This document shows positions 1-64,000 of a stretch of 64,000 bases of DNA, one piece after another. This DNA comes from Phycisphaerales bacterium (GTDB lineage Bacteria; Planctomycetota; Phycisphaerae; Phycisphaerales; UBA1924). A model generated the notes under the pieces. The model was not told where the DNA came from. It made no database searches and worked only from the letters and a program-made list of their open reading frames with translations. Position 1 is the stretch's first letter; each line of letters starts with the position of its first letter. Position numbers and translations under genes: made by a program. The stretch covers positions 1 through 64,000 of the forward strand of contig JAFIFZ010000055.1 of assembly GCA_020831775.1 (NCBI GenBank), read 5' to 3'.

Positions 1-40
1 AAAAAAAAAAAACTGCGGCGTCGGTCTCTCCGGCGCCCGC
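1..40 (-). terminator. Rho-independent terminator of the prepilin-type gene
   Basis: Read on the minus strand, a GC-rich stem (arms 30-40 and 15-24, one bulge and one mismatch, 5-base loop) is followed by twelve T residues (A tract 1-12 on the plus strand). It lies about 55 bases past the stop of the gene ending at 96. A second small hairpin (CGGCG-AA-CGCCG type, about 75-93) sits directly after the stop but has no T tract. Confidence 0.75.
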
Positions 41-95
41 TTTTCTATTTGCTGCGGACCGTCAGGCCCGCTGGATTCGGCGTTCGCCGATCAGC

Positions 96-1118
96 TCAGT
101 CGAAGAAGAAGTTGAGCGTGATCGCGGCGTTGGTGCCGGTCGAGGGGCGGTTGAAGCCGTCGGCGTAGGAGCGGAGGAAGATGTTGCGGTTGGTGAGCCG
201 CATGGAGGTGTCCGGGCTGCCGGCCGGGGTCCGCATGCGGTCGTCCTCGTCGACGAAGATATTGTCGGGCTGGTTGCGGTCACGGGCGTTCTGGATGCCG
301 GTGAAGTTGAAGGTGGTGTCCTCGGGGTCGGGACGGGTCTCGAAGATGACGCGGTTGTCGTTGTAGGCGACATTGCCTTCCCACTTGACCCGGCTGCCAT
401 GGATGAGGAGGGTGTTGGAATTCACACCGACCGGCGCGTTGTACTGCGGGCCGATGTTGCGGGTAGGACCCTCGAGCTCCCACTGCTGCACATTGCCGGT
501 GCCGGCGCCGAGGCGGTAGGTCGGGCCACGGTTGCCCAGGACGGCGATGGCGGCCTCGAAGGAGTCGCGCCAGTGGTCGTTCTTGCGGGCGCCGAAGGGC
601 GGGGTGTGGGCGTAGGAGATGTTGGAGATGCCCTGCTGTTCACGCTGCGTCGAGCGGATCTCGTCGAACGGGTGACCGCGGAGTGCCGGGTCCCACAGAG
701 CTCGCTGCACCTGGGCGGCGCCCTGCGGCTCGTCGAACATGTAGTCGGTGAAGTTCTCGACCGGGCCGGGCTCGGACGGGCCGACCAGGAGCTGCGTCGG
801 CAGGCCGTTCCAGACCATCAGCGAGAAGATGTTACGGGTGGAGTCCAGCCGGACCGCCTCGGCCCGCTGCGTGGCCTGATTGACATTGATGGTCGTGCCG
901 TCACGGTCCGCCTCGCTGGGGAGCGGGTAGCGCTCCTGGTTCTGCGTGGCGAACTGCACCATGGTCTGGTGGATGCCGCGGATCTGGCTGGCGTCCTTGA
1001 GCTGACGCGCCGCCTGGCGTGCCTTGCCCAGGGCCGGCAGCAGGATGCCGATGAGCAGCGCGATGATCGCGATGACCACCAGCAGCTCGATGAGCGTAAA
1101 TCCTCGATGCTTTCTCAT
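96..1118 (-). CDS. Prepilin-type N-terminal cleavage/methylation domain protein
   Basis: This 340-aa protein starts with a short basic leader ending in RG, then [16 protein letters not shown]. That is the class III prepilin signal: cleavage after G6, methylation of F7 and Glu at +5, followed by a hydrophobic helix. The rest is an extracytoplasmic domain I do not recognise. It has the look of the many secreted pseudopilin-headed proteins of planctomycetes, which are often numerous per genome. A GGAGA ribosome site lies about 8 bases before the ATG. It is probably exported and processed by a prepilin peptidase, which is not in this window. It is far from the gsp cluster at 46-54 kb, so whether it is a structural pseudopilin of that machine is unknown. 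A strong terminator follows it. Confidence 0.85.
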
Positions 1119-1498
1119 GATTCGATTCTCCGAACTTTGGGCCCTGTGCGATCGGCACAGCGGCCCGATGCCTGTCGGGCGGGCTCATGACATCATGAAC
1201 CGCCCTGATCCTTCACTGGAGCCTGATAGTGGACCGGCTCCTGCGTCCGTACCCCCGTAGCGCCCGGGGGCGGGCCGGATTGTCGGAGAGGATCAGGCAG
1301 CGGTCGGAGGGGGGTATCAAATGAGCGGCGACGCCGCGTCATCAGAACAGGGTGATTCATATGGACCACCGACCGGAGCTTTTTCCTCGCCAGAGGCATG
1401 CCTCTGTCACGCATGAGATCATACCTTCTCAGAAGTAAGTGCGCCTGTCAAGCTGGCGCGGTTGCGGAAATTCTCGGTCGAAGAAGGAAAACTGACCA
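1119..1498. other. Divergent intergenic region, no gene seen
   Basis: This 380-base gap lies between the leftward prepilin-type gene and the rightward RidA gene and must hold both promoters. The only frame of note is a 73-codon minus-strand one (1193-1414), arginine and proline rich and without a convincing start. Base composition drops near 1420-1500, and an AAGGAAAA-type ribosome site for the RidA gene lies at about 1485. I see no clear sigma-70 hexamers. Confidence 0.5.
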
Positions 1499-1987
1499 AT
1501 GCCCGAACATACTCCATCCGAATCTCCCGAGGCCCGCCTCGCCGCCCTCGGCCTGACTCTCCCACCGCCCCCCAAGCCCCTGGCGCTCTACCGGCCGGTG
1601 GTCGTCAGCGGCGGGTTCGCCTGGGTCAGCGGGCAGGTGCCCCTGGAGGACGGGCACCCGATCGCCGTCGGACGCGTGCCCGACCATGTGACCGAAGAGA
1701 CGGCGAAGGAGTGCGCCCGGCGCTGCGCCCTGTCGGCTCTGGCGGCTCTGCGTGCGGAGCTCGGCTCGCTCGACCGCGTCGCACGCGTGGTGAAGCTGGG
1801 GGTCTTCGTGGCCTCCCACCCCGAGTACGGCGGGCAGCCGGGCATCGCCAACGAGGCCAGCCGCGTGATGGTCGAAGTCTTCGGTGAGGAGGCCGGGCGG
1901 CACGCGCGGGCCGCGGTTGGCGTCGCCTCCCTGCCCCTGCGGGTGCCGGTGGAGGTCGAGGGCGTCTTCGAGGTAAGGTCGGCGTAG
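1499..1987 (+). CDS. RidA/YjgF family protein
   Basis: 162 aa. The RidA signature is clear: an early segment VVVSGGFAWVSGQVPLEDG, a central helix rich in A, E and R, and a C-terminal RAAVGVASLPLRVPVEVE strand. RidA proteins are trimers. The best-known members hydrolyse reactive enamine/imine intermediates released by PLP enzymes, while others have different roles. This member has the longer N terminus of the subgroup with an ARLAALGL-type start. An AAGGAAAA ribosome site precedes the ATG by about 8 bases. It is transcribed alone, with an inverted-repeat element immediately downstream. The exact substrate cannot be inferred from sequence. Confidence 0.85.
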   Translation: MPEHTPSESPEARLAALGLTLPPPPKPLALYRPVVVSGGFAWVSGQVPLEDGHPIAVGRVPDHVTEETAKECARRCALSALAALRAELGSLDRVARVVKLGVFVASHPEYGGQPGIANEASRVMVEVFGEEAGRHARAAVGVASLPLRVPVEVEGVFEVRSA

Positions 1988-2000
1988 GGGTGGAGTCTCC

Positions 2001-2258
2001 CCGCTCCGAAGGAGCGGACGAGCCTAGCCACGGGCGCGGCGAGGCGGAGCCGAGCAAGCCCGTGGAGAGCGCCCATCATCAAGTCCACCCTGACAGGGTG
2101 GCGGATGGTTGCGTGCTGTGCTGCGCGGCATGTCTGGTCCATGGTGGTCTCGTTCCTTCGCCCCGTCAGGGCTCGGCTCAATGCGGCGCCTTCCACGGGT
2201 TCGGCTCGGCGCTGCCTCGCCTCACCCGTGGCAACGATCCGGCGCTCCTTCGGAGCTC
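2001..2258. repeat. Interspersed long-inverted-repeat element, copy A
   Basis: About 260 bases with two roughly 65-base arms (about 2001-2069 and 2192-2258) that are imperfect reverse complements. Each arm contains a CTCCGAAGGAG-type end and a CCACGGG block. A shorter nested inverted pair (CCCTGACAGGG and its counterpart near 2163) lies inside. The same arms recur in copy B at 3312-3582, and the right half recurs at 18738-18840. Some frames stay open through it, but the peptide is an arginine/alanine-rich by-product. It resembles a non-autonomous MITE or REP-like element; no transposase lies nearby. Confidence 0.75.
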
Positions 2259-2300
2259 GTGGTGCGATGTCGGCGTGCAGTTCTCTTTGATCCATGACAG

Positions 2301-2328
2301 AAAAACACTGGCGGGCGAGCCGCCAGTG
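2301..2328 (-). terminator. Hairpin terminator of the dockerin gene
   Basis: Perfect 9-bp arms CACTGGCGG (2306-2314) and CCGCCAGTG (2320-2328) with a 5-base loop. On the minus strand five T residues (2301-2305) follow directly. It is 35 bases past the stop at 2364. The same hairpin recurs at 3271-3290 and 3628-3650, always beside the inverted-repeat element. Confidence 0.8.
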
Positions 2329-2363
2329 GCACAGGTCTGCGGTGGTGTTTCAGCGTCGGGCGG

Positions 2364-3098
2364 TCAGCACCCGGCGGCGAAGGCGGCGAGGAAGGCGAAG
2401 AAGTCGTCGGCGTCGATCACGCCGTCGTTGTTGAAGTCCGCCCTCAGATCGCCCGCGGCGAAGAGTGAGAGGAACTCGAAGAAGTCGTCGGCGTCGACGA
2501 CGCCGTCGCCGTTGATGTCCGGCGGGCAGCCCGGTACTTCGATGGTCAGGACGGCGGTGTCTGCGGCCTCGGAGAGGATGTTGGGGAAGTTGGGCTCGCT
2601 GGTGGGGTTGACCCAGAGGCCGGCCCATGATCCGCCGTCGTCGAGGATGTCCTGGATCTCGGCGGTGACGACGAACTCGAATTCGAAGAAACTGTCGATC
2701 GGGGGCTGGTACTGGCCGGTGCCGACGATGGTCGCTCCGGGGTCGAAGTCGTCGAGGGTGGCCTGGCCGTCGCCGGTGTAGATGCCGAACTCGAAGGACC
2801 GGACGCCGACATCGAAGGCGTTGTTGACGCTGACGCGCCCGCGGATGGTCGCGGAGAGGACGGTCTGGCCGGCGAACTGGGAGATGTCGAACTCCTGGAT
2901 CGCGCGGTCCTCGTCCTGCACGCGCTGGCGGATCAGGCCGGAAAACGCCGCGGGGCTGATGGCGATGATGTCGCCCACGCCGTTCTTGTTGGTGTCGCGG
3001 ATCGAGGCGGCGACATCGGGAGGCGTCAGTTCGACGGGCTGGGCCGAGACGACGCCGCTCGCGGCACAAAGACAAACACAGACTGACGAACGAAGCAT
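2364..3098 (-). CDS. Secreted protein with C-terminal paired dockerin/EF-hand motif
   Basis: 244 aa from the ATG at 3098, which has AGGAGGAG about 6 bases upstream; an upstream in-frame start adds 13 unconvincing residues. A signal peptide with a cysteine-rich hydrophobic core ends at VVSAQ. The middle is an unrecognised beta-rich domain of about 160 aa. The last 50 residues carry two calcium-loop repeats, DINGDGVVDADDFFEFL and DFNNDGVIDADDFFAFL, each followed by a short helix, and the protein ends FAAGC. This paired DxNxDGxxDxxDF motif ending in GC is a recurrent C-terminal tag on secreted planctomycete proteins. By analogy with dockerins it may mediate surface attachment or sorting, but no cohesin is visible here. 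A further EF-like DTNKNGVGD loop lies near the N terminus. Confidence 0.8.
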   Translation of the reverse strand: MLRSSVCVCLCAASGVVSAQPVELTPPDVAASIRDTNKNGVGDIIAISPAAFSGLIRQRVQDEDRAIQEFDISQFAGQTVLSATIRGRVSVNNAFDVGVRSFEFGIYTGDGQATLDDFDPGATIVGTGQYQPPIDSFFEFEFVVTAEIQDILDDGGSWAGLWVNPTSEPNFPNILSEAADTAVLTIEVPGCPPDINGDGVVDADDFFEFLSLFAAGDLRADFNNDGVIDADDFFAFLAAFAAGC

Positions 3099-3224
3099 CG
3101 GTGACTCCTCCTGCTGATCGCCTCCGGCTCGGGACACACGGCGTCTCCGTCTCGCCGGGGCGGACCGAGCCAGACTACCGCGCGATCAGGTGGAGGACAA
3201 GGTGTTTTGCCGGAGCGAGGCGTG

Positions 3225-3295
3225 GTGAAGATCGGCGCTTCTTCGGTGCTCGGGGGCCATGAAAGAAAACACTGGCGGACAAGCCGCCACGCCCA
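3225..3295. repeat. Truncated right end of the inverted-repeat element with its hairpin
   Basis: The stretch from GGCGCTTCTTCGGTGCTCG to the GGCGG-ACAAG-CCGCC hairpin (3276-3290, preceded by GAAAGAAAACACT) matches the right end of copy B plus its flanking terminator hairpin. The outer hairpin pairs are degraded on one side. It looks like a leftover from an earlier insertion or a partial duplication. Confidence 0.55.
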
Positions 3296-3311
3296 GCGTT
3301 TGCGGCTGTGC

Positions 3312-3582
3312 TCCTCGCACCGAAGGAGCGCCGGATCCTTGCCACGGGCGCGGCGAGGCGGAGCCGAGCAAGCCCGTGGAAAGTTGGCAAGGAATAGTCC
3401 GCCCTGAAGGGGCGGAGGATCGGGCTTGGGCATGAGGAATGAGCAATCGCGAGCAAGCTCTGTTCCTTCGCCCCTTCAGGGCTCCGCTGATTAGGCTGTT
3501 CTCCACGGGTTCCGCGGCGCTTGATGCTGCGCATCGCGCGTCGCTCCACCCGTGGCAATGATCCGGCGCTCCTTCGGAGCTC
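3312..3582. repeat. Interspersed long-inverted-repeat element, copy B
   Basis: Same design as copy A: left arm about 3318-3385, right arm about 3500-3582, and a nested pair CGCCCTGAAGGGGCG with its counterpart CGCCCCTTCAGGGC near 3473. Length about 270 bases. The right arm carries a small internal expansion (GCTTGATGCTGCGCATC) absent from copy A. It occupies most of the 540-base gap between the dockerin gene and the transaldolase gene; I see no gene in that gap. Confidence 0.75.
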
Positions 3583-3620
3583 GGGATTCCATAAACGACA
3601 CGGGGCTTGTGGGGCATTGA

Positions 3621-3650
3621 AAGAAAACACTGGCGGACAAGCCGCCAGTG
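3621..3650 (-). terminator. Hairpin terminator of the transaldolase gene
   Basis: Perfect 9-bp arms CACTGGCGG (3628-3636) and CCGCCAGTG (3642-3650). On the minus strand TTTTCTTTC follows. It lies 29 bases beyond the stop at 3679 and is nearly identical to the terminator at 2301-2328. Confidence 0.8.
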
Positions 3651-3678
3651 CCACAGGAACAACAGCCGCCCGAGTTGC

Positions 3679-4323
3679 TCAGCCGAACGCCTTCTTGTAG
3701 TCGGCGAGGAACTTCTCCAGCCCGGTGTCCGTCAGCGGGTGGGCGAGGAGCTGGCGGATGACGCTGAAGGGCAGCGTCGCGACATCGGCGCCGGCGAGCG
3801 CACAGTCGACCATGTGCTTGGGGTGGCGGATCGAGGCGGCGAGGATCTTGGTGGTGAAGCCGTAGTTGTCGTAGATCTGGCGGATCTGGTGGATGAGGTC
3901 CATGCCGTCGTGTGAGATGTCGTCGAGGCGGCCGATGAAGGGGCTGACGAGGTAGGCGCCGGCCTTGGCGACGAGCATGGCCTGCATGGGCTGGAAGCAG
4001 AGGGTCATGTTCGTGCGCGTGCCCTCGTCTGAGAGCGTCTTGCACGCCTTGAGCCCGGCGGGGGTGATCGGGAGCTTGACGACGATGTTGGAGGCGATCT
4101 TGGCCGCCTCTCGCCCTTCCTTGAGCATGCCGTCGTAGTCGACCGCGATGACCTCGGCCGAGACGGGGCCACGGACGACCTCGCAGATCTCGGCGAGGCG
4201 TTTGTGGTAGTCGACGCCCTCTTTGGCGATGAGGGAGGGGTTGGTGGTCACGCCGTCGAGCACGCCGAGATCGTGGGCATCTCTGATCTCGTCGATGTTG
4301 GCGGTGTCGATGTACAGCTCCAT
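3679..4323 (-). CDS. tal: Small transaldolase (TalC/Fsa family)
   Basis: 214 aa, the full length of the small decameric transaldolase/fructose-6-phosphate aldolase family. The family start [12 protein letters not shown] and the [11 protein letters not shown] strand are present, and the Schiff-base lysine is K83 in VVKLP. Residue 129 in the SPFIGRLDD segment is Phe. True transaldolases have Phe here while E. coli FsaA has Tyr, so I predict transaldolase activity (dihydroxyacetone transfer between sugar phosphates in the non-oxidative pentose phosphate pathway) rather than F6P aldolase. A GGAG site lies about 9 bases before the ATG. It follows the acyl-CoA ligase gene by 65 bases on the same strand and ends at a clear terminator. 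Confidence 0.9.
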
Positions 4324-4388
4324 CGGCAGGCTCCGTGGCGGCTGCCGGATGTGGTCTCCGGCGCCTTGTGCTTGAGGGTTCGCGTGAT

Positions 4389-5891
4389 TCAGGCGGACTT
4401 TTCGGCGGTCTCGGACTGGCGGATCTCGTCGTGGATGGGCTTGAGCTTACGCCGCATGATCTTGCCCGTCGGGTTGCGGGGCAGTTCGTCCACGCGGTGG
4501 ATCTCGCGCGGGACCTTGTAGCCCGCGAGGCGTTCGCGGCAGTAGGACCGGAGGGCCGAGGCGTCGAACTCGGCGTCTTCTTCGAGCTCGACGAAGGCGA
4601 CGGGCACCTCGCCCCGCGAGCCGTCGTCGACGCCGATCACGCCCGAGGCCTTGACGCTCTCGTGCTTGTTGAGCACCTCCTCGATCTCGCGCGGGAAGAC
4701 ATTCTCGCCCCCGACGATCAGCATCTCTTTCAGGCGGCCGGTGATCGAGAGGAAACCCTCGGCGTCGACCCGTCCGATGTCGCCGGTGCGGAACCAGCCC
4801 TGATCGTCGAAGGTTTCGTCGGTCTCTTCGGGCATGTTGTGGTAGCCGGCGAAGATGTTGGGCCCTTTGAGGCGGATCTCTCCGTCGCGGCCGGGCGGAT
4901 GCTCCGCGTTCGACTCGATGTCGATGATGCGCTGGCGCACGCCGGGGAGGGGCTTGCCGACGGTGCCCTGCTTGGCGGCGCCGGGGTGATTGACATGGGT
5001 GACCGGGGAGGTCTCGGTGAGCCCGTAGCCCTCGAAGATCGGCTTGCCGTAACGCTCCTCGAACTTGTCGGCGACGGCCCTGGGCAGGGGCTCGCCCCCG
5101 GAGATGAGCGCCCTGAAGCTCTTGAAGTCTTCGGGCCCGGCATCTTTGACCGAGAGCAGCGCGTTGTACATCGACGGGATACCGACAAAGACGGTCGGCC
5201 GGTGCTCGCGGAACGCGGCGACGATTTTGTGGGGCACGAAGCGCGGCGCGAAGACGACGCGGATGCCGAGGCTCATGGGCATGAGCGTCAAGCAGGTGAA
5301 GCCGAAGGAGTGGAACTGGGGCAGCACGCCGAACATGCAGTCGTTCTTGTCGAGGTCGATGCCCTCGCGGACCTGGTTGATGTTGGCGTTGATGTTGGCG
5401 TGGGTGAGCTTGACGCCCTTGGGCAGCCCGCTGGTGCCGCTGGTGTAGAGGAAGGCGGCGACCTCGTCGTCCTCGGCCCTCTTGGGCCATCGGGGCTCGG
5501 GGAAACTCTTAAACTCGATGTCTTCGAGGAAGGCGATGGTTTTGGCCTCTGGCGTGTAGCCCATGAAGTCGAGCATCGGGCGGGCGGTGAGGATGATGTC
5601 TGTGCCGCAGTCGCCGATGACATGCTTAAGCTCGTCGCGCGAGAGCAGGAAGTTCAGGGGCACGACCGTTCGCCCGAGCATCCACGCCGCCAGCGCGCAG
5701 ATCGGGAAGGCCCCGCTTGAAGGGAACATCGTCGCGACGGTCGGGGTCGAGGACCGCTTCTCGATCAGCGAAGCGACATGCATCGCCGCGACGAGCACCT
5801 CGGCGCCCTTGTACGAACGCCGGTCGTCGGTCGCGACCACGCGGGTCGGCGACGCCAGCAGCCTCTTGATGATCGACCAATGCACACTCAC
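4389..5891 (-). CDS. AMP-forming acyl-CoA ligase (long-chain fatty-acid type)
   Basis: About 500 aa from a GTG at 5891 with GCGAGGTC about 8 bases upstream. A longer frame opens at 5984 (531 aa), but its first 31 residues look non-coding. Family motifs occur in order: the P-loop-like [12 protein letters not shown], the [10 protein letters not shown] adenine-binding segment, WFRTGDIG with its Asp, the hinge [16 protein letters not shown] and the catalytic lysine segment [11 protein letters not shown] near the C terminus. The enzyme activates a carboxylic acid as acyl-AMP and transfers it to CoA (or possibly to an acyl carrier). Chain length cannot be predicted. It is followed by the transaldolase gene and is divergent from the gene at 6131. 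Confidence 0.85.
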
Positions 5892-6130
5892 GCGGGTTGA
5901 CCTCGCCTTCGGCGGTTTGAGGGAGTCGGCACGCAGACCGGGTAATCTATCGCCCCAAACGCCCCCACGCGGGACCGCCGACATCGATTCTCACGAACAC
6001 GCCCCGACCCTCGCCGGCCCGAAGCACGAAACCCCTCGCCCCCGCCCGCGTAAACTCCGGTAAGCGGCAGTCGCCCGCGGACCCCCGCCTCCGTCCGCAA
6101 CGACGGCAGCAGCCGCCACGGGAGCAGACC

Positions 6131-7162
6131 ATGACCCCCCATCGCTCGATCCTCTCCGCAGTCTGCGGCGTCGTCTGCCTGCTCGCTCTTCCCGCCGTCG
6201 GGACGCCCACAGAAGGCCGGGCCGGGTCCGAGCGGGCCGCAGACTCGTCGGGCCAAGCCAAACCCGCCAAGCCCTCCGGCGCGATCATGCCAGCCTGGAT
6301 GACACAAGAGGTCCACAACACGCCCGAGCGTGAGAAGGCGATCTACCGGCGCGAACGACTCGGCCACGACGAGCTGGAGCGCGAGATGCGCCGGATGCGA
6401 TTCGAGTTCTTCCGCACCGGCACGCCCCCGGCCGTCCGCGAAGTGGGCATCAGCCGCGCCCGCAGGATGGCCGACCCGGAGAACTACCCGGTGTGGGAGA
6501 AGGTCTTCGGGCGAGACCGCCTGGAAGTGCGGCGGATCGTGCTGGACGAGCTGGCGTCGATGGAGAGCCAGGAGGCCGACGCCGTGCTGGCGTGGGCGGC
6601 CCTGCGCGACCGGGACGAGCGGTACCGCGCTGTCGCCGAGTCGCTGCTGGAGCGACGACTCGCGAGCCAGAACGAGACGCCCGTTGCGATCATTGATCTG
6701 CTCGGGCGCGACCTGCTCTCCAGCCGCGACGAGCGACGCATCTCGCGTGCCGCGGCTCTCGCCGACAACCTGAACATCGCGGGCCTGATTCCCCACCTGA
6801 TCGCGGCGCAGGTCAGCGGGCAGAGCACCGGGGGCGAGGCGCAGGAGCGCGGCGCGCTGGCCTGGATCCTCGTCGGGCGCCAGCGCGCGTTCGTGAGCGA
6901 TCTCACACCCGTTGTCGCCGACAGCGCCGTCGCCTTCGATCCGACGCTCAGCGTGATCACCGACGGCGTGATGATCCGCGTCTTCGACGCGCATGTTTTC
7001 ACCTACCGCACCGAGGTCCACCGCTCGCTGACAGGCCTCACCTCACGCCTCTGGGGCAGAAGCACCTCGCGGCTCGGCTACGACCAGCAGGCCTGGGCCG
7101 ACTGGTACCTCGACGAGTTCCTCCCCGCGATGGAGGCCAAGGCGGAGAAGCAAGGCGGCTGA
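6131..7162 (+). CDS. Secreted HEAT-like protein of unknown function
   Basis: 343 aa. The N terminus is a signal peptide (basic start, hydrophobic core, cleavage around VGTPTEG), followed by a low-complexity Ser/Ala/Lys linker to about residue 50. The remainder is helical with HEAT/armadillo-like spacing: repeated helices rich in A, L, R and E such as REVGISRARRMAD, LEVRRIVLDELASM and EADAVLAWAALRD. Planctomycetes encode many such periplasmic HEAT-type proteins. I cannot assign a function. A GGGAG site precedes the ATG by about 7 bases. The stop is only 5 bases from the convergent acpS stop, with no terminator between them. Confidence 0.7.
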   Translation: MTPHRSILSAVCGVVCLLALPAVGTPTEGRAGSERAADSSGQAKPAKPSGAIMPAWMTQEVHNTPEREKAIYRRERLGHDELEREMRRMRFEFFRTGTPPAVREVGISRARRMADPENYPVWEKVFGRDRLEVRRIVLDELASMESQEADAVLAWAALRDRDERYRAVAESLLERRLASQNETPVAIIDLLGRDLLSSRDERRISRAAALADNLNIAGLIPHLIAAQVSGQSTGGEAQERGALAWILVGRQRAFVSDLTPVVADSAVAFDPTLSVITDGVMIRVFDAHVFTYRTEVHRSLTGLTSRLWGRSTSRLGYDQQAWADWYLDEFLPAMEAKAEKQGG

Positions 7163-7167
7163 ATCTC

Positions 7168-7548
7168 TCACCCCGTCGCGATCACCGACGCGATCGCCGT
7201 CGTCCCCGTGTGGCTCAACGACACAATCCACTCGCGCAGGCCGGCCTTCTCGGCCAGCGTCTTCGCCTCGTTGTGCAGGGCGATCGCCGGGCGGCCTGTC
7301 CCGTCGCGTGTGACTTCGATGTCAGTCCACGCGACGCCGCCGGTCCAGCCCGTGCCCAGCGCTTTCATCACCGCCTCTTTGGCGGCGAACCTCGCGGCGT
7401 AACGCTCGACCCTGAGCTTCCCACCGCTCTGGCAGTACGCCCGTTCGACCTCGGTGAAGCAGCGCTCGGCGAACCGGTCGCCGGTCTTAGCGAGCATCCG
7501 CTCGATCCGCGAGACCTCGACGAGATCGACGCCGTGGGCAAGGGGCAT
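7168..7548 (-). CDS. acpS: Holo-[acyl-carrier-protein] synthase
   Basis: 126 aa, normal AcpS length. The magnesium/CoA-binding residues are visible: D8 in HGVDLVEVSRI and E58 in RFAAKEAVMKALGTG, which also includes the conserved lysine. The C terminus has the SLSHTGTTAIA strand. AcpS transfers 4'-phosphopantetheine from CoA to the serine of acyl carrier protein. The ATG lies 4 bases after the fmdB-like stop, so it is the last gene of the dnaJ-grpE-fmdB series. Within that stress-protein group it may be carried along for coordinated expression with growth, which is inference. Confidence 0.92.
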   Translation of the reverse strand: MPLAHGVDLVEVSRIERMLAKTGDRFAERCFTEVERAYCQSGGKLRVERYAARFAAKEAVMKALGTGWTGGVAWTDIEVTRDGTGRPAIALHNEAKTLAEKAGLREWIVSLSHTGTTAIASVIATG

Positions 7549-7552
7549 GGCC

Positions 7553-7903
7553 TCACGCGTCCGAAGACGCGGGCTTCTTCGCGTCCGGCTTGGGCGTCTT
7601 CTTGTCGGCGGGCTTCTTTTCCGCGGGAGTCTTCGGCGTCTTGGAGTCCGAAGCGGAATCGCCCTTGGACCCGTTCTCAGAACCCTTCTTCTCCGCCTCG
7701 GCGCCCTTCTTGTACGACTCGGAGCGGTAGTCGGTCTCGTAGAAGCCCGAGCCCTTGAACATCACCGCGGCGCCCGTGCCGATCAGACGCTGCAGCGTCA
7801 GCTTCTTGCACTGCGGGCACTTCTTCTTCTTGGGCTCGCTCATCGACTGGAAGAGCTCGAACTCGTGCCCGCAGTCGTTGCACCTGTAGTCGTAGGTGGG
7901 CAT
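7553..7903 (-). CDS. FmdB-type zinc-ribbon protein
   Basis: 116 aa from the ATG at 7903; a TTG just before it is also in frame. The N-terminal 45 residues are the FmdB zinc ribbon: PTYDYRCNDCGHEFE with the first CxxC, then KKKKCPQCKK with the second CxxC. The rest is a low-complexity tail rich in K, P, S, D and E, which looks disordered. FmdB-like ribbons are putative regulatory proteins of mostly unknown role. The ATG overlaps the grpE stop by one base (TGATG), which implies translational coupling to grpE. Confidence 0.85.
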   Translation of the reverse strand: MPTYDYRCNDCGHEFELFQSMSEPKKKKCPQCKKLTLQRLIGTGAAVMFKGSGFYETDYRSESYKKGAEAEKKGSENGSKGDSASDSKTPKTPAEKKPADKKTPKPDAKKPASSDA

Positions 7904-8508
7904 CAAGCATTCCCTTCGTCGTCAGAGGCGGGCGACACCACCACCTTCGCCGGGCGGATCACACGCTCGCCCAGTGCAAAGCCCACCTGCACCGCCGAAA
8001 CGATCCGCCCCGGCTCGACGCCCTCGACGGCGTGCTGCGCGATCGCCTCGTGACGCATCGGGTCGAACTCGTCGCCCGCCTTCGGGCAGATCTCCAAGAC
8101 CCCGTGCTGCGTGACGGCCCGCACAAGTTCCTCGCGGATCGCCCGCATCCCCTGCACCAAGGAGTCCGGGTTCGCCTTGGAGAGATCCTGCGCCAGGGCC
8201 ATGTCGAAGTGGTCCAACGCCGTGATCACATCCCGCGCCACGCTCGTGACGCCCTGACGGCGCTGGTCGATCGCGTTTTCCTTGGCCCGGCGCGTCTCGT
8301 TCTTGGCGTCGGACACATGGCGAAGCAGTTGCTCGTGGCGCTCCTCGGCTTCCTCCAGACGCTCCTGAAGGGTCTGGTACGCCTCAAGCAACTGGGCGAC
8401 CTCGTCGGGGTCGTCCAGACGCTCGGGGTCGAAAGACGGCTCTTCGCGCCGCTCCGGCCGCGGCTCGTGCTCGGACTGTTCCGGTCCGTTGTGCTGTTTG
8501 CTGTTCAT
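7903..8508 (-). CDS. grpE: GrpE, DnaK nucleotide-exchange factor
   Basis: 201 aa from the ATG at 8508, with GGTGAGAG upstream; a GTG at 8523 would add 5 residues. A charged N terminus is followed by a long coiled coil (LLEAYQTLQERLEEAEERHEQLL) and the GrpE core with DVITALDHFDMAL and the beta-domain motifs FDPMRHEAI and GRVI-like GRIVSAVQVGFALGERVIRPAKVVVS. It drives ADP/ATP exchange on DnaK. It directly follows dnaJ and overlaps the fmdB-like gene by one base. dnaK itself is not in the window. Confidence 0.93.
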   Translation of the reverse strand: MNSKQHNGPEQSEHEPRPERREEPSFDPERLDDPDEVAQLLEAYQTLQERLEEAEERHEQLLRHVSDAKNETRRAKENAIDQRRQGVTSVARDVITALDHFDMALAQDLSKANPDSLVQGMRAIREELVRAVTQHGVLEICPKAGDEFDPMRHEAIAQHAVEGVEPGRIVSAVQVGFALGERVIRPAKVVVSPASDDEGNA

Positions 8509-8535
8509 GGCGTCGGCTCTCACCTTCGGGGCGCA

Positions 8536-9684
8536 TCAGCCGCCCAGGAAATTCTTCAACCGGTCGAAGAACCCGTGGCTCTCGGGCAGGACCTTCGCGT
8601 CCTCGGTCTCGGCAAACTCGCGCAGCAGCTTCTCCTGCTTGGAGCTCAGCTTGCGCGGGATCTCGATCTTCACACCCACGATCAGGTCGCCCTTGCGTCC
8701 GCTCCGCAGGTTCGGCAGCCCCTTGCCCGAGATCCTGAAGATCGCGCCGTGCTGCGTGCCCTTGGGGATCTTCAAATCCGCCTTGCCGTCCAGCGAGGGC
8801 ACCTCGACCTCCGCCCCCAAGGTCGCCTGGCTGAAGCCGATCGGCAGCTCCAGCACCAGGTTGTCCCCGTCGCGGTGAAAGAACTCGTGCTCCTTCACCC
8901 GCACGACCACATGCAGCGAGCCCCGCACGCCCTCCCCGCTCGGCGACACCTCCGCAGGAGGCGGCTCGCCCTCGCCCTGGATCCGCACCGCCTGCCCCTC
9001 GTGGATCCCCGGCGGGATCTTGACCGACAGCGTCCGGGCCTTGGGCACCCTCCCGCCCCCACGGCAGTCGGCGCACTTGTCACGCACCACGCTCCCGCGT
9101 CCCCGGCACGCCGGGCAGGTCGTCACCATCCGGAACATCCCGCCCAGCCCCGCCTGCTGCACCTTCCCGTGCCCGGCGCAGGTCTGGCAGGTCTCGGGCT
9201 TCGAGCCGGGCTTGGCGCCCGACCCGGCGCAGGTCTCGCAGACATCCATCCGCGTGAACTCGACATCGCGTTCGGTGCCCGAGGCGACCTCCGCGAGCGT
9301 CAGCGAGACCTCGGTTTCGAGGTCGAAGCCCCGCGGCACGCCCCCGCGCGTCCGGCCCCCGCCGCCGGCCATCCCGCCCCCGAAGATGTCCTGGAACATC
9401 GAGAAGATGTCCGAGACGTCCATGCGGGAGAAGTCGTGCGTCGCGGCGCCCGCCCCGCGCACGCCCTCGTGCCCGTACTGGTCGTACCGCTGGCGCTTCT
9501 GCGGATCGCCGAGAACCTCGTACGCCTCGGCGGCTTCCTTGAACTTCGTCTCCGCCTCTGTGTCGCCCGGGTTGCGGTCCGGGTGGTGCTTCATCGCCAG
9601 GCGCCGGTACGCCCGCTTGATCTCTTCGGCGTCGGCGCTCCGCTCAACGCCGAGGATCTCGTAGTAGTCGCGGGTGGTCGGCAT
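8536..9684 (-). CDS. dnaJ: DnaJ, Hsp40 co-chaperone
   Basis: 382 aa, full length. Domains in order: a J domain with HPD at 34-36 ([13 protein letters not shown]), a short Gly/Phe region ([12 protein letters not shown]), four CxxCxGxG zinc-binding repeats ([32 protein letters not shown]), then the two client-binding beta domains and the C-terminal dimerisation tail. It stimulates the DnaK ATPase and delivers unfolded clients. It lies 90 bases after groEL1 with a hairpin in the gap, and grpE follows 27 bases later, so the chaperone genes form one leftward series. Confidence 0.95.
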
Positions 9685-9717
9685 CGTGCCTCCGGGCAGC
9701 GAGTCAGATCGTGAAAC

Positions 9718-9745
9718 GGGCTCCGGGCCTTTCGGCCCGAAGCCC
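9718..9745 (-). terminator. Hairpin between groEL1 and dnaJ
   Basis: A GGGCTCCGGGCC / GGCCCGAAGCCC stem with a TTTC-type loop and one mismatch. On the minus strand only GTTTC follows, so this is a weak or partial terminator, or an mRNA-processing hairpin that could set different levels of groEL1 and dnaJ-grpE. Confidence 0.45.
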
Positions 9746-9774
9746 CTGTTGGTTCCTCAGGCGACCGCGACCGA

Positions 9775-11388
9775 TCAGACGATCGCGTTCGCTTCCGCGT
9801 CGGCGTCGTCCTTCAGGTCCGTCAGCATCACATCGGTCGTAAGCATCAGGCCCGCGACGCTCGCCGCGTTGATCAGCGCCGTCTTGGGCACCAGCGCCGC
9901 GTCGATGATCCCCGCCTTGACGAGGTCCTCGTACTTGCCCGTCGCGGCGTTGAACCCGAAGCCGCCCTTGCCTTCCTTAACCTTCTCGACGACGAGGTCG
10001 CCGTCGAAGCCGGCGTTCAGGGCGATCTGGCGGGCGGGGTACTCGATCGCCGCGGCCACGATGTCGTAGCCCAGCTTCTCGTCGCCCTTGGCCTTCTTGC
10101 GCGCGTCGATGATCGCCTGCTGCACGCGGAGCAGGGCGACCCCGCCTCCGGGGACATACCCGTCCTTGGCCGCCGCACGCGTCGCGTGCAGGGCGTCGTC
10201 GACGAGGTCCTTGCGCTCCTTCTGAGCGGTCTCGGTCGCGCCGCCGACATGGACGATCGCGACGCCGCCGGTCAGCTTGGCGTAGCGCTCCATCAGCTTC
10301 TCGCGGTCGTACTCGCTGGTGGACTTGTCGTGCTGGGCCTTGATCTGCTCGGCCCGGGCCTCGATGTCCTTCTTCTTGCCCGCGCCCTGGACGATCGTCG
10401 TGTCGTCCTTGGTGATGGTGATCTTCTTGGCGCGTCCGAGCTCGCCCAGCTCGATCGATTCGAGCGAGCGCCCGATGTCGTCAGAGAAGTAGGTCCCGGC
10501 CGTCAGCACCCCGATGTCGCCCAGCATCGCCTTGCGACGGTCGCCAAAGCCCGGCGCCTTGACGGCGCAGACCTTCAGGACGCCCCGCAGGCGGTTGACG
10601 ACCAGGGCCGCCAGCGCCTCGTTCTCGACCTCCTCGGCGATGATCAGCAGGGGCTTGCCGGCCGTGGCGATCTTGTTGAGCAGCGGCAGCAGGTCGGGCA
10701 GGTTGGCGATCTTCTTCTCGTAGATCAGCACATACGCGTCTTCGAGCACGCACTCGGCGTTCTTCGGGTTGGTCATGAAGTAGGGGCTCAGGTAGCCCTT
10801 GTCGAACTGCATGCCCTCGACATACTCAAGCGTCGTCTCGGCGGTCTTGCCGTCCTCGATCTCGACGACGCCCTCGGCGCCGACGCGGTTGATCGCCTCG
10901 GCGATCAGCTCGCCGATCGTCGCGTCGTGGTTGGCCGAGACGGTCGCGACCTTCTGCAGGTCCGCCTTGCCCTTGCAGGGGGTGGCCAGGTCGTCGATCG
11001 CCTCGCCGGCGACCTCCGCGGCCTTGTTGATCCCGCGCTGCAGATCGATCGGGTTGTGCCCGGCCGCGACGGCCTTGAGCCCCTCGGTAAAGATCGCCTG
11101 GGCGAGCACGGTGGCGCAGGTCGTCCCGTCGCCCGCCTTGTCGGCCGTCCGCTTGGCGACCTGGTGGACCATCTTGGCGCCCATGGACTCGAACCGCTCG
11201 AAGAGCTCGACCTCCTTGGCGACGCTGACCCCGTCCTTGGTGACCGAAGGGCCGCCGTAGGACTTCTGGATCAGCACATGGCGCCCGCTGGGGCCCATGG
11301 TGCACTTGACGGCGTCGGCGAGCCGCGCCACCCCGTCGCGCAGTTGCGACTTGGCGTCGGTCCCGAAGATCATTTGTTTGCTGCTCAT
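9775..11388 (-). CDS. groEL: Chaperonin GroEL, paralogue 1 (no GGM tail)
   Basis: 537 aa from the ATG at 11388 with GAGG 9 bases upstream; the frame opens further upstream but that segment is not chaperonin-like. Hallmarks are [16 protein letters not shown], the nucleotide-binding DGTT motif at 87-90 (GDGTT), [13 protein letters not shown] in the apical domain and [10 protein letters not shown] with GGGVALL. The C terminus ends [11 protein letters not shown] rather than in the Gly-Gly-Met repeats of typical GroEL, so this copy may have a different cavity floor. It follows groES by 160 bases. Several residues differ from the GroEL2 copy in the apical region. Multiple specialised GroELs are common in planctomycetes. 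Confidence 0.93.
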
Positions 11389-11548
11389 GGCTTGGCCTCG
11401 CAGGATGCTTGGTGTTGTTCGCGGCCGGGGGAAGCCCCGGCGAATCCCCGCTGAATCCCAACCCCGCCGTTTGCGGACGGGGCCGGGCGTAAATCTCTCT
11501 CTACCCTGGCTCGTGCCCTCGCACGGGCCCTCACTCACTCAGAACCGT

Positions 11549-11836
11549 TCAGTCGATGATGCCGAGCAACTCGGTCTCGCGGAGGATCAGGTGCGTGGTG
11601 CCCTTGATCTCGACATCCGAGCCCGCGTACCGCCCGTAGACGACGCGGTCGCCCTTCTTGACGCTCATCTTGGCCCGCTGCCCGTTGTCGAGCCTCTTGC
11701 CGGGCCCCACGGCGACGACCTCGCCCTGGATCGGCTTCTCCTTGCTCGACTCGGGCAGGTACAGCCCCGACGCCGTCTTCGCTTCCTTCTCGATCGGCTT
11801 GACCAGGATCCGGTCATCCAGCGGTTTGACTGCCAT
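11549..11836 (-). CDS. groES: Co-chaperonin GroES
   Basis: 95 aa from the ATG at 11836 with GGAGAAG about 6 bases upstream; the open frame reaches 11863 but the added residues are not GroES-like. The sequence runs VKPLDDRILVKPIEKEAKTA, has the mobile-loop SGLYLPESSKEKP, then GEVVAVGPGKRLDNG and DRVVYGRYAGSDVEI. It is the heptameric lid of the GroEL chamber. It lies between two groEL genes: groEL2 upstream, separated by a small orphan, and groEL1 downstream. It could serve both, possibly with different affinity. Confidence 0.95.
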   Translation of the reverse strand: MAVKPLDDRILVKPIEKEAKTASGLYLPESSKEKPIQGEVVAVGPGKRLDNGQRAKMSVKKGDRVVYGRYAGSDVEIKGTTHLILRETELLGIID

Positions 11837-11869
11837 TACAACTTCTCCATAGTTCGAGGCCAACCACTG

Positions 11870-12301
11870 TCAGGCTGTCTCGGCGTCATTCTCTTCGACG
11901 ATGACGAACTCATCTACATGTCCACGACTGCTCTGCAACACAAACTGAAGTTCTTTGAACAGAGGAAGGACTTCATGAATGGGCATGTTGTCGTCAGTGA
12001 ATCTTCGAACTCTTGGTTTCCCTTGACTTTCCTCAAGGACTCTCAAGAACGACATCTCGTCCTGAATCTCGCCGTATTCCTCCGCAAGCGTGTACAAAGT
12101 AACGCTCACATAGGCCGACGGTCCGCCACCTAGGTATGTCCAAGTCATCGCGACAGGCCATCCTCTAGCATTGAGCAAGGACGCCAGCCCAGTCAGCCCA
12201 CCGATGGTGTTGCCCAAGTTGTCGGCCGCAATCGTGCCTTGAAAGTCTGCACGACTTGTGGATGCCTCGGCCGACTGCTTAGCGATGTAGTCTTGATTCA
12301 T
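11870..12301 (-). CDS. Orphan protein between groEL2 and groES
   Basis: 143 aa from the ATG at 12301, which has an AGAAGG about 10 bases upstream and starts 22 bases after the groEL2 stop. The frame stays open upstream into groEL2, but those residues are the wrong frame of the GGM tail. I do not recognise the family. The protein is soluble-looking, acidic at the C terminus, with a LGNTIGGLTGLASLLNARGW segment, an aromatic stretch WTYLGGGPSAYVSVTLYTL and a charged helix. Its GC content and codon choice (TCT, CAT, AAG and AAC next to many T- or A-ending codons) are visibly different from the neighbouring GC-rich genes, suggesting transfer or weak selection. Its position implies co-transcription with the groE genes. 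Confidence 0.6.
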   Translation of the reverse strand: MNQDYIAKQSAEASTSRADFQGTIAADNLGNTIGGLTGLASLLNARGWPVAMTWTYLGGGPSAYVSVTLYTLAEEYGEIQDEMSFLRVLEESQGKPRVRRFTDDNMPIHEVLPLFKELQFVLQSSRGHVDEFVIVEENDAETA

Positions 12302-12323
12302 TGACACTTGACCTTCTCTTGAC

Positions 12324-14066
<1,743 letters not shown>

Positions 14067-14228
14067 GGGCGTTTGACTCCAGCTTTTGAAAAGGTCTCTC
14101 TTGCTCGGCCCCGGAAAGCGGGCTGGGCCCGCCAGGGCCGCACCCGCCGGGCGGGATTTCGATCTGTACTTCTCCGCGAGCGTCACGGTCGTTGCCGGCC
14201 GAGACCGATCGCGGTGACACAGACAGGG

Positions 14229-14243
14229 GCAAAGGGCGTGCCA
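14229..14243 (-). promoter_or_regulatory. Candidate sigma-54 (-24/-12) promoter for the groE series
   Basis: On the minus strand the 15 bases read TGGCACGCCCTTTGC. This matches the sigma-54 core TGGCAC-N5-TTGC exactly, with the GG and GC elements 10 bases apart. It would start transcription around 14217, leaving a leader of about 150 bases before groEL2. No enhancer-binding protein site or HrcA CIRCE repeat is visible in the 450-base gap. The match was found by eye and could be chance in GC-rich DNA. Confidence 0.45.
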
Positions 14244-14516
14244 GCCCCCACCGAGCCGATTCCGCCCCGATCGAGCCCGATCCCGCCCGTGCAGCCTGAC
14301 AGCACCGGCCGATCCCGCCCCGGAGCCTGCCGAAGTGGCAGGCGACCGATCCGTCCGACAGTCATCCGCCACACCCCTCCACCAGATGGCGGCATTGACA
14401 GGGCGACGCCCCCAACGGGTCGGGGCGCGAGCAGTCTGCTGCACACGCACGCGTGACGCGAGGCGCTCGTCCGGCTACCATCGTGCCCTCCCGCTGTCCC
14501 CGGAGATCTGCGCGCG

Positions 14517-14933
14517 ATGCTCCACCCGCTGACGACGCTCGCCTCTCAGCCCAATGTGGCGCTGGATCAGTACCTGCCGCTGGCGGTGATCATCGTCGGC
14601 GCGGTCGGTTTCGCGGTCGCGAACATCGTGCTGACGAAGATCATCGGGCCCTCCCGGCGCGGCGCCAACAAGGGGATGAGCTACGAGTCGGGCATGAACC
14701 CGGTGGGCACGGCCCGCAAGCGGTTCAATGTCCGGTTCTACCTGATCGCGATGGTCTTCCTCGTCTTCGATGTCGAGATCATCTTCCTCTACCCCTGGGC
14801 GACGACCTTCCCGAACCTCGACCCCGCCAACCCGGACGCCGGGATCTGGCTCTTCCGGATCTTCTTCTTCCTGTTCACGACGATCGTCGCGTATGTCTAC
14901 GGGTTCCGCAAGGGCGTCTTCAACTTTGACTGA
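14517..14933 (+). CDS. nuoA: NADH-quinone oxidoreductase subunit A
   Basis: 138 aa. Three hydrophobic helices and the NuoA core are clear: SYESGMNPVGTARKRFNVRFYLIAMVFLVFDVE with the conserved E-x-G and FDVE motifs, then IFLYPWA and a last helix ending FRKGVFNF. NuoA is a membrane subunit near the quinone-binding end of respiratory complex I. A GGAG site lies 8-9 bases before the ATG. Normally nuoA heads a nuo operon with nuoB directly after it. Here it is alone, followed by a DUF2752 protein, so the other nuo genes must lie elsewhere. Confidence 0.93.
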   Translation: MLHPLTTLASQPNVALDQYLPLAVIIVGAVGFAVANIVLTKIIGPSRRGANKGMSYESGMNPVGTARKRFNVRFYLIAMVFLVFDVEIIFLYPWATTFPNLDPANPDAGIWLFRIFFFLFTTIVAYVYGFRKGVFNFD

Positions 14934-14992
14934 GGCCTATCTTCGCCGGGCCAAGCCCGGTGCCTTGGACACTCGCTGCTGACAATCTCACC

Positions 14993-15454
14993 ATGAACGC
15001 ACGCGCAAGACAGCCCGGGGGGCGGCTCTCGCCCGAGACGGTGTCGGTGCGTCTGGTCTGGGCAGGCGTCGCTCTGCTCGCGATGGCCCTGATGGTGACC
15101 GCCTGGTCGCTCACCCCCGCCGAAGAGGGCATCGGCACCCACACCCAGATGGGCATGGACCCCTGCTCCTGGCCCGAGCGGTTCGGCAAGCCCTGCCCGA
15201 TGTGCGGGATGACGACCTCGTTCTCCCGGGCGGCCTCTACGGACTTTGTGGGGTCTTTTCACGCCCAGCCGTTCGGGGCCTTGCTCGTGATCGGCACATC
15301 TGTGGTATTCTGGGTTGGGCTGTACACCGCCGCGACCGGCTCGCACCTCGGGCGTTTGTGCGCCCGATCGCTGCGGTCGCGGGTGATCTGGGCCACCGCC
15401 GCCCTCTGGCTGGGCGGGTGGGTCTATAAGATCGCCACATTCGCCGGCGCATGA
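14993..15454 (+). CDS. DUF2752 membrane protein
   Basis: 153 aa from the ATG at 14993; a GTG at 14960 in the same frame is an alternative start adding 11 residues, and neither has a strong ribosome site. A hydrophobic helix near the N terminus (LVWAGVALLAMALMVTAW) is followed by the family motif KPCPMCGMTTSF, where the paired cysteines and the GMTTSF core define DUF2752, and two more hydrophobic segments (LLVIGTSVVFWVGLYTA, VIWATAALWLGGWVY). The function of the family is unknown. The gene follows nuoA by 59 bases and may be co-transcribed with it. Confidence 0.8.
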   Translation: MNARARQPGGRLSPETVSVRLVWAGVALLAMALMVTAWSLTPAEEGIGTHTQMGMDPCSWPERFGKPCPMCGMTTSFSRAASTDFVGSFHAQPFGALLVIGTSVVFWVGLYTAATGSHLGRLCARSLRSRVIWATAALWLGGWVYKIATFAGA

Positions 15455-15556
15455 CGCGACCGGCAGTCTCCCGCCTGCGTACCGGATGCTCGCCGGGCCC
15501 GGCAGAAGCCGAGCGGGACGAGTATCGCGAGGGACACCCATCGGAGGTTCGGATCG

Positions 15557-16252
15557 ATGCCGCGCAAAGTGACACGCTCGGGACTCCCGCACCGCCTCGG
15601 ACGCCTCTGCGCCCTTGCCGCGGCGGGGTCGATGCTGATCGCGGGGACAGGCTGCCAGATCTTCGGGGTCGCCGGTGTGGTCGCCAAGGCGATCGACGAC
15701 GCGACGCCCAAGAAGGTCTACGCCGAGTACACGGGCCTGCAGGGCAAGACCTTCGCGGTGGTTGTCGCCGCGAGCCAGATGGTGCAGTCTGAGTTTCCCG
15801 CGCTGGTGCCCGAGCTGACCTCGCGCGTGACGGCGAACCTCGCCGAGAACGCGGGCGCCGCGGGGTTTGTCCCCGCCGAACAGGTGGTGCTCTTCCAGAA
15901 GCAGAACCCCCGCTGGGCGTTGATGGACCGCGAGGAGCTCGGCAAGGCCTTGGGCGGTGTCGACCGCGTGGTCTTCATCGAGCTCGACGAGTTCCGCCTG
16001 CGCGAGCCGGGCAACCGCTACCTCTGGGACGGGCAGGCCTCGGGCATGATCGCGGTGATCGAGGCCGACGGCCCGCTGGCGGGCGAGTACCGCTACCAGC
16101 GGATGATCCGCGTCGGCTTCCCCGACAGCTCGGGGTTCTCGCAGGACGATTTCGGCGCAGGGGCTGTCGCCTCGGCGCTGGTCTCCAGGTTTTCAAGGCG
16201 TGCCGCCTGGATGTTCTATGACCATGAAGAAGCCAAAGACCTCACATTCTGA
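15557..16252 (+). CDS. Lipoprotein of unknown function
   Basis: 231 aa. The lipobox LIAGTGC lies near residue 33 after a basic start and hydrophobic core, so it is a predicted lipoprotein. The mature part starts QIFGVAGVVAKAIDDATP, then alternates strands and helices (KTFAVVVAASQMVQSEFPALVPELTSRV, VVFIELDEFRLREPG). The general build recalls small outer-membrane lipoproteins with a TolB-N/LpoB-like alpha/beta domain, but this is only a weak resemblance. A GAGG site lies about 9 bases before the ATG. The gene overlaps the next lipoprotein gene by about 35 bases and shares its layout, suggesting a paralogous or co-acting pair. Confidence 0.7.
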   Translation: MPRKVTRSGLPHRLGRLCALAAAGSMLIAGTGCQIFGVAGVVAKAIDDATPKKVYAEYTGLQGKTFAVVVAASQMVQSEFPALVPELTSRVTANLAENAGAAGFVPAEQVVLFQKQNPRWALMDREELGKALGGVDRVVFIELDEFRLREPGNRYLWDGQASGMIAVIEADGPLAGEYRYQRMIRVGFPDSSGFSQDDFGAGAVASALVSRFSRRAAWMFYDHEEAKDLTF

Positions 16253-16904
16253 TCGGCTGCTCCTTGCGCTGACGGCCGTTCTGCTCGGCGTCAGCGTCGG
16301 CGCACTGCAGGGCTGCAACATCGTCGGCGCCGGGTACTTCCTGCTGAAAGGCCCGCCGACGGTTCCCGCGCAGTACCAGTTGCCCGAGGGCAAGTCGGTG
16401 GTTGTGTTCATCGACGACCGGGGCAACCGCCTCGGACGCGCCGACCTTCGGACCAAGATCGCCGAGGCGGCCGAGCAGGCCCTGCTCACACAACGCCGTG
16501 CGCCGGATGTGATCGATGGTCGCGCCGCGATCATCGCCGCACGGGGCGAGCGCTTCGGCGAGCCGATGTCGATGGTGGAGATCGGCCAAGCCGTCGAGGC
16601 GGACCTTGTGATCTGGGTCGGGATCGATGATTTCACGCTCTCGCCGGACGGGACGACCTTCGTGCCCTCTTCGAGCGTCCGCGTCCGGGTGATCGATGTC
16701 GCCGAAGGCGGTCGCCTCTGGCCGACCGGGGAAGACGCCCGCACCGGGCACCCCGTCTCGCTGAGCATGCCCCAGCAGCAAGGCACCGCCCCGAGCAGCC
16801 GCACGGAGATGCTGATGGCCCAGGATCAGCTCGCCACATGGACGGGCATCGGCGTCGCCCAACTCTTCTTCAAGCACGAAGCCCGCGACAGCCGCGGCCG
16901 GTGA
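16218..16904 (+). CDS. Second lipoprotein of the pair
   Basis: 228 aa from the ATG at 16218 (a second ATG lies two codons on; an in-frame GTG at 16200 is less likely). The signal peptide ends at a lipobox GALQGC, followed by NIVGAGYFLLKGPPTVPAQY. The domain has the same order of elements as the preceding lipoprotein: a VVVFIDDRGNRLG strand, a helix of A, E and Q, and LVIWVGIDDFTLSPDG, corresponding to VVFIELDEFRL in its neighbour. The N terminus lies inside the end of the upstream gene, so the two are probably translationally coupled. Its stop overlaps the GTG start of the next gene. Function unknown. Confidence 0.7.
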   Translation: MTMKKPKTSHSDRLLLALTAVLLGVSVGALQGCNIVGAGYFLLKGPPTVPAQYQLPEGKSVVVFIDDRGNRLGRADLRTKIAEAAEQALLTQRRAPDVIDGRAAIIAARGERFGEPMSMVEIGQAVEADLVIWVGIDDFTLSPDGTTFVPSSSVRVRVIDVAEGGRLWPTGEDARTGHPVSLSMPQQQGTAPSSRTEMLMAQDQLATWTGIGVAQLFFKHEARDSRGR

Positions 16905-17890
16905 GCGACGACCGGCCACGTGTGCTGCATCTGCTCGAATCGCCCCGGGCCGGAGGCGGGGGCGGCGCTGTCGGTTCGCTCGCGGCTTGCTCGTTCATCC
17001 GTGACAGCCTGCAGGAGTTCGACCACACCCCCCTGCTGCTCGGCCCGACCGCATGGGCACGCCAGGCGGCCGACGCCGGGCTCGGCGAGGGCTACAGCGT
17101 CGCGCTCTCGCCCGATCCCGTCGAACGCGTGCTCGGGCGCTTCCGCCTGCCGCGATCGTGGCCTCGGAGGTCCGTGCCCGCCGACGCGGCGGTCTTCGAT
17201 CGCGTGATCGCGTGGAGCACGGGGGCCGCGGCGTGGTGGCGGATGCGTGCACCGGGATCAGACTGCTTCGTTTTGCCGATGGACCGGCCGCTGGCCGAGT
17301 GGAGCCCGCTGGGCCTGCCTGCGCCGATTGTCACGCCAGCTGCGCCCCGGAGGCGTGCCGCGCCGGATGGGCTCGGGGTGGTCGTGGGTCTGATCGCAGA
17401 TCCGCCGGACGCGGGCGACGCGAGGCTCGCGGCTTGGGTCGGCACGCTGCTGGAATCCATGGGCGTGCACACCACCGGCGTGCTCTCGCACCGGATGGGC
17501 TTCAGGCCAGAGGCGATGCGCCTGCACCGCCAGCTCGACAACACCAACGGGCTGCTCACGCCACCCGGCGTGCTGCCAACGCTGCTGGGCGAGCTCGACG
17601 CGGCGGTCGTCCAGCCGGTCAGCGAGCCGATCGCGTCGGTCGCGACAATGATCGGGCTTGCGAGGGGCCTGGGCGTTCGGACGGTCGTGCCGCGCTCGAT
17701 GCGCCGGCTGCTGGGGATCACAGGCGGAGACGACGACCGCCTGGCGGCGCCCGGCGACACGGCGCGGGACTTCGCCCAGACGCTCGCGGATGGGTACAAG
17801 CCCGAGCCGGTCGACCTGGCAGAACCCGCGGCCGCGTTTGCAGAGGCGGTGCGCTCGGCGGTTTCGGCTCGGGGCCGGGCGAGCGCCTAG
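16901..17890 (+). CDS. Possible GT-B-fold (glycosyltransferase-like) protein
   Basis: 329 aa from a GTG at 16901 that overlaps the TGA of the preceding gene (GTGA). The frame extends upstream to 16838, but that segment lies in the previous gene. The start RVLHLLESPRAGGGGGAVGSLAA resembles the first strand and glycine-rich loop of GT4-type enzymes. The C-terminal half has a plausible acceptor/donor layout (LPTLLGELDAAVVQPVSEPIASVATMIGLARGLGVRTVVP followed by a DTARDFAQTLADG helix). The usual ExFGxxxxE motif is degenerate, so catalytic activity is doubtful. It is followed 9 bases later by a phosphotyrosine phosphatase gene, a pairing seen in exopolysaccharide loci. Confidence 0.45.
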   Translation: MSDDRPRVLHLLESPRAGGGGGAVGSLAACSFIRDSLQEFDHTPLLLGPTAWARQAADAGLGEGYSVALSPDPVERVLGRFRLPRSWPRRSVPADAAVFDRVIAWSTGAAAWWRMRAPGSDCFVLPMDRPLAEWSPLGLPAPIVTPAAPRRRAAPDGLGVVVGLIADPPDAGDARLAAWVGTLLESMGVHTTGVLSHRMGFRPEAMRLHRQLDNTNGLLTPPGVLPTLLGELDAAVVQPVSEPIASVATMIGLARGLGVRTVVPRSMRRLLGITGGDDDRLAAPGDTARDFAQTLADGYKPEPVDLAEPAAAFAEAVRSAVSARGRASA

Positions 17891-17899
17891 AAAGACCGC

Positions 17900-18394
17900 A
17901 TGCCCAAGGACCCGAACCGAGAGAGTGACACGATCGGCGTGCTGTTTGTCTGCCTGGGGAACATCTGCCGCTCGCCGCTGGCGGAGGCGATCTTTCTCGA
18001 CAAGATCGAGCGCCGGGGCGTGCGGGATCGGTTCCTGGTCGATTCGGCGGGGACCGGCTCGTGGCATGTCGGCCAGCGGGCCGACCCTCGGACGATCGAG
18101 GTCGCGTCGCGCTACGACATCAGCGTGCCCTCGATCGGCCGCCAGGTGAAGACGGACGACTTCGATCGGTTCGACATGCTGCTGGCGATGGACCGCTCCA
18201 ACGAGAAGGACCTGCTCAAGGCGGGCGCGCCGCGCGAGCGCCTTCGGCTGATGATGTCGTTCCACCCCGAGCACACCGACAACCCGTCGGATGTCCCCGA
18301 TCCATACTGGGGCGAGGGCGACGGGTTCGAACGCGTGTACCGGATGCTCGACGGGGCGTGCGATGGGTTGATCGACGCGATGCTGCGACGATAA
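17900..18394 (+). CDS. Low-molecular-weight protein-tyrosine phosphatase
   Basis: 164 aa. The catalytic P-loop C18-X5-R24 is VCLGNICRSPLAEAIF, and the general-acid loop DPYW has Asp at 134 (VPDPYWGEG). The core has VDSAGTGSWHVGQRADPRTIEVA and FDMLLAMDRSNEKDLL. Enzymes of this family remove phosphate from tyrosines, often on tyrosine kinases that control polysaccharide export. It closes the plus-strand run of lipoproteins and the GT-B-like protein, so a cell-envelope polysaccharide role is plausible but inferred. Confidence 0.93.
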   Translation: MPKDPNRESDTIGVLFVCLGNICRSPLAEAIFLDKIERRGVRDRFLVDSAGTGSWHVGQRADPRTIEVASRYDISVPSIGRQVKTDDFDRFDMLLAMDRSNEKDLLKAGAPRERLRLMMSFHPEHTDNPSDVPDPYWGEGDGFERVYRMLDGACDGLIDAMLRR

Positions 18395-18405
18395 GGAATC
18401 AAACG

Positions 18406-18735
18406 ATGACACGACACGACGAGACGCCTTTCACACAGCGTATGCGGCAGACAGTCGAAGACTGTCGGAAGCTGAAGCCACAATACAATGCATCGTGGTT
18501 CCAGAAGCTGCTCGATGATTGCGGAGGGGACTTCGTACCCAAAGCGAAGTCGATGCTGCGCGAGGAGTTGCACAAAGGCCTCGTGACGCTTGCCAAGCGA
18601 GGGAATCTTGAACTCTCTATGGAGTCGGTGATTGCAAATGAACCCGAATGGCACGGCTGCTTCGACGAAGAAGATCGAGACCTTGCGGAAGAACGGCTGC
18701 GCATTGCCAAGACAATCGGCGCAGATGGAACTTGA
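18406..18735 (+). CDS. Small stand-alone protein with a widespread unnamed domain
   Basis: 109 aa from the ATG at 18406, with AAGGAA 9 bases upstream. The pattern YNASWFQKLLDDCGG, then a helix, GLVTLAKRGNLELSMESVI, and finally FDEEDRDLAEERLRI resembles a short uncharacterised domain I know from many bacterial proteins. That domain has the form Y-N-x2-F-x2-hydrophobic, gly-gly, then L-x2-L-x4-LdLsvEa and FT-x-EE-x2-A-RL; it can stand alone or be attached to other proteins, often near restriction or defence genes. Composition is noticeably lower in GC than the surroundings. It starts 11 bases after the phosphatase stop. A repeat fragment follows directly. Confidence 0.65.
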   Translation: MTRHDETPFTQRMRQTVEDCRKLKPQYNASWFQKLLDDCGGDFVPKAKSMLREELHKGLVTLAKRGNLELSMESVIANEPEWHGCFDEEDRDLAEERLRIAKTIGADGT

Positions 18736-18737
18736 AG

Positions 18738-18840
18738 GTTCCTTCGCCCCTTCAGGACAAGAACATTCTTTGACTTGATCCACGGGTTGCGCTCCGCCTT
18801 GCGGCCTCGCTCCACCCGAGGCTACAACCCCGCGCCCTTT
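18738..18840. repeat. Partial inverted-repeat element, right half only (copy C)
   Basis: Contains the TTCCTTCGCCCCTTCAGG block, CCACGGGTTGCGCTCCGCC and GCGGCCTCGCTCCACCCG segments matching the right half of copies A and B, then a CCCTTTCAGGGC end. The left arm is missing. It occupies the gap between the small domain protein and sucB. Confidence 0.6.
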
Positions 18841-18847
18841 CAGGGCT

Positions 18848-20218
18848 TTAGATCTTGAGCATGAGGCGCTCGGGGTTCTCGATGCAGTCTTTGATGTGCA
18901 CGAGGAACCTGACGGCGCCGGCGCCGTCGACGACGCGGTGGTCGTAGCTCAGGGCGAGGTACATCATCGGGCGGAGGGCGAGCTGGCCGGGGTTGTCGGG
19001 ATCTTCGACGGCGCGGCTCTTGATCGCGTGCATGCCGAGGATGGCCGACTGCGGCGGGTTGAGGATCGGGGTGGACATCAGGCTGCCGAAGATGCCGCCG
19101 TTGGTGATGGTGAAGGTGCCGCCCTGCATCTCGGCGAGTTCGAGCTTGCCGTTCTTGGCCCGCGTGCCGTAGTCCTTGACGGCCTTCTCGATCTCGTCGA
19201 AGGACATCGATTCGGCGTTGCGGAGCACGGGGACGACGAGGCCCTTGGGGCTGCTGACGGCGATGGCGATATCGCAGTAGTCGTGGCCCTTGAGGGCGGG
19301 CTTGCCGTCCTGCTCGACGATGTACGAGTTGACGGCCGGGAAAGCCTTGAGGGCCGAGCAGGTGGCGGCGATGAAGAAAGACATGAAGCCGAGGTTGACG
19401 CCGTGCTTCTCGCCGAACTCTTCCTTGTACTTCTTCCGGAGGGCCATGACATTGGTCATGTCGCACTCGTTGAAGGTGGTGAGCATCGCGGCGGTCTGCT
19501 GCGCCTCGACGAGGCGCTGGGCGATGCGCTGACGCATGGGCGACATCTTCTCGACGCTGGTCGAGCGAGATGGGCCCGAAGCGCCGGCGGATGCCGGGGC
19601 GTCGCTGTCGCCGTCAGGGTGCGCCTGGAGGTAGGCCAGGACATCCTGCTCGCGGATGCGTGAGCCTGCGCCGGTGGGCTTGACGCGGGAGAGGTCGATG
19701 TTGAACTGGCCGGCGATCTTCTCTGCCAGAGGCGTGGCCTTGATGTCGCCCGAGGGGCGGGCCTGGCCGTTGCTGGCCGGCGGCGCGCTCTTGGCGGGCG
19801 TTCCCTTGGCCTTTGAAGACTCGGCCTCTTCCCCCTTGGCGGATGGCTTCTCGGCCGTCGCGGTGGACGCCTTGCTGTCGGCGTTCTTGCTCTCGTTGTC
19901 TTGGTCGTCGGAGGCGCCCTCGGCCTTCTTCGACTCGCCGTCCTTCTTGGCGGATTCGGACGAGCCGCCCGACGGCTTCTCGGCGGATTCGTCGATGGAG
20001 CCGACGACGGCGCCGACCTCGACGGTGTCGCCCTCGGAAGCGGAGCGTTTCAGGACGCCGCTGGCGGGGGCGGGGACCTCCATCGTGATCTTGTCGGTCT
20101 CGAGCTCGATGAGCGTGTCGTCCTGCTCGACATAGTCGCCGTCGTTCTTGAGCCACGCGGCGATGACGCCCTCGGTGACGGATTCGCCGACATTTGGGAT
20201 GACGATATCGGTGGCCAT
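18848..20218 (-). CDS. sucB: Dihydrolipoyl succinyltransferase (E2 of 2-oxoglutarate dehydrogenase)
   Basis: 456 aa. Domains in order: a lipoyl domain with the lipoylated lysine K43 in [12 protein letters not shown], a long disordered linker rich in A, S, K and E (about 85-160), a peripheral subunit-binding domain ([19 protein letters not shown]) and the catalytic CoA-acyltransferase domain ending with the HxxxDG active-site motif [13 protein letters not shown] and [11 protein letters not shown]. The ESVTEG and NVGES start fit E2 of the 2-oxoglutarate complex rather than of pyruvate dehydrogenase. It lies 88 bases after sucA. The E3 subunit is not adjacent. Confidence 0.95.
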
Positions 20219-20252
20219 CTGCTGTTGCGCCCTGATTACTGAGAGCCTCGAT

Positions 20253-20288
20253 GAAGAACGCCGGGCCGGTGGATTCCGTGCCCGGCGT
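20253..20288 (-). terminator. Hairpin between sucA and sucB
   Basis: ACGCCGGGC and GCCCGGCGT arms (20258-20266 and 20280-20288), a 9-bp stem with a 13-base loop. On the minus strand TCTTC follows, without a true T run. It may lower readthrough into sucB or stabilise the sucA message. Confidence 0.4.
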
Positions 20289-20306
20289 CAGAAAGTCTAC
20301 GCGTGG

Positions 20307-23234
20307 TCAGGCGGTCGCCTTGGCGTGCTTTGACGACGACGCCTTGCCGTTGGCCGAGCCCTGACCGCCTTCTTCCTTGGGCGAGGGCTGCTCCTCGGCC
20401 TTGTGCTGCGGCGCCTCGCCGATCGCTCTTGAAAGGATGCCTTCCTGCTGGAGCCGGTCGCGCTTCTTCGAGCCGCTGGCTGGGGAGGCGCTGGCGGGCC
20501 TGCCGATGTAGGGCAGGCTGTCGATGCCCAGCTTCTCGCGGAGCTTGTCTGCGATGAAGAGGAACGCGCCCATGTTGCGGGGCTCTTCCTGCACCCAGAG
20601 GACCTCGGTCTTCTTGGGGTAGCGGTCGATGATCTCGCGGAGCAGGTCGGTGTGCAGGGGGTAGAGCTGCTCGATTCGGACGATGGCGGTGTCGGTGCGC
20701 CCGATGTCGTCGCGCCGCTTGGCCATCTCGTGGTAGATCTTGCCCGAGCAGAGGATCACGCGCTCGACGCCGGAGCGATCGAGCGTCTTGCGGTCCGGGA
20801 CGAGGCGGTCGCCCTCGAACGCCGGGTCGTCGATGACCTCGCGGAAGCGGCTCTCGATCAGCTCGGAGATGTGGCTTGTCGGGGTGCGGAGCATGCTCTT
20901 GGGCGACATGACGATCAGCGGCTTGCGGAAGTTGCGCTTGACCTGCCGCCTGAACATGTGGAAGGTCTGGGCGGCGGTGGTCGGGTAGACGACCTGGATG
21001 TTGTCGTCGCCGCAGAGCAGGAGGAAGCGTTCGAGCCTGGCGGAGGAGTGCTCCGGGCCGGCGCCCTCGTACCCGTGGGGGAGGAGCATGGTCAGCCCGT
21101 TCCACCGCTGCCACTTCATCTCGGCGGAGCTGATGAACTGGTCGATGATGATCTGGGCGCCGTTGTTGAAGTCGCCGAACTGGGCCTCCCAGACGACGAG
21201 CATCGAGGGGTCGGCGAGGGAGTAGCCGTACTCGAAGCCGAGGACGGCCTCCTCTGAGAGCGGGCTGTTGTGGATGCAGAACTGGGCCTGCTTTTCCGGG
21301 TCGGTGTTGGCGCCGCCCTCGTGGAGGTCGGGATCGATCAGGCGCGGGCGGATGTGGGCCAGGGGGACCCAGACGCGTCCGTCCTCGGCGTCGCGGAGGA
21401 CGGCGTGCCGGTGGCTGAAGGTGCCTCGCCCGACATCCTGGCCCGAGACGCGGACGGGATGGCCCTCGATGAGGAGCGTGCCGTAGGCGAGCGTTTCGGC
21501 GTCGGCGTAGCTGATCTCGCCGGTGTCGAGCAGGCTGCGCCGATCGTCGAGCAGCTTGACGAGCTTGCGGTTGACCTTGAAGCCCTCGGGGACTCGGCCG
21601 ATCGCCTCGCAGACCTCGCGGAGGGCTTCGGCGGAGACGGCGGTCTGGGCCGGCTCGTGGCTGTAGGCGTGGCTCATGCCCGACCAGCGTGCCGAGCCGG
21701 GGTCGATCGTGGGGTCGACCGGTCGCTCACGGGCCATCTTCTGGGCCTTGTCGAGCGCTTCATCCAGGCGTTGCTGGATGACCTCCATGTCGTCCTTGCT
21801 GAGCAGGCCCTCGTCGAGGAGGCGCTGGGAGTAGCTCTCCAGCACGCTCTTCTTCTTCTTGATGAGCTTGGCGAGGATGGGCTGGGTGAAGCTGGCCTCG
21901 TCCTGCTCGTTGTGCCCGTACTTGCGGTAGCACCAGAGCTCGATGAAGATGTCCTTGCCGAAGACCTGGCGGTAGGCGACGGAGAAGTACGCCGCTGCGA
22001 GCACCGCCTCGGGGTCCTCTCCGTTGACATGCAGCACCGGGCACTCGCAGGCGTTGGCGATGTCGGTGCAGTAGCGTCCGGAGCGGCCTTCCTCGGGCGT
22101 GGTGGTGAAGCCGATGAGGTTGTTGACGACGACGTGCACCGTGCCGCCGACGGTGTAGCCGTCGAGCTGGGACATGTTCAGGCACTCGGCGACGACGCCC
22201 TGGCCGGCGATGGCCGCGTCGCCATGGATCAGCAGCGACATCACGCGCTTGCGCTGGCGGTCGTCGCGGAGGCGCTGCTTTGCGCGGCAGCGGCCCATCA
22301 CAACCGGGTTCACCGCTTCGAGGTGGCTCGGGTTGCTGGCCATCGCGAGGTGGACCATGCGACCGTTGCCGAACTGTCGCGTGCCCGAGTAGCCCCGGTG
22401 GTACTTGACATCGCCGCCCCCGTCGACGAAGTCCTCCTGCCAGGTCTCTTCGAACTCGGTGAAGATCTGCTCGTGGGTCTTGCCGAGGATGTTGTTCAGG
22501 ACATTGAGGCGTCCGCGGTGGGCCATGCCCAGGACGATCTCCTCGACGCCGAACTCTGAAGCGCTCTCGACGACGCGGTCGAGCAGGGGGATGAGCGACT
22601 CAGAGCCTTCGAGGCTGAACCGCTTGTCGCCCGGATAACGCTTCTGAAGAAAACGCTCGAACATCTCCGCGGAGAGGATCTGCTCGAGCAGGTGGATCTT
22701 CTGGCCCCTGGTCAGCGGGCTGCGGTCGACCCCCCTCTCGAAGCGGTCCAGCAGCCATTCACGCTCGGTGCGGTCGGTGATGTGCATCACCTCGACGCCC
22801 AGGGTGCCGCAGTAGCGGGCCTCGAGATGCTCGATCAACCGTCCGAGGGTGACGACGCCTTCCAGCCCGACACGGGAGGCGTCGACCTCGCGGGAGAGAT
22901 CGCCCTCGGAGAGCCCGTGTGTGGACAGGTTGAGGGCGTCGGGGCGTTTGCGGGCACGGTCGAAGGGATCGAGGCGGGCGGCGATGTGGCCGAGGCCTCG
23001 GTACGCCTCGATCAGGTCGCCCACGCGGGCCTGGAACCGGAGGGTCTCGGCCTCTTCCGAGGAGCCCCGGGCCGGTCCGGCGCCGCTCTGGGCGAGGTCG
23101 AACCCCGCGAAGAAGGAGCGCAGGTCGGCCGGGACGGAGTCCGGGTCCTGTTTGTATCTGGCGTACTCGGCGTCCAGGTACTCGGCGTTCCAGCCATTGA
23201 CTGCGGGAGGCACTGCTCTTGGAGCGGCACTCAT
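20307..23234 (-). CDS. sucA: 2-oxoglutarate dehydrogenase E1 (thiamine-diphosphate)
   Basis: 975 aa from the ATG at 23234, with GAGG 7 bases upstream; an earlier in-frame start at 23288 lacks support. The N-terminal NAEYLDAEYARYKQDPDSVP segment is the E2-binding helix of OdhA. TPP-fold motifs follow: GMAHRGRLNVL, GDAAIAGQGVV with NNLIGFTTTP, and RYGHNE-like YRKYGHNEQDEASFTQP. The C-terminal half has VSGQDVGRGTFSHRHAVL, GYSLADPSMLVVWEAQFGDF and ENP-type TSHISEL. It decarboxylates 2-oxoglutarate and passes succinyl to E2. It ends with a lysine/serine/glycine-rich tail. sucB follows on the same strand; upstream is pstB. Confidence 0.95.
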   Translation of the reverse strand: MSAAPRAVPPAVNGWNAEYLDAEYARYKQDPDSVPADLRSFFAGFDLAQSGAGPARGSSEEAETLRFQARVGDLIEAYRGLGHIAARLDPFDRARKRPDALNLSTHGLSEGDLSREVDASRVGLEGVVTLGRLIEHLEARYCGTLGVEVMHITDRTEREWLLDRFERGVDRSPLTRGQKIHLLEQILSAEMFERFLQKRYPGDKRFSLEGSESLIPLLDRVVESASEFGVEEIVLGMAHRGRLNVLNNILGKTHEQIFTEFEETWQEDFVDGGGDVKYHRGYSGTRQFGNGRMVHLAMASNPSHLEAVNPVVMGRCRAKQRLRDDRQRKRVMSLLIHGDAAIAGQGVVAECLNMSQLDGYTVGGTVHVVVNNLIGFTTTPEEGRSGRYCTDIANACECPVLHVNGEDPEAVLAAAYFSVAYRQVFGKDIFIELWCYRKYGHNEQDEASFTQPILAKLIKKKKSVLESYSQRLLDEGLLSKDDMEVIQQRLDEALDKAQKMARERPVDPTIDPGSARWSGMSHAYSHEPAQTAVSAEALREVCEAIGRVPEGFKVNRKLVKLLDDRRSLLDTGEISYADAETLAYGTLLIEGHPVRVSGQDVGRGTFSHRHAVLRDAEDGRVWVPLAHIRPRLIDPDLHEGGANTDPEKQAQFCIHNSPLSEEAVLGFEYGYSLADPSMLVVWEAQFGDFNNGAQIIIDQFISSAEMKWQRWNGLTMLLPHGYEGAGPEHSSARLERFLLLCGDDNIQVVYPTTAAQTFHMFRRQVKRNFRKPLIVMSPKSMLRTPTSHISELIESRFREVIDDPAFEGDRLVPDRKTLDRSGVERVILCSGKIYHEMAKRRDDIGRTDTAIVRIEQLYPLHTDLLREIIDRYPKKTEVLWVQEEPRNMGAFLFIADKLREKLGIDSLPYIGRPASASPASGSKKRDRLQQEGILSRAIGEAPQHKAEEQPSPKEEGGQGSANGKASSSKHAKATA

Positions 23235-23382
23235 TTCGGGCCTCGCGTCTCGGTGGCAAACTGATCGCACCGGCGGCAAATCAACCACCGATTCCCATGC
23301 TATGGCACCATATCGGCCCGCTGGTAGGCGTCCTGATGATTTCCGGCCCTGATCGTGTCGGTTGCCCGAGATTCGCTACCGG

Positions 23383-23397
23383 TTCGGACGGTCCGAA
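23383..23397. other. Perfect inverted repeat upstream of sucA
   Basis: TTCGGAC-G-GTCCGAA, 7-bp arms around a single base, about 22 bases beyond the pstB stop and 150 bases before the sucA start. It is a possible operator for sucA or a hairpin at the end of the pst message; no T run follows. Confidence 0.3.
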
Positions 23398-23418
23398 ATG
23401 CCCGGCCCGGCCGGCGAT

Positions 23419-24303
23419 TCAGCCGAAACGGCCGGTCACATACTGCTCGGTCTCGCCCAGGCGGGGACGCTGGAAGACCTCGTCGGTCGGCCCGTACTCG
23501 ACCAGACGCCCGAGGTACATGAAGGCGGTGAAGTCGCTGACCCGGGCGGCCTGCTGCATGTTGTGGGTGACGATCAGGACGGTGTACCGCTCGGAGATCT
23601 CGTGGATGAGCTCCTCGATGCGGAGGGTCGCCACAGGGTCGAGGGCCGAGCACGGCTCGTCGAGCAGAAGGACCTCCGGGTCGGCCACGATGGCGCGGGC
23701 GATGCACAGGCGCTGCTGCTGACCGCCCGAGAGGCCCAGGGCGCTCTCCTTGAGGCGGTCTTTGACCTCGTCCCAGATCGCGGCGCCTTTCAGACTGCGC
23801 TCGCACGCCTCTTCGAGGACGGACCGGCGCTTCTCCCCGTCGATGCGGAGGGGGTAGACGACATTCTCGAAGATCGACATCGGGAAGGGGTTGGGCTTCT
23901 GGAAGACCATGCCCAGGCGCTTGCGGAGGGAGATCACATCGACGCGGGGGTGGTAGATCGACTCGCCGTTGAGCAGCATGTCGCCCTCGATGCGGACCGA
24001 GTCGATGAGGTCGTTGAGGCGGTTGACCGAGCGCAGGAGCGTGCTCTTGCCACAGCCCGACGGCCCGCTGATCGCGGTGACCTTGCCCCGCCTGACGGGG
24101 GCGGTGACCGAGTGGAGCGCCTGGGCCTGGCCGTAGTAGAGGCTGAACGCCTCGATGTTCAGCACGGCGTCGCCCTCGGTGACCTGCTCGTGGATGACCG
24201 AGCGGACCTCGTGGCCGGCGCGGATCGCCTCGATGACGCCGAGCTCGGGCTCGTCGGCGCCGTTGCTCGGGCGGGTGATTCTGGGTGTTGCGGTTCCGGT
24301 CAT
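23419..24303 (-). CDS. pstB: Phosphate ABC transporter ATP-binding protein
   Basis: 294 aa; about 45 residues longer than usual at the N terminus, with an unstructured acidic start. Walker [10 protein letters not shown] at 80-88, Q-loop [17 protein letters not shown] (the PstB-specific PNPFPMSI), signature LSGGQQQR, Walker [14 protein letters not shown] and switch THNMQQA. It powers phosphate import through PstC and PstA. It is the last gene of pstS-C-A-B, 21 bases after pstA. No phoU follows, unlike many pst operons. Confidence 0.95.
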
Positions 24304-24324
24304 GGGATCAAACTCCGATCGGCG

Positions 24325-26661
24325 TCAAACGGCCGGCCCCTTCCGCGAGCGCAGGCGGCTGCGCAGCACGATCGCCGCGAGGTTCAAGAGCAACACGATC
24401 GCGATGAGCAGGAGGGTCGTGGTCCAGACGAGGGGCTGTGCGGCCTCCGAGTCTCGGCTCTGGAAGCCGAGGTCGTAGATGTGGAAACCCAGGTGCATGA
24501 AGCTCCGCTCGCCATGGATAAAGGGGAATTCGGTGGAGACGGGCAACTGCGGGGCGAGCTTGACGGCGCCGACGAGCATGAGCGGCGCGACCTCGCCCGC
24601 GCCGCGCGCGATCGCGAGGATGGCCCCGGTCATGATGCCCGGCAGCGCGCCCGGGAGCACGACCCGGCGGATCGTCTGCCACTTGCTTGCGCCGCAGCCC
24701 AGGCTCGCCTCGCGGATCGAGCGGGGTACGGCGGCGATCGCCTCTTCGGTCGCGACGATCACCACAGGCAGTGTCAAGAGCGACAGCGTCAGCGAGGCCC
24801 AGAGGATCCCGCGAGCGCCGAAGACCGGCTGGCCCGCCGAGACCTCCGCCCTGAAGAAGCCTCCGAAGTAGGGCGTCGCCGCGACCAGGTAAAACACCAG
24901 CGCCACCGCCGCGACCCAGAGCAGCCCCGCGCCGATGCGGCAGGCCGACGCGGCCCTGGACGAAGGTCGCCCGGGGATCCGCCTGCCCGCGCCCATCAGC
25001 GTGATGGCGAGGCTGGCCGCGAGCACCAGCGCGCCGACCAACGCCCACCAGGGCGTTCGCGCCGCGGGGGCGTCGGGTCCTGTGTCGATGTACCCCCCCA
25101 CGATGTAGCAGAAGAAGCCGAGGCCGAAGACGCCGTAGACGATGCTCGGCACGCCCGCGAGGTTGTTCACCGCGATGCGGAGGACGCTGGTGATGAAGCC
25201 CTGGTGGGCGTACTCGCGGAGATAGATCGCGGCGATCACGCCGAGAGGGACGACCGTGATCGTCAGCAGCATGGTGAGGGTGACGGTGCCGACGATGACC
25301 GAGAGCAGGCCTCCCTCGCCGTCGGGCCTCGGTCTGTCTGTCAGGAACTGGGCCCAGCGGTCGAAGTAGACGCCGAGCCTGCCCGAGAAGTCCAGGGCGT
25401 TTGAGCGTACGGCACGGTCGATCTGCGACAGGCGCATCGGCTCGCCGGGACGCCCCACTTCCTCTGGCGCGAATCGACCGGTTCTCGCGTCGGTGACGAT
25501 GACTCTGAAGCGGGCGTCGTCGCGTCGGAGTTCAGAGAGCCTGGCGTCGATCTCCTCGCCGCGCTCGATGAGGCGTTCGACCTCGCTGGCGTGCTCTGCG
25601 CGGATCGACTCGAGGCGTTCTTCGCTCATCGACGGGCCTGACCACGGGTGGTCGACCGCACCGAAGAACAGGCCCGCCAGTGAGACGCCGATCATCAGCG
25701 ATGCGAGGAATCCACCGGGCTTGACCCGCCCCGGATGGTCCGGGTCTGTCGTGCTGCGTCGGAGCCGCACCCCGGCAAAGAGCAGACCGATCGAGGCGAT
25801 CGTGGTTCCGCCCCAGAGCCAGAACGGCATCGAACTGTCGTCGCTGACGGTCTCCTCCCGCTCCAGTTCGGCCCGCCTGACGCGCATGTTCAGGGCGCCG
25901 ATGCGACGGTCGACCTCGCTCCGCTCGCCCCGTTCGAGCCGCTCGATGACGCGTCTGCGGTCTTTCGCGCTGCGGACCTCGCGTTCGAACGCCCTGAACC
26001 CTTCCTCGCCGACGAGCGGGACGGTCACGCGTTCGAGGACTCGGCGCTCGCCCCCGACGAAGCGGACCTCGCGCGTCGCGACGCCCTCGCCGATGTCGGT
26101 GCTCGCCGGGCGTTCGTCGAAGAGCGCTTCGTCTTCGGGCAGCCAGCGGTCGAAGACGAGCGCGTCGACCGATCCGATGAAGGGCCCCCACTCCAGGCGT
26201 TCAAGCACGACCGTGTTCTCAGGACGCGATCGAGAAGCGACCTCGTAGAGGGGCACCCATCGGAAGGCCGCGGCTCCGAACTCGCGGTTACCGACCTGGA
26301 GCAGGATGCGTTCGAGCGGTTCGTCCGGGTCAACGCTCTGGGGCAGCAGGCCCTGCGCGTTGAGGGCCTCGATCCGGGCGCGTTCGTCGCGGTCGGGCCG
26401 GTAGACGTCGGTCTCCATGAGGCGCCCGAGCAGCACCTCGGGCTCCCCGCCCTCGACGGCGACCATCTCGACCCGCTCGATCGCCTTTGGCCAGAAGGTC
26501 TGCGAGCCCCGGACGACGATGAGCCCGATCAGCCCGAGCACGAGCACGAGGCAGGCCGCCAGCGCGCCGCCCATGAGCCACATGAGCGGCCCACCCCTCG
26601 CCGCGGGGGGCGTGACGCGCCGATGCGCCTGGGTCTCGGGTTGGGTCGGTTGCTCCTGCAA
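24325..26661 (-). CDS. pstA: Phosphate ABC permease PstA with large N-terminal extension
   Basis: 778 aa, more than twice the usual length of about 300. The probable start is a TTG at 26661 with AAGGAG about 10 bases upstream. A first membrane helix (MGGALAACLVLVLGLIGLIVV) is followed by about 240 residues of charged extracytoplasmic domain, two more helices (SMPFWLWGGTTIASIGLLF and FLASLMIGVSLAGLFFGAV), another coiled charged segment, then the permease proper. The permease has the EAA-type motif ATEEAIAAVPRSIREASLGCGASKWQTIRRVVLPGALPGI. PstA pairs with PstC to form the phosphate channel. The extra domains have no family I recognise. It lies between pstC and pstB. Confidence 0.88.
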   Translation of the reverse strand: MQEQPTQPETQAHRRVTPPAARGGPLMWLMGGALAACLVLVLGLIGLIVVRGSQTFWPKAIERVEMVAVEGGEPEVLLGRLMETDVYRPDRDERARIEALNAQGLLPQSVDPDEPLERILLQVGNREFGAAAFRWVPLYEVASRSRPENTVVLERLEWGPFIGSVDALVFDRWLPEDEALFDERPASTDIGEGVATREVRFVGGERRVLERVTVPLVGEEGFRAFEREVRSAKDRRRVIERLERGERSEVDRRIGALNMRVRRAELEREETVSDDSSMPFWLWGGTTIASIGLLFAGVRLRRSTTDPDHPGRVKPGGFLASLMIGVSLAGLFFGAVDHPWSGPSMSEERLESIRAEHASEVERLIERGEEIDARLSELRRDDARFRVIVTDARTGRFAPEEVGRPGEPMRLSQIDRAVRSNALDFSGRLGVYFDRWAQFLTDRPRPDGEGGLLSVIVGTVTLTMLLTITVVPLGVIAAIYLREYAHQGFITSVLRIAVNNLAGVPSIVYGVFGLGFFCYIVGGYIDTGPDAPAARTPWWALVGALVLAASLAITLMGAGRRIPGRPSSRAASACRIGAGLLWVAAVALVFYLVAATPYFGGFFRAEVSAGQPVFGARGILWASLTLSLLTLPVVIVATEEAIAAVPRSIREASLGCGASKWQTIRRVVLPGALPGIMTGAILAIARGAGEVAPLMLVGAVKLAPQLPVSTEFPFIHGERSFMHLGFHIYDLGFQSRDSEAAQPLVWTTTLLLIAIVLLLNLAAIVLRSRLRSRKGPAV

Positions 26662-26682
26662 CGCTGAGAGGCTCCTTGGCGC

Positions 26683-29600
26683 TTAGAGCGCCGCGTTTCG
26701 CTTGCGGAAGTGCTGGCGGACCAGCTCGGCGGTGGTGTTGATCACAAAGGTCATCAGGAAGAGCACGAGCCCGCAAAGGAAGAGCACGCGGTAGTGCGTC
26801 CCGCCCGGCGGGGCCTCGGGCAGCTCGACGGCGATGTTCGCCGCGAGCGTTCTGAAGCCGGAGAAGATGTTCATCGAGATCTCGGGCGTGTTGCCGGTGG
26901 CCATCAGGACGATCATCGTCTCGCCAACGGCCCTGCCCAGCCCGATCATCATCGCAGAGAAGATGCCCGACGCCGCGACGGGCAGCACAACGCGGACGGC
27001 GGTCTGCCAGGGCGTCGCGCCGGCTCCCAGCGAGGCGAGGCGCAGCGAGTCGGGCACGCTCCGCATCGCGTCCTCGCTGATGGTGTAGATGATCGGGATG
27101 ATCGCAAAGCCCATGATGATCCCGACCACCAGCGTGTTACGCACGCTGAAGGGGCCGAAGATCGAGTCTCGCGGGTCGTGCCCGAGCCAGACCAGCGCTT
27201 GAGCGCCGAGCAGCGTGAGCGCGATCGCGCCGGCGATCGTCAGACCGAAACGCAGCAGCTCGGTGGCGATGACTTTTCCGGGCGTCGCGCCTGTACCCAT
27301 CTCGGCGAGGCGTCGGTCCAGCAGCGGCCCACGCAGCGCGGCCGACAACAGCAGGCCGATCGGAAACAGCGCGACCAACCAGCCGGGCGTGGGCCCGCCG
27401 AACGCGCCGTCCAGCCAGCGCCGGATGCCGCCCTCGGGCGGCAGCCTTGTGGCGGGGATGTCGTCCAGTTCGCCCTCGGGGAGAACGAGCTCGCCGCCAA
27501 CGGTGTAGATCCCGTGAAAGCCCCGGAGCGTGCGCTGCTCGGCGGAGGTCAGCTCCGAAGGATCGTCGGGAACCCACGCCGGCACCGCGTCGGGGTCGGC
27601 CGGCCGGTGCAGCCCAGCCGCGACGAGGCGGTCGCCCTCGGAGACCGAGAAGAGCGTCCGCTCGATCAGCGGACCGACGCCGGTTGCGAGCAGGCACCCG
27701 ATCGCGAGCAGGACGAAGACGATCCCAAGACGCGAGGTCGCCCCGATGCGGCGCGACGCGTGGTCGGGCAGGGCACGCCAGAGCGAGGCGGCCAGCACGA
27801 TCGTCAGGGGCACGACCACGAACCCAACCAGCACCGCGGGAAGATGGTCGCGCATATACGGGGCGAGCACCATCGCCGCGATGAACCCGAGCACGACCGA
27901 GGGCAGCGAGGCCATCAGCTCGATCGTCGGCTTGACCGCTTTGCGCGTTCCCGGCGAGAGGAACTCGCTGGAGTAGATCGCCGCCAGCACCGCCAGCGGC
28001 GCCGCGATGATCATCGCGACCACGGTCGCCTTGAGCGTGCCGAAGATCAGCGGCATCAGGCCGTACTTGACCTCTGCGCCCTCCGAGCCCGCCGACGACT
28101 GGTAGACATGCTGGGGTTGGTATTCGCCCTCGTAGAGCACGGGCCTGAAGAGCGAACGGAAGCTCGCGCGCGGATGACCCGCGTCGAGCGCCCAGAGGCG
28201 GTAGCCCCCCGCGGCGTCGACGAGCATCAAGCCGTCGCGCCTTGGCAGCATGAAGACCGCGATCGGCGTGTCGCCTTCCCCCGCCGCAACGCTCGCGACA
28301 CGCTTGGCGCTCGTGGCGTGCATCAGGTCGAGGCGGCCGCTCGAACGCAGCGCCGCGACGGTCCGGTCCCGTGCGCTGACACCCAGCGAGACAACCGGGT
28401 CGTCGGAGGGTCCCAGGAGCTCGTTGCCCACGACCGCGCGGCCGTCCTCGCCCGCGCCCCGTTGCGTCGCGGTGAACAGGGTGCGCAGACGCCCGTCGTC
28501 GGTTGCGATCAGCAGCGAGCGCGCGCCGACGGTCATGTCGGATGCGGTGATCGGCGCGGCGGTCGTGTACGACCCGGCAAAGCGCATCGTCGACGCGGCT
28601 TCGGGATCCTCGTGGTCGGGACTGACGGCGTACCGGCGCAGCTCGCCCGACGCGGCCCACACGCCCCAGACCTGCTCGCCGTCTTCGGTGATCAGCAGCC
28701 GGTCGGGCGTGCCGTAGCGGTCGGATTCGATGAGCACGCGCCTGGTCGAGACCACGGCCCGCACCGCGACACGCGTGTCGCCCGCTTCGAGCCCCCGCTC
28801 TGAACGCCAGAAGGTCACGCCGGATTCGGTGTGGGCCGCGAGGATGCGGTCGTTGGTCGGCGTGCGGGCGACAGAGACGCGGACGACCGGATCGTCGCCC
28901 TCTGCAACGCGGATCGGACGCCCCGCGGTGATTAATGGGATCGTCAGGCGGAGCTCGAGCACCCCGCTCCGCTCGACACCGGAGACGACCGCCCCGACAT
29001 CGCCTCCCCCAAAGCGCAGCAGCGGTCGATCGCCCGGGCCTGGGGCGGCACGCAGCGCGAAATCGTCGCCATCGTCGAGCTCCGCCAGCCTGGCGAGCAG
29101 TTCCAGAGCGTTTGCACGCAACGAGGGGTCGGACGCGAGCCCGGACAGTTCGTCGCGCGAACCGGTGACACGCACGAGCAGATCGGCGGTGCTGTCCAGG
29201 GCGCTCGCCGTCGCGACCATCGCTCGCAGGAGTGCCGAGTCGGCCGCCTGCGGATCGGCACCGATCAGCGGGGCGGCGTTGGCGATCGCTTCCAGCACCA
29301 GCACTAGGCGGCCGAAGTCCTCGCCCGCCTCGACCGATCGCTCCTCGCCCAGTTGCTCCAGGGCCGGATCGAACGAGAGCGCGTCGAGTTCGTCCAGCAG
29401 CGCTTCGAGCGCCTCCGCCCGGGCCGGGTCGGCCAGGCGAGCCACCAGCCGGCCCGCTTCCGCATCGGCTCGCAGCGAACCGAGCGTCGAACCGAGGGCT
29501 TGATGCGCTTCCCGGCCGGCCTCGTCGCGCCTTGCCAGCGTTGCGGCGTGATCCTCGCTGCGGCGGAGCAGCGAAGACACCTCACGCCCCGGCTCGGCCC

Positions 29601-30189
29601 CGAGCGAGCCGAGCGTCTCGGCCATGGGCTGATCGCCCGAAAGTCGGGCGACAAGGTCCGGCGATCGCTCCGCCGCGGCGGACAGTTCCGCGATCGCCCC
29701 GCTCAGCGAACGCACCTGCGCAGGGTCGAGCAGTCGCGAGCCGAAGCCGATGCGGTTGATGCGGACCGTCCCGTCGTCGAGCCCCGTCGCGACCATCGAG
29801 AGGTCCGGCGTCCAGGCGAGCGATCGGGGGATCGCCCCGTCGGGCAGGAGGGGGCGTTCGTCGAAGACCTCGCCGGTCGAGACTCGGATCGAACGGACAA
29901 CCCCGTCACGCCCGAGCTTGGCGGCCGCCCGGAGCTCGCCCACAAACCCGGACTCGAAGGCGATCAGACCGACGGCCCCCGTCTCGTCGGCGCGGGCCTG
30001 GACGAGCGATTCGGTCTTTCCACCCACAAGCAGGGGCGCCGAGACCCAGACCAAGAGCACGCAGATCCCCAAGACGGCTCCGAGGACCGCCATGCCACCG
30101 ATCGTGATGACGATCTCCGCGCCGCGGTCCCACAGCCGCACGGCTCGGCTGCTGCGTCGGCCGGGGCCGGCGGATTGCTTCGCGGCCAT
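26683..30189 (-). CDS. pstC: Phosphate ABC permease PstC with very large beta-propeller-like insertion
   Basis: 1168 aa against about 320 in E. coli. After one N-terminal helix (IVITIGGMAVLGAVLGICVLLVWVSAPLL) comes a roughly 640-residue extracytoplasmic region. WD40-like strands such as SLAWTPDLSMVATGLDDGTVRI and repeated V-x-hydrophobic blocks suggest a beta-propeller broken by a helical segment (about residues 150-380). The permease begins near residue 735 (LMPLIFGTLKATVVAMIIAAPLAVLAAIY) and has the cytoplasmic loop SEDAMRSVPDSLRLASLGAGATPWQTAVRVVLP. A second insertion of about 120 residues lies within the permease. It lies between pstS and pstA. Longer PstC forms exist in other bacteria, but this one is extreme. 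Confidence 0.88.
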   Translation of the reverse strand: MAAKQSAGPGRRSSRAVRLWDRGAEIVITIGGMAVLGAVLGICVLLVWVSAPLLVGGKTESLVQARADETGAVGLIAFESGFVGELRAAAKLGRDGVVRSIRVSTGEVFDERPLLPDGAIPRSLAWTPDLSMVATGLDDGTVRINRIGFGSRLLDPAQVRSLSGAIAELSAAAERSPDLVARLSGDQPMAETLGSLGAEPGREVSSLLRRSEDHAATLARRDEAGREAHQALGSTLGSLRADAEAGRLVARLADPARAEALEALLDELDALSFDPALEQLGEERSVEAGEDFGRLVLVLEAIANAAPLIGADPQAADSALLRAMVATASALDSTADLLVRVTGSRDELSGLASDPSLRANALELLARLAELDDGDDFALRAAPGPGDRPLLRFGGGDVGAVVSGVERSGVLELRLTIPLITAGRPIRVAEGDDPVVRVSVARTPTNDRILAAHTESGVTFWRSERGLEAGDTRVAVRAVVSTRRVLIESDRYGTPDRLLITEDGEQVWGVWAASGELRRYAVSPDHEDPEAASTMRFAGSYTTAAPITASDMTVGARSLLIATDDGRLRTLFTATQRGAGEDGRAVVGNELLGPSDDPVVSLGVSARDRTVAALRSSGRLDLMHATSAKRVASVAAGEGDTPIAVFMLPRRDGLMLVDAAGGYRLWALDAGHPRASFRSLFRPVLYEGEYQPQHVYQSSAGSEGAEVKYGLMPLIFGTLKATVVAMIIAAPLAVLAAIYSSEFLSPGTRKAVKPTIELMASLPSVVLGFIAAMVLAPYMRDHLPAVLVGFVVVPLTIVLAASLWRALPDHASRRIGATSRLGIVFVLLAIGCLLATGVGPLIERTLFSVSEGDRLVAAGLHRPADPDAVPAWVPDDPSELTSAEQRTLRGFHGIYTVGGELVLPEGELDDIPATRLPPEGGIRRWLDGAFGGPTPGWLVALFPIGLLLSAALRGPLLDRRLAEMGTGATPGKVIATELLRFGLTIAGAIALTLLGAQALVWLGHDPRDSIFGPFSVRNTLVVGIIMGFAIIPIIYTISEDAMRSVPDSLRLASLGAGATPWQTAVRVVLPVAASGIFSAMMIGLGRAVGETMIVLMATGNTPEISMNIFSGFRTLAANIAVELPEAPPGGTHYRVLFLCGLVLFLMTFVINTTAELVRQHFRKRNAAL

Positions 30190-30249
30190 GCGTCGATGCC
30201 CTTCGGGAACCGGAACTCGGGCCGGGCTGGGCCTGTTGGGGACGGAGCG

Positions 30250-31212
30250 TTAGAACGACGGTTCAATCCCGACCTTGCGCAGATCCTCACGCGCGGTGTC
30301 GGGGGCGACAGGGTAGTACCCTTCGCGGATGATGGCCTCCTGGCCCTGTCGGCTGTAGACCATGCGGGCGAACTCTCGCCTGAGGGGGTCGAGGCCCTGG
30401 CGCTCGTCGTAGTTGACATACACCAAGAGGAAGCGGGCGAGGGGGTAATCGCCGCTGAGGGCGCCTTGGAGGTCGGGCGATGCGGCCGCGTGCCCGTCAA
30501 CGACGATCGGGACGGCCCGCACGGCGGCGGTCTTGTACCCGATGCCCGAGTACCCGATGGCGTAGCGGTCGCGTCCGACGGCCTGGACGACGCCGGACGA
30601 GCCCGGCTGCTCCTTCACCGAGGACTTGAAGTCCGCCCCGCCGAGGGCGAACTGCTTGAAGAAGTCGTAGGTGCCCGAGGCGCTGTTGCGCCCGTACAGG
30701 CTCAGCGGGCGGTCGGCCCAGCCCGGCTCGTCGACGCCCAGGTCGCCCCAGGTCAGGTCGGACCCGCGGACGCTGAACGCACGGTTGATCTGATCCATCG
30801 AGATCTCGCGGATCGGGTTGTCGCGGTGGACATAGACCGCCAGGCAGTCGATGCCGACCCGGAGCAGCGTGGGCGGGTAGCCGAAGCGGCGCTCGAACTC
30901 GTCGATCTCCGACGAACGCATCGGGCGGCTCATGGGGCCGAATTGGGCCTGGTTCTCCATGAGCGCTGGAGGGGCGGTGCTGGAGCCCTTGCCCTCGATC
31001 TCGATCTGGACATTGGGGTAGAAGCGGTTGAAGACCGCCGCGAGCTGGGCCATGACATTGTTCATGGTGTCCGAGCCCATGCTCTTGAGCGAGCCGCTGA
31101 CGCCCCGGGCCCGCTGGTAGGACGGGAACGACTCGTCAACAGTGACGGGCGCCATGCCCATCATGAGGACGCCGCAGCAGAAGGCGGCAAGAACCGCGCC
31201 AAGCTTTCTCAT
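30250..31212 (-). CDS. pstS: Phosphate-binding periplasmic protein
   Basis: 320 aa with an N-terminal signal peptide (LGAVLAAFCCGVLMMGMAPV). PstS features are the GSDTMNNVMAQLAAVFNRFYP start, KGSSTAPPALMENQAQFGPMSRPM, the phosphate-contacting SLYGRNSASGTYDFFKQF and the YSGIGYK segment. It binds phosphate outside the inner membrane and delivers it to PstC/PstA. GGAGG lies 7 bases before the ATG. It is the first gene of pstS-C-A-B; the 164-base upstream gap shows no convincing Pho box by eye. Confidence 0.95.
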   Translation of the reverse strand: MRKLGAVLAAFCCGVLMMGMAPVTVDESFPSYQRARGVSGSLKSMGSDTMNNVMAQLAAVFNRFYPNVQIEIEGKGSSTAPPALMENQAQFGPMSRPMRSSEIDEFERRFGYPPTLLRVGIDCLAVYVHRDNPIREISMDQINRAFSVRGSDLTWGDLGVDEPGWADRPLSLYGRNSASGTYDFFKQFALGGADFKSSVKEQPGSSGVVQAVGRDRYAIGYSGIGYKTAAVRAVPIVVDGHAAASPDLQGALSGDYPLARFLLVYVNYDERQGLDPLRREFARMVYSRQGQEAIIREGYYPVAPDTAREDLRKVGIEPSF

Positions 31213-31376
31213 CTTTCGACCTCCAGAAGGTGTCGGCTCTGACAGCTTTACCCGTCTTGCGGGGATTGAATCAGTAGGGAGGCGTCGGTCGCGCCGACCC
31301 CCGCGGAATGTGAAGAACAGGTAAAGCCCGCGCCCGCCGGCCGAACACGCCCCTGCCTCGGTGCGGAAGGTCCGGT

Positions 31377-31898
31377 TCAGCGCACCAGCGGGACCTCGGT
31401 CATCTGCGTGATCTTGCGGTCCCCCTCGATCGCGGGGATGTACTCGCAGACCATGATCCCAAAGCGGGGCAGATCGCCTTCGAGCTCCTCACGGACGACG
31501 CGGAGCTTGAGGGGGTACTGGATGTTCCCGTTAAACATGCTCTCGGCCTTGGCCAGGACATCGGCCCTGACGATCCAGTCGGCGATGAGCTCGGCGCTGG
31601 GGTCGAACAGGCGGAAGTAGAGGTCGCCCCGCGCCGGGACGCCGGCGAAGATGTCCCCGTCGCGGGCGAAGAGGATGATGGTGAAGTCGAGCCGGTCGAC
31701 GAAGCCGTCGCGGTTCCGGTCCTCGGCGCCGTTGAAGATCATCTCCATCGTCTGGGGACGGAGGCTTCGCAGGCGTCGTTCGTCGAGCACGCGCGGGCCC
31801 TTGGGCTCGGGCGTGGCGCACGACTGGCACAGCACCCCCGCGATCAGCAGCAACACAACTCCCAAGGCTCGCTTCACGGTTTGCTCACTCCCTGTCAT
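31377..31898 (-). CDS. Lipoprotein overlapping the giant secretin (candidate secretin accessory)
   Basis: 173 aa; the lipobox LCQSC lies about 27 residues in (VLLLIAGVLCQSC). A likelier start is the GTG at 31877, but the ATG at 31898 overlaps the end of the giant secretin frame by 14 bases, which points to translational coupling. The mature protein has an EF-hand-like loop, DRNRDGFVD, directly followed by a beta strand, then a domain with YFRLFDPSAELIADW. No homology is recognised. Position and lipidation are what one expects of a pilotin-type protein that delivers a secretin to the outer membrane, but the sequence does not match known pilotins. Confidence 0.65.
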   Translation of the reverse strand: MTGSEQTVKRALGVVLLLIAGVLCQSCATPEPKGPRVLDERRLRSLRPQTMEMIFNGAEDRNRDGFVDRLDFTIILFARDGDIFAGVPARGDLYFRLFDPSAELIADWIVRADVLAKAESMFNGNIQYPLKLRVVREELEGDLPRFGIMVCEYIPAIEGDRKITQMTEVPLVR

Positions 31899-34800
31899 CG
31901 TCGCCCCCCGACCACCAGCCCCCGCCAGACCTCTGGGCCGGTTGCTCCTGCGTTTCCTGCCCGGGCGACGGCAGCCTCCGGGTCGGCTCGATCAGCATGC
32001 CGCCCTCGCCCCGCTCGGGCCTTGCGATACCCGGGCGGACCTCGGGGATCTCCTTGCGCGATTCACGGTCGAGGATACGCCGCACATTGGCGACGGCGGC
32101 CATCCGGTCGATCGAGACATCCGAAAGCACCCGCTGCTTGGCGACATCCTCGGGCTTGGTGCCGTGGATGACGCGGGGGGTCAGGATGACCAGAAGTTCT
32201 GTCTTCACGCTCGAACGGAGGTCGGTCTGGAAGGCCCTGCCGAGGATCGGGATATCCCCGAGGATCGGCACCTTGGTTCTGCGTTCCTGGTCGGTGGTCT
32301 GGATCAGCCCGCCGATGACGACGGTCTGCCCGTCCTTGACGGTCACGATTGTGTCGACGAGGCGCTGGGTGATGATCGGCGACTCGAAGTCTTCGCTGAT
32401 CCGGGTGGTGCGCTGGCTGACCTGCGAGATCTCGGGGTTGATCTCCATGCGGACGAAGCCATCGGGGCTGATCGTGGGCGTGACATTCAGGATGATGCCC
32501 ACATCCCTGCGGGAGACATTCGCGCGGGTTCGGCCGGATTCGAAGGTCTCCACATCATCGATGATCGCGATGTTCTCGCCGACCTGGATGACCGCCGGCT
32601 CGTTGTTGGTGACGGTGACCTCCGGGCGGCTGAGCACTTCGAGCCTGCCCTGCTGCTCGAGCGAGCGGATCAGCAGGCCGAAGTCCTGCGAGGCGACCGA
32701 GAGGTTCGGCACGCCCAGCGCCGTCGCGACCGCGACGCCCGCGGGCGCAGAGCCGATGATGTAGTCTTCGCCGCCGAACGGGCCGACCTCGATGTCCATC
32801 CCCCAAGTCTGCTCCTGGTCGATCGTGACCTCCGCCAGCAGCACCTGGATGACGACCTGCGGCGGGGCCGCGTCGAGCTCCTCGACGATCCTCCGGACCG
32901 ACTCGATGTACCTCGGAGAGGCGGTGATGACCAGCTTGTTGGACTTCTCGTCGCCGACGACCGTCACCTCCTGCTCGAGTTGGCGCGACAGGGCGCCGAG
33001 TTGGTCGTCGCGCAGGGTCTCTCGGATCCGGACCGACTCCTCGCGGAAGAAGTTCGTGAGCGTCGTCTCCATCTCCAACGCCTTGGCGTTACGGAGGTGA
33101 TAGACGAAGCGTTCGCGCTCGGTCGCCTCGATGTTGTCGAGGCTTTCGATGACATTGCGGACCAGATCGAGATACTCCTCGGTCCCTGAGACGAGCAGCG
33201 TGTTGGTTCGCGGGTCGATGGTGATCGCCAGCTCCTGGCGCTCGTCGGGCACGGGGGTGACGCGCGTTGCGTCCAGCAGGGACGGGCCCTGCTCATCACC
33301 GACGAGGTCGGCCGACTGCGTCGGAATCAGCACGAGGCGGTTGCCCTGCTGCTGGAGATTGAACAGGTCGCGAAGGACACCCCGCATCGCGCCCGCGTCG
33401 GCGTTCTGGAGGCGGAAGACCTCGATCTTGCGGTTGCCCGCGGTGGTGCTGTCCAGGTCGTCGATGATCTCCTCGATCAGCGACATGATCTGGGGCGGCG
33501 CCGCGACCAGCACCGAGTTGGTCCGCAGGTCGAAGGTCAGGCGGACCTGATCACGGATCGCGCCGTCGATCTGCGCCTCGCTGGGCGCTTCGCCGATCTC
33601 CGTCTCGATCCGCGAACGCAACTGGTTTCGGAAGAACCGCACGCGCGTCGCCTGCTGGGCGGCGATCGAGCCCTGGCCGCCCCCGATCGGGCGACCGGCC
33701 AAGATCGTCTGGAGCAGGTTCACGACCTCGATCGCGTTGGCGGTGCGGAGCTCGATCCGCCGGATGTCCTGCTCGGTGCGGATCTCGCCCGCGTCGAGCT
33801 GCACGACCAGACGCCGGATCTCGCCGATGTCGTTCTCGCTGCCGGTGACGACCAGGGCGTTGAGGCGGTCGTTGGCCATCACGCCGACCGAACCCGCCCC
33901 GCGGCGCTGGTTCTCACGCCGCACATACATCTCGTTGATCGCCTGGGTGATTTCGCCCGCCCGGCCCCGATCGACATACAGGATCTCGGTCTTCTGCCCG
34001 GTCGTTCGTTCGGCGTCGCCCGTAGCCAGGGCGCGGATGAGCTCGCGGACCAGCCGCAGGTTTTCCTCGCTCGCGGCGACGATCAGCGAGCCCGTCGCCG
34101 GCTCGGGCTCGATGCGGAACGCGTCGGAGGGCGACTGGGGCACGCCGGCGCGCCGCGTCGCCTCGATGCGTTCGGCCACAAGGCGCTGCAGTCGCGGCGC
34201 CAGCGCGTTCACATCGGTATCGGGCACCGCGATCACATGCAGACCGACCGCGTCGGTCGCGTGCTCGCGGTCGAGCGTGTCGAGCAGCCCTTCGAGAATG
34301 TCCAGGCTCCGGCGGCTGGTCGAGACGATCAGGGCGTTGGTCCGGAGATCGGCCTGCACGACCACGCGGTCTTCGGGCCTCGCCTCTCCCACGCGCTCGC
34401 GCTCGGTGAAGACCTGGCGGACGATCTGAGCGACGCGGTCGGCCGCGGCGAACCGGAGCGGGAAGACCCGCACCTCGTTGCTCGCTGAGGCGGCCTCGAC
34501 ATCGAGCATCGAGACCAGCTCACGCACCGCGTTCACATTGGCCTCCGAGCCGACCACGATCAGCGCGTTCAGCTGTGTTTCTGGCGTGATGAGCAGGCCC
34601 GACAGCGGCGCGACGAGATCGGTCTCGGCGAACTGCGATGGGTCGGTCGGGTCGCCGCCCGCCTGCAAGACGCGGAGGCGTCCGACCTGGCGACGCAGCG
34701 CTTCGGCCTCGGGCGTGCGCCCGACGCCGGTCACGAGCACCTCGCTGAGCTTGGCGGCAAGCCTCGTCGGGTCGGCGTGCTCGACGGGGATCAGCGTCGT

Positions 34801-37800
34801 CTCGACCCAGCGCCCGCCCTCGTCGCTGTCCATGTCGCGGATGAGCACCTCGACGAGCGCGACCGCTTCCTCACGACCGGCGACGATGAGCGCGTTGGTG
34901 CGCTCGTCGACGGAGACGGCGATTTCGCCGGCGAGGGCTCGGCCGGTAGCAGTGGTCGGCTGGCCCCGGCGCTGCGTGCCGGGCAGGCGGCGCAGCGCCT
35001 CGCCCTGGCGGAAGACCTCGTCGATGACGCCGCGGAGGCGCGAGGCCGAGGCGTTCTTGAGCGGGAAGATGCGGACGACGACCGCGTCACCGATCGGGAG
35101 CGTGTCGAGCATCTTGACGACGCCCTTGAGCGCCTTGACGTTCGCCTCGCTGGAGGCGATGACGATGGCGTTGGACTGCCCGTGCTCCTGCAGACGGATC
35201 GGCACGGAAAGATCGAGCTCGGCCGCCGGCTTGTCCCAGCGGTCGGCGGCGATCGAGAGCCTGCGGATCTGCTCGACCAGCGAGCGGGCCGGCGCCGCGC
35301 CCGTGGTCTGGTCCTCGGGGTTGAGCATGCGCCGGAGCGTCTGCACGACCGCCGAAGCCTCCGCGAGCTTGAGGGGCACCACTTCGACGAACTGGTCCGC
35401 CCCCGCCGGCTCGGCGTCCATCGCCCTGACGAGATCGGCGACGGTCTCGGCGTCGCGCGTGTCGGCGACGACCGCCAACGCGCGCCGGGAAGTCATCGGG
35501 ATGATGGCGACGGGCTCTGTGACGAGCCCCGCCTGGCCCGCTGCGGGCTCGCGCGTGACGCCCATCTGCTCGAGCAGGCGCCGGATCTCGGCGGGCTCGT
35601 TGTGCTCGATGTCGATGATGAGGACGCCTCGCCCGGGGGCGCCGCCGCCGCCACCGATACCGCCCAGCTCGCGCACGACCGCTCGGACCTGTTCGAAGAT
35701 GTCCTCGCTGGAGGAGACGACGAGGCTGTTGCTGGCGCGGTCGACCTCGATCGCGAAGATCTCGCCGCGGCGTTGGGCGATGGGGCCGAAGCTGCGGGCG
35801 ACGGTGTCGCGCATGCGTGCGGCCGAGCCCTCGCCGACCGCCAGCACGCGCGGGAGCGCCCCGCTCTCGCCGGACATCGCACCCAGCGACTCGACAAGCG
35901 ACTCGATCTGGGCGAACTGCGTCTCGTCGGCGCGGACGAGGATCACGCCCGCGTCGTCGTCGCCGATCACCTGCACAGAGCGCGTGCCCCCGCCCGCATC
36001 GACGCGCGAGGCGAACATCGAGCGCACACTCTCGGCGATCCGCGTCGGGCGGCCCGAGCGCACGCGGATGATCCGCGGCTCGGGAAGCTGCAGCACATCG
36101 GGCACATCGAGCCGCTCGACGATGCGCTCGATGCGCTCGAGGTCGGGGCGCGAGGCGAAGACGATCAGCGCGTTGCTCTGCGCCTCGGCGGAGACGATCG
36201 GCGTCTCCTCGCCCGAGACGAGGACGGGGATGTCGAAGAAATCGCGGTCGTCGCGCGTGCGCTGGCGGTCGCGCTCGCGCTGCAGGCGTTCGCGATCGAC
36301 CTGGCGGTCGAGCGTCGCCCTGAACGCCTCGCTCAGCGAGCGGGCGACGCTCCTCGCGTCGGCGTGGCGGAGGGGGATCACCGCGAGCTGACGCGAGGTG
36401 TCATACTCCTCGGTGTCGAGCTGGTCGAGCAAAGCGGAGATGCCCGGCCACTCGGGCTCGTCGGCGCTGATCACCAGGGAGTTGGAGGCCGGGTCCGGAA
36501 CGATCGTCACACGCTTGGCGCCGGGCGTGGCGGCCTCGGGGGCAAAACGCCCGTAGAAGACCTGCAGCGCGTCGGCGATCTGCTTGGCGTCGGCGAAGCG
36601 GAGCTTGACGAACTCGGTCCGGCGGTCGCCGTCGGGCGCGACATCGACCGCCGTGATGATCTCCTCGATCTCCTCCATCTGCTCGGGCGTGGCGGAGACG
36701 GCGATGGTGTTGTCGGTGGGGTTGAAGTCGAAGGCGGGCCGGGGCTCGCCGGCGCCGTAACGCCGGTCGCGGAACATCGCGTTGAGCGTGAAGCGGACAT
36801 CGTTGGCCGTCGCGTTCTGCAGCGTGAAGCGCCGGAAGCGGACAAGGCTGCGTGCCGGCTCTGTGTCGAGCTTCTCGACCTGCTGCATCACCAGATCCAC
36901 CGCCTCGCGCGAGCCGCTGAGCACCAGCGCGTTGCTGCGGGCGACGGGTGTGATCCGTACCTTGATGTTCTCCGGCAGCGACGCGCGCACGGCGGCGGCG
37001 ACCTCGGTGGCGCTGGCCGAATCAAGCGGGACGGTCACGAAGGTGACATCGTCGGAGGTCGGCGCTCTGTCGAGCTCGGTGATGAGCGCTCGCACGCGGT
37101 CCTCGATCGTCTCGGGAACAGACACGATCAGCGAGTTGGTGCTCGGCTGGGGCGTGACGATGATCCGTTCCTCGCTGCGGGTTGCGGGGAACATCTGGCG
37201 CACGGCTTGGGCCGTCTCGTTCGCCTGCGCGTTGCGCAGCGTGTACACCTCGACGAGGCGGTGGTCGCCCAGTTCGGGCTGGTCCATCTGCGCGACCAGA
37301 TCGCGGACGATGCGGAGGTCGTCTTCGGGCGCAGCAACGATGAGTATGTTGCCGTCGGGCGAGCCGAGGACGGAGACCGCGCTCTCCGACCCGTCGATCT
37401 GCGCCCGGCCCTGGAAAAACCGCTGGAGGCTGCCCGCGGCCCTGCCCGCCTGGGCGTGGCGCAGCGTGATCGTCTCGATCTTCACGCCCTCCCGCTCGGC
37501 GGAGGCGTCGAGTTCCTTGATGAACTGCTCGGCCTCGTCGACGCGTTCGGCCACGCCGACGAGCAGCAGCAGACGCCGGCCCCGATCGACCTGCACCTGC
37601 ACCCGCTGAGGGTCTGTGCCCTGCCACGGACGCCAGCCGGGCGTCGAGAACGCCTCCTGGATCAGGCCCCGCACCGCGTTCAGGTCCACGCGCTCGGCGC
37701 GCACGGCTCTGACGATCCGCCTCGCTCCCTCGTCGGGCGCGCTGTCGAGCATACCGACGACGCGCTCTGCCGTCGCCAGCAGGTCGCCCTGGCCGAGCAG

Positions 37801-40800
37801 CATCACGGTGTTGGAGCGCTCAACGGTCGAGATATACAACTGCTCGGCGTCGGGCTGGGGCTGGCGACCCCAGAGCCGCTCGGCCTGCAGGTTCCAGACC
37901 AATTCATCGAGCGTCTGCTGGATCTCCGACACCCGGATGTTCTCAAGGCGGACCATCCGAATGTCGAGTTGGCGGGCCTCCGCCGGCTCGTCGAGGGCCG
38001 CGGCCATCGCCTCCACCTGGGCGAAGTCGTCTTCCGAGGCCGCGACGATCAGGGTCCCGCTGCGTCGGTCGCCAAAGACGGCCACCCCGCCGCTGGCCCC
38101 GCGTTCGCCGGCCCTGGTCCGGTCGCGGAAAAACTGCTGCAGCGACTGGGCGACGGTCTGGGCGTTCGCCCGTTCAAGCCGGATGGTGCGGAGCGGGAAG
38201 CCCCCCGTCTCCGCCTCGTCCAGCCGCTCGATGAGCGCCGAGGCTTGGGCGATTTCCTCAACTGTTGCGCGCACGACGACAACGCTCGAAGCGTCCTCGG
38301 CGGTGATCCGGATGCGGTCGCGCCGCGCCTCGTCACGCCCGATGAGCACCTGCTCCAGCACGCGACGCACCGACGACGGGGACGCCTGCTTGAGCGTGAA
38401 GACCTCCGTCACCGAACCGTCGTCGGCGAGGCTCGTGTCGGTCTCGTCGAGCAGGCGACGCACCTCGGCGTGCTGCTCGTCAGACGCCGTCACCAGCAGT
38501 GTGTTGGTCCGCTCGTCGACGAAGAACCTTGCTCGCGGCGACTGCCTCGACGCGGCGTCCTGGCGCTGCGCGTCGAACAGCCCCTGCATCGTGCCCGAGA
38601 GCCGCCTCGCGTCGGCGTTTTCGAGCGTGTAGCGCCGGATCGACATCCTGTTCTGCGCCGGGCTCTGATCGATCAGCGAGACGAACGCGTCGATCAGTTC
38701 GAGGCTTTCGGGCGGGGCCGACACGATCAGCGAGCCCTGCCCGGGATCGCTCATCACAAAGACCGTCGCCGGGTCGACACTCCCCCGCACCCGGCCCTCG
38801 GGCCCGTCGACCGTCAGGTCCAGCTCGCGCAGGCGCCTCGCCTGGCGACCCCGAGGCTGCGGGCTCAGAAAATCACGCACCGCCGAAACCGCCTGCGGCC
38901 CCTGGATGTTGCTGAGCGGATAGATCTTGACCGTGCGGCTCTCCCCCGCTCCGGCCCGAGCGATCGACGCGATCAGCGTGCCCAAGACCTCAAAGTCCGT
39001 GTCGTTGGCCCACACGATCACCGCGTCGCCCGCAGGGTCGGCCGTGATGCCCACGCGACCGGTAAAGCCCGCGGGGTTCTGATCGCTCGCCCGCCCGACT
39101 TGGCCGACCGTCTCGCGCACGACGCCGACGATGCCGCGCGCGTCGACCCCGTCGGGCAGACCGATCACGCGGACCGCCGTCGGCTCCGGCGGGAGTTGGT
39201 CCTGAAGCTCGCGCGCGAGTTCTGCGACGCGATCGGCGAGCCTCGACGAACCGACGACGAGCAACGCGTTGGTCACGGGATCGACGGCGATCGTGACCGA
39301 CACGCCCTTCTCATCACCCGTCCCATCGCTGGCCCTGTCGCCGTCAGACCCGCCACCCGGAGAAGGCTCCGGATCGTCGTCGCCTTCGTCGTCACCCTCG
39401 GTCTCGATCGAAAGGCCGAAGACCGCGGCCTCCATCAGCCGGTGCAGCCAGTGCGTGCCCTCGACGCCGAGAGGCTCGTCAATAGGAGCGTTGATCGAGC
39501 CGGGCCCGCGCCGCTCCTGGCGCCGCAGCAGTTCCTCGGCGCTGATGACCTCAACACGGACGCTGGAGTCGCGTTCGAGCAGGCTGCGGAGCGTCTGGGC
39601 CATCACCTCCGCGTCGGCCCTCGAACGGTCGACACGGATCGTCCGCAGCGATCGCCCGGCCCTGACCGTCGCGTCGTCGAGCTGGCCCGCGACGCGTTCG
39701 ATCCGCCGGATCTGCTCGCCCGTGCCGCGCACCACCAGCGCGTTGGCCGAACGGTCCACCCGCACCGAAGGCGGGGTCGTTGTCTCGTCGTCGAACAGGC
39801 CTTCAAGGCTCGCCGCCAGCTCCGAAGCGTCGGCGTTGATCACTGGCAGCACGCGGATCTCGCGGTCCTCGCGCTCGGCCGTCTCGGTGGTGTCCAGCTC
39901 GCCGATCACTTGCTCGGCCAGCGCCAGCGTCCCGGCCGGGCCGGAGATCACCAGCGCGTTCAGGCGGGGCTCGGGGGCCACACGAACCGCCTGCTCGCGC
40001 GGCTGGCGGCGCTCACGCAAAAGCTGAATCCGCGCCCACTCGGGCACCAAATCAAGATCAGATTCCTTCGCCAGCACACGCTCGACCAGCGGCGCCAGCG
40101 TCTCGGCCCTGGCGTGACGCAGGAATACCGTCCGCACGCCGACGCCGTCGGCGTCCACGGCGATGTCCATCTCGCCGATGAGCGCCCGCGCCTCGGCGAT
40201 CTGGTCGGAGGTGCCCGAGAGCACGACCGAGTTGCTCGCCCGCTCGGCGCTCACGCGGATCTCCGGCCGCCCGGGACGGGCCGCGCCGCGCATCGCTTCA
40301 CCGATCGCGCTTGCGACCGACTGCGCGTCGCCCTGGCGGAGGCGGACGACCCGCACCTCGACCACGCCCTGCTGGCCCGGCCGATCGAGCGTTTCGATCA
40401 GCTCCCTGGCCAGCGGCATCATCGGCGTCGGCACGCTCACGAGCAGTCGGTTGGCCCCGCCTTGTGTGTCGGCGTTGACCGCCGGCTCGGTCAGGCGGAC
40501 GCCCGCGCTCTCCAGCCGCCGCAACGCCTCGGGCCACCGCGAACGATCGGCGAGCAGTCGCGAGACCGTCTGCGCGACCTGCTGCGCATCGGCGTGTTCC
40601 AGTTCGTACAGCCGGAACTCGACGGGCGGGACCGAGGGCGTCCGATCGTCGAGGTCGCTCAAGACCGCCAAAGCCTCGGCCGCCTTGTCCGCCGGAGCGA
40701 CGACCACGATCGCCCCGCTGCCCGGCTCGGGGATCAACTCGACAACGCTCCGCCCATCCATCGCCGAGGCGAGCACGCGATCGGCGGTGCGCACGAGGTC

Positions 40801-43800
40801 CGCGGCTCTGGCGTTCGTCGGGGTGAAGGTCAGGACCGTGCGCTCGCCGTCGGGCGAGGGCGAGTCCAGCCGCTTGATGATCGCCTCTGCGAGCTCGACG
40901 GTCGCCGCGGGGCCAGAGACCATCAGCGAGTTGGTGCGTGCGTCGGCCTCGACACCGATCGGCGTGCGCTGGGGTAGCTGGCCCCGTGTCAGCCGGATGC
41001 GCTGCAGCATGAGCGCCGGGTCGTTGGCGGCCTGGTCGACCAGCAGGCGTTCGACTGTCCGCCGGATGCCCTCCGCGTCGGCGTGCTGGAGGGCGAAGGT
41101 CTCGACCCGGACCGCCTCGGCATCGCTGGGGCGTCTGTCCAGAGGCTCGATCAACGCCTCGACGCGGTCGAGGTCGGCTTCGAGACCGGTCAGCACGATC
41201 GCGCCCGAGCCGGGCGCCGCGACGACGCCCACGCGCCCGCCGCTGGGCAGGTCGGTGTTGGGCAGCGTCTGGTTGAGCGTGCGTCCGATCTCTGCGGGGT
41301 CGGCGTAGCTGAGGGGGACGACGCGGATCGACTCGCGACCGGCGCCCGCGTGCTCCTGATCGAGCGAGCGGAGCAACTGCTCGGCCACACCGTGGACAGA
41401 CTCGGGCGCGGAGATGATCAGCGTGTTGGACGCCGGGTCGGCCGCGACTTCAAGCAACGAGTCGGCGGCGCGTCCGCCCCGATCCAGCTCCTCCTCGCGG
41501 ATGCGCGTGACCAGCAAACGCTCCATGAGGGGCTGGAGGCGGTCGGCCCGCGCGTGGGCCAGCGCGTACATGCGCACGGTTGTATCCGGTCGCTCCGGTC
41601 TCGCGTCAAACCCGTCGAGCACCTTCTCGACCTGCGCGAAGATCTCCGATGGTCCGCTGACCACCAGCGTGCGGCTGCCCGGCTCGGTCTCGACCGTCAC
41701 CGGCGTCTGCCCCGTCGCCCCGAGCGCCCCGCCGCTGGCGAGCTGGCGGACGGCTTGGGCGGCCCGGTCGAGGTCAGCGCGTTCGAGGCGGTAGGTGCGC
41801 AGCTCGACATCGGCGGCGAGCTGGTGCTGGTCGAGGCTCTTGACGAGCTGCTCGAACCCCGCCAGGCGCTGCGTGGGCGCGTCGACGATCAGCGAGTTGG
41901 TCGCGCGATCGGCACGGACCACGACCTCCTTGGGCTGGGCGAGGTCGGGCCGGGGCTGGCGATTGCGCGGATCGATCGGGATCGGCGGCGCCGGGAACAT
42001 CTGGTCGATCGTTTTGGCGAGCTCTTCGGCCCGGGCCACCTTCAGCGGGAAGATGCGGATCTCGCGACCGTCGGCGTCGAACGACTGCTGCTCGTTGAGC
42101 TCGTTGACCACCGCCTCGATCTCTGGCATGAGCTCGGGGTGCGCCGAGACCATCAGCGCGTTGGTCGAGCCGTCGGCCTGCACCGCCACCGGGCGACGCG
42201 CGCGGTCGTCCTGCGGGCGACGGTCGAAGTTCTCCTGCAGCATCGACGCGACCGCCACGGCGTCAGTCGAACGCAGACGCAGGATCCGCAAGGGCGGACG
42301 GTCTGCCGACTCCTGTCGGTCCAGCCCCCGCACAAGCTGGTCGATGATCGGCATCTGCGACGAGCTCGCGGCGATCAGCAGCGTGCTGGTGCCCTCGATC
42401 GGCTCGAAGACCGGCGCCGGCCCGCCCTCGATCCGGAGCGTCTGGCTCGTCGAGGCGAGCGATCGCAGCGCCTCTGCCGCCTCGGCCGGATCGGCGTAGC
42501 GCAGCTCGATCAGACGCGACTGGCGCTTGGGCCCGGCCTGGGCCTGGAGCTGCTCGACGACGCGCATGAAACGGTCCAGCGCCTCGCGGTCGGCGACGAC
42601 CTGCAGCGCGTTGTTGCTCTCGTCCACGGAGACCTCGACCTCGCCCGCGTCGGGGATCTGGCGGACCTGGGCCTCGTAGATCTCGACGGCGCGCCGGCGG
42701 ACATCGGCCGCGTCGGCGTTGACGACCGGCACGATCCGCACCTCGCGCTCGACGGGGACCGCCGAGAGGTCGCGCAGCATCGCCTCGACCCGCTCGAAGG
42801 TGATTTCGTCGCCGGCGACGATCAGGGTCGAGCTCCGCGGCTCGGCCTCGATCACCACATCGGCGGTGCGACGCCCCGCCTCGCGCGGCGCAGACAGATT
42901 CCCGCTACGGGCGAGACCCTGCAGCGTCCGGGCGACTACCTCTACATCCGCGCCGACGACGCGGAAGGTCCGTAGTTCGGCGCTCGGAGGCGTCTGCACG
43001 CGATCGAGCTTGGCGGCAAGCTCCTCCAGCGACGAGATCCGCTCCGCCGGCGCGTCGATGATCAGCGAGTTGCTCGACGGGTCGGCCGAGACCTGCACCT
43101 CGCGCTCCTGCTGCAGCCAGGGCATCGGGCGCCCCTGGCGGTCCAGTGGGACCGGGGGCGTCGGGTACAGCCGGTCCATCGCGCGGGCGACATCGTCTGC
43201 ACGCGCGACCTGGAGATTGAACAGCACTGTGACTCGCTCGGGCCCCTCGCGTCCCTCGTCGTTGAGGCGTTCGACGAACGACTTGATCTCGTCGAACAGC
43301 TCCTCGTGGGCGGAGACGATCAGCGTGTTGGTCGACGCGTCGGCACGCACCTGCACCGGGCGGGCCGAACGCTCCGCCTGCGAACGCTGCTGGTACTGCG
43401 AGTGCAGCATCGACGCGATCGCGTTGGCGTCGGCGGCTCGGAGCTGCAGCAGACGCAGCGGCGGCAGGTCGCTCTGCTCGACGCGGTCGAGACGACGCAC
43501 AAAGTCGCGGATCACATCGTGCTGCGCCGGCTCGGCGGTCACCAGCAGGGTGTTGGTCCGCTCGACAACGCGGAGCCCGGGCTCGGGGATCGCCCGCGAG
43601 GGGTCGGTCGGGCCGGAGGCTTCCAGGAGCTCGCGCAGCGGGCCGACGATCTCCGACGCCTCGACATGCTGGATCTCGAGCATCCGCGTCGTTCTGTCCG
43701 GAGGGAGCAGTCGCTGGGCCTGCTCGACCGCCTGCGCGTACAGACGCAGCGCCTCGGGGCGGGCCGAGATGAGCAGGCTGCCCGAGGCCTCGTCGACTTC

Positions 43801-45699
43801 GAGCGAGATCTCGCCGAGGTCCTCGCGTCCCTCGGTCATCCGCGCGTAGAGCGCCGAGGCACGGTCGGCGATCTTCGAGGCCTCGCCCCGCGCCACACCG
43901 ATGACACGCAGCTCGCGCTCGGCGGGACGGTCGGAGTCCAGCCGCTCGATCAGCGACTCGATCACGCCGAACTGCTCGGGCTCGGCCCGGACGATCAGCG
44001 TGCCCAGCTCGTCCATCGCCTCCAATGAAGGCGGGCTGAAGGACGAGCCGTCGGTCGGGCGCAGCATCGCCGGCGCGAGGCGATCGATCCGCGTCGCCAG
44101 CTCCGAAGGGCGGCTGACGCGTGGCTCGTAGGTCCGGACCTCGGTCTGGGGAGGCGTCGACGCCTCGATCGATCGCAGCAATTCCTCGAACGCGCGGATC
44201 TGCTCGCGCGCGCCGATCAATGTCAGCCGCCCGCTCTCGGGCTCGAGGTTCACCGCAAGCGACTCGGCGCCTTCCGGATCGCTCTCGGCCAGAAGGCCCG
44301 CGGCTCGCTCGACGAGGTCCGGGGCCGAAGCCCGCTCCAGCCTCAGCACACGGACCTCGCGCCGGATCTCCGGCTCGGTGTCCAGGCCCCGCACGAGGCG
44401 TTCGAAAGCGTCCACATCGCCCGCCGGCCCCGTCACGACAATCGCCCGGCCCGTCGGCGCCTGCGCCATGCTCAGCGCCCGGCGTTGGCGGGGCGAGAGC
44501 AGCCGCTGGGCGATCGCTTCGATCCGGGTCGGGTCGGCGTGCTGGAGGGGGACGACCCGCGAGATGCGCGTGGAATCGGCGTCGCGTTCGGTGTTGTTGT
44601 CGGCTTTCGGATCGAGCTCGCCGATCAGGGCCGTCGCCTGGAGCAGGAGCGCTCGCGGGCCGACGATTGTCAGCTTGTTGACCTCGTCCATCGAGAGCAC
44701 GGTCGGGCGCCGGTTCTCGGGCACGGCCCGGAAGAGCGCCTGCACGCTGGTCATCGCCTCGCGGCTGGTGACCGACTGCAGTTCGAAGGTCACCATCTCC
44801 CGCTCGCCCTCGCCGATGTCCGGCGCGTCAAGCAGGGCGACGAGTTCATCAACTGTTTCCAGCCGCTCGCGCGGGCCCACGGCGATCACCGAGTTGGTCC
44901 GCTGATCGGCCTGGAGGCTGACGCCCCCGAGCCCGAGTTCCTCGCGTTCGGTCCTGCGGTTGCCCTGGACCTCGATCACGATCTCGCGCCGGGCGATCAG
45001 GCCGGTGAGCGCCTTGACGACCTCGTCGGCCCGCGCGTGCTGGAGGGCGAACAGACGCGTGTCGGAATCGACCGTCCGCTCCGCGTCGATGGCGCGGATC
45101 ACCCGCCCGAGGCGTTCGGCCTGGGCCGCGGTCTCGATCAGGATGACCATGTTCTGGGCGGTGATCGGCGTGATGCTGCCGTACTCGCCCACGAGGGGGG
45201 CGAGCTGCTCGGCGACCGCCGAAGCCCGCGCGTTGCTGAGCGGGATGTTCACCGTCACGATGCGGTCGGGGGTGATCCCCTCTGGCGCCTCGCCGTCGAA
45301 GACCGGCGTCGGGCGCCGGAAGGCCTCCTTGAGGCTCGACAGGTAGAGGTAGTTCTTCTCGCGCCGGAGGTGCACGCTCTGGTGGGCGAGGTTGAGGTTG
45401 AGGATGCTCAGGGCCTCTTCGAAGGGGAGGGCCTCGCCGCTGAGGAAGGTCATCGACCCGCGCGGGACATCCGTCTCGCGGATGATCGGCAGGCCGGTCT
45501 CCGTCGAGAAGAAGTCCAGCACATCGCGGAAGGGGACTTCCTGCAGCGTGAACCTGACCGGCCCGGGCTTGATCGGCTCGGACTCGGTCGATTCCAGGGC
45601 TGTCGGTTCCGGTTCGGCGTTCGCCACCGATGCGGGCATGCCCGCGATCGCGGCGAGAACCAACGCGGCGACAACGCCATTGGACCGGTGCTGTTCCAT
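31885..45699 (-). CDS. gspD: Giant secretin with about fifty tandem N1-like domains
   Basis: 4604 aa, one uninterrupted frame. The ATG at 45699 has AGAGGAG 7 bases upstream; a start at 45756 is less likely. A signal peptide (VVAALVLAAIAGMPASVANA) is followed by an N0-like domain, then about 50 copies of an 65-110-residue domain in the array 32868-45270. The copies share the pattern V-x-hydrophobic-x3-AxA, a helix with L-x2-L, then VxVxAD-x-R-TN-x-LIV-x-AP, and end with E-x-LI-x2-LD. This is the secretin N1/NolW fold. One C-terminal secretin pore domain follows (32160-32867), with DVGIILNVTP, VKDGQTVVIGGLI and VPILGDIPILG. The C-terminal tail is proline/glycine/aspartate rich. Usual GspD proteins are 600-800 aa with four N domains. 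The gene is followed by a lipoprotein and preceded by pilP/O-like genes. Function inferred: outer-membrane channel of the gsp/pil machine with an extraordinarily long stalk. Confidence 0.85.
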   Translation of the reverse strand: MEQHRSNGVVAALVLAAIAGMPASVANAEPEPTALESTESEPIKPGPVRFTLQEVPFRDVLDFFSTETGLPIIRETDVPRGSMTFLSGEALPFEEALSILNLNLAHQSVHLRREKNYLYLSSLKEAFRRPTPVFDGEAPEGITPDRIVTVNIPLSNARASAVAEQLAPLVGEYGSITPITAQNMVILIETAAQAERLGRVIRAIDAERTVDSDTRLFALQHARADEVVKALTGLIARREIVIEVQGNRRTEREELGLGGVSLQADQRTNSVIAVGPRERLETVDELVALLDAPDIGEGEREMVTFELQSVTSREAMTSVQALFRAVPENRRPTVLSMDEVNKLTIVGPRALLLQATALIGELDPKADNNTERDADSTRISRVVPLQHADPTRIEAIAQRLLSPRQRRALSMAQAPTGRAIVVTGPAGDVDAFERLVRGLDTEPEIRREVRVLRLERASAPDLVERAAGLLAESDPEGAESLAVNLEPESGRLTLIGAREQIRAFEELLRSIEASTPPQTEVRTYEPRVSRPSELATRIDRLAPAMLRPTDGSSFSPPSLEAMDELGTLIVRAEPEQFGVIESLIERLDSDRPAERELRVIGVARGEASKIADRASALYARMTEGREDLGEISLEVDEASGSLLISARPEALRLYAQAVEQAQRLLPPDRTTRMLEIQHVEASEIVGPLRELLEASGPTDPSRAIPEPGLRVVERTNTLLVTAEPAQHDVIRDFVRRLDRVEQSDLPPLRLLQLRAADANAIASMLHSQYQQRSQAERSARPVQVRADASTNTLIVSAHEELFDEIKSFVERLNDEGREGPERVTVLFNLQVARADDVARAMDRLYPTPPVPLDRQGRPMPWLQQEREVQVSADPSSNSLIIDAPAERISSLEELAAKLDRVQTPPSAELRTFRVVGADVEVVARTLQGLARSGNLSAPREAGRRTADVVIEAEPRSSTLIVAGDEITFERVEAMLRDLSAVPVEREVRIVPVVNADAADVRRRAVEIYEAQVRQIPDAGEVEVSVDESNNALQVVADREALDRFMRVVEQLQAQAGPKRQSRLIELRYADPAEAAEALRSLASTSQTLRIEGGPAPVFEPIEGTSTLLIAASSSQMPIIDQLVRGLDRQESADRPPLRILRLRSTDAVAVASMLQENFDRRPQDDRARRPVAVQADGSTNALMVSAHPELMPEIEAVVNELNEQQSFDADGREIRIFPLKVARAEELAKTIDQMFPAPPIPIDPRNRQPRPDLAQPKEVVVRADRATNSLIVDAPTQRLAGFEQLVKSLDQHQLAADVELRTYRLERADLDRAAQAVRQLASGGALGATGQTPVTVETEPGSRTLVVSGPSEIFAQVEKVLDGFDARPERPDTTVRMYALAHARADRLQPLMERLLVTRIREEELDRGGRAADSLLEVAADPASNTLIISAPESVHGVAEQLLRSLDQEHAGAGRESIRVVPLSYADPAEIGRTLNQTLPNTDLPSGGRVGVVAAPGSGAIVLTGLEADLDRVEALIEPLDRRPSDAEAVRVETFALQHADAEGIRRTVERLLVDQAANDPALMLQRIRLTRGQLPQRTPIGVEADARTNSLMVSGPAATVELAEAIIKRLDSPSPDGERTVLTFTPTNARAADLVRTADRVLASAMDGRSVVELIPEPGSGAIVVVAPADKAAEALAVLSDLDDRTPSVPPVEFRLYELEHADAQQVAQTVSRLLADRSRWPEALRRLESAGVRLTEPAVNADTQGGANRLLVSVPTPMMPLARELIETLDRPGQQGVVEVRVVRLRQGDAQSVASAIGEAMRGAARPGRPEIRVSAERASNSVVLSGTSDQIAEARALIGEMDIAVDADGVGVRTVFLRHARAETLAPLVERVLAKESDLDLVPEWARIQLLRERRQPREQAVRVAPEPRLNALVISGPAGTLALAEQVIGELDTTETAEREDREIRVLPVINADASELAASLEGLFDDETTTPPSVRVDRSANALVVRGTGEQIRRIERVAGQLDDATVRAGRSLRTIRVDRSRADAEVMAQTLRSLLERDSSVRVEVISAEELLRRQERRGPGSINAPIDEPLGVEGTHWLHRLMEAAVFGLSIETEGDDEGDDDPEPSPGGGSDGDRASDGTGDEKGVSVTIAVDPVTNALLVVGSSRLADRVAELARELQDQLPPEPTAVRVIGLPDGVDARGIVGVVRETVGQVGRASDQNPAGFTGRVGITADPAGDAVIVWANDTDFEVLGTLIASIARAGAGESRTVKIYPLSNIQGPQAVSAVRDFLSPQPRGRQARRLRELDLTVDGPEGRVRGSVDPATVFVMSDPGQGSLIVSAPPESLELIDAFVSLIDQSPAQNRMSIRRYTLENADARRLSGTMQGLFDAQRQDAASRQSPRARFFVDERTNTLLVTASDEQHAEVRRLLDETDTSLADDGSVTEVFTLKQASPSSVRRVLEQVLIGRDEARRDRIRITAEDASSVVVVRATVEEIAQASALIERLDEAETGGFPLRTIRLERANAQTVAQSLQQFFRDRTRAGERGASGGVAVFGDRRSGTLIVAASEDDFAQVEAMAAALDEPAEARQLDIRMVRLENIRVSEIQQTLDELVWNLQAERLWGRQPQPDAEQLYISTVERSNTVMLLGQGDLLATAERVVGMLDSAPDEGARRIVRAVRAERVDLNAVRGLIQEAFSTPGWRPWQGTDPQRVQVQVDRGRRLLLLVGVAERVDEAEQFIKELDASAEREGVKIETITLRHAQAGRAAGSLQRFFQGRAQIDGSESAVSVLGSPDGNILIVAAPEDDLRIVRDLVAQMDQPELGDHRLVEVYTLRNAQANETAQAVRQMFPATRSEERIIVTPQPSTNSLIVSVPETIEDRVRALITELDRAPTSDDVTFVTVPLDSASATEVAAAVRASLPENIKVRITPVARSNALVLSGSREAVDLVMQQVEKLDTEPARSLVRFRRFTLQNATANDVRFTLNAMFRDRRYGAGEPRPAFDFNPTDNTIAVSATPEQMEEIEEIITAVDVAPDGDRRTEFVKLRFADAKQIADALQVFYGRFAPEAATPGAKRVTIVPDPASNSLVISADEPEWPGISALLDQLDTEEYDTSRQLAVIPLRHADARSVARSLSEAFRATLDRQVDRERLQRERDRQRTRDDRDFFDIPVLVSGEETPIVSAEAQSNALIVFASRPDLERIERIVERLDVPDVLQLPEPRIIRVRSGRPTRIAESVRSMFASRVDAGGGTRSVQVIGDDDAGVILVRADETQFAQIESLVESLGAMSGESGALPRVLAVGEGSAARMRDTVARSFGPIAQRRGEIFAIEVDRASNSLVVSSSEDIFEQVRAVVRELGGIGGGGGAPGRGVLIIDIEHNEPAEIRRLLEQMGVTREPAAGQAGLVTEPVAIIPMTSRRALAVVADTRDAETVADLVRAMDAEPAGADQFVEVVPLKLAEASAVVQTLRRMLNPEDQTTGAAPARSLVEQIRRLSIAADRWDKPAAELDLSVPIRLQEHGQSNAIVIASSEANVKALKGVVKMLDTLPIGDAVVVRIFPLKNASASRLRGVIDEVFRQGEALRRLPGTQRRGQPTTATGRALAGEIAVSVDERTNALIVAGREEAVALVEVLIRDMDSDEGGRWVETTLIPVEHADPTRLAAKLSEVLVTGVGRTPEAEALRRQVGRLRVLQAGGDPTDPSQFAETDLVAPLSGLLITPETQLNALIVVGSEANVNAVRELVSMLDVEAASASNEVRVFPLRFAAADRVAQIVRQVFTERERVGEARPEDRVVVQADLRTNALIVSTSRRSLDILEGLLDTLDREHATDAVGLHVIAVPDTDVNALAPRLQRLVAERIEATRRAGVPQSPSDAFRIEPEPATGSLIVAASEENLRLVRELIRALATGDAERTTGQKTEILYVDRGRAGEITQAINEMYVRRENQRRGAGSVGVMANDRLNALVVTGSENDIGEIRRLVVQLDAGEIRTEQDIRRIELRTANAIEVVNLLQTILAGRPIGGGQGSIAAQQATRVRFFRNQLRSRIETEIGEAPSEAQIDGAIRDQVRLTFDLRTNSVLVAAPPQIMSLIEEIIDDLDSTTAGNRKIEVFRLQNADAGAMRGVLRDLFNLQQQGNRLVLIPTQSADLVGDEQGPSLLDATRVTPVPDERQELAITIDPRTNTLLVSGTEEYLDLVRNVIESLDNIEATERERFVYHLRNAKALEMETTLTNFFREESVRIRETLRDDQLGALSRQLEQEVTVVGDEKSNKLVITASPRYIESVRRIVEELDAAPPQVVIQVLLAEVTIDQEQTWGMDIEVGPFGGEDYIIGSAPAGVAVATALGVPNLSVASQDFGLLIRSLEQQGRLEVLSRPEVTVTNNEPAVIQVGENIAIIDDVETFESGRTRANVSRRDVGIILNVTPTISPDGFVRMEINPEISQVSQRTTRISEDFESPIITQRLVDTIVTVKDGQTVVIGGLIQTTDQERRTKVPILGDIPILGRAFQTDLRSSVKTELLVILTPRVIHGTKPEDVAKQRVLSDVSIDRMAAVANVRRILDRESRKEIPEVRPGIARPERGEGGMLIEPTRRLPSPGQETQEQPAQRSGGGWWSGGDDDRE
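32160..32867 (-). other. Secretin pore domain of the giant protein
   Basis: This segment encodes the single secretin (beta-barrel gate) domain. Landmarks in order are PPQVVIQVLLAEVTID, RLEVLSRPEVTVTNNEPAVIQVG, SRRDVGIILNVTPTIS, VRMEINPEISQV, TIVTVKDGQTVVIGGLIQ, VPILGDIPILGRAF and LLVILTPRVI. All are family-typical and in the right order, so the pore should be functional. There is no obvious S-domain beyond it, only a disordered tail. Confidence 0.85.
39660..41587 (-). repeat. Region of alternating long and short domains (period two)
   Basis: Eight domains R17-R24. Odd ones (R17, R19, R21, R23) carry an extra 15-20-residue insertion before the last strand, such as LMLQRIRLTRGQLPQRTPIG and ARIQLLRERRQPREQAV. 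Even ones lack it and run 64-68 residues. The pattern suggests growth by two-domain units. Confidence 0.6.
41587..43921 (-). repeat. Five-domain higher-order duplication inside the array
   Basis: Domains R7-R11 (43921 to about 42751) and R12-R16 (about 42750 to 41590) match one to one in order. Both units are about 388-390 aa long. Correspondences include PPLRLLQLRAADANAIASML with PPLRILRLRSTDAVAVASML, and MDRLYPTPPVPLDRQGRP with IDQMFPAPPIPIDPRNRQ. This indicates a single duplication of a five-domain block. Confidence 0.7.
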
Positions 45700-45773
45700 C
45701 AGCAACTCCTCTTGGCGGGCTCCGTCCCGCCGCTGTACTGCTCGGCAGGCCCGCATCTTACTGGATCAGCGCC

Positions 45774-46769
45774 TTACGGCGCTGGACGCCGGTTGGCCAG
45801 CGTCCGGTTGAGGGGCACGACAAAGCGGTCCCCGTCGATCTCAAACCATGCTCCGCCCGAAACATCTGCGCCCACCAGCCTCGCCCCGAACAGCGAGTCG
45901 CCAACCGACAGGCTGCGGGTCGCGGGGCGATCGCCATCGAGCATGACCACCACGCGAAGCTCGGTCCCCTCGAAAATCCCCGCGACGCGCCAACGCTCCC
46001 AGCGTGGGGGAGGCGGAGGCGGCGCGGGCTGTTCCGCGGGCGGGTCTTCCTGAGCCACCTGTGTCTCGGGCTGGGGCGGGGGCGGCGGCGGGCGGAACCT
46101 GTTGACCGAGGCCAGACGCAGCCTCGCCTCAGCCCGAGTCGGGTCTTCCTGGACCACCTCGCGTTCGGCCTCGCCGGCGAGGCGGGGTTCGTAGAGGGCG
46201 GTGATGTCGGCCCGGACCTCGAAACGCCGTCGCTCGTCGCCGATCGGGCGGATCGACCACTGCGGGATCGAATCGACCCAGGGCTGGGACTCTAAAAGAG
46301 AGATCAGGTGGGCGAGGGTCTCGTGCCCGCCCTGGCCGGTGACGCTGGCGCGGAAGACACCGAAGTCCGGGCGTTCTTCCAGGCGTCTTGCGATCAGGCG
46401 TGGGGCCTCGCCGCTGAGGCGGGCGTTCGCGAACGGATTGGCCTGGCCCCGCGGGGGGTTGGTCGAGACGCTGATGCGTTCGAGCCCGGCCGTCTCGGCG
46501 GCTTCTCGCAGGAGGAGGCGGAGCCGGTGGTCGGCCTCGTCGGGCTGGCCCCCGAGCATGCCCTCGGAGAACAACGCGAACCTTCGCCGGAGATCCGAGC
46601 CCTGGGCGAGGCGGGCCTCGAACTGGGCGTTCTGGTTGTCCTTGGTCTCCAGCTCGCGGAGGATGCGATCGCGCGGGGCGACATACCACGAGCTGTACGC
46701 CCGCCAGCCGAGCAGGGCGGCGAAGCAGACGACAATCAGCCAGATGATCGGGGTGCGCCAGCGTCTCAT
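45774..46769 (-). CDS. PilO/GspM-like protein fused to a PilP/GspC-like secretin-binding domain
   Basis: 331 aa. The ATG at 46769 overlaps the preceding TGA (ATGA). One membrane helix at about 8-28 is followed by a coiled, charged region and a ferredoxin-like GspM/PilO domain (about 80-200). A proline-rich linker (226-257, PPPPPP and PAPPPPPP runs) leads to the C-terminal 60-residue domain GIFEGTELRVVVMLDGDRP...SLSVGDSLFGARLVG, which has the look of the PilP/GspC homology-region domain that docks on secretin N0. In PilMNOP systems PilO and PilP are separate proteins. The gene is followed 74 bases later by the giant secretin. Confidence 0.6.
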   Translation of the reverse strand: MRRWRTPIIWLIVVCFAALLGWRAYSSWYVAPRDRILRELETKDNQNAQFEARLAQGSDLRRRFALFSEGMLGGQPDEADHRLRLLLREAAETAGLERISVSTNPPRGQANPFANARLSGEAPRLIARRLEERPDFGVFRASVTGQGGHETLAHLISLLESQPWVDSIPQWSIRPIGDERRRFEVRADITALYEPRLAGEAEREVVQEDPTRAEARLRLASVNRFRPPPPPPQPETQVAQEDPPAEQPAPPPPPPRWERWRVAGIFEGTELRVVVMLDGDRPATRSLSVGDSLFGARLVGADVSGGAWFEIDGDRFVVPLNRTLANRRPAP

Positions 46770-48328
46770 TGCTCGTCCTCCGTGTCCTTGTCGGGGATCG
46801 GAGCGACCAGCCCCGAGCGGAGGTTGAGCGTGAAGGCGCTGCCGGTGTCGGGGCCCTGGGTCGAGACTCGGTAGCCCCCGCCGGCGATGAGCATCGACCG
46901 CTGGCGTTCGAGCACCGAGGCCCCCGCCTCGCCCCTGGGGATGGCGGAGATGCTGACGCGGACCTCGCGTCCGGTATTCCACTGTCCGTCGAGCGGGCCG
47001 CCCCCGCGCCGGGGGGCGTACGAGAGCTCCGAAGTGGCGCTGCCCTGGAGCTGGCTGAGCAGGAGCTCTTCGGTCGAGAGCATCCTTCTGGAGATCCAAT
47101 CGAGGTGGGCCATCCAGTCCGGGGCCAGCCCGGCCCGGGCTTCGAGGTGTTCGACCCGGGCCTGGAGGAGGAGCTGTTCGATGTACCGCTCGGTGTACTC
47201 GCGGTTGGTGTCGTTCACGACCGAGAGCCGGGCGTTCAAGCGCGAGAGCTCTTGGTTGGCGAAGACCCAGCCCCCGCCCCCGAGGACGATCAGCCCGAAG
47301 CCGGCGGCCAGCGCGCCCATGCGGTACTTCGCCGAACGGTCGGGGCCCTTGCGGGGATCGAGGAAGTTCAGCAGCCTCGGCTGCGGGGCGACCGCCAGGC
47401 CGATGAGCGGGAGCAGCCTCGCCAGTTCGGCGTCGGCGGGGCCGTTCTTCGGGTCGATTTTGATCCAGCCGGGGAGCCCGACGGCCCGGGAGGCGACGCC
47501 GATCGAATCGCCGCAACGCTCGGCGACGCGCGACGCGATCCCGTCTGCCCCGAGCACGAGCACGGCTTCTGAAACGCCGGGCTCTGAAGCGCTGCGTGCC
47601 GCGACCCATGTCCGCCTCGCCTCGACAGCAAGTCGGGCGGCGAAGCGATCGCGAGACTCGGCGTCGTCGGTCTCGGGCGTGCGGACCTCGCCGGGGCGCG
47701 CGGTGACCAGCCGCCCACCGGTGATCCAGGCGAACTCGGTCGAGCTCGGGAGCACGGCGATGGCGAGGACCGACCCATCGAGCGCTTCGGGCTCGCGCCC
47801 CGCCAACTCAAGCATGCCCAGCGTGCGCAGACTGATCGCGGCGGGCTTGATCCCCGCGGCTTTGGCCATCTCTTTGAAGAAGGCCATCCTGGGTCCGGTG
47901 ACCGCGGCGGCGAGCACGGCGGGGCCGTCGCCGGCCTCGGCTTTCTCGCCCTTTTCCCGCTTCTTTGCCGCATCGAGCGGGATGTAATCGATCGAGGCCT
48001 CTTCGAGCCCGACGGCGAGTTGGCGGTGCAGTTCGAGTTGCACAACGCCCGGCACCTCGTCTTCGCGCACGCCCGGCGGGCAGACGACGCGCTTGAGCAC
48101 CGCCTCGCGCCTGGGGAGCGAGATGAGAATGCGTCCGCGCTTTGCGGCCTTGCCCATGCATTCGGAGATCCATCGCCCCATCGCGCCGGCGTCGGAGGGG
48201 TCCAGCCCCTCGGGCCTGGCCACCGAGGCCCACGAACGCAACACGCACGACTTGCCCTTGCGCACGATTGTCGCGACCGTCAGGCGGTCGTGGTCGAGGT
48301 CGATGACTGTTGTCGACTTTGCGGCCAT
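46766..48328 (-). CDS. PilM-PilN fusion (GspL-like)
   Basis: 520 aa. The N-terminal 310 residues look like a PilM/GspL actin-like cytoplasmic domain (STTVIDLDHDRLTVATIV start, ILISLPRREAVLKRVV, a central segment GPAVLAAAVTGPRMAFFKEMAKAAGI). At 320-327 the LLNFLDPRK motif, typical of the PilN/GspL junction, is followed by a membrane helix (about 336-358, GALAAGFGLIVLGGGGWVF), a coiled coil and a PilN-like periplasmic domain. In type IV pili PilM and PilN are two proteins; GspL combines them. It starts 3 bases after gspK and overlaps the next gene by ATGA. Confidence 0.65.
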   Translation of the reverse strand: MAAKSTTVIDLDHDRLTVATIVRKGKSCVLRSWASVARPEGLDPSDAGAMGRWISECMGKAAKRGRILISLPRREAVLKRVVCPPGVREDEVPGVVQLELHRQLAVGLEEASIDYIPLDAAKKREKGEKAEAGDGPAVLAAAVTGPRMAFFKEMAKAAGIKPAAISLRTLGMLELAGREPEALDGSVLAIAVLPSSTEFAWITGGRLVTARPGEVRTPETDDAESRDRFAARLAVEARRTWVAARSASEPGVSEAVLVLGADGIASRVAERCGDSIGVASRAVGLPGWIKIDPKNGPADAELARLLPLIGLAVAPQPRLLNFLDPRKGPDRSAKYRMGALAAGFGLIVLGGGGWVFANQELSRLNARLSVVNDTNREYTERYIEQLLLQARVEHLEARAGLAPDWMAHLDWISRRMLSTEELLLSQLQGSATSELSYAPRRGGGPLDGQWNTGREVRVSISAIPRGEAGASVLERQRSMLIAGGGYRVSTQGPDTGSAFTLNLRSGLVAPIPDKDTEDEQ

Positions 48329-48331
48329 GGT

Positions 48332-49933
48332 TCAGTCGTTCTCCGGCAGTCGCCAACGCCCGAGGCGCCGGTCCCGCACCGGCAGCTCGTCGCCATCCGG
48401 GGCGGGTTCTTCGCGTGAAGCGGCGGCACGCCCCGAGCTCCTGGCCGCTTGCGCCGGCCTGACACGCTCGGGCTCCTCCATCTCCATCGTTTCCTCTGCG
48501 GCTTCCTCGAAAATGTCCGCCGCCTCGATTCGCAGCGCCGAAGCGAGCTCGCCCGAGCCGATCAGACGCACCGCGTCGAGCATCGTCACATCGCGCACAT
48601 ACGCGACGCGGGGCCGCTGCGAGGCGACATCGATCACCGCCTCAAGCACGACACGCGACTGCAGCGGCGTTTCAATGTCACCGTTGTCTTCCGCACTCGC
48701 ATCCAGCGGCAGGAAGCCCGCCTCGACACGCACGCGCCACTGGAGCGAGCGGAACGACAGATGGTCAATCGCCTGCCCGAAAGCATCGGTCGAAACAAGC
48801 TGGCCTTCGAGCAGCCAGACAACGCTCAGGCGGTCGTCGTCGGAGAGGTTCTCGCGCTCGGCGACGATCGACTCTGCCGAGGACTCGTCGATCCCCGGCA
48901 GCGTGGCGAGCACGCGGGCGTCGGCCCGCACGATGTCGACGCGCCCGGGCCTGAACTCGTCGTCGGAGGTGGTGAGCGAGTCCAGCGCGATCTTCCAGAT
49001 CGGCCACGCCCCGGGCACGAGAGCCGAGAGCTGCTCCACGAGCATGCGGTCGCTGGTGAACGCGCCCTGCGAGCGCATGAGGCCCTCGATCGCGCCCGCG
49101 GCCTCGGCGTTGAACCGTCTTGTGATCGCCCGCTCAAGCCTTGACGACCAAGGCAGGTTGAGGTTGATGCGGCGCGTGCCTCGGTACTCTGAACTCTCGA
49201 TGCCCGTCTGCACATTGGGCTCGAAGCTGTAGACGGTCAGAAGGGAGAGGAGGCCGTCGGCGTCGTCGGCGAAAAAGAGGTCGGCGGGGTCTTCCTCGCC
49301 CCCGATGCCGCGGAGGTCCTGCCCGCCGCTGCCGTAGAGCAACTCGGCGTCGACGCCGGGCACGCCCGCGAGTTCGGCGACGCTCTGGTAGGGGCCGAGG
49401 CTGTCGCGCCTTGCGACAATGCGCTGGGCGAGGGTTTCGTCGACACCGGGCAGCGAGGCGAGCATCTCGGGCGAGGCGGAGTTCAGATCCAGTCGGGCGG
49501 ACTCAGAAATCGCGACCCGGTCGCCCACGATCGGGATGAAACGGACCACGCCGATGCGTCCGCCCGGCCCGCCCTCGATGGTCCAGCGCTCGGTGAGCTC
49601 CGGCTCGCCGCCGGCGAGGAGATTGTCGCGCTGCGAGGCGAGCTCGGCCATCGCGCCCTCGATGCCCGACCATGCGAGAGCGCGGGCGGCGTCGCCGCGG
49701 ATGGAGGCGTCGGCGCTCCCCCGCGTCGCCTGCACACCGAGCAAGAGCGTCGAGCTGATGTACGCGCCGATGCCGATGAGCAGGAGGACGCCGAAGAGGA
49801 TGACGCCGCGGCGATCGGACGACCGTCCGGCTCTTCTTCGCTCCTTCGTGGCGTGACGCATGGTCGATCGGTGATCTGCACTGCAGGAGCGTGTTTCGCG
49901 ATGCTTCGGATTGATTCGGGTCAACAGCCTCAT
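48332..49933 (-). CDS. gspK: General secretion minor pseudopilin GspK
   Basis: 533 aa. A prepilin-type segment RRGVILFGVLLLIGIGAYISSTLLL is preceded by a long basic leader; a second in-frame ATG at 49861 gives a shorter, more typical leader. The GspK fold is seen in two helix-hairpin-helix segments (SARLDLNSASPEMLASLPGVDETLAQRIVARRDS and RADARVLATLPGIDESSAESIV). GspK caps the pseudopilus with GspI and GspJ. It has an unusually long C-terminal tail, acidic then arginine rich. The ATG at 49933 overlaps the gspJ stop (ATGA), and the next gene starts 3 bases after its stop. Confidence 0.85.
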   Translation of the reverse strand: MRLLTRINPKHRETRSCSADHRSTMRHATKERRRAGRSSDRRGVILFGVLLLIGIGAYISSTLLLGVQATRGSADASIRGDAARALAWSGIEGAMAELASQRDNLLAGGEPELTERWTIEGGPGGRIGVVRFIPIVGDRVAISESARLDLNSASPEMLASLPGVDETLAQRIVARRDSLGPYQSVAELAGVPGVDAELLYGSGGQDLRGIGGEEDPADLFFADDADGLLSLLTVYSFEPNVQTGIESSEYRGTRRINLNLPWSSRLERAITRRFNAEAAGAIEGLMRSQGAFTSDRMLVEQLSALVPGAWPIWKIALDSLTTSDDEFRPGRVDIVRADARVLATLPGIDESSAESIVAERENLSDDDRLSVVWLLEGQLVSTDAFGQAIDHLSFRSLQWRVRVEAGFLPLDASAEDNGDIETPLQSRVVLEAVIDVASQRPRVAYVRDVTMLDAVRLIGSGELASALRIEAADIFEEAAEETMEMEEPERVRPAQAARSSGRAAASREEPAPDGDELPVRDRRLGRWRLPEND

Positions 49934-50613
49934 GCGTCACCCTCCGCCGCGTCGGGGATGGCGATGATGCGGAGGCGGTCGGGGCGGCGTGTCGGGGGCG
50001 GACGCTCTTCGACCGGCATGTCGTCGAACTCGGGCTCGCGGGGCTGGCCGTTCTCGAACCAGACGGCGATCTCGACGGCGACCGGCAACCGGCCGGCCTG
50101 CACCGTGTTGAACTCGCTGCGCCAAGCGCTGCCGTCGTGATAGCGAAGCCGAAGGCGCCGCACGCCGGCGGCGATGATCTGGGGCTGCGTTCCAGCGCTG
50201 GCGATCGAGGCGTCGCGTGCCGAAGCGCGGACGCGCCCGCTATCAGAAGAGAACCGGATTTCGAGTCGCTGCAGGTCGCCCGGCGCGATCAGCCCGCGGG
50301 CGGGGTCGGGCACGGTGACCGAGCGGCAGAGCACCACGATGGATTCCTGCGTGCCGTCGATGCCGGGTTCTTCGCCCGGGCCGGCGACCATCGTCGTTGA
50401 GAGCGCCCGCTCAAGGGCCTCAACCATCCGGTTGCCAGAGTCGAACTGCTCGGCCGAAGTCAGCAGGCGGTCGCGCCCGCTCATCAGGTCGCCGATGAAG
50501 TTGCCGATCCCGACCGCCAGGGCGGCCCCGATGCCGATCGCCAGCAGGACCTCGAGCAGCGTCATGGCCCGTCTGCGGCGCAGCCGGTGGATGATGGAAG
50601 GCCGAGTGTTCAT
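49930..50613 (-). CDS. gspJ: Minor pseudopilin GspJ
   Basis: 227 aa. The prepilin leader ends RRRAMTLLEVLLAIGIGAALAVGIG, so the cleavage residue is Ala rather than Gly, with Glu at +5. The body is the GspJ type, with many short beta strands and SIASAGTQPQIIAAGVRRLRLRYHDGSAWRSEFN near the middle. The ATG overlaps the gspI TGA and its own TGA overlaps the gspK ATG, so four pseudopilin genes form a chain of ATGA overlaps. It forms the pseudopilus tip with GspI and GspK. Confidence 0.8.
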   Translation of the reverse strand: MNTRPSIIHRLRRRRAMTLLEVLLAIGIGAALAVGIGNFIGDLMSGRDRLLTSAEQFDSGNRMVEALERALSTTMVAGPGEEPGIDGTQESIVVLCRSVTVPDPARGLIAPGDLQRLEIRFSSDSGRVRASARDASIASAGTQPQIIAAGVRRLRLRYHDGSAWRSEFNTVQAGRLPVAVEIAVWFENGQPREPEFDDMPVEERPPPTRRPDRLRIIAIPDAAEGDA

Positions 50614-51155
50614 CGGCCCGTCCCGTTGTTGTTGCGGCGCGGTGCGCCGCGTTCGGCCTCGCCGACCAGGGCGTCGATGTCGCCCGCGGTGTCTTCGGGG
50701 GCGTCGCGCAAACGAACCAAGCGCTTGAGCGTTGCCTCGGGGAGCGATTCGGCGTCGGCTTCGGCCCGCCTGACCTCGACGATCACTTGCGAGAGCCCGT
50801 CGAAGCTCGAAGGTTCTGTGTTGACAGAGAGCACCCAGCCGGAGGTGCGGACAGGGCCGGTGGTGCTCCTGCCCGCGGGCAGATCGTCGGCGCTGACGAG
50901 GCGGTCGCCCTCCCAGACCGTCTCGTCCTCGTCCCACGCGACGGGCTCGCCCGAGAGCGTCTGAGGCGTGGAGATGCCGGCCTGGATCTTGGCCATGGCG
51001 CTGCGCGCGATGTCCGAGGCGGCGATCTCCCGCTCGGCCCGGATCGCGCTGTCGACCCCGAGGGTCATCGCGTTGGTGATCGCCAGCCCAGCGCCCACAA
51101 AGAGCGCGACCGCGACCATCAATTCCAGAAGGACGATGCCGGCACGACGGGTCAT
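50610..51155 (-). CDS. gspI: Minor pseudopilin GspI
   Basis: 181 aa from the ATG at 51155 (an upstream frame extension is unlikely). The leader ends RRAG, followed by IVLLELMVAVALFVGAGLAITNAMTLGVD with Glu at the fifth position, and the following helix and body are GspI-like. It is the smaller tip pseudopilin and has a C-terminal segment rich in Arg and Asp. Start and stop overlap gspH and gspJ (ATGA). Confidence 0.8.
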   Translation of the reverse strand: MTRRAGIVLLELMVAVALFVGAGLAITNAMTLGVDSAIRAEREIAASDIARSAMAKIQAGISTPQTLSGEPVAWDEDETVWEGDRLVSADDLPAGRSTTGPVRTSGWVLSVNTEPSSFDGLSQVIVEVRRAEADAESLPEATLKRLVRLRDAPEDTAGDIDALVGEAERGAPRRNNNGTGR

Positions 51156-51793
51156 GGCGGGTCCCCCAGCCACTCGCCCCACTCGTCGGCGTCCGGGCCA
51201 GAACCGGGACCGCCCGGCTCTTCGTCATCGCGCTCTTGCTCTGACAGGTCGTCGTCTTCTCCTTCGTCCTGCGGGCCCGCCCACGCCCCGATACGGATGA
51301 GCGTGCGTACGCCCGAGGGAGCGACGATCACGAACGAATCCGGGGCGATCGCTGAGCCGTCGGGCAGGAACGCGCCGAGCAGTTCGGGTTCGGGCGCCCG
51401 CTCCTGGGTGAACGGGGTGGGCGTGGGCACGAAGGCGTCGTCGGCGGCCGCGACGCGATCGAACTCGGCAGCGTCGCCGTCACCTCGCTCGATCAGGAAT
51501 CGCTCGGGGAGGGTGAGCACGATCCGCCCGAGGGCCATGGCGTCCTCGGCGGGCTTGAGGCGAAGCGCGATGCGCCCGCCCTCCTCCTGCGCCGCAGAGA
51601 GGAGGAGTGGGCGCCCCTCGCGCCTGGCGTCGAGCCGGGCGGTGTTGATCGCCGCATTGACCTGCTCGACGGTCTCCTGCTCACGCGTGGTGCGGAGGCG
51701 GTCGAAGACGATGGGCGAGACGATCGCCACCATCGCGGCGATGAGGCCGACGACGATGAGCAGCTCGATGATCGTAAAGCCCGGTCTGCGCAT
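51152..51793 (-). CDS. gspH: Pseudopilin GspH
   Basis: 213 aa from the ATG at 51793 with GGAG 5 bases upstream. The leader RRPG is followed by FTIIELLIVVGLIAAMVAIVSP. The rest is a small beta domain ending in a very acidic tail (AGPQDEGEDDDLSEQERDDEE), longer than in most GspH. It forms part of the pseudopilus near the tip. The TGA overlaps the gspI ATG. Confidence 0.8.
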   Translation of the reverse strand: MRRPGFTIIELLIVVGLIAAMVAIVSPIVFDRLRTTREQETVEQVNAAINTARLDARREGRPLLLSAAQEEGGRIALRLKPAEDAMALGRIVLTLPERFLIERGDGDAAEFDRVAAADDAFVPTPTPFTQERAPEPELLGAFLPDGSAIAPDSFVIVAPSGVRTLIRIGAWAGPQDEGEDDDLSEQERDDEEPGGPGSGPDADEWGEWLGDPP

Positions 51794-51834
51794 GGTGCTC
51801 CTGCACGAGAGGTCTCGTTGAAGCCGTGAGAGAA

Positions 51835-52341
51835 TCAGTTGCCGCCAAGGAGGCCGCCGCCGAGGTCGCCCCCGCCGAAGGGGTCGTCCTCGCCGGTGCC
51901 TCGGAAGTCGAAGACGACCTCGATGTCGTCGTCGGTGTCTTCCTCGCGGTCGGGGCCTCTGGAGGCGACGCGGAAGCTTGTGGCGCTCCGCTCCTCGTAG
52001 ATCCACTCCTCGCCCCAGCGGTCGGTGGGCAGGGGCGATTGCACGAAGAGCGACCAGCGCTCCTCGTCTTCCTCGTTGGTGAGCATGGAGCGGTCCCAGA
52101 GGACGGCCAGCCCCTCCTCCTCGGTGGGGACGCGGTCGTAGGTGCGGTAGAAGTGGCTGATGGCGGTGCGGAGGGTGTTCAGGTCGGTGCGGGTGAGGTC
52201 GCGGTTGGCCTCGTCGCGCCTTGAGAAGAGCGCCACGCCGACGATCCCGCTGAGGGCGAGGATGATGGCGATGACAATCAGGACTTCGATGAGGGTGAAA
52301 CCGCGTCGGGCGGCACGCCTGCGCCGGATGGATGTGGGCAT
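51835..52341 (-). CDS. gspG: Major pseudopilin GspG
   Basis: 168 aa from the ATG at 52341 with GGAGAG 7 bases upstream. The leader RRG is followed by FTLIEVLIVIAIILALSGIVGVALFSRRDEA, with the conserved helix. The GspG body is VPTEEEGLAVLWDRSML, LPTDRWGEEWIYE and VASRGPDREEDTDDDIEVVFDF, including the calcium-site D-x-D cluster. A glycine-rich C terminus follows. It is the main subunit of the pseudopilus. It is followed by gspH, 41 bases on. A sigma-70-like promoter lies upstream. Confidence 0.9.
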   Translation of the reverse strand: MPTSIRRRRAARRGFTLIEVLIVIAIILALSGIVGVALFSRRDEANRDLTRTDLNTLRTAISHFYRTYDRVPTEEEGLAVLWDRSMLTNEEDEERWSLFVQSPLPTDRWGEEWIYEERSATSFRVASRGPDREEDTDDDIEVVFDFRGTGEDDPFGGGDLGGGLLGGN

Positions 52342-52406
52342 GTTCGGCTCTCCGTAACCCTTGTGGGTCGGGCGGGGCCGGATCCGTCGGGCCCCAAGGT
52401 TAGTGG

Positions 52407-52435
52407 ATACTACATTGGGGCGAGCGATTTCGCAA
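52407..52435 (-). promoter_or_regulatory. Candidate sigma-70 promoter upstream of gspG
   Basis: TTGCGA and TAGTAT separated by exactly 17 bases, each matching the consensus hexamer at four of six positions. It sits 66 bases before the gspG ATG in the 109-base gap after gspF, so gspG and the genes after it may be transcribed independently of gspF. Confidence 0.4.
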
Positions 52436-52450
52436 GCCCCTGACATGTTC

Positions 52451-53638
52451 TTAAACACCTGCGCTCAGCTGGGTCATCGGCAAGACCAGCCCGATCGCAA
52501 CGACAACGACGATCGCCGCGATCGCCATGAGCATCAGCGGCTCGATCAGCCGGACGGCGGCTGTCAGGAGTCTGTCGACCCGCTTCTCGATGTTTTCCGC
52601 GAGCCCGATCAGGGCGGTGTCGAGGTTGTTGGCCGCTTCGGCGACCGAGATGATTTCGATGGTGTCGTCGGTAAAGAGCCCGCTCTCGCGAAGGGGCAGA
52701 GCCAGAGCCTCGCCGGCTCTGACCGCGTCGGCCGCCTTGTCGATCGCCTCCTCCAGCAGCACATTGCCCGAGGCATCCCGGGCGGTCCGCATCGACTGGA
52801 TCATCGGGACGCCGTTGGCGAGCAGGGTGCCCAGCATTCGGCAGAACCTGGCGGCAGCGATCTCGCGCGTCAGCGGGCCGATCACCGGCGCGTAGGTGCG
52901 CACGCTCGTGATCGCCCGGCGGACGCGGGGCTTCTTGGAGAAATGCCAAAGCGCTGTCGCAAGCACAACGCCCACGCCGAAGGTGATCGGGCCGTAGGCG
53001 CCCACGGCGGAACTGGCGGCAAAGACAATCTGCGTCACGACGGGCAGCCCGCCCTCGATCCCTTCGAACAGCGGGCGGAACATCGGCACGAAGAACCCGA
53101 AGATGATCGCGAGGATCGCCGAGCCGAAGACGACCAGGGCCATCGGGTAGATCATGTTGCCGAGGATCTTGCCGCGGAGTTCGGCTTGGCCGACGACGAA
53201 CTTTCCGAGGCGTTCGAGGACTTCTTCGAGGAAGCCGCCCTTCTCACCGGCCCGGATCATCGCGACATGGACGGAGCTGAAGACGCCCCTCGCCTCCATG
53301 GCCGAGGCGAGCTCTTCGCCGTCTGCTACGGCGTCGGCGAGGGCGGCGAACTCGGCCGAGAGGCGGGGCTTTGACTTGCGGTTGCCCAAAAGACGCAGCG
53401 ACCTGAGCAGGGGGACGCCGGCGCGGAGGAGGTCGGCGAGCTGGAGGTAGGCGTCGCCCAGAGCACGGACGGGGAGGCCCCGCTTGAGTCGGGGGCCTTC
53501 GGAGGCGGGCTCGATCTTGATCGGGGTGAGCTGGCGCGTGGCGAGCTCGCCGAGCAGGGCCTGCTCGGTGGCCGCCGCGACACGCCCGGATGTCCGGACG
53601 CCGCGCGCGTCGATGGCGGTATACCTGAACTCACCCAT
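52451..53638 (-). CDS. gspF: Inner-membrane platform protein GspF
   Basis: 395 aa. The GspF/PilC layout is GEFRYTAIDARGVRTSGRV at the start, a first cytoplasmic helical domain, then hydrophobic helices (MALVVFGSAILAIIFGFFVPMF, GPITFGVGVVLATALWHF and LLTAAVRLIEPLMLMAIAAIVVVVAIGLVLPM). The typical E-x-GE-x-G (IRAGEKGGFLEEVLERL) and MIQSMRTARDASGN segments are present. It is the rotor/platform driven by GspE. Upstream on the same strand are the GPx-like and GspG-like lipoprotein genes. Confidence 0.92.
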   Translation of the reverse strand: MGEFRYTAIDARGVRTSGRVAAATEQALLGELATRQLTPIKIEPASEGPRLKRGLPVRALGDAYLQLADLLRAGVPLLRSLRLLGNRKSKPRLSAEFAALADAVADGEELASAMEARGVFSSVHVAMIRAGEKGGFLEEVLERLGKFVVGQAELRGKILGNMIYPMALVVFGSAILAIIFGFFVPMFRPLFEGIEGGLPVVTQIVFAASSAVGAYGPITFGVGVVLATALWHFSKKPRVRRAITSVRTYAPVIGPLTREIAAARFCRMLGTLLANGVPMIQSMRTARDASGNVLLEEAIDKAADAVRAGEALALPLRESGLFTDDTIEIISVAEAANNLDTALIGLAENIEKRVDRLLTAAVRLIEPLMLMAIAAIVVVVAIGLVLPMTQLSAGV

Positions 53639-53758
53639 GAAAGAACCCCAGCAACACCGGGACCCGATACAGCGACCGCCCGCCGCGCCTTCCGTAGCCC
53701 GGCGGACGCCGTTGGTGTCCGGGTCCGGATGATCCTACCGGCCAGGTTCCTTCAGGAT

Positions 53759-54403
53759 TCAGGAACCCCGGCCGCTTGTTTGGGTCGGCGATGTCGCCAG
53801 CAACTCTTCGACTTTCGAGGTGAGGCGTTCGTCGTCGGGGCGGACGCCGGGCTCGAAGCGGGCGACGACCCTGCCCTGGCGGTCGACGAGGAACTTGGTG
53901 AAGTTCCAGCGGGGCTCGCCCCCGATCGGCTCGGGCTGGGCCGCGAGACGCTTGTAGAGCGGGTGGGCGTCTTCCCCCACCACGCTGATCCGGGCGAAGA
54001 GGGGGAAGGTGACATCGAACCGCTGGCGGCAGAACTCGAGGATCTCCTCGTTGGTCCCCGGCTCCTGGTTGCGGAAGTCGTTGGCGGGGAAGCCGATGAC
54101 GACGAAGCCGTTGTCTTTGTGCTCGCGGTAGAGCTTTTCGAGGGCCTCGTACTGCGGGGTCAGGCCGCAGCGGCTGGCGGTGTTGACCATCAGCACGACC
54201 TTGCCCTTGTGCTGGTCGAGGCGTTTCTTCCCGCCCTCGATCCGCTCCATCTCGAAATTGAGGACATAGGCGGGGTGATCCTCGCCCGGGGCGGCGTCGG
54301 CCCGCTCGTCGGGGTCGGCGTAGTAGGACTGGGAGGGCACGCAAGCGCCGGCCATGACGATGGCGGCGGCGAGGGACATCCAACGGGCTTTGGTCGCGAG
54401 CAT
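53759..54403 (-). CDS. Glutathione peroxidase-like lipoprotein
   Basis: 214 aa from the ATG at 54403 with AGGAG about 9 bases upstream. A lipobox-like MAGAC at residue 21 predicts a lipoprotein. Glutathione-peroxidase motifs are NTASRCGLTPQY with the peroxidatic Cys79, FPANDFRNQEPG and WNFTKFLVD with Trp166 and Asn167. The glutamine usually present in FPCNQF is Asp109 here, with FPAND in place of FPCNQ, so the canonical tetrad is altered. The family reduces hydroperoxides; many bacterial members use thioredoxin. The lipid anchor places it at the membrane. It lies between gspF and a GspG-like lipoprotein, though a link to secretion is not shown. Confidence 0.82.
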   Translation of the reverse strand: MLATKARWMSLAAAIVMAGACVPSQSYYADPDERADAAPGEDHPAYVLNFEMERIEGGKKRLDQHKGKVVLMVNTASRCGLTPQYEALEKLYREHKDNGFVVIGFPANDFRNQEPGTNEEILEFCRQRFDVTFPLFARISVVGEDAHPLYKRLAAQPEPIGGEPRWNFTKFLVDRQGRVVARFEPGVRPDDERLTSKVEELLATSPTQTSGRGS

Positions 54404-54453
54404 TCGGGGTACTCCTGGTCGGCGCTGGATTCGGGTGTAGACCACCGACCGAT

Positions 54454-54840
54454 TCAGAAGGGCCACTCGTAGACGACATCGTCGGGGGTGCCGGCCTCGC
54501 CATCGCGGCCCTTGGAGAAGAGCTTGGGGCGCTGCTCGCGCCCGGTCGGGGCGCGGTACTGGACGGGGTTGCCGTGGATGTCGTTGAGGTCGCTCTGGCG
54601 GACCGTGCCGTCGTCGACGAGGACGGAGAGGCCCTCTTCGTTGGTCGGCCAGCGGTTGTGGGTGGTGTGCCAGGCCATCAGGGCGGTGGCGATTCCGTGG
54701 AGATTCTGGGTCGAGGCCGTCCGGCGGCCGGTTTCCATCGAACCGGTGATCGCCTGCTCGGTCTGGTCGCAGCCGATGAGCGTCAGACCGGGCAGGGCGA
54801 GGCATCCGGCGAGCAATGCGATTCTGGGGCGTCGGGACAT
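54454..54840 (-). CDS. Lipoprotein with a GspG-like pseudopilin domain and no prepilin leader
   Basis: 128 aa from the ATG at 54840, AGGGAGG about 8 bases upstream. Instead of the prepilin leader it has a lipobox, LPGLTLIGC. The body repeats the C-terminal half of GspG: LHGIATALMAWHTTHNRWPTNEEGL, then LNDIHGNPVQYR and SKGRDGEAGTPDDVVYEW, which contains the aspartate/glycine calcium-loop. It could decorate the outer side of a membrane or bind the pseudopilus rather than polymerise. It lies 50 bases upstream of the GPx-like gene, close to gspF and gspE. Confidence 0.65.
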   Translation of the reverse strand: MSRRPRIALLAGCLALPGLTLIGCDQTEQAITGSMETGRRTASTQNLHGIATALMAWHTTHNRWPTNEEGLSVLVDDGTVRQSDLNDIHGNPVQYRAPTGREQRPKLFSKGRDGEAGTPDDVVYEWPF

Positions 54841-54892
54841 CGGCGGCCTCCCTTGGTGTGAGAACGGACTGACCGTCCTTAGAGTACAACCG

Positions 54893-55708
54893 ATGCACGA
54901 GCTCAGGCGCACCGTCCGCTACTCCTTTAACCCGGCGATCCCCGGCTCAGAGCGCATCAACTCGGGGGGCAACGGGTTCGCCGGCAAGCCCGCGATGGCG
55001 GGGCTAGGCGTCTACGGCGAGATCGAGGTCGCCTGCGAGGGGGAGCCCGACCCGCAGACCGGCTACCTCGTGGACATCAAGGTGATCGACCGAGCGGTCC
55101 GGGAGGCGGCGCTGCCGGAGATCGCCCGGGCGTATCGGGAGCGGCCCGAGTCCTGCCCGGGCGAGGTGCTGAGCGGGCTCGTGCGGCCGCTGGCGGAGGC
55201 ATTGCCGGCGAGTCTCAGGCGGCTGGTGTGGCGGCTGACCCCCACTTACTCGTGGTCGATCGACACGGAGAACGCAATGAAGGCGGTTTTGAGACAGCGG
55301 TTCGACCTTGCGGCGGCCCACCGGCTGGACAGCCCCGAGCTGAGCCCCGAGGAAAACCGCCAGGTCTACGGAGCGTGCAACAACCCTTCGGGGCACGGAC
55401 ATAACTATGTCTTCGAGGCGGCGGTCGAGGTCCCGCTCTCGGGCCGGGGTTCGGACGGGGCGTTCACGCTGGCGACGCTCGAAAAACTGGCCGACGAATT
55501 GATTATCGGGCCTTTTGACCATAAGCACCTGAACGAGGACACCGAGGTGTTTGATCCACGCCGGGGCGGGGTGATGCCGTCGGTAGAGCACATCGCCAGG
55601 GTGTTCTTTGAGAGGCTGGAGCCTGGGGTTGCGGCGCACGAGGGGGCGAGGCTGGTGTCGGTGACGGTGTGGGAGACGGACCGGACCTGCGCCGCATATC
55701 CGGCATAA
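54893..55708 (+). CDS. queD: Two-domain 6-pyruvoyl-tetrahydropterin synthase homologue
   Basis: 271 aa from the ATG at 54893, with no strong ribosome site. The C-terminal domain (about 128-271) is a complete QueD/PTPS domain: zinc histidines H143, H168 and H170 (AAHRL and GHGHNY), Cys162, the D-H pair at 209-210 (FDHKHLN), E232 in SVEHIARVF and E261 in WETDRTCAAY. The N-terminal domain (about 1-125) has a similar size and a strand pattern beginning VRYSFNPAIPG with DIKVIDRAVREAAL, but lacks the zinc histidines, suggesting a degenerate duplicate. QueD makes 6-carboxytetrahydropterin for the 7-deazaguanine/queuosine pathway. The surrounding genes do not belong to this pathway. Confidence 0.8.
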   Translation: MHELRRTVRYSFNPAIPGSERINSGGNGFAGKPAMAGLGVYGEIEVACEGEPDPQTGYLVDIKVIDRAVREAALPEIARAYRERPESCPGEVLSGLVRPLAEALPASLRRLVWRLTPTYSWSIDTENAMKAVLRQRFDLAAAHRLDSPELSPEENRQVYGACNNPSGHGHNYVFEAAVEVPLSGRGSDGAFTLATLEKLADELIIGPFDHKHLNEDTEVFDPRRGGVMPSVEHIARVFFERLEPGVAAHEGARLVSVTVWETDRTCAAYPA

Positions 55709-55757
55709 CCCTCCAAAACGGGAAACCGATTCGGATCCGACCGATAGAATCAAGATC

Positions 55758-57437
55758 ATGGGCATTGGCACGCTGCTGATTGAACGCGGCGTTATAACGC
55801 GAGAGGACCTCGACCGCGCGCTGCGAGATCAGCGGGCGACCGGTGAGCGTCTGGACAAGGTGTTGATCCGCCTGGGGATGGTCGACCGGGCCGAGGTGCT
55901 GCGGGCTCTTGGCGAGCAGCTCCATATGGAGGTGATCGACCCGGCCGACCTCGAAGTGGATGACGCCGTCCTCCGCATGCTGCCCGCCAAGATCGTCTAC
56001 CGCCAGAACTGCGCCCCGATCGCCAGAGAGAACGGGACGCTGGTGGTCGCGACGAGCGACCCGCTCGAACTGACCGCGGCCGATGAGCTGCAGATGCTCA
56101 CAGGCTGCGCGATCGAGTTTGTGCTCGCCGACGAGGAAGAGCTCGGCAAGTTCATCCGGACGCACTACGGCGTGGGCGGCGGGACGCTCGACGAGCTGTC
56201 GGAGGGGATGGAGGATGCGCCGGACGCGAGCCTCGAAGGCAGCGACGAGCTCGAACAGGCGCAGGCCGCGTCGGTGGTCAAGCTCGTCAACGACTTGCTT
56301 GTTGAGGCGGTCAAAGAGCGGGCGACGGACATCCACATCGAGCCCTACGAGGGCGACCTCGTGGTGCGCTACCGCATCGACGGCGTGCTGCAGCGGGCGA
56401 GCACGCCCCCGACCTTGCGTCGGTTTGGGGCCGCGATCATCAGCCGCCTGAAGATCATGTCGAACCTGAACATCGCCGAGAAGCGCAAGCCCCAGGACGG
56501 GCGCATCTCGATGCGTGCGCGGATCGAAGGGAAGATGCAGGAGTTCGACCTGCGCGTGAGCGTGATCCCGATGCTGTTCGGCGAGGGTGTCGTGCTCCGC
56601 GTGCTCAGCAAGGAGGCGGTGCTGCTGAGCCTCGACGACCTGGGCATGCCCAAGCAGGTCTTGGAGCCTTGGGACCTTTTGATCAATCGGCCGCACGGCA
56701 TCCTGCTGGTCACGGGGCCGACAGGCTCTGGTAAGTCGACAACGCTGTACGGCTCGCTGAACCGGATCGTCTCTGACGAAGTGAAGGTGATCACGGTCGA
56801 GGACCCGGTCGAATACCACGTCGACGGTGTGAACCAGATCCAGGTGAACACGAAGGTCGGGCTGACCTTCGCGGCTGGGCTGCGGTCGATCCTCCGCCAC
56901 GACCCCGATGTGGTGATGATCGGCGAGATCCGCGACAAGGAAACCGCAGAGACGGCGATCCAGGCTTCGCTGACGGGGCACCTCGTCTTCAGCACGCTGC
57001 ACACCAACGACGCGCCGGGCGCCGCGACGCGTCTGCTCGATATGGGCGTCGAGCCGTTCCTGGTGTCGTCTTCGGTCGAGGGCGTGCTGGCGCAGCGTCT
57101 GGTGCGTCGGATCTGCGCCCACTGCAAAGAGACCTACACGCCTGAAAGAACCGATCTGCCTCCGGGCTTCGTGGTTCCCGAGAGCGGGACGCTTCAGCGG
57201 GGCGTGGGCTGCCGCGCCTGCCGCGAGACGGGCTTCCGCGGACGCGTCGGCGTGTTCGAGCTTTTGCAGCTGAGCGACGCGGCGCGGGACATGGTGATGC
57301 GCCGGGCCAACGCTCGGGAGATCGCCGAACGAGCGAAGGCCGACGGCGACTACTACCGCCTGATGGACGACGGGCTTGAGAAGGCCAAGGCGGGGCTGAC
57401 AACCGTGCCCGAGGTCGTGCGGGCGCTGACGGTCTGA
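55758..57437 (+). CDS. gspE: Secretion ATPase GspE (PilB-like)
   Basis: 559 aa. An N-terminal MshEN/GspE_N domain (about 1-140) contains the cyclic-di-GMP-type LGEQLHMEVIDP and LDRALRDQRATGERL patterns. The core has the Asp box (DIHIEPYE), Walker A GPTGSGKS at 320-327, Walker B around 382-393 (DPDVVMIGEIRD), the His box TGHLVFSTLHTNDA and four zinc-binding cysteines at 453, 456, 485 and 488. It drives pseudopilus assembly via GspF. Although homologous systems have gspE next to gspF, here it lies 2.1 kb away on the other strand. A strong terminator follows. Confidence 0.93.
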   Translation: MGIGTLLIERGVITREDLDRALRDQRATGERLDKVLIRLGMVDRAEVLRALGEQLHMEVIDPADLEVDDAVLRMLPAKIVYRQNCAPIARENGTLVVATSDPLELTAADELQMLTGCAIEFVLADEEELGKFIRTHYGVGGGTLDELSEGMEDAPDASLEGSDELEQAQAASVVKLVNDLLVEAVKERATDIHIEPYEGDLVVRYRIDGVLQRASTPPTLRRFGAAIISRLKIMSNLNIAEKRKPQDGRISMRARIEGKMQEFDLRVSVIPMLFGEGVVLRVLSKEAVLLSLDDLGMPKQVLEPWDLLINRPHGILLVTGPTGSGKSTTLYGSLNRIVSDEVKVITVEDPVEYHVDGVNQIQVNTKVGLTFAAGLRSILRHDPDVVMIGEIRDKETAETAIQASLTGHLVFSTLHTNDAPGAATRLLDMGVEPFLVSSSVEGVLAQRLVRRICAHCKETYTPERTDLPPGFVVPESGTLQRGVGCRACRETGFRGRVGVFELLQLSDAARDMVMRRANAREIAERAKADGDYYRLMDDGLEKAKAGLTTVPEVVRALTV

Positions 57438-57470
57438 CGGGACGGCAAACAGTTGATGGGAAGAGAATTA

Positions 57471-57498
57471 CGCCCCGGGCCGATGCCGGGGCGTTTTG
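57471..57498 (+). terminator. Rho-independent terminator after gspE
   Basis: CGCCCCGG and CCGGGGCG arms flank a 7-base loop; TTTT follows on the plus strand at about 57494-57497. It lies 33 bases beyond the gspE stop. Confidence 0.75.
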
Positions 57499-57529
57499 TG
57501 TGTATCGAGATGCGATCGGGGCGGACCGC

Positions 57530-59458
57530 TCAACGATCTTCGCGGTGGGCTTCTTCGTTGCTGGCTTTCAGGACCGCCAACGCGACGGTGTAGGGGTCGG
57601 GGCCGGTAGAGCCGTAGCGGATGAGATTGATGAGTTCGTCCGCGTCGAGCATGCTCCAGCGTCCGCGGGGGCGCATGCCGCCGTGGGACCTCTGCTGCGC
57701 TGAAAAGACCGCGACGCCTCCGGCGATGACCGGCGCGAACTCCTTGAGGACGCCGATGCCGGCGGAGAGCTGGACGAGCATGGAGGGGTCGCCCTCGGAG
57801 AGCTGGATGTAGTCGTCGCCTTCCCAGTAGCCGATCTGGAAAGAGGGCCGTGCGGAGACGAGCAGTTCGCGGGCGGTCGGGACGACGAGGCCGGGGTCTC
57901 TGCCGGCTTCGGTGTTGCGGACACCGGCGGCGACGGCGGAGCCGACCATGGAGAGTCCGCCGTAGCCGGAGCGGGCGAAGCGTTCGGTGTCGACGAAGTT
58001 CACCGCGGAGACGGTGCGTCCGTCAAGGAAGGGCTTGGTGTCGAAGCCGGGGTCGCCCGAAAGGATGTGCTCGACGGCGCCGACGACACCCTGGGGCGTC
58101 AGGCCGAGGACGAGCCAGTCGTCGGTGAGGGCGAGGGAGATGTCCAGCGGGATCGGGAGGCCGTCGAAGCGGAGGGACATGTAGCTCTGGTTGTCGTGCG
58201 ACCACGGGGCGACGCGGAGGCGGGATACCACCTCGTTGTACTCGCCTTCTTCGCGGATGACCTCACGCAGCGTGGCCGCGGCGCGGTTGATGGTGTTTCT
58301 GAGGGTGGCGTGGTCGTCGACGGCGAGGATCATGACGGCGGACATGAGCCCGCCGCTGCCGGTGGTGTCGGACATGAACAGGGCGGTGCTGTCGCCGAGG
58401 GTGTCGAAAAGGTCTTCGCGGAGGTGGATGCCGGTGGCTTGGCGGATCTCCCAGTAGAGCTCTTCGATCGACTCGCGGACCTCGTCCTGGTTCTCGAAGC
58501 GGGCGAGGAATCCGGACGGGTTGGAGGCGGTGACGAAAGCGAGTGTGGCGTCGGCCGGGATGGCGCGGAGCGCCGAGGTGCCGAGCGTTTCGGTGGGGTT
58601 GCCCATCAGCTCTGTGAAGCGTCTGACATTGACCGAGCGGATGTGGCTGAAGGAACGCTCGGCGTCGGAGCCGTAGACGAAGTGGAACGAGGGGGCGTCC
58701 GGCCCGAGCAGGCCGAGCTCTTCGATCTCGCGGATGGTGTGCATGAATTCGGGGTCGGCGCCGGCGAAGGCCTTGGCCGTGTTCAGGCCGGGCTCGATCG
58801 CTCGGAGGTCGGCGACGCCGCGGACGCGGATGTGCTGCCCCTCTTCGAGATCGGGCAAGATCGCAAAGGGCGCGTCGAGGTCGTCGACGGCGCCCGCGAA
58901 GGCGGTGAAGGCCCAGCGGTCGCCCGAGGCTCTGGGACCGAAACCGAAGGAGCCGATGGGCGTGGCGAACTCGGACAGGCCCTCGAAGCGAGGCTGCGGG
59001 CCGGGCTCGAAGGGGAGGGGCCCGCCCATCTCCATGAGGGAGCGATAGCCGCGGTCGAGGCGGACCGCGCCGGCCCGGTCTGGGGCGTCGAAGGAGAGGA
59101 TCATGCCGTAGCCGAACATGCCGAGTTCGGGGTTGGCGTCGTTGTAGAAGATGGAGAAGCGGCCGGAGGTGGAGAGCGTTCTCGCGGCCAGATCGATGAC
59201 GCGGGTCGCCTCCGGCGGGAAGTCCGGCGTCTCGGCCTGGAGATCGCGGAGGCGGTCGGGCAGCATGCCGAGGGCGCGGACGAGGCCAGCGTCGCGCGGG
59301 TCCTGGAGCATGGTCGGCGGGGCCGACCACTCGACCATCACCAGCGGGCGGATCTGTGGGTTGTCGTTGCTTGCGCCCTGGGCGGGCGACGAGAGAGCGG
59401 TACCGGCGGCGGCGACCGCCGCGAGGCCCGCGAGGTGGGGCAGACTCGGCCTGTGCAT
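57530..59458 (-). CDS. Large secreted protein of unknown function
   Basis: 642 aa from the ATG at 59458. Two in-frame ATGs are separated by two codons; the second is chosen because GGGAGG lies about 6 bases upstream of it but abuts the first. The signal peptide (LPHLAGLAAVAAAGTALSSPAQG) is followed by a large extracytoplasmic body with no membrane helix. It has several alternating strands and helices, a long ELYWEIRQATGIHLREDLFDTLGDSTALFMS segment and an FDGLPIPLDISLALTDDWLVLGL strand pair. The layout recalls DUF3352-type secreted proteins, but I cannot verify this. It is divergent from the GT9 gene. Confidence 0.65.
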   Translation of the reverse strand: MHRPSLPHLAGLAAVAAAGTALSSPAQGASNDNPQIRPLVMVEWSAPPTMLQDPRDAGLVRALGMLPDRLRDLQAETPDFPPEATRVIDLAARTLSTSGRFSIFYNDANPELGMFGYGMILSFDAPDRAGAVRLDRGYRSLMEMGGPLPFEPGPQPRFEGLSEFATPIGSFGFGPRASGDRWAFTAFAGAVDDLDAPFAILPDLEEGQHIRVRGVADLRAIEPGLNTAKAFAGADPEFMHTIREIEELGLLGPDAPSFHFVYGSDAERSFSHIRSVNVRRFTELMGNPTETLGTSALRAIPADATLAFVTASNPSGFLARFENQDEVRESIEELYWEIRQATGIHLREDLFDTLGDSTALFMSDTTGSGGLMSAVMILAVDDHATLRNTINRAAATLREVIREEGEYNEVVSRLRVAPWSHDNQSYMSLRFDGLPIPLDISLALTDDWLVLGLTPQGVVGAVEHILSGDPGFDTKPFLDGRTVSAVNFVDTERFARSGYGGLSMVGSAVAAGVRNTEAGRDPGLVVPTARELLVSARPSFQIGYWEGDDYIQLSEGDPSMLVQLSAGIGVLKEFAPVIAGGVAVFSAQQRSHGGMRPRGRWSMLDADELINLIRYGSTGPDPYTVALAVLKASNEEAHREDR

Positions 59459-59652
59459 GTTCATCCTCCCTGTGAGAAGCTCGTGATCGGGCTGGGCTCG
59501 GCCGGACGCTGCCAGCGCGAGTTTGGCCCCTTCTGGGTTTGGGATCCCCACGGTAGCGATTTCGCCGGTCGCGGGGTGTCGCCCCACTATCATCGCCCCC
59601 GACTTTCCTCTCCGGCCGCACCCCTCAGGGCCGGCCAACCCCGCGGAGGCCG

Positions 59653-60687
59653 ATGACCAGCCCCGAGCGCATTCTGATCGTCCGGCCCAGCGCGCTGGGG
59701 GATGTGTGCCGGAGCGTGCCGGTTCTGGCGAGCCTGCGGGCGGCGCTGCCGGAGGCCCGGATCGACTGGCTGGTGCAGGACGGGTTCGCCGACGGGGTGC
59801 GGGCGCACCCGGCGCTCGACGGGGTGGTGGAGTTTCCGAGGAAGCGACTGGGGCGGATGATGCGTCGGGGTAACCTGCCCGGGGTGATCCGGTGGCTGAA
59901 CGAGATCCGCCGGGCCCGGTACGACCTCGTGCTGGATTGCCAGGGGCTGGCGCGGAGCGGGATTATCACGAGGTGGACGGGGGCGAGGACGCGAATCGGC
60001 GACGCGGGGGCTCGCGAGGGGGCGAGGCTGGCGTACACGCATCGCGTTGATTCCAGCGCGGTCCCGCACACGGTCGACAAGATGCTGGCGTTGCTGGAGC
60101 CTGTCGGCGCGCCGGTGGAGCACGACATGCGGCTGTTCGCCCCGCGGGAGGATGTCGCGCAGGCGGCGGGGGACGCCCGCTTTGCCGGGCAGTTTGCGGT
60201 GATCGCGCCGACCAGCCGCTGGGCGGGCAAGCGGTGGCCTGCGGAACGGTTTGCGGCGGTTGCGCAGGCGCTGCTTTCGCGAGAGGGCGGGCGCGGGGTT
60301 GAGCGGGTGGTGCTGGTGGGCGGTCCCGGCGAGCGCGAGCAGTGCGGGCCGCTGCTGGAACTCGCGGCGGGCAACGATCGCGTGGTCGATCTGATCGGCC
60401 AGACGAGCGTCGGGATGATGATGGCGGTGATCGAGCGGTCGTCGCTGGTGCTCGCGTGCGACTCTGCGGCGTTGCACATCGCGGTCGGGTTCGATCGGCC
60501 GATCGTCGGGCTGTACGGGCCGACGGATGTCTCGAAAGTCGGGCCCTACCAGCGCGAAAAAGATGTGATCCAGCACACCCGCGATGGGGATGTGCTGGAT
60601 CACAAGGACGAGCGGCTGGGCGGGCCGATGATGGAGCGGATCACGGCCGAGGAAGTGATCGGCGCCTGCCTCGAACGGTTGGGCTGA
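59653..60687 (+). CDS. Glycosyltransferase family 9 (heptosyltransferase-like)
   Basis: 344 aa. GT9 motifs are RILIVRPSALGDVCRSVPVLASLR at the start, DLVLDCQGLARSGII, a Rossmann-like FAVIAPTSRWAGKRWPAERFAAVA with the conserved W-x3-R-W, VVLVGGPGEREQ, DLIGQTS and ACDSAALHIAVGFDRPIVGLYGPTDVSKVGPY. The DSAxLHIA and GxT signatures are the ADP-heptose binding type seen in WaaC/WaaF. It probably adds a sugar to lipopolysaccharide or a related surface polymer. GGAGG lies directly upstream. It is convergent with serC. Confidence 0.88.
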   Translation: MTSPERILIVRPSALGDVCRSVPVLASLRAALPEARIDWLVQDGFADGVRAHPALDGVVEFPRKRLGRMMRRGNLPGVIRWLNEIRRARYDLVLDCQGLARSGIITRWTGARTRIGDAGAREGARLAYTHRVDSSAVPHTVDKMLALLEPVGAPVEHDMRLFAPREDVAQAAGDARFAGQFAVIAPTSRWAGKRWPAERFAAVAQALLSREGGRGVERVVLVGGPGEREQCGPLLELAAGNDRVVDLIGQTSVGMMMAVIERSSLVLACDSAALHIAVGFDRPIVGLYGPTDVSKVGPYQREKDVIQHTRDGDVLDHKDERLGGPMMERITAEEVIGACLERLG

Positions 60688-60709
60688 GGGGCGCGCCGAC
60701 CTCGGCGGG

Positions 60710-61801
60710 TCAGCCGTTGGTGCGTTCGAACTCTTTCATGAACTGGGCGAGGGCCTCGCAGCCTGCGCGGGGCATGGCGTTGTAGATGCTGGCTCGTGCG
60801 CCGCCGACGGAGCGGTGGCCCTTCATGCCGTCGAGGCCGTTGGCTTCGGCTTCCTCGATGAACTTCTTCTCCAGCTCCGGGGTGGGGAGGGTGAAAGTGA
60901 TGTTCATGAGCGAGCGGCAGTGCTTCTCGGAGTGGCCGGTGTAGAAGCCCGAGGCGTCGATGACGTCGTAGATGAGCTTGGCCTTTTCTTCGTTGTGCTT
61001 CTGCATCGCTTCGAGGCCGCCTTGGCGGAGGATCCACTTGAAGACCTGGCCGACGAGGTAGATGCCGAAGGTCGGGGGCGTGTTGTAGCGGCTCTCGTTC
61101 TCGGCGTGGGTGGTGTAGCGGAGCATGGTCGGCAGCTCGCGGCACTGCTTGTCGAGGACATCCTCGCGGACGATGACCATGACGGTGCCGGCGGGGCCGA
61201 GGTTTTTCTGTGCGCCGGCGTAGAGCAGGCCGTACTTGGAGAGGTTGATGGGCTGGCTGAAGATGTCGCTGGAGGCGTCGCTGACGAGGAAGGCGCCCGA
61301 GGGGATCTCGGGCTCCTTCTTCCACTGCGTGCCCATGATGGTGTTGTTGCTGGTGAAGTGGACGTAGGCGGGGTTTTCGGAGTACTTCACCTCGGACATG
61401 GATTCGGGGAGTCGCTTGAAGCGGCCGGGCTCGCCGTCGTAGCAGACATTGACGGTGCCGTAGAGCTTGGCCTCTGCGATGGAGTCCATGGCCCACTTGC
61501 CGGTTTTGTAGTAGTCGGCGGTGCGTCCGTCGGGGAGGTAGTTGGCGGGGACCATGAAGCACTGGGAGCTTGCGCCGCCCTGGACGAAGAGCATCTTGTG
61601 GGTGTCTGGGAGGTTGCAGACCTTCTTGCCGTCTTCGAGGGTCTCGGCGAGAACGCGGTCGTAGGACTTGCCTCGGTGGCTGTGCTCGAGAATGCCGATG
61701 CCTGAGTCGAAGATGTTCATCACATCCTGCTGGACCTGCTTGAGGACTTCCTCGGGCAGGACGCCGGGGCCGGCGGAAAAGTTGAAGATGCGCTCTGACA
61801 T
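60710..61801 (-). CDS. serC: Phosphoserine aminotransferase
   Basis: 363 aa, standard length. The start RIFNFSAGPGVLPEEVL and the pocket GGASSQCFMVPAN are the SerC N terminus; the PLP lysine is in AGAQKNLGPAG, and VSDASSDIFSQPIN is typical. The C terminus has the GHRSVGGARASIYNAMP motif. It converts 3-phosphohydroxypyruvate to phosphoserine with glutamate as donor (and may also act on the pyridoxal route). GGAG lies 8-9 bases before the ATG. It follows serA by 96 bases on the same strand. Confidence 0.95.
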   Translation of the reverse strand: MSERIFNFSAGPGVLPEEVLKQVQQDVMNIFDSGIGILEHSHRGKSYDRVLAETLEDGKKVCNLPDTHKMLFVQGGASSQCFMVPANYLPDGRTADYYKTGKWAMDSIAEAKLYGTVNVCYDGEPGRFKRLPESMSEVKYSENPAYVHFTSNNTIMGTQWKKEPEIPSGAFLVSDASSDIFSQPINLSKYGLLYAGAQKNLGPAGTVMVIVREDVLDKQCRELPTMLRYTTHAENESRYNTPPTFGIYLVGQVFKWILRQGGLEAMQKHNEEKAKLIYDVIDASGFYTGHSEKHCRSLMNITFTLPTPELEKKFIEEAEANGLDGMKGHRSVGGARASIYNAMPRAGCEALAQFMKEFERTNG

Positions 61802-61897
61802 CGGGGTGTCTCCCTTGCTTGATGCTTTGTCTGCGCGGCTGGGGTTTGGTTGCCGCGGAATGGATGTTGTTTAGCGGGCCGCGGCGGGGTTTGTCAA

Positions 61898-62890
61898 TCA
61901 ACGGGCCGCGGCGGCCCGGGGCTCGTTGACGAGGTTCGGCGTCGAGCCGTTCTTCATGAACTCCGAGACGATGCGGACCGTTTCCTCGGCGACGGCGAGC
62001 TGGGCTTGGTCGGTCGAGGCGCCGCAGTGGTGCGTGAAGACCGCCCATGGGATCTTCGCGGCGGTGCTCGTCCAGTCGCAGGCCTTGTCGGCGGGCTGGT
62101 CGGCGTAGACATCGAGGCCGACGCGGAGGGATCTCTCGGACGCGACCTTGCAGAGGGCGTCCTGATCGACGACGGTGCCGCGCGAAGTGTTGATGAAGAT
62201 CGCGCCGGGCTTCATGCTGCGCAGGAACTCCGCGTCGATGAGATTCTTGGTGTCGTCCGTCGAGGCGACATGGACGCTGACGGCGTCGGCCTCTGAGGCG
62301 AGCTTGAGCAGGTCTTTGCGGGTGCTGCCGCCTGAAGCGACGCCGAGCTCGTCGGCCCGCTCGACGGACATGCGCCTCGACCAGACGACGACCTTCATGT
62401 CGAAGGCTTTGGCCCGCTGGATGACTTCTTGCCCGATCGCGCCGACGCCGACGATCGCGAGCGTGCGGCCCTTCAGGCCTCGCGCCGCGGAGAACTCCTT
62501 CTTGTTCCACCTGCCGGCGCGGGTCTGGGCGGTCTGGTCGCCGATGCGTCGGTCGCAGGCGATGAGGAGGCCGATGGTGAGCTCGGCGACGGCGGCGGCG
62601 TTCATGCCCGGGCAGTTGCAGACGGCGACGCCCCGGTCGGCTGCGGCGTTGGTGTCGATGTTGTCGTAGCCGGCGCCGGCACGGATGATGAGCTTGAGCG
62701 AGCCGCCGGCGTTGATGACCGGGGCGGGGACCTTCGTCGACCGGACGATCAGCACCTCCGGGTCGAAGTCGGCGAGGAGGTCGGGCAGGGTGTCCGGCCC
62801 TGCTTCGGGCTCGGAGCGGACTTTGCATCCCAGGGCTTTGAGGCCTTCGATGCCCTCGGACTCGAACTTATCGGCGATCAACACACGCAT
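61898..62890 (-). CDS. serA: D-3-phosphoglycerate dehydrogenase, short form
   Basis: 330 aa from the ATG at 62890 with GGAG 8 bases upstream; the frame runs on upstream but is non-coding there. It consists of the substrate/NAD domains only: RAGAGYDNIDTNAAADRGV, the NAD motif GVGAIGQEVI, NTSRGTVVD with Arg237 and the catalytic-His segment THHCGASTDQAQ with His288. The usual catalytic Glu (LDVFxxEP) is Gln265 (LDVYADQP). No C-terminal ACT domain is present, so serine feedback should not act through one. It catalyses the first step of serine synthesis, with serC next. Confidence 0.9.
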   Translation of the reverse strand: MRVLIADKFESEGIEGLKALGCKVRSEPEAGPDTLPDLLADFDPEVLIVRSTKVPAPVINAGGSLKLIIRAGAGYDNIDTNAAADRGVAVCNCPGMNAAAVAELTIGLLIACDRRIGDQTAQTRAGRWNKKEFSAARGLKGRTLAIVGVGAIGQEVIQRAKAFDMKVVVWSRRMSVERADELGVASGGSTRKDLLKLASEADAVSVHVASTDDTKNLIDAEFLRSMKPGAIFINTSRGTVVDQDALCKVASERSLRVGLDVYADQPADKACDWTSTAAKIPWAVFTHHCGASTDQAQLAVAEETVRIVSEFMKNGSTPNLVNEPRAAAAR

Positions 62891-63042
62891 GGAAACGCTC
62901 CGCTTCAACAGACGATCCGAGGGGCCCGGCGCCGGTCGACCCGGCCTCGGGCGATCGTACGCCCCACGCGGCGCGAAAACCCGCTCGCGAGGTGGTGATG
63001 AACGGGCGGCGGACCCGCGTTCGTCGGGACATGCGACCTTGC

Positions 63043-64000
63043 TTACGGCTCTTGCGGCATCCATACGGGCAGGTCGGCCAGCCGCTCGTCGAGCCCCTCG
63101 CTCAGCGGCACGCCCCATGCGGTGAAGTAGGGCGCGAGGTTCCGGCCGATAGTGCGGCTGAACTGCTCGACGAACAGGTCCCGCTTGTCGTCGTCGGTGC
63201 GTGGGCGGCGTTCTGTCGGGAGTTCGTCGTACGAGCGGAAGGCTTCGCGGAAGGCCTCCCAGCCGAATTCGTGCCAGAGCATCGCGTAGGTCTGGAGGGC
63301 CAAGAACGGCTCTCTTTTCCACCGATCGAACGGTGCGCCGTCTTGCTTGTGGCGCTCGAATGTTTCCCACGCTGTGCGCGGGCTGGTCCGGGTTGCTTCG
63401 GCGTCGAGCGGGTAGCCGTTGAGCGTATTGAGCACGAGGACGGTGAAGATGTTGACGGTGACCTCGCCGGTGCCTTCGAAGGTCCAGTCTCGGTTCTGGT
63501 GGGCGTGGCCCATCTCGTGGTAGTGGCCCCAGAGGCGGTTGGGGCCCTCGGCGTTGAAGTTGTTGAGGTCGACCATCGCGCCCGCCGCACCCTCTGGGAT
63601 CACGATCGGCGCGTTCTGGGGGCAGTACATGTAACCGAACGACAGGCGTCGCTCGGCGACATAGCGGTACTGGCGTCGGTTCCAGTGGCGGTCGGTGCGG
63701 GGCTCCATCGCATGCATGGTGTCGTGCACGCGGTCCCAGTGCTGCATCACCAGGTCCGGACGGTCGAGCTCGCGCACGACCTCGGCGGGCAGGGTGAAGG
63801 CGAGCTTGTCGGATTCGAGCTCGGCCCAGGCGACGGGGAGCGAGCGGATACGCGACCGCCACTCGTCCAGATCCGTGTGCCCGAGCCTGAAGCGGGGCAT
63901 CTCGACGGCGCCCTCGATCAAAACCTCGACAGGGCCGGACTCAGCGCGGTCGTAGGCGATGTCGATGTAGACCGGCCCCCCGATCGGCGAGAACGCCGCT
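63043..64000 (-). CDS. M60-like (enhancin-type) metallopeptidase, 5' end outside window
   Basis: At least 319 aa, open to the right edge (window 64000 down to 63043). The edge segment GGPVYIDIAYDR is in frame. An HExxH zinc motif lies in GHYHEMGHAHQNRDW, with the downstream EGTGEVTVNIF glutamate that is the third ligand typical of M60 peptidases. PSFGYMYCPQNAPIVIPEG-like SFGYMYCPQNAPIVI is also family-like. M60 enzymes often cleave mucin-type or other glycoproteins and are secreted. The N terminus and any carbohydrate-binding module lie beyond the window. Confidence 0.82.
   Translation of the reverse strand, partial: AAFSPIGGPVYIDIAYDRAESGPVEVLIEGAVEMPRFRLGHTDLDEWRSRIRSLPVAWAELESDKLAFTLPAEVVRELDRPDLVMQHWDRVHDTMHAMEPRTDRHWNRRQYRYVAERRLSFGYMYCPQNAPIVIPEGAAGAMVDLNNFNAEGPNRLWGHYHEMGHAHQNRDWTFEGTGEVTVNIFTVLVLNTLNGYPLDAEATRTSPRTAWETFERHKQDGAPFDRWKREPFLALQTYAMLWHEFGWEAFREAFRSYDELPTERRPRTDDDKRDLFVEQFSRTIGRNLAPYFTAWGVPLSEGLDERLADLPVWMPQEP

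Follow-up and report, generated by a model that had tools for sequence, protein, structure and literature searches.

Textbook secretins possess about three to six periplasmic rings. Known members assemble from 12 to 19 copies, with their N domains forming stacked rings (PMC5745081). The PilQ of Thermus thermophilus, a secretin lengthened with extra N rings for a wide periplasm, displays six rings, measures 35 nm in all and has been described as among the largest (PMC5745081). The GspD proteins of E. coli, V. cholerae and K. pneumoniae (PulD), channels of about 650 aa, encompass three N1-like domains. In planctomycetes, the periplasm can be greatly enlarged and convoluted (PMC5394234).

The stretch of DNA analyzed here (64,000 nucleotides from a Phycisphaerales bacterium, contig JAFIFZ010000055.1, hereafter the window) encoded a secretin of about 4600 aa with 50 such domains. 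The pore domain, the fold of the N domains, the operon partners and, as far as profile matches in orthologues indicate, the N0 domain were shared with the GspD of E. coli, V. cholerae and PulD, while the number of N1-like domains, the length and a large mid-array insertion set the giant apart. Compared with T. thermophilus PilQ, a type IV pilus secretin, the sequence match was much weaker and the domain number far higher (50 domains vs six rings; PMC5745081), so that the claim of a first-pass annotation that this array exceeds those of known secretins was upheld. The secretin family itself is already known, the new features being its tenfold extension, the deep conservation of the array and its natural split.

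Gene, domain content and family assignment

The minus-strand frame was open from position 45756 to 31885 (4623 codons), while the plus strand contained stops over 31885-45699. The likely start codon was the ATG at 45699, preceded by AGGAG, which gives a giant GspD-type secretin gene at 31885..45699 on the minus strand with a product of 4604 aa. The continuous frame reported by the first-pass annotation, which had not stated the strand, was therefore recovered with the same length and coordinates. The protein contained 500 Arg vs 46 Lys residues, had a net charge of about -178 and displayed no Cys past the likely start.

The N-terminal region (45579..45699, minus strand; MEQHRSNGVVAALVLAAIAGMPASVANA...) was assigned as a putative signal peptide by eye rather than by a dedicated predictor, from its hydropathy (peak of 2.36, the highest in the protein) and from the N-termini of homologues, which were also signal-peptide-like. 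Two homologues (L143 and L176) showed about 430 to 490 extra residues ahead of this segment, their starts being probably overcalled. A putative N0-like domain followed at 45250..45565 (minus strand; about residues 64-168 in the 4623-codon numbering, with the linker that leads to domain 1 counted in). The Pfam profile of GspD N0 (PF21305) was below detection in the window protein, passed its cut-off in one orthologue (L130) and gave weaker, sub-threshold matches in three others (L016, L129 and L127).

The remainder of the protein was dominated by consecutive N1-like (Secretin_N) domains, arranged end to end (32857..45246, minus strand). Pfam Secretin_N scored 1299 bits over 40 separate stretches. 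A profile built from the protein's own repeats and iterated over homologues retrieved exactly 50 domains (residues 171-4300, 24 to 69 bits each), covering 99.5% of the array, and retrieved none in the reversed sequence or in 20 shuffled sequences. The Pfam scan also gave KH matches. A single Secretin pore domain (PF00263; 32167..32661, minus strand; residues 4366-4530 in the 4623-codon numbering) was found, and AlphaFold models compared with Foldseek matched it to GspD. The earlier description of about fifty N1-like domains ahead of one family-typical pore domain was thus accurate, the pore being of the GspD type.

By far the best assignment on sequence grounds is that the gene encodes GspD, the outer-membrane channel of the type II secretion system, in which the N1-type domains would have been extended from about three to 50. 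A GspD-type Secretin domain, N1-type domains ahead of the pore and type II secretion gene neighbors were all present; the typical number of about three N1-like domains, which is not strictly defining, was replaced by 50. With NCBIfam, the C-terminal fragment alone matched GspD best (TIGR02517, 316 bits, thus below the full-length cut-off of 351), ahead of PilQ (185 bits) and SctC (157 bits). Searched against the PDB, a profile of ten mid-array domains was led by GspD (5wq7, E 4.6e-34), while P. aeruginosa-type PilQ reached just 2e-4. The Pfam scan of the giant protein gave no match to AMIN domains, a mark of PilQ. An identity as PilQ, the type IV pilus secretin, was rejected on the lack of AMIN and on the PilQ score, and an identity as SctC/YscC of type III secretion was rejected on the SctC score and the type II secretion neighbors.

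AlphaFold predicted domains 28-37 as ten beta-alpha-beta-beta-alpha units (mean pLDDT of 81) connected by linkers of 5 to 9 residues. The pTM of this ten-domain monomer model was 0.35, so the mutual orientation of the domains is unreliable. The last three domains modeled with the pore had a pLDDT of 74. When the models were compared using Foldseek and VIA-align, GspD chains were at or among the top; Foldseek matched the ten-domain model best to the Deinococcus secretin DR_0774 (PDB 8co1), which differs from the giant in its length (740 aa) and its few N domains. The ring-compatible fold proposed earlier was thereby predicted in the domains modeled, i.e., the ten consecutive ones and the last three with the pore.

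Conservation and distribution of the array

The giant secretin type was present in 80 of the 201 sampled genomes of the order, distributed over five families, and mostly harbored 31 to 53 N1-like domains; shorter frames among the 80 were cut by contig ends, split or frameshifted. Among the home-family genera sampled, most of those with this secretin displayed a frame of about 3300 to 4800 aa. Fifty domains was the modal count there (17 full-length proteins from 15 genera), and the remaining full-length proteins had 51, 48, 47, 46, 45, 41, 39, 36 and 34. Counts in other families were 53, 52, 46, 43, 42, 41, 39, 37, 34 and 32. Named records with the giant were metagenome-assembled Phycisphaerales, one of them a single-contig chromosome (CP054186.1). 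The gene was absent from three described isolates (Phycisphaera mikurensis, Mucisphaera calidilacus and Poriferisphaera corsica). Surveys of huge proteins use a 5000-aa cut-off (PMC11573180), and the giant may have gone unreported so far because these isolates lack the gene and because its length lies near or below that cut-off. No publication on a secretin of such size, on its conservation or on its split was found among open-licence full texts.

Across 343 genomes sampled from the phylum, in which other orders of the same class were sparsely represented, neither frames above about 1500 aa nor arrays of more than nine N1-like domains were found outside the order; relatives there had three to nine N1-like domains. 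The longer of these GspD relatives (1200 to 1500 aa, seven to nine N1-like domains) belong to the same secretin subfamily and are modestly lengthened, but their arrays do not exceed nine domains. Their genomes belong probably to the crater-bearing class Planctomycetia. The link to crater-like surface pits put forward in the first-pass annotation was not sustained, since these relatives carried just seven to nine N1-like domains and described Phycisphaeraceae are without crateriform structures (PMC8882080).

Short GspD of the order and class (L146-L151, 685 to 873 aa) were sister to the giant clade and shared a similar operon, but contained the canonical three N1-like domains, probably the state before expansion. 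A single, fully supported branch separated giants from short relatives, in a tree from which the very long-branched outgroups of a first tree were left out.

Among 50-domain proteins, each window domain best matched the domain of the same rank in 47 to 50 of the 50 cases, at about 50% identity, and position-specific profiles paired domains of equal rank across families f1, f2 and f4. Because of this rank-to-rank match across three families, the array is ancient and maintained domain by domain. Families f2 and f4 had two additional domains between domains 45 and 46. In families f5 and f6, one-to-one matches were limited to the first and last domains, so that the middle of their arrays diverged or expanded separately. 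Paralogue pairs (7/12, 8/13, 9/14, 10/15 and 11/16) marked domains 7-11 and 12-16 as two copies of a five-domain block (41572..43917, minus strand), one copy of which was absent from several homologues; lineages with fewer domains lacked blocks such as 7-11/8-12, 18-21 or 33-34. Judged from these sequence comparisons, the array is old, partly grown by block duplication, with each position kept. A strict ruler for the whole group is unlikely because the number of domains differs widely among related genera (34 to 51 in the home family), and a strict ruler of 50 was rejected on the counts across genera (31 to 53).

Between the window gene and that of a congener, dN was 0.035 and dS 0.286 (dN/dS of about 0.12) over domains 29-50 and the pore. 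Selection on the array, which the first-pass annotation had deduced from the lack of frameshifts and stops, was therefore supported by dN/dS and by the domain order conserved across families, while the open frame proved to be weak evidence for a gene or for selection by itself, because at about 70% GC long antisense frames occur: the window gene contained one of 2066 aa, and a homologue one of 4479 aa. In the gene of the congener (L043), domains 29-32, near its contig end, showed 65 to 86% identity vs 93 to 100% elsewhere, which may reflect recombination, a strain mixture or a variable segment.

A candidate stacked-ring stalk

The reading that we favor, with a probability of roughly 55%, is that of a GspD-type channel of type II secretion whose periplasmic part would consist of about 50 stacked rings, acting as both conduit and spacer. 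Ring formation is the most likely use of the 50 domains because of their fold, the short linkers, the kinship with GspD and the operon. By analogy with known secretins, the subunits would assemble through the pore domain in 12 to 19 copies, each domain position would form one ring, and the short linkers would stack the rings into a stalk, of about 125 to 200 nm for 50 rings according to our own estimate of 2.5 to 4 nm per ring. The N0 end would dock on the inner-membrane platform. As a conduit, the stalk would carry the pseudopilus and cargo, and as a spacer, it would fix the distance between inner and outer membranes at that site. If a block were lost, whole rings would go and the tube would only become shorter, in keeping with the clean block deletions seen inside the arrays. 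Domain 25, which carries the large mid-array insertion, may act as a joint, a gate or an anchor. A more specific version, plausible but held with less assurance, is an unbroken tube in which about 50 rings are stacked over more than 100 nm, built by the same 12 to 19 chains throughout and with a special ring at domain 25; this would be a secretion conduit and membrane spacer of a size without known precedent among secretins. A rigid tube of 100 nm or more is longer than an ordinary periplasm, which counts against a stacked stalk.

Instead, only the few most C-terminal N domains might form rings, with most of the array making 12 to 19 long periplasmic arms that bind partners, substrates or peptidoglycan laterally. 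Identity and rate were distinct at each position (mean identity of 0.30 to 0.73), as expected if the domains bind different things, the AlphaFold domains had no fixed mutual orientation, and the N1 domains resemble KH-like folds, often ligand binders, in agreement with the KH matches. However, the linkers at the modeled junctions were short for flexible arms, the ring-type fold was kept, with GspD N1-N3 as the best match, and the N0-like domain stayed far N-terminal, where the inner-membrane platform must be reached. Such arms are thus considered unlikely.

Operon context, domain 25 and the split gene

The giant gene was the last gene of an intact type II secretion operon encoded on the minus strand. 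The operon included the inner-membrane platform protein GspF (52451..53638; PF00482, TIGR02120 at 272 bits), the conserved major pseudopilin GspG (51835..52458; PF08334) and a GspH/I-like pseudopilin (51152..52006; PF07963, sub-threshold), whose true start appears to be internal because its N-methylation motif sits at residue 73 of the frame. A GspJ-like minor pseudopilin (49930..51228; PF11612 and TIGR01711, sub-threshold) had this motif at residue 217, hence a probably internal start as well, and was accompanied by a GspK-like minor pseudopilin with a helix-hairpin-helix (48332..49933; PF03934, PF12836) and a PilM/GspL-like assembly protein conserved in the operon (46766..48328; TIGR01175, E 5e-4). 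Next to the giant, a putative inner-membrane assembly protein (45774..46757) was called GspM/GspC-like solely from its position and from visual inspection; it displayed one N-terminal membrane segment, a proline-rich linker and a C-terminal HR-like region, gave no Pfam match and was conserved in position across families. The GspE ATPase (55758..57437, plus strand; PF00437 at 438 bits, PF05157 MshEN) was divergent from the F-to-D operon. Minus-strand frames at 55503-57122, 53631-54503, 59590-60603 and 60600-62828 were dismissed as artefacts, either antisense or out of frame. The operon's gene order recurred ahead of giants from other families within the order, and also ahead of the short GspD relatives, where some members were not detected.

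Directly 3' of the giant, a small lipoprotein-like protein of 173 aa (31377-31898, minus strand) could be a pilotin candidate; the search with the window protein matched it at one locus only. PstS, PstC and PstA were encoded downstream of the giant, and Pst genes were found near many home-family loci, but were absent downstream of an f2 giant (L161) and near the short relatives examined. A phosphate-regulon secretion system was therefore rejected, the Pst genes being a family-level neighborhood that does not define the locus. The PstC and PstA frames (1168 and 778 aa; window 24325-30189, minus strand) encoded unusually long permeases with long N-terminal parts.

The machinery might also serve uptake or a long pilus-like fibre, as in type IV pili or competence-like polymer capture, instead of protein secretion. 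Type II secretion systems and type IV pili have these parts in common, the platform gene was called PilM as readily as GspL, and Planctomycetes take whole polymers into the periplasm (PMC5394234). Against this reading, type II secretion was the best classification for the secretin, GspF, GspG, GspJ and GspK, none of the operon genes was assigned as a retraction ATPase, and the source genome also harbored other GspF and ATPase (GspE) sets, along with three other secretins. Uptake or a fibre accordingly seems improbable, somewhat more so than the lateral arms.

Domain 25 (39169..39654, minus strand) contained the largest insertion of the array (162 aa vs about 75), with a weakly hydrophobic segment followed by an acidic/Gly linker. 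The same was true of domain 25 in almost every giant (133 to 162 aa), and the domain with the largest insertion was the 26th from the C-terminus across the home family, with few exceptions. Its hydrophobic stretch was variable among giants, weak in many members and not conserved in sequence, and was followed by an acidic or Gly-rich linker.

In three species of genus g88 (family f2), the giant was split into two adjacent genes exactly inside the domain 25 loop (L167-L169, L180-L182). The first gene supplied N0 and about 20 domains behind a signal peptide, and the second, with a start and a signal peptide of its own, supplied 24 domains plus the pore. The start and signal peptide of the second gene led to the rejection of a programmed frameshift at the split. 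In the first tree, which included outgroups with very long branches, g88 was nested among fused forms, so fission is the likelier event, and an origin of the giant from two ancestral genes fused at domain 25 was rejected; a relic signal peptide inside the domain 25 insertion is possible. The persistence of both halves, each with an export signal, speaks for a need for the N-terminal half and against a need for an unbroken polypeptide through ring 25. At another locus (L170, genome G078), the array extended over three overlapping frames with 26, 19 and 13 domains, probably through assembly frameshifts and possibly as a real three-part split; it was not taken as an evolutionary intermediate.

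The precursor of about 500 kDa could be cut at the hydrophobic segment of domain 25, which would serve as a processing site or as an internal segment resembling a signal peptide; the machine would then consist of two polypeptides, N0 with 24 domains and 25 domains with the pore, an outcome compatible with a stacked tube. The position of the insertion in nearly all giants, its often hydrophobic segment with the acidic/Gly linker, and the g88 genes, broken in the same loop, nested among fused forms and with a second signal peptide, are in line with such a cut. The weak and unconserved hydrophobic stretch and the single open frame of almost all members oppose it, and it is regarded as the least probable of the functional alternatives. 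The proviso of the first-pass annotation that only the last few domains might reach the outer membrane became less likely, since both g88 halves had signal peptides, although internal processing may occur.

An assembly artefact, a chance open frame or a decaying repeat, which a high-GC genome with long antisense frames might suggest, was refuted by the recurrence of this gene type across independent assemblies, in 80 of the order's 201 genomes (including CP054186.1), the domain orthology, the dN/dS of 0.12 and the absence of domains in the controls.

A secretin with ten times the usual number of domains, conserved position by position, thus occurred in many members of the order. If its rings stack, as favored here, it would exceed every other protein conduit of its kind in length and would offer a direct handle on how planctomycetes organize their wide, invaginated periplasm, and the geometry of the cell envelope must accommodate such a tube. 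If they do not stack, the N1 domain would have a second, undescribed use. The clean block differences between species, together with the g88 split, make the relation between length and function directly testable.
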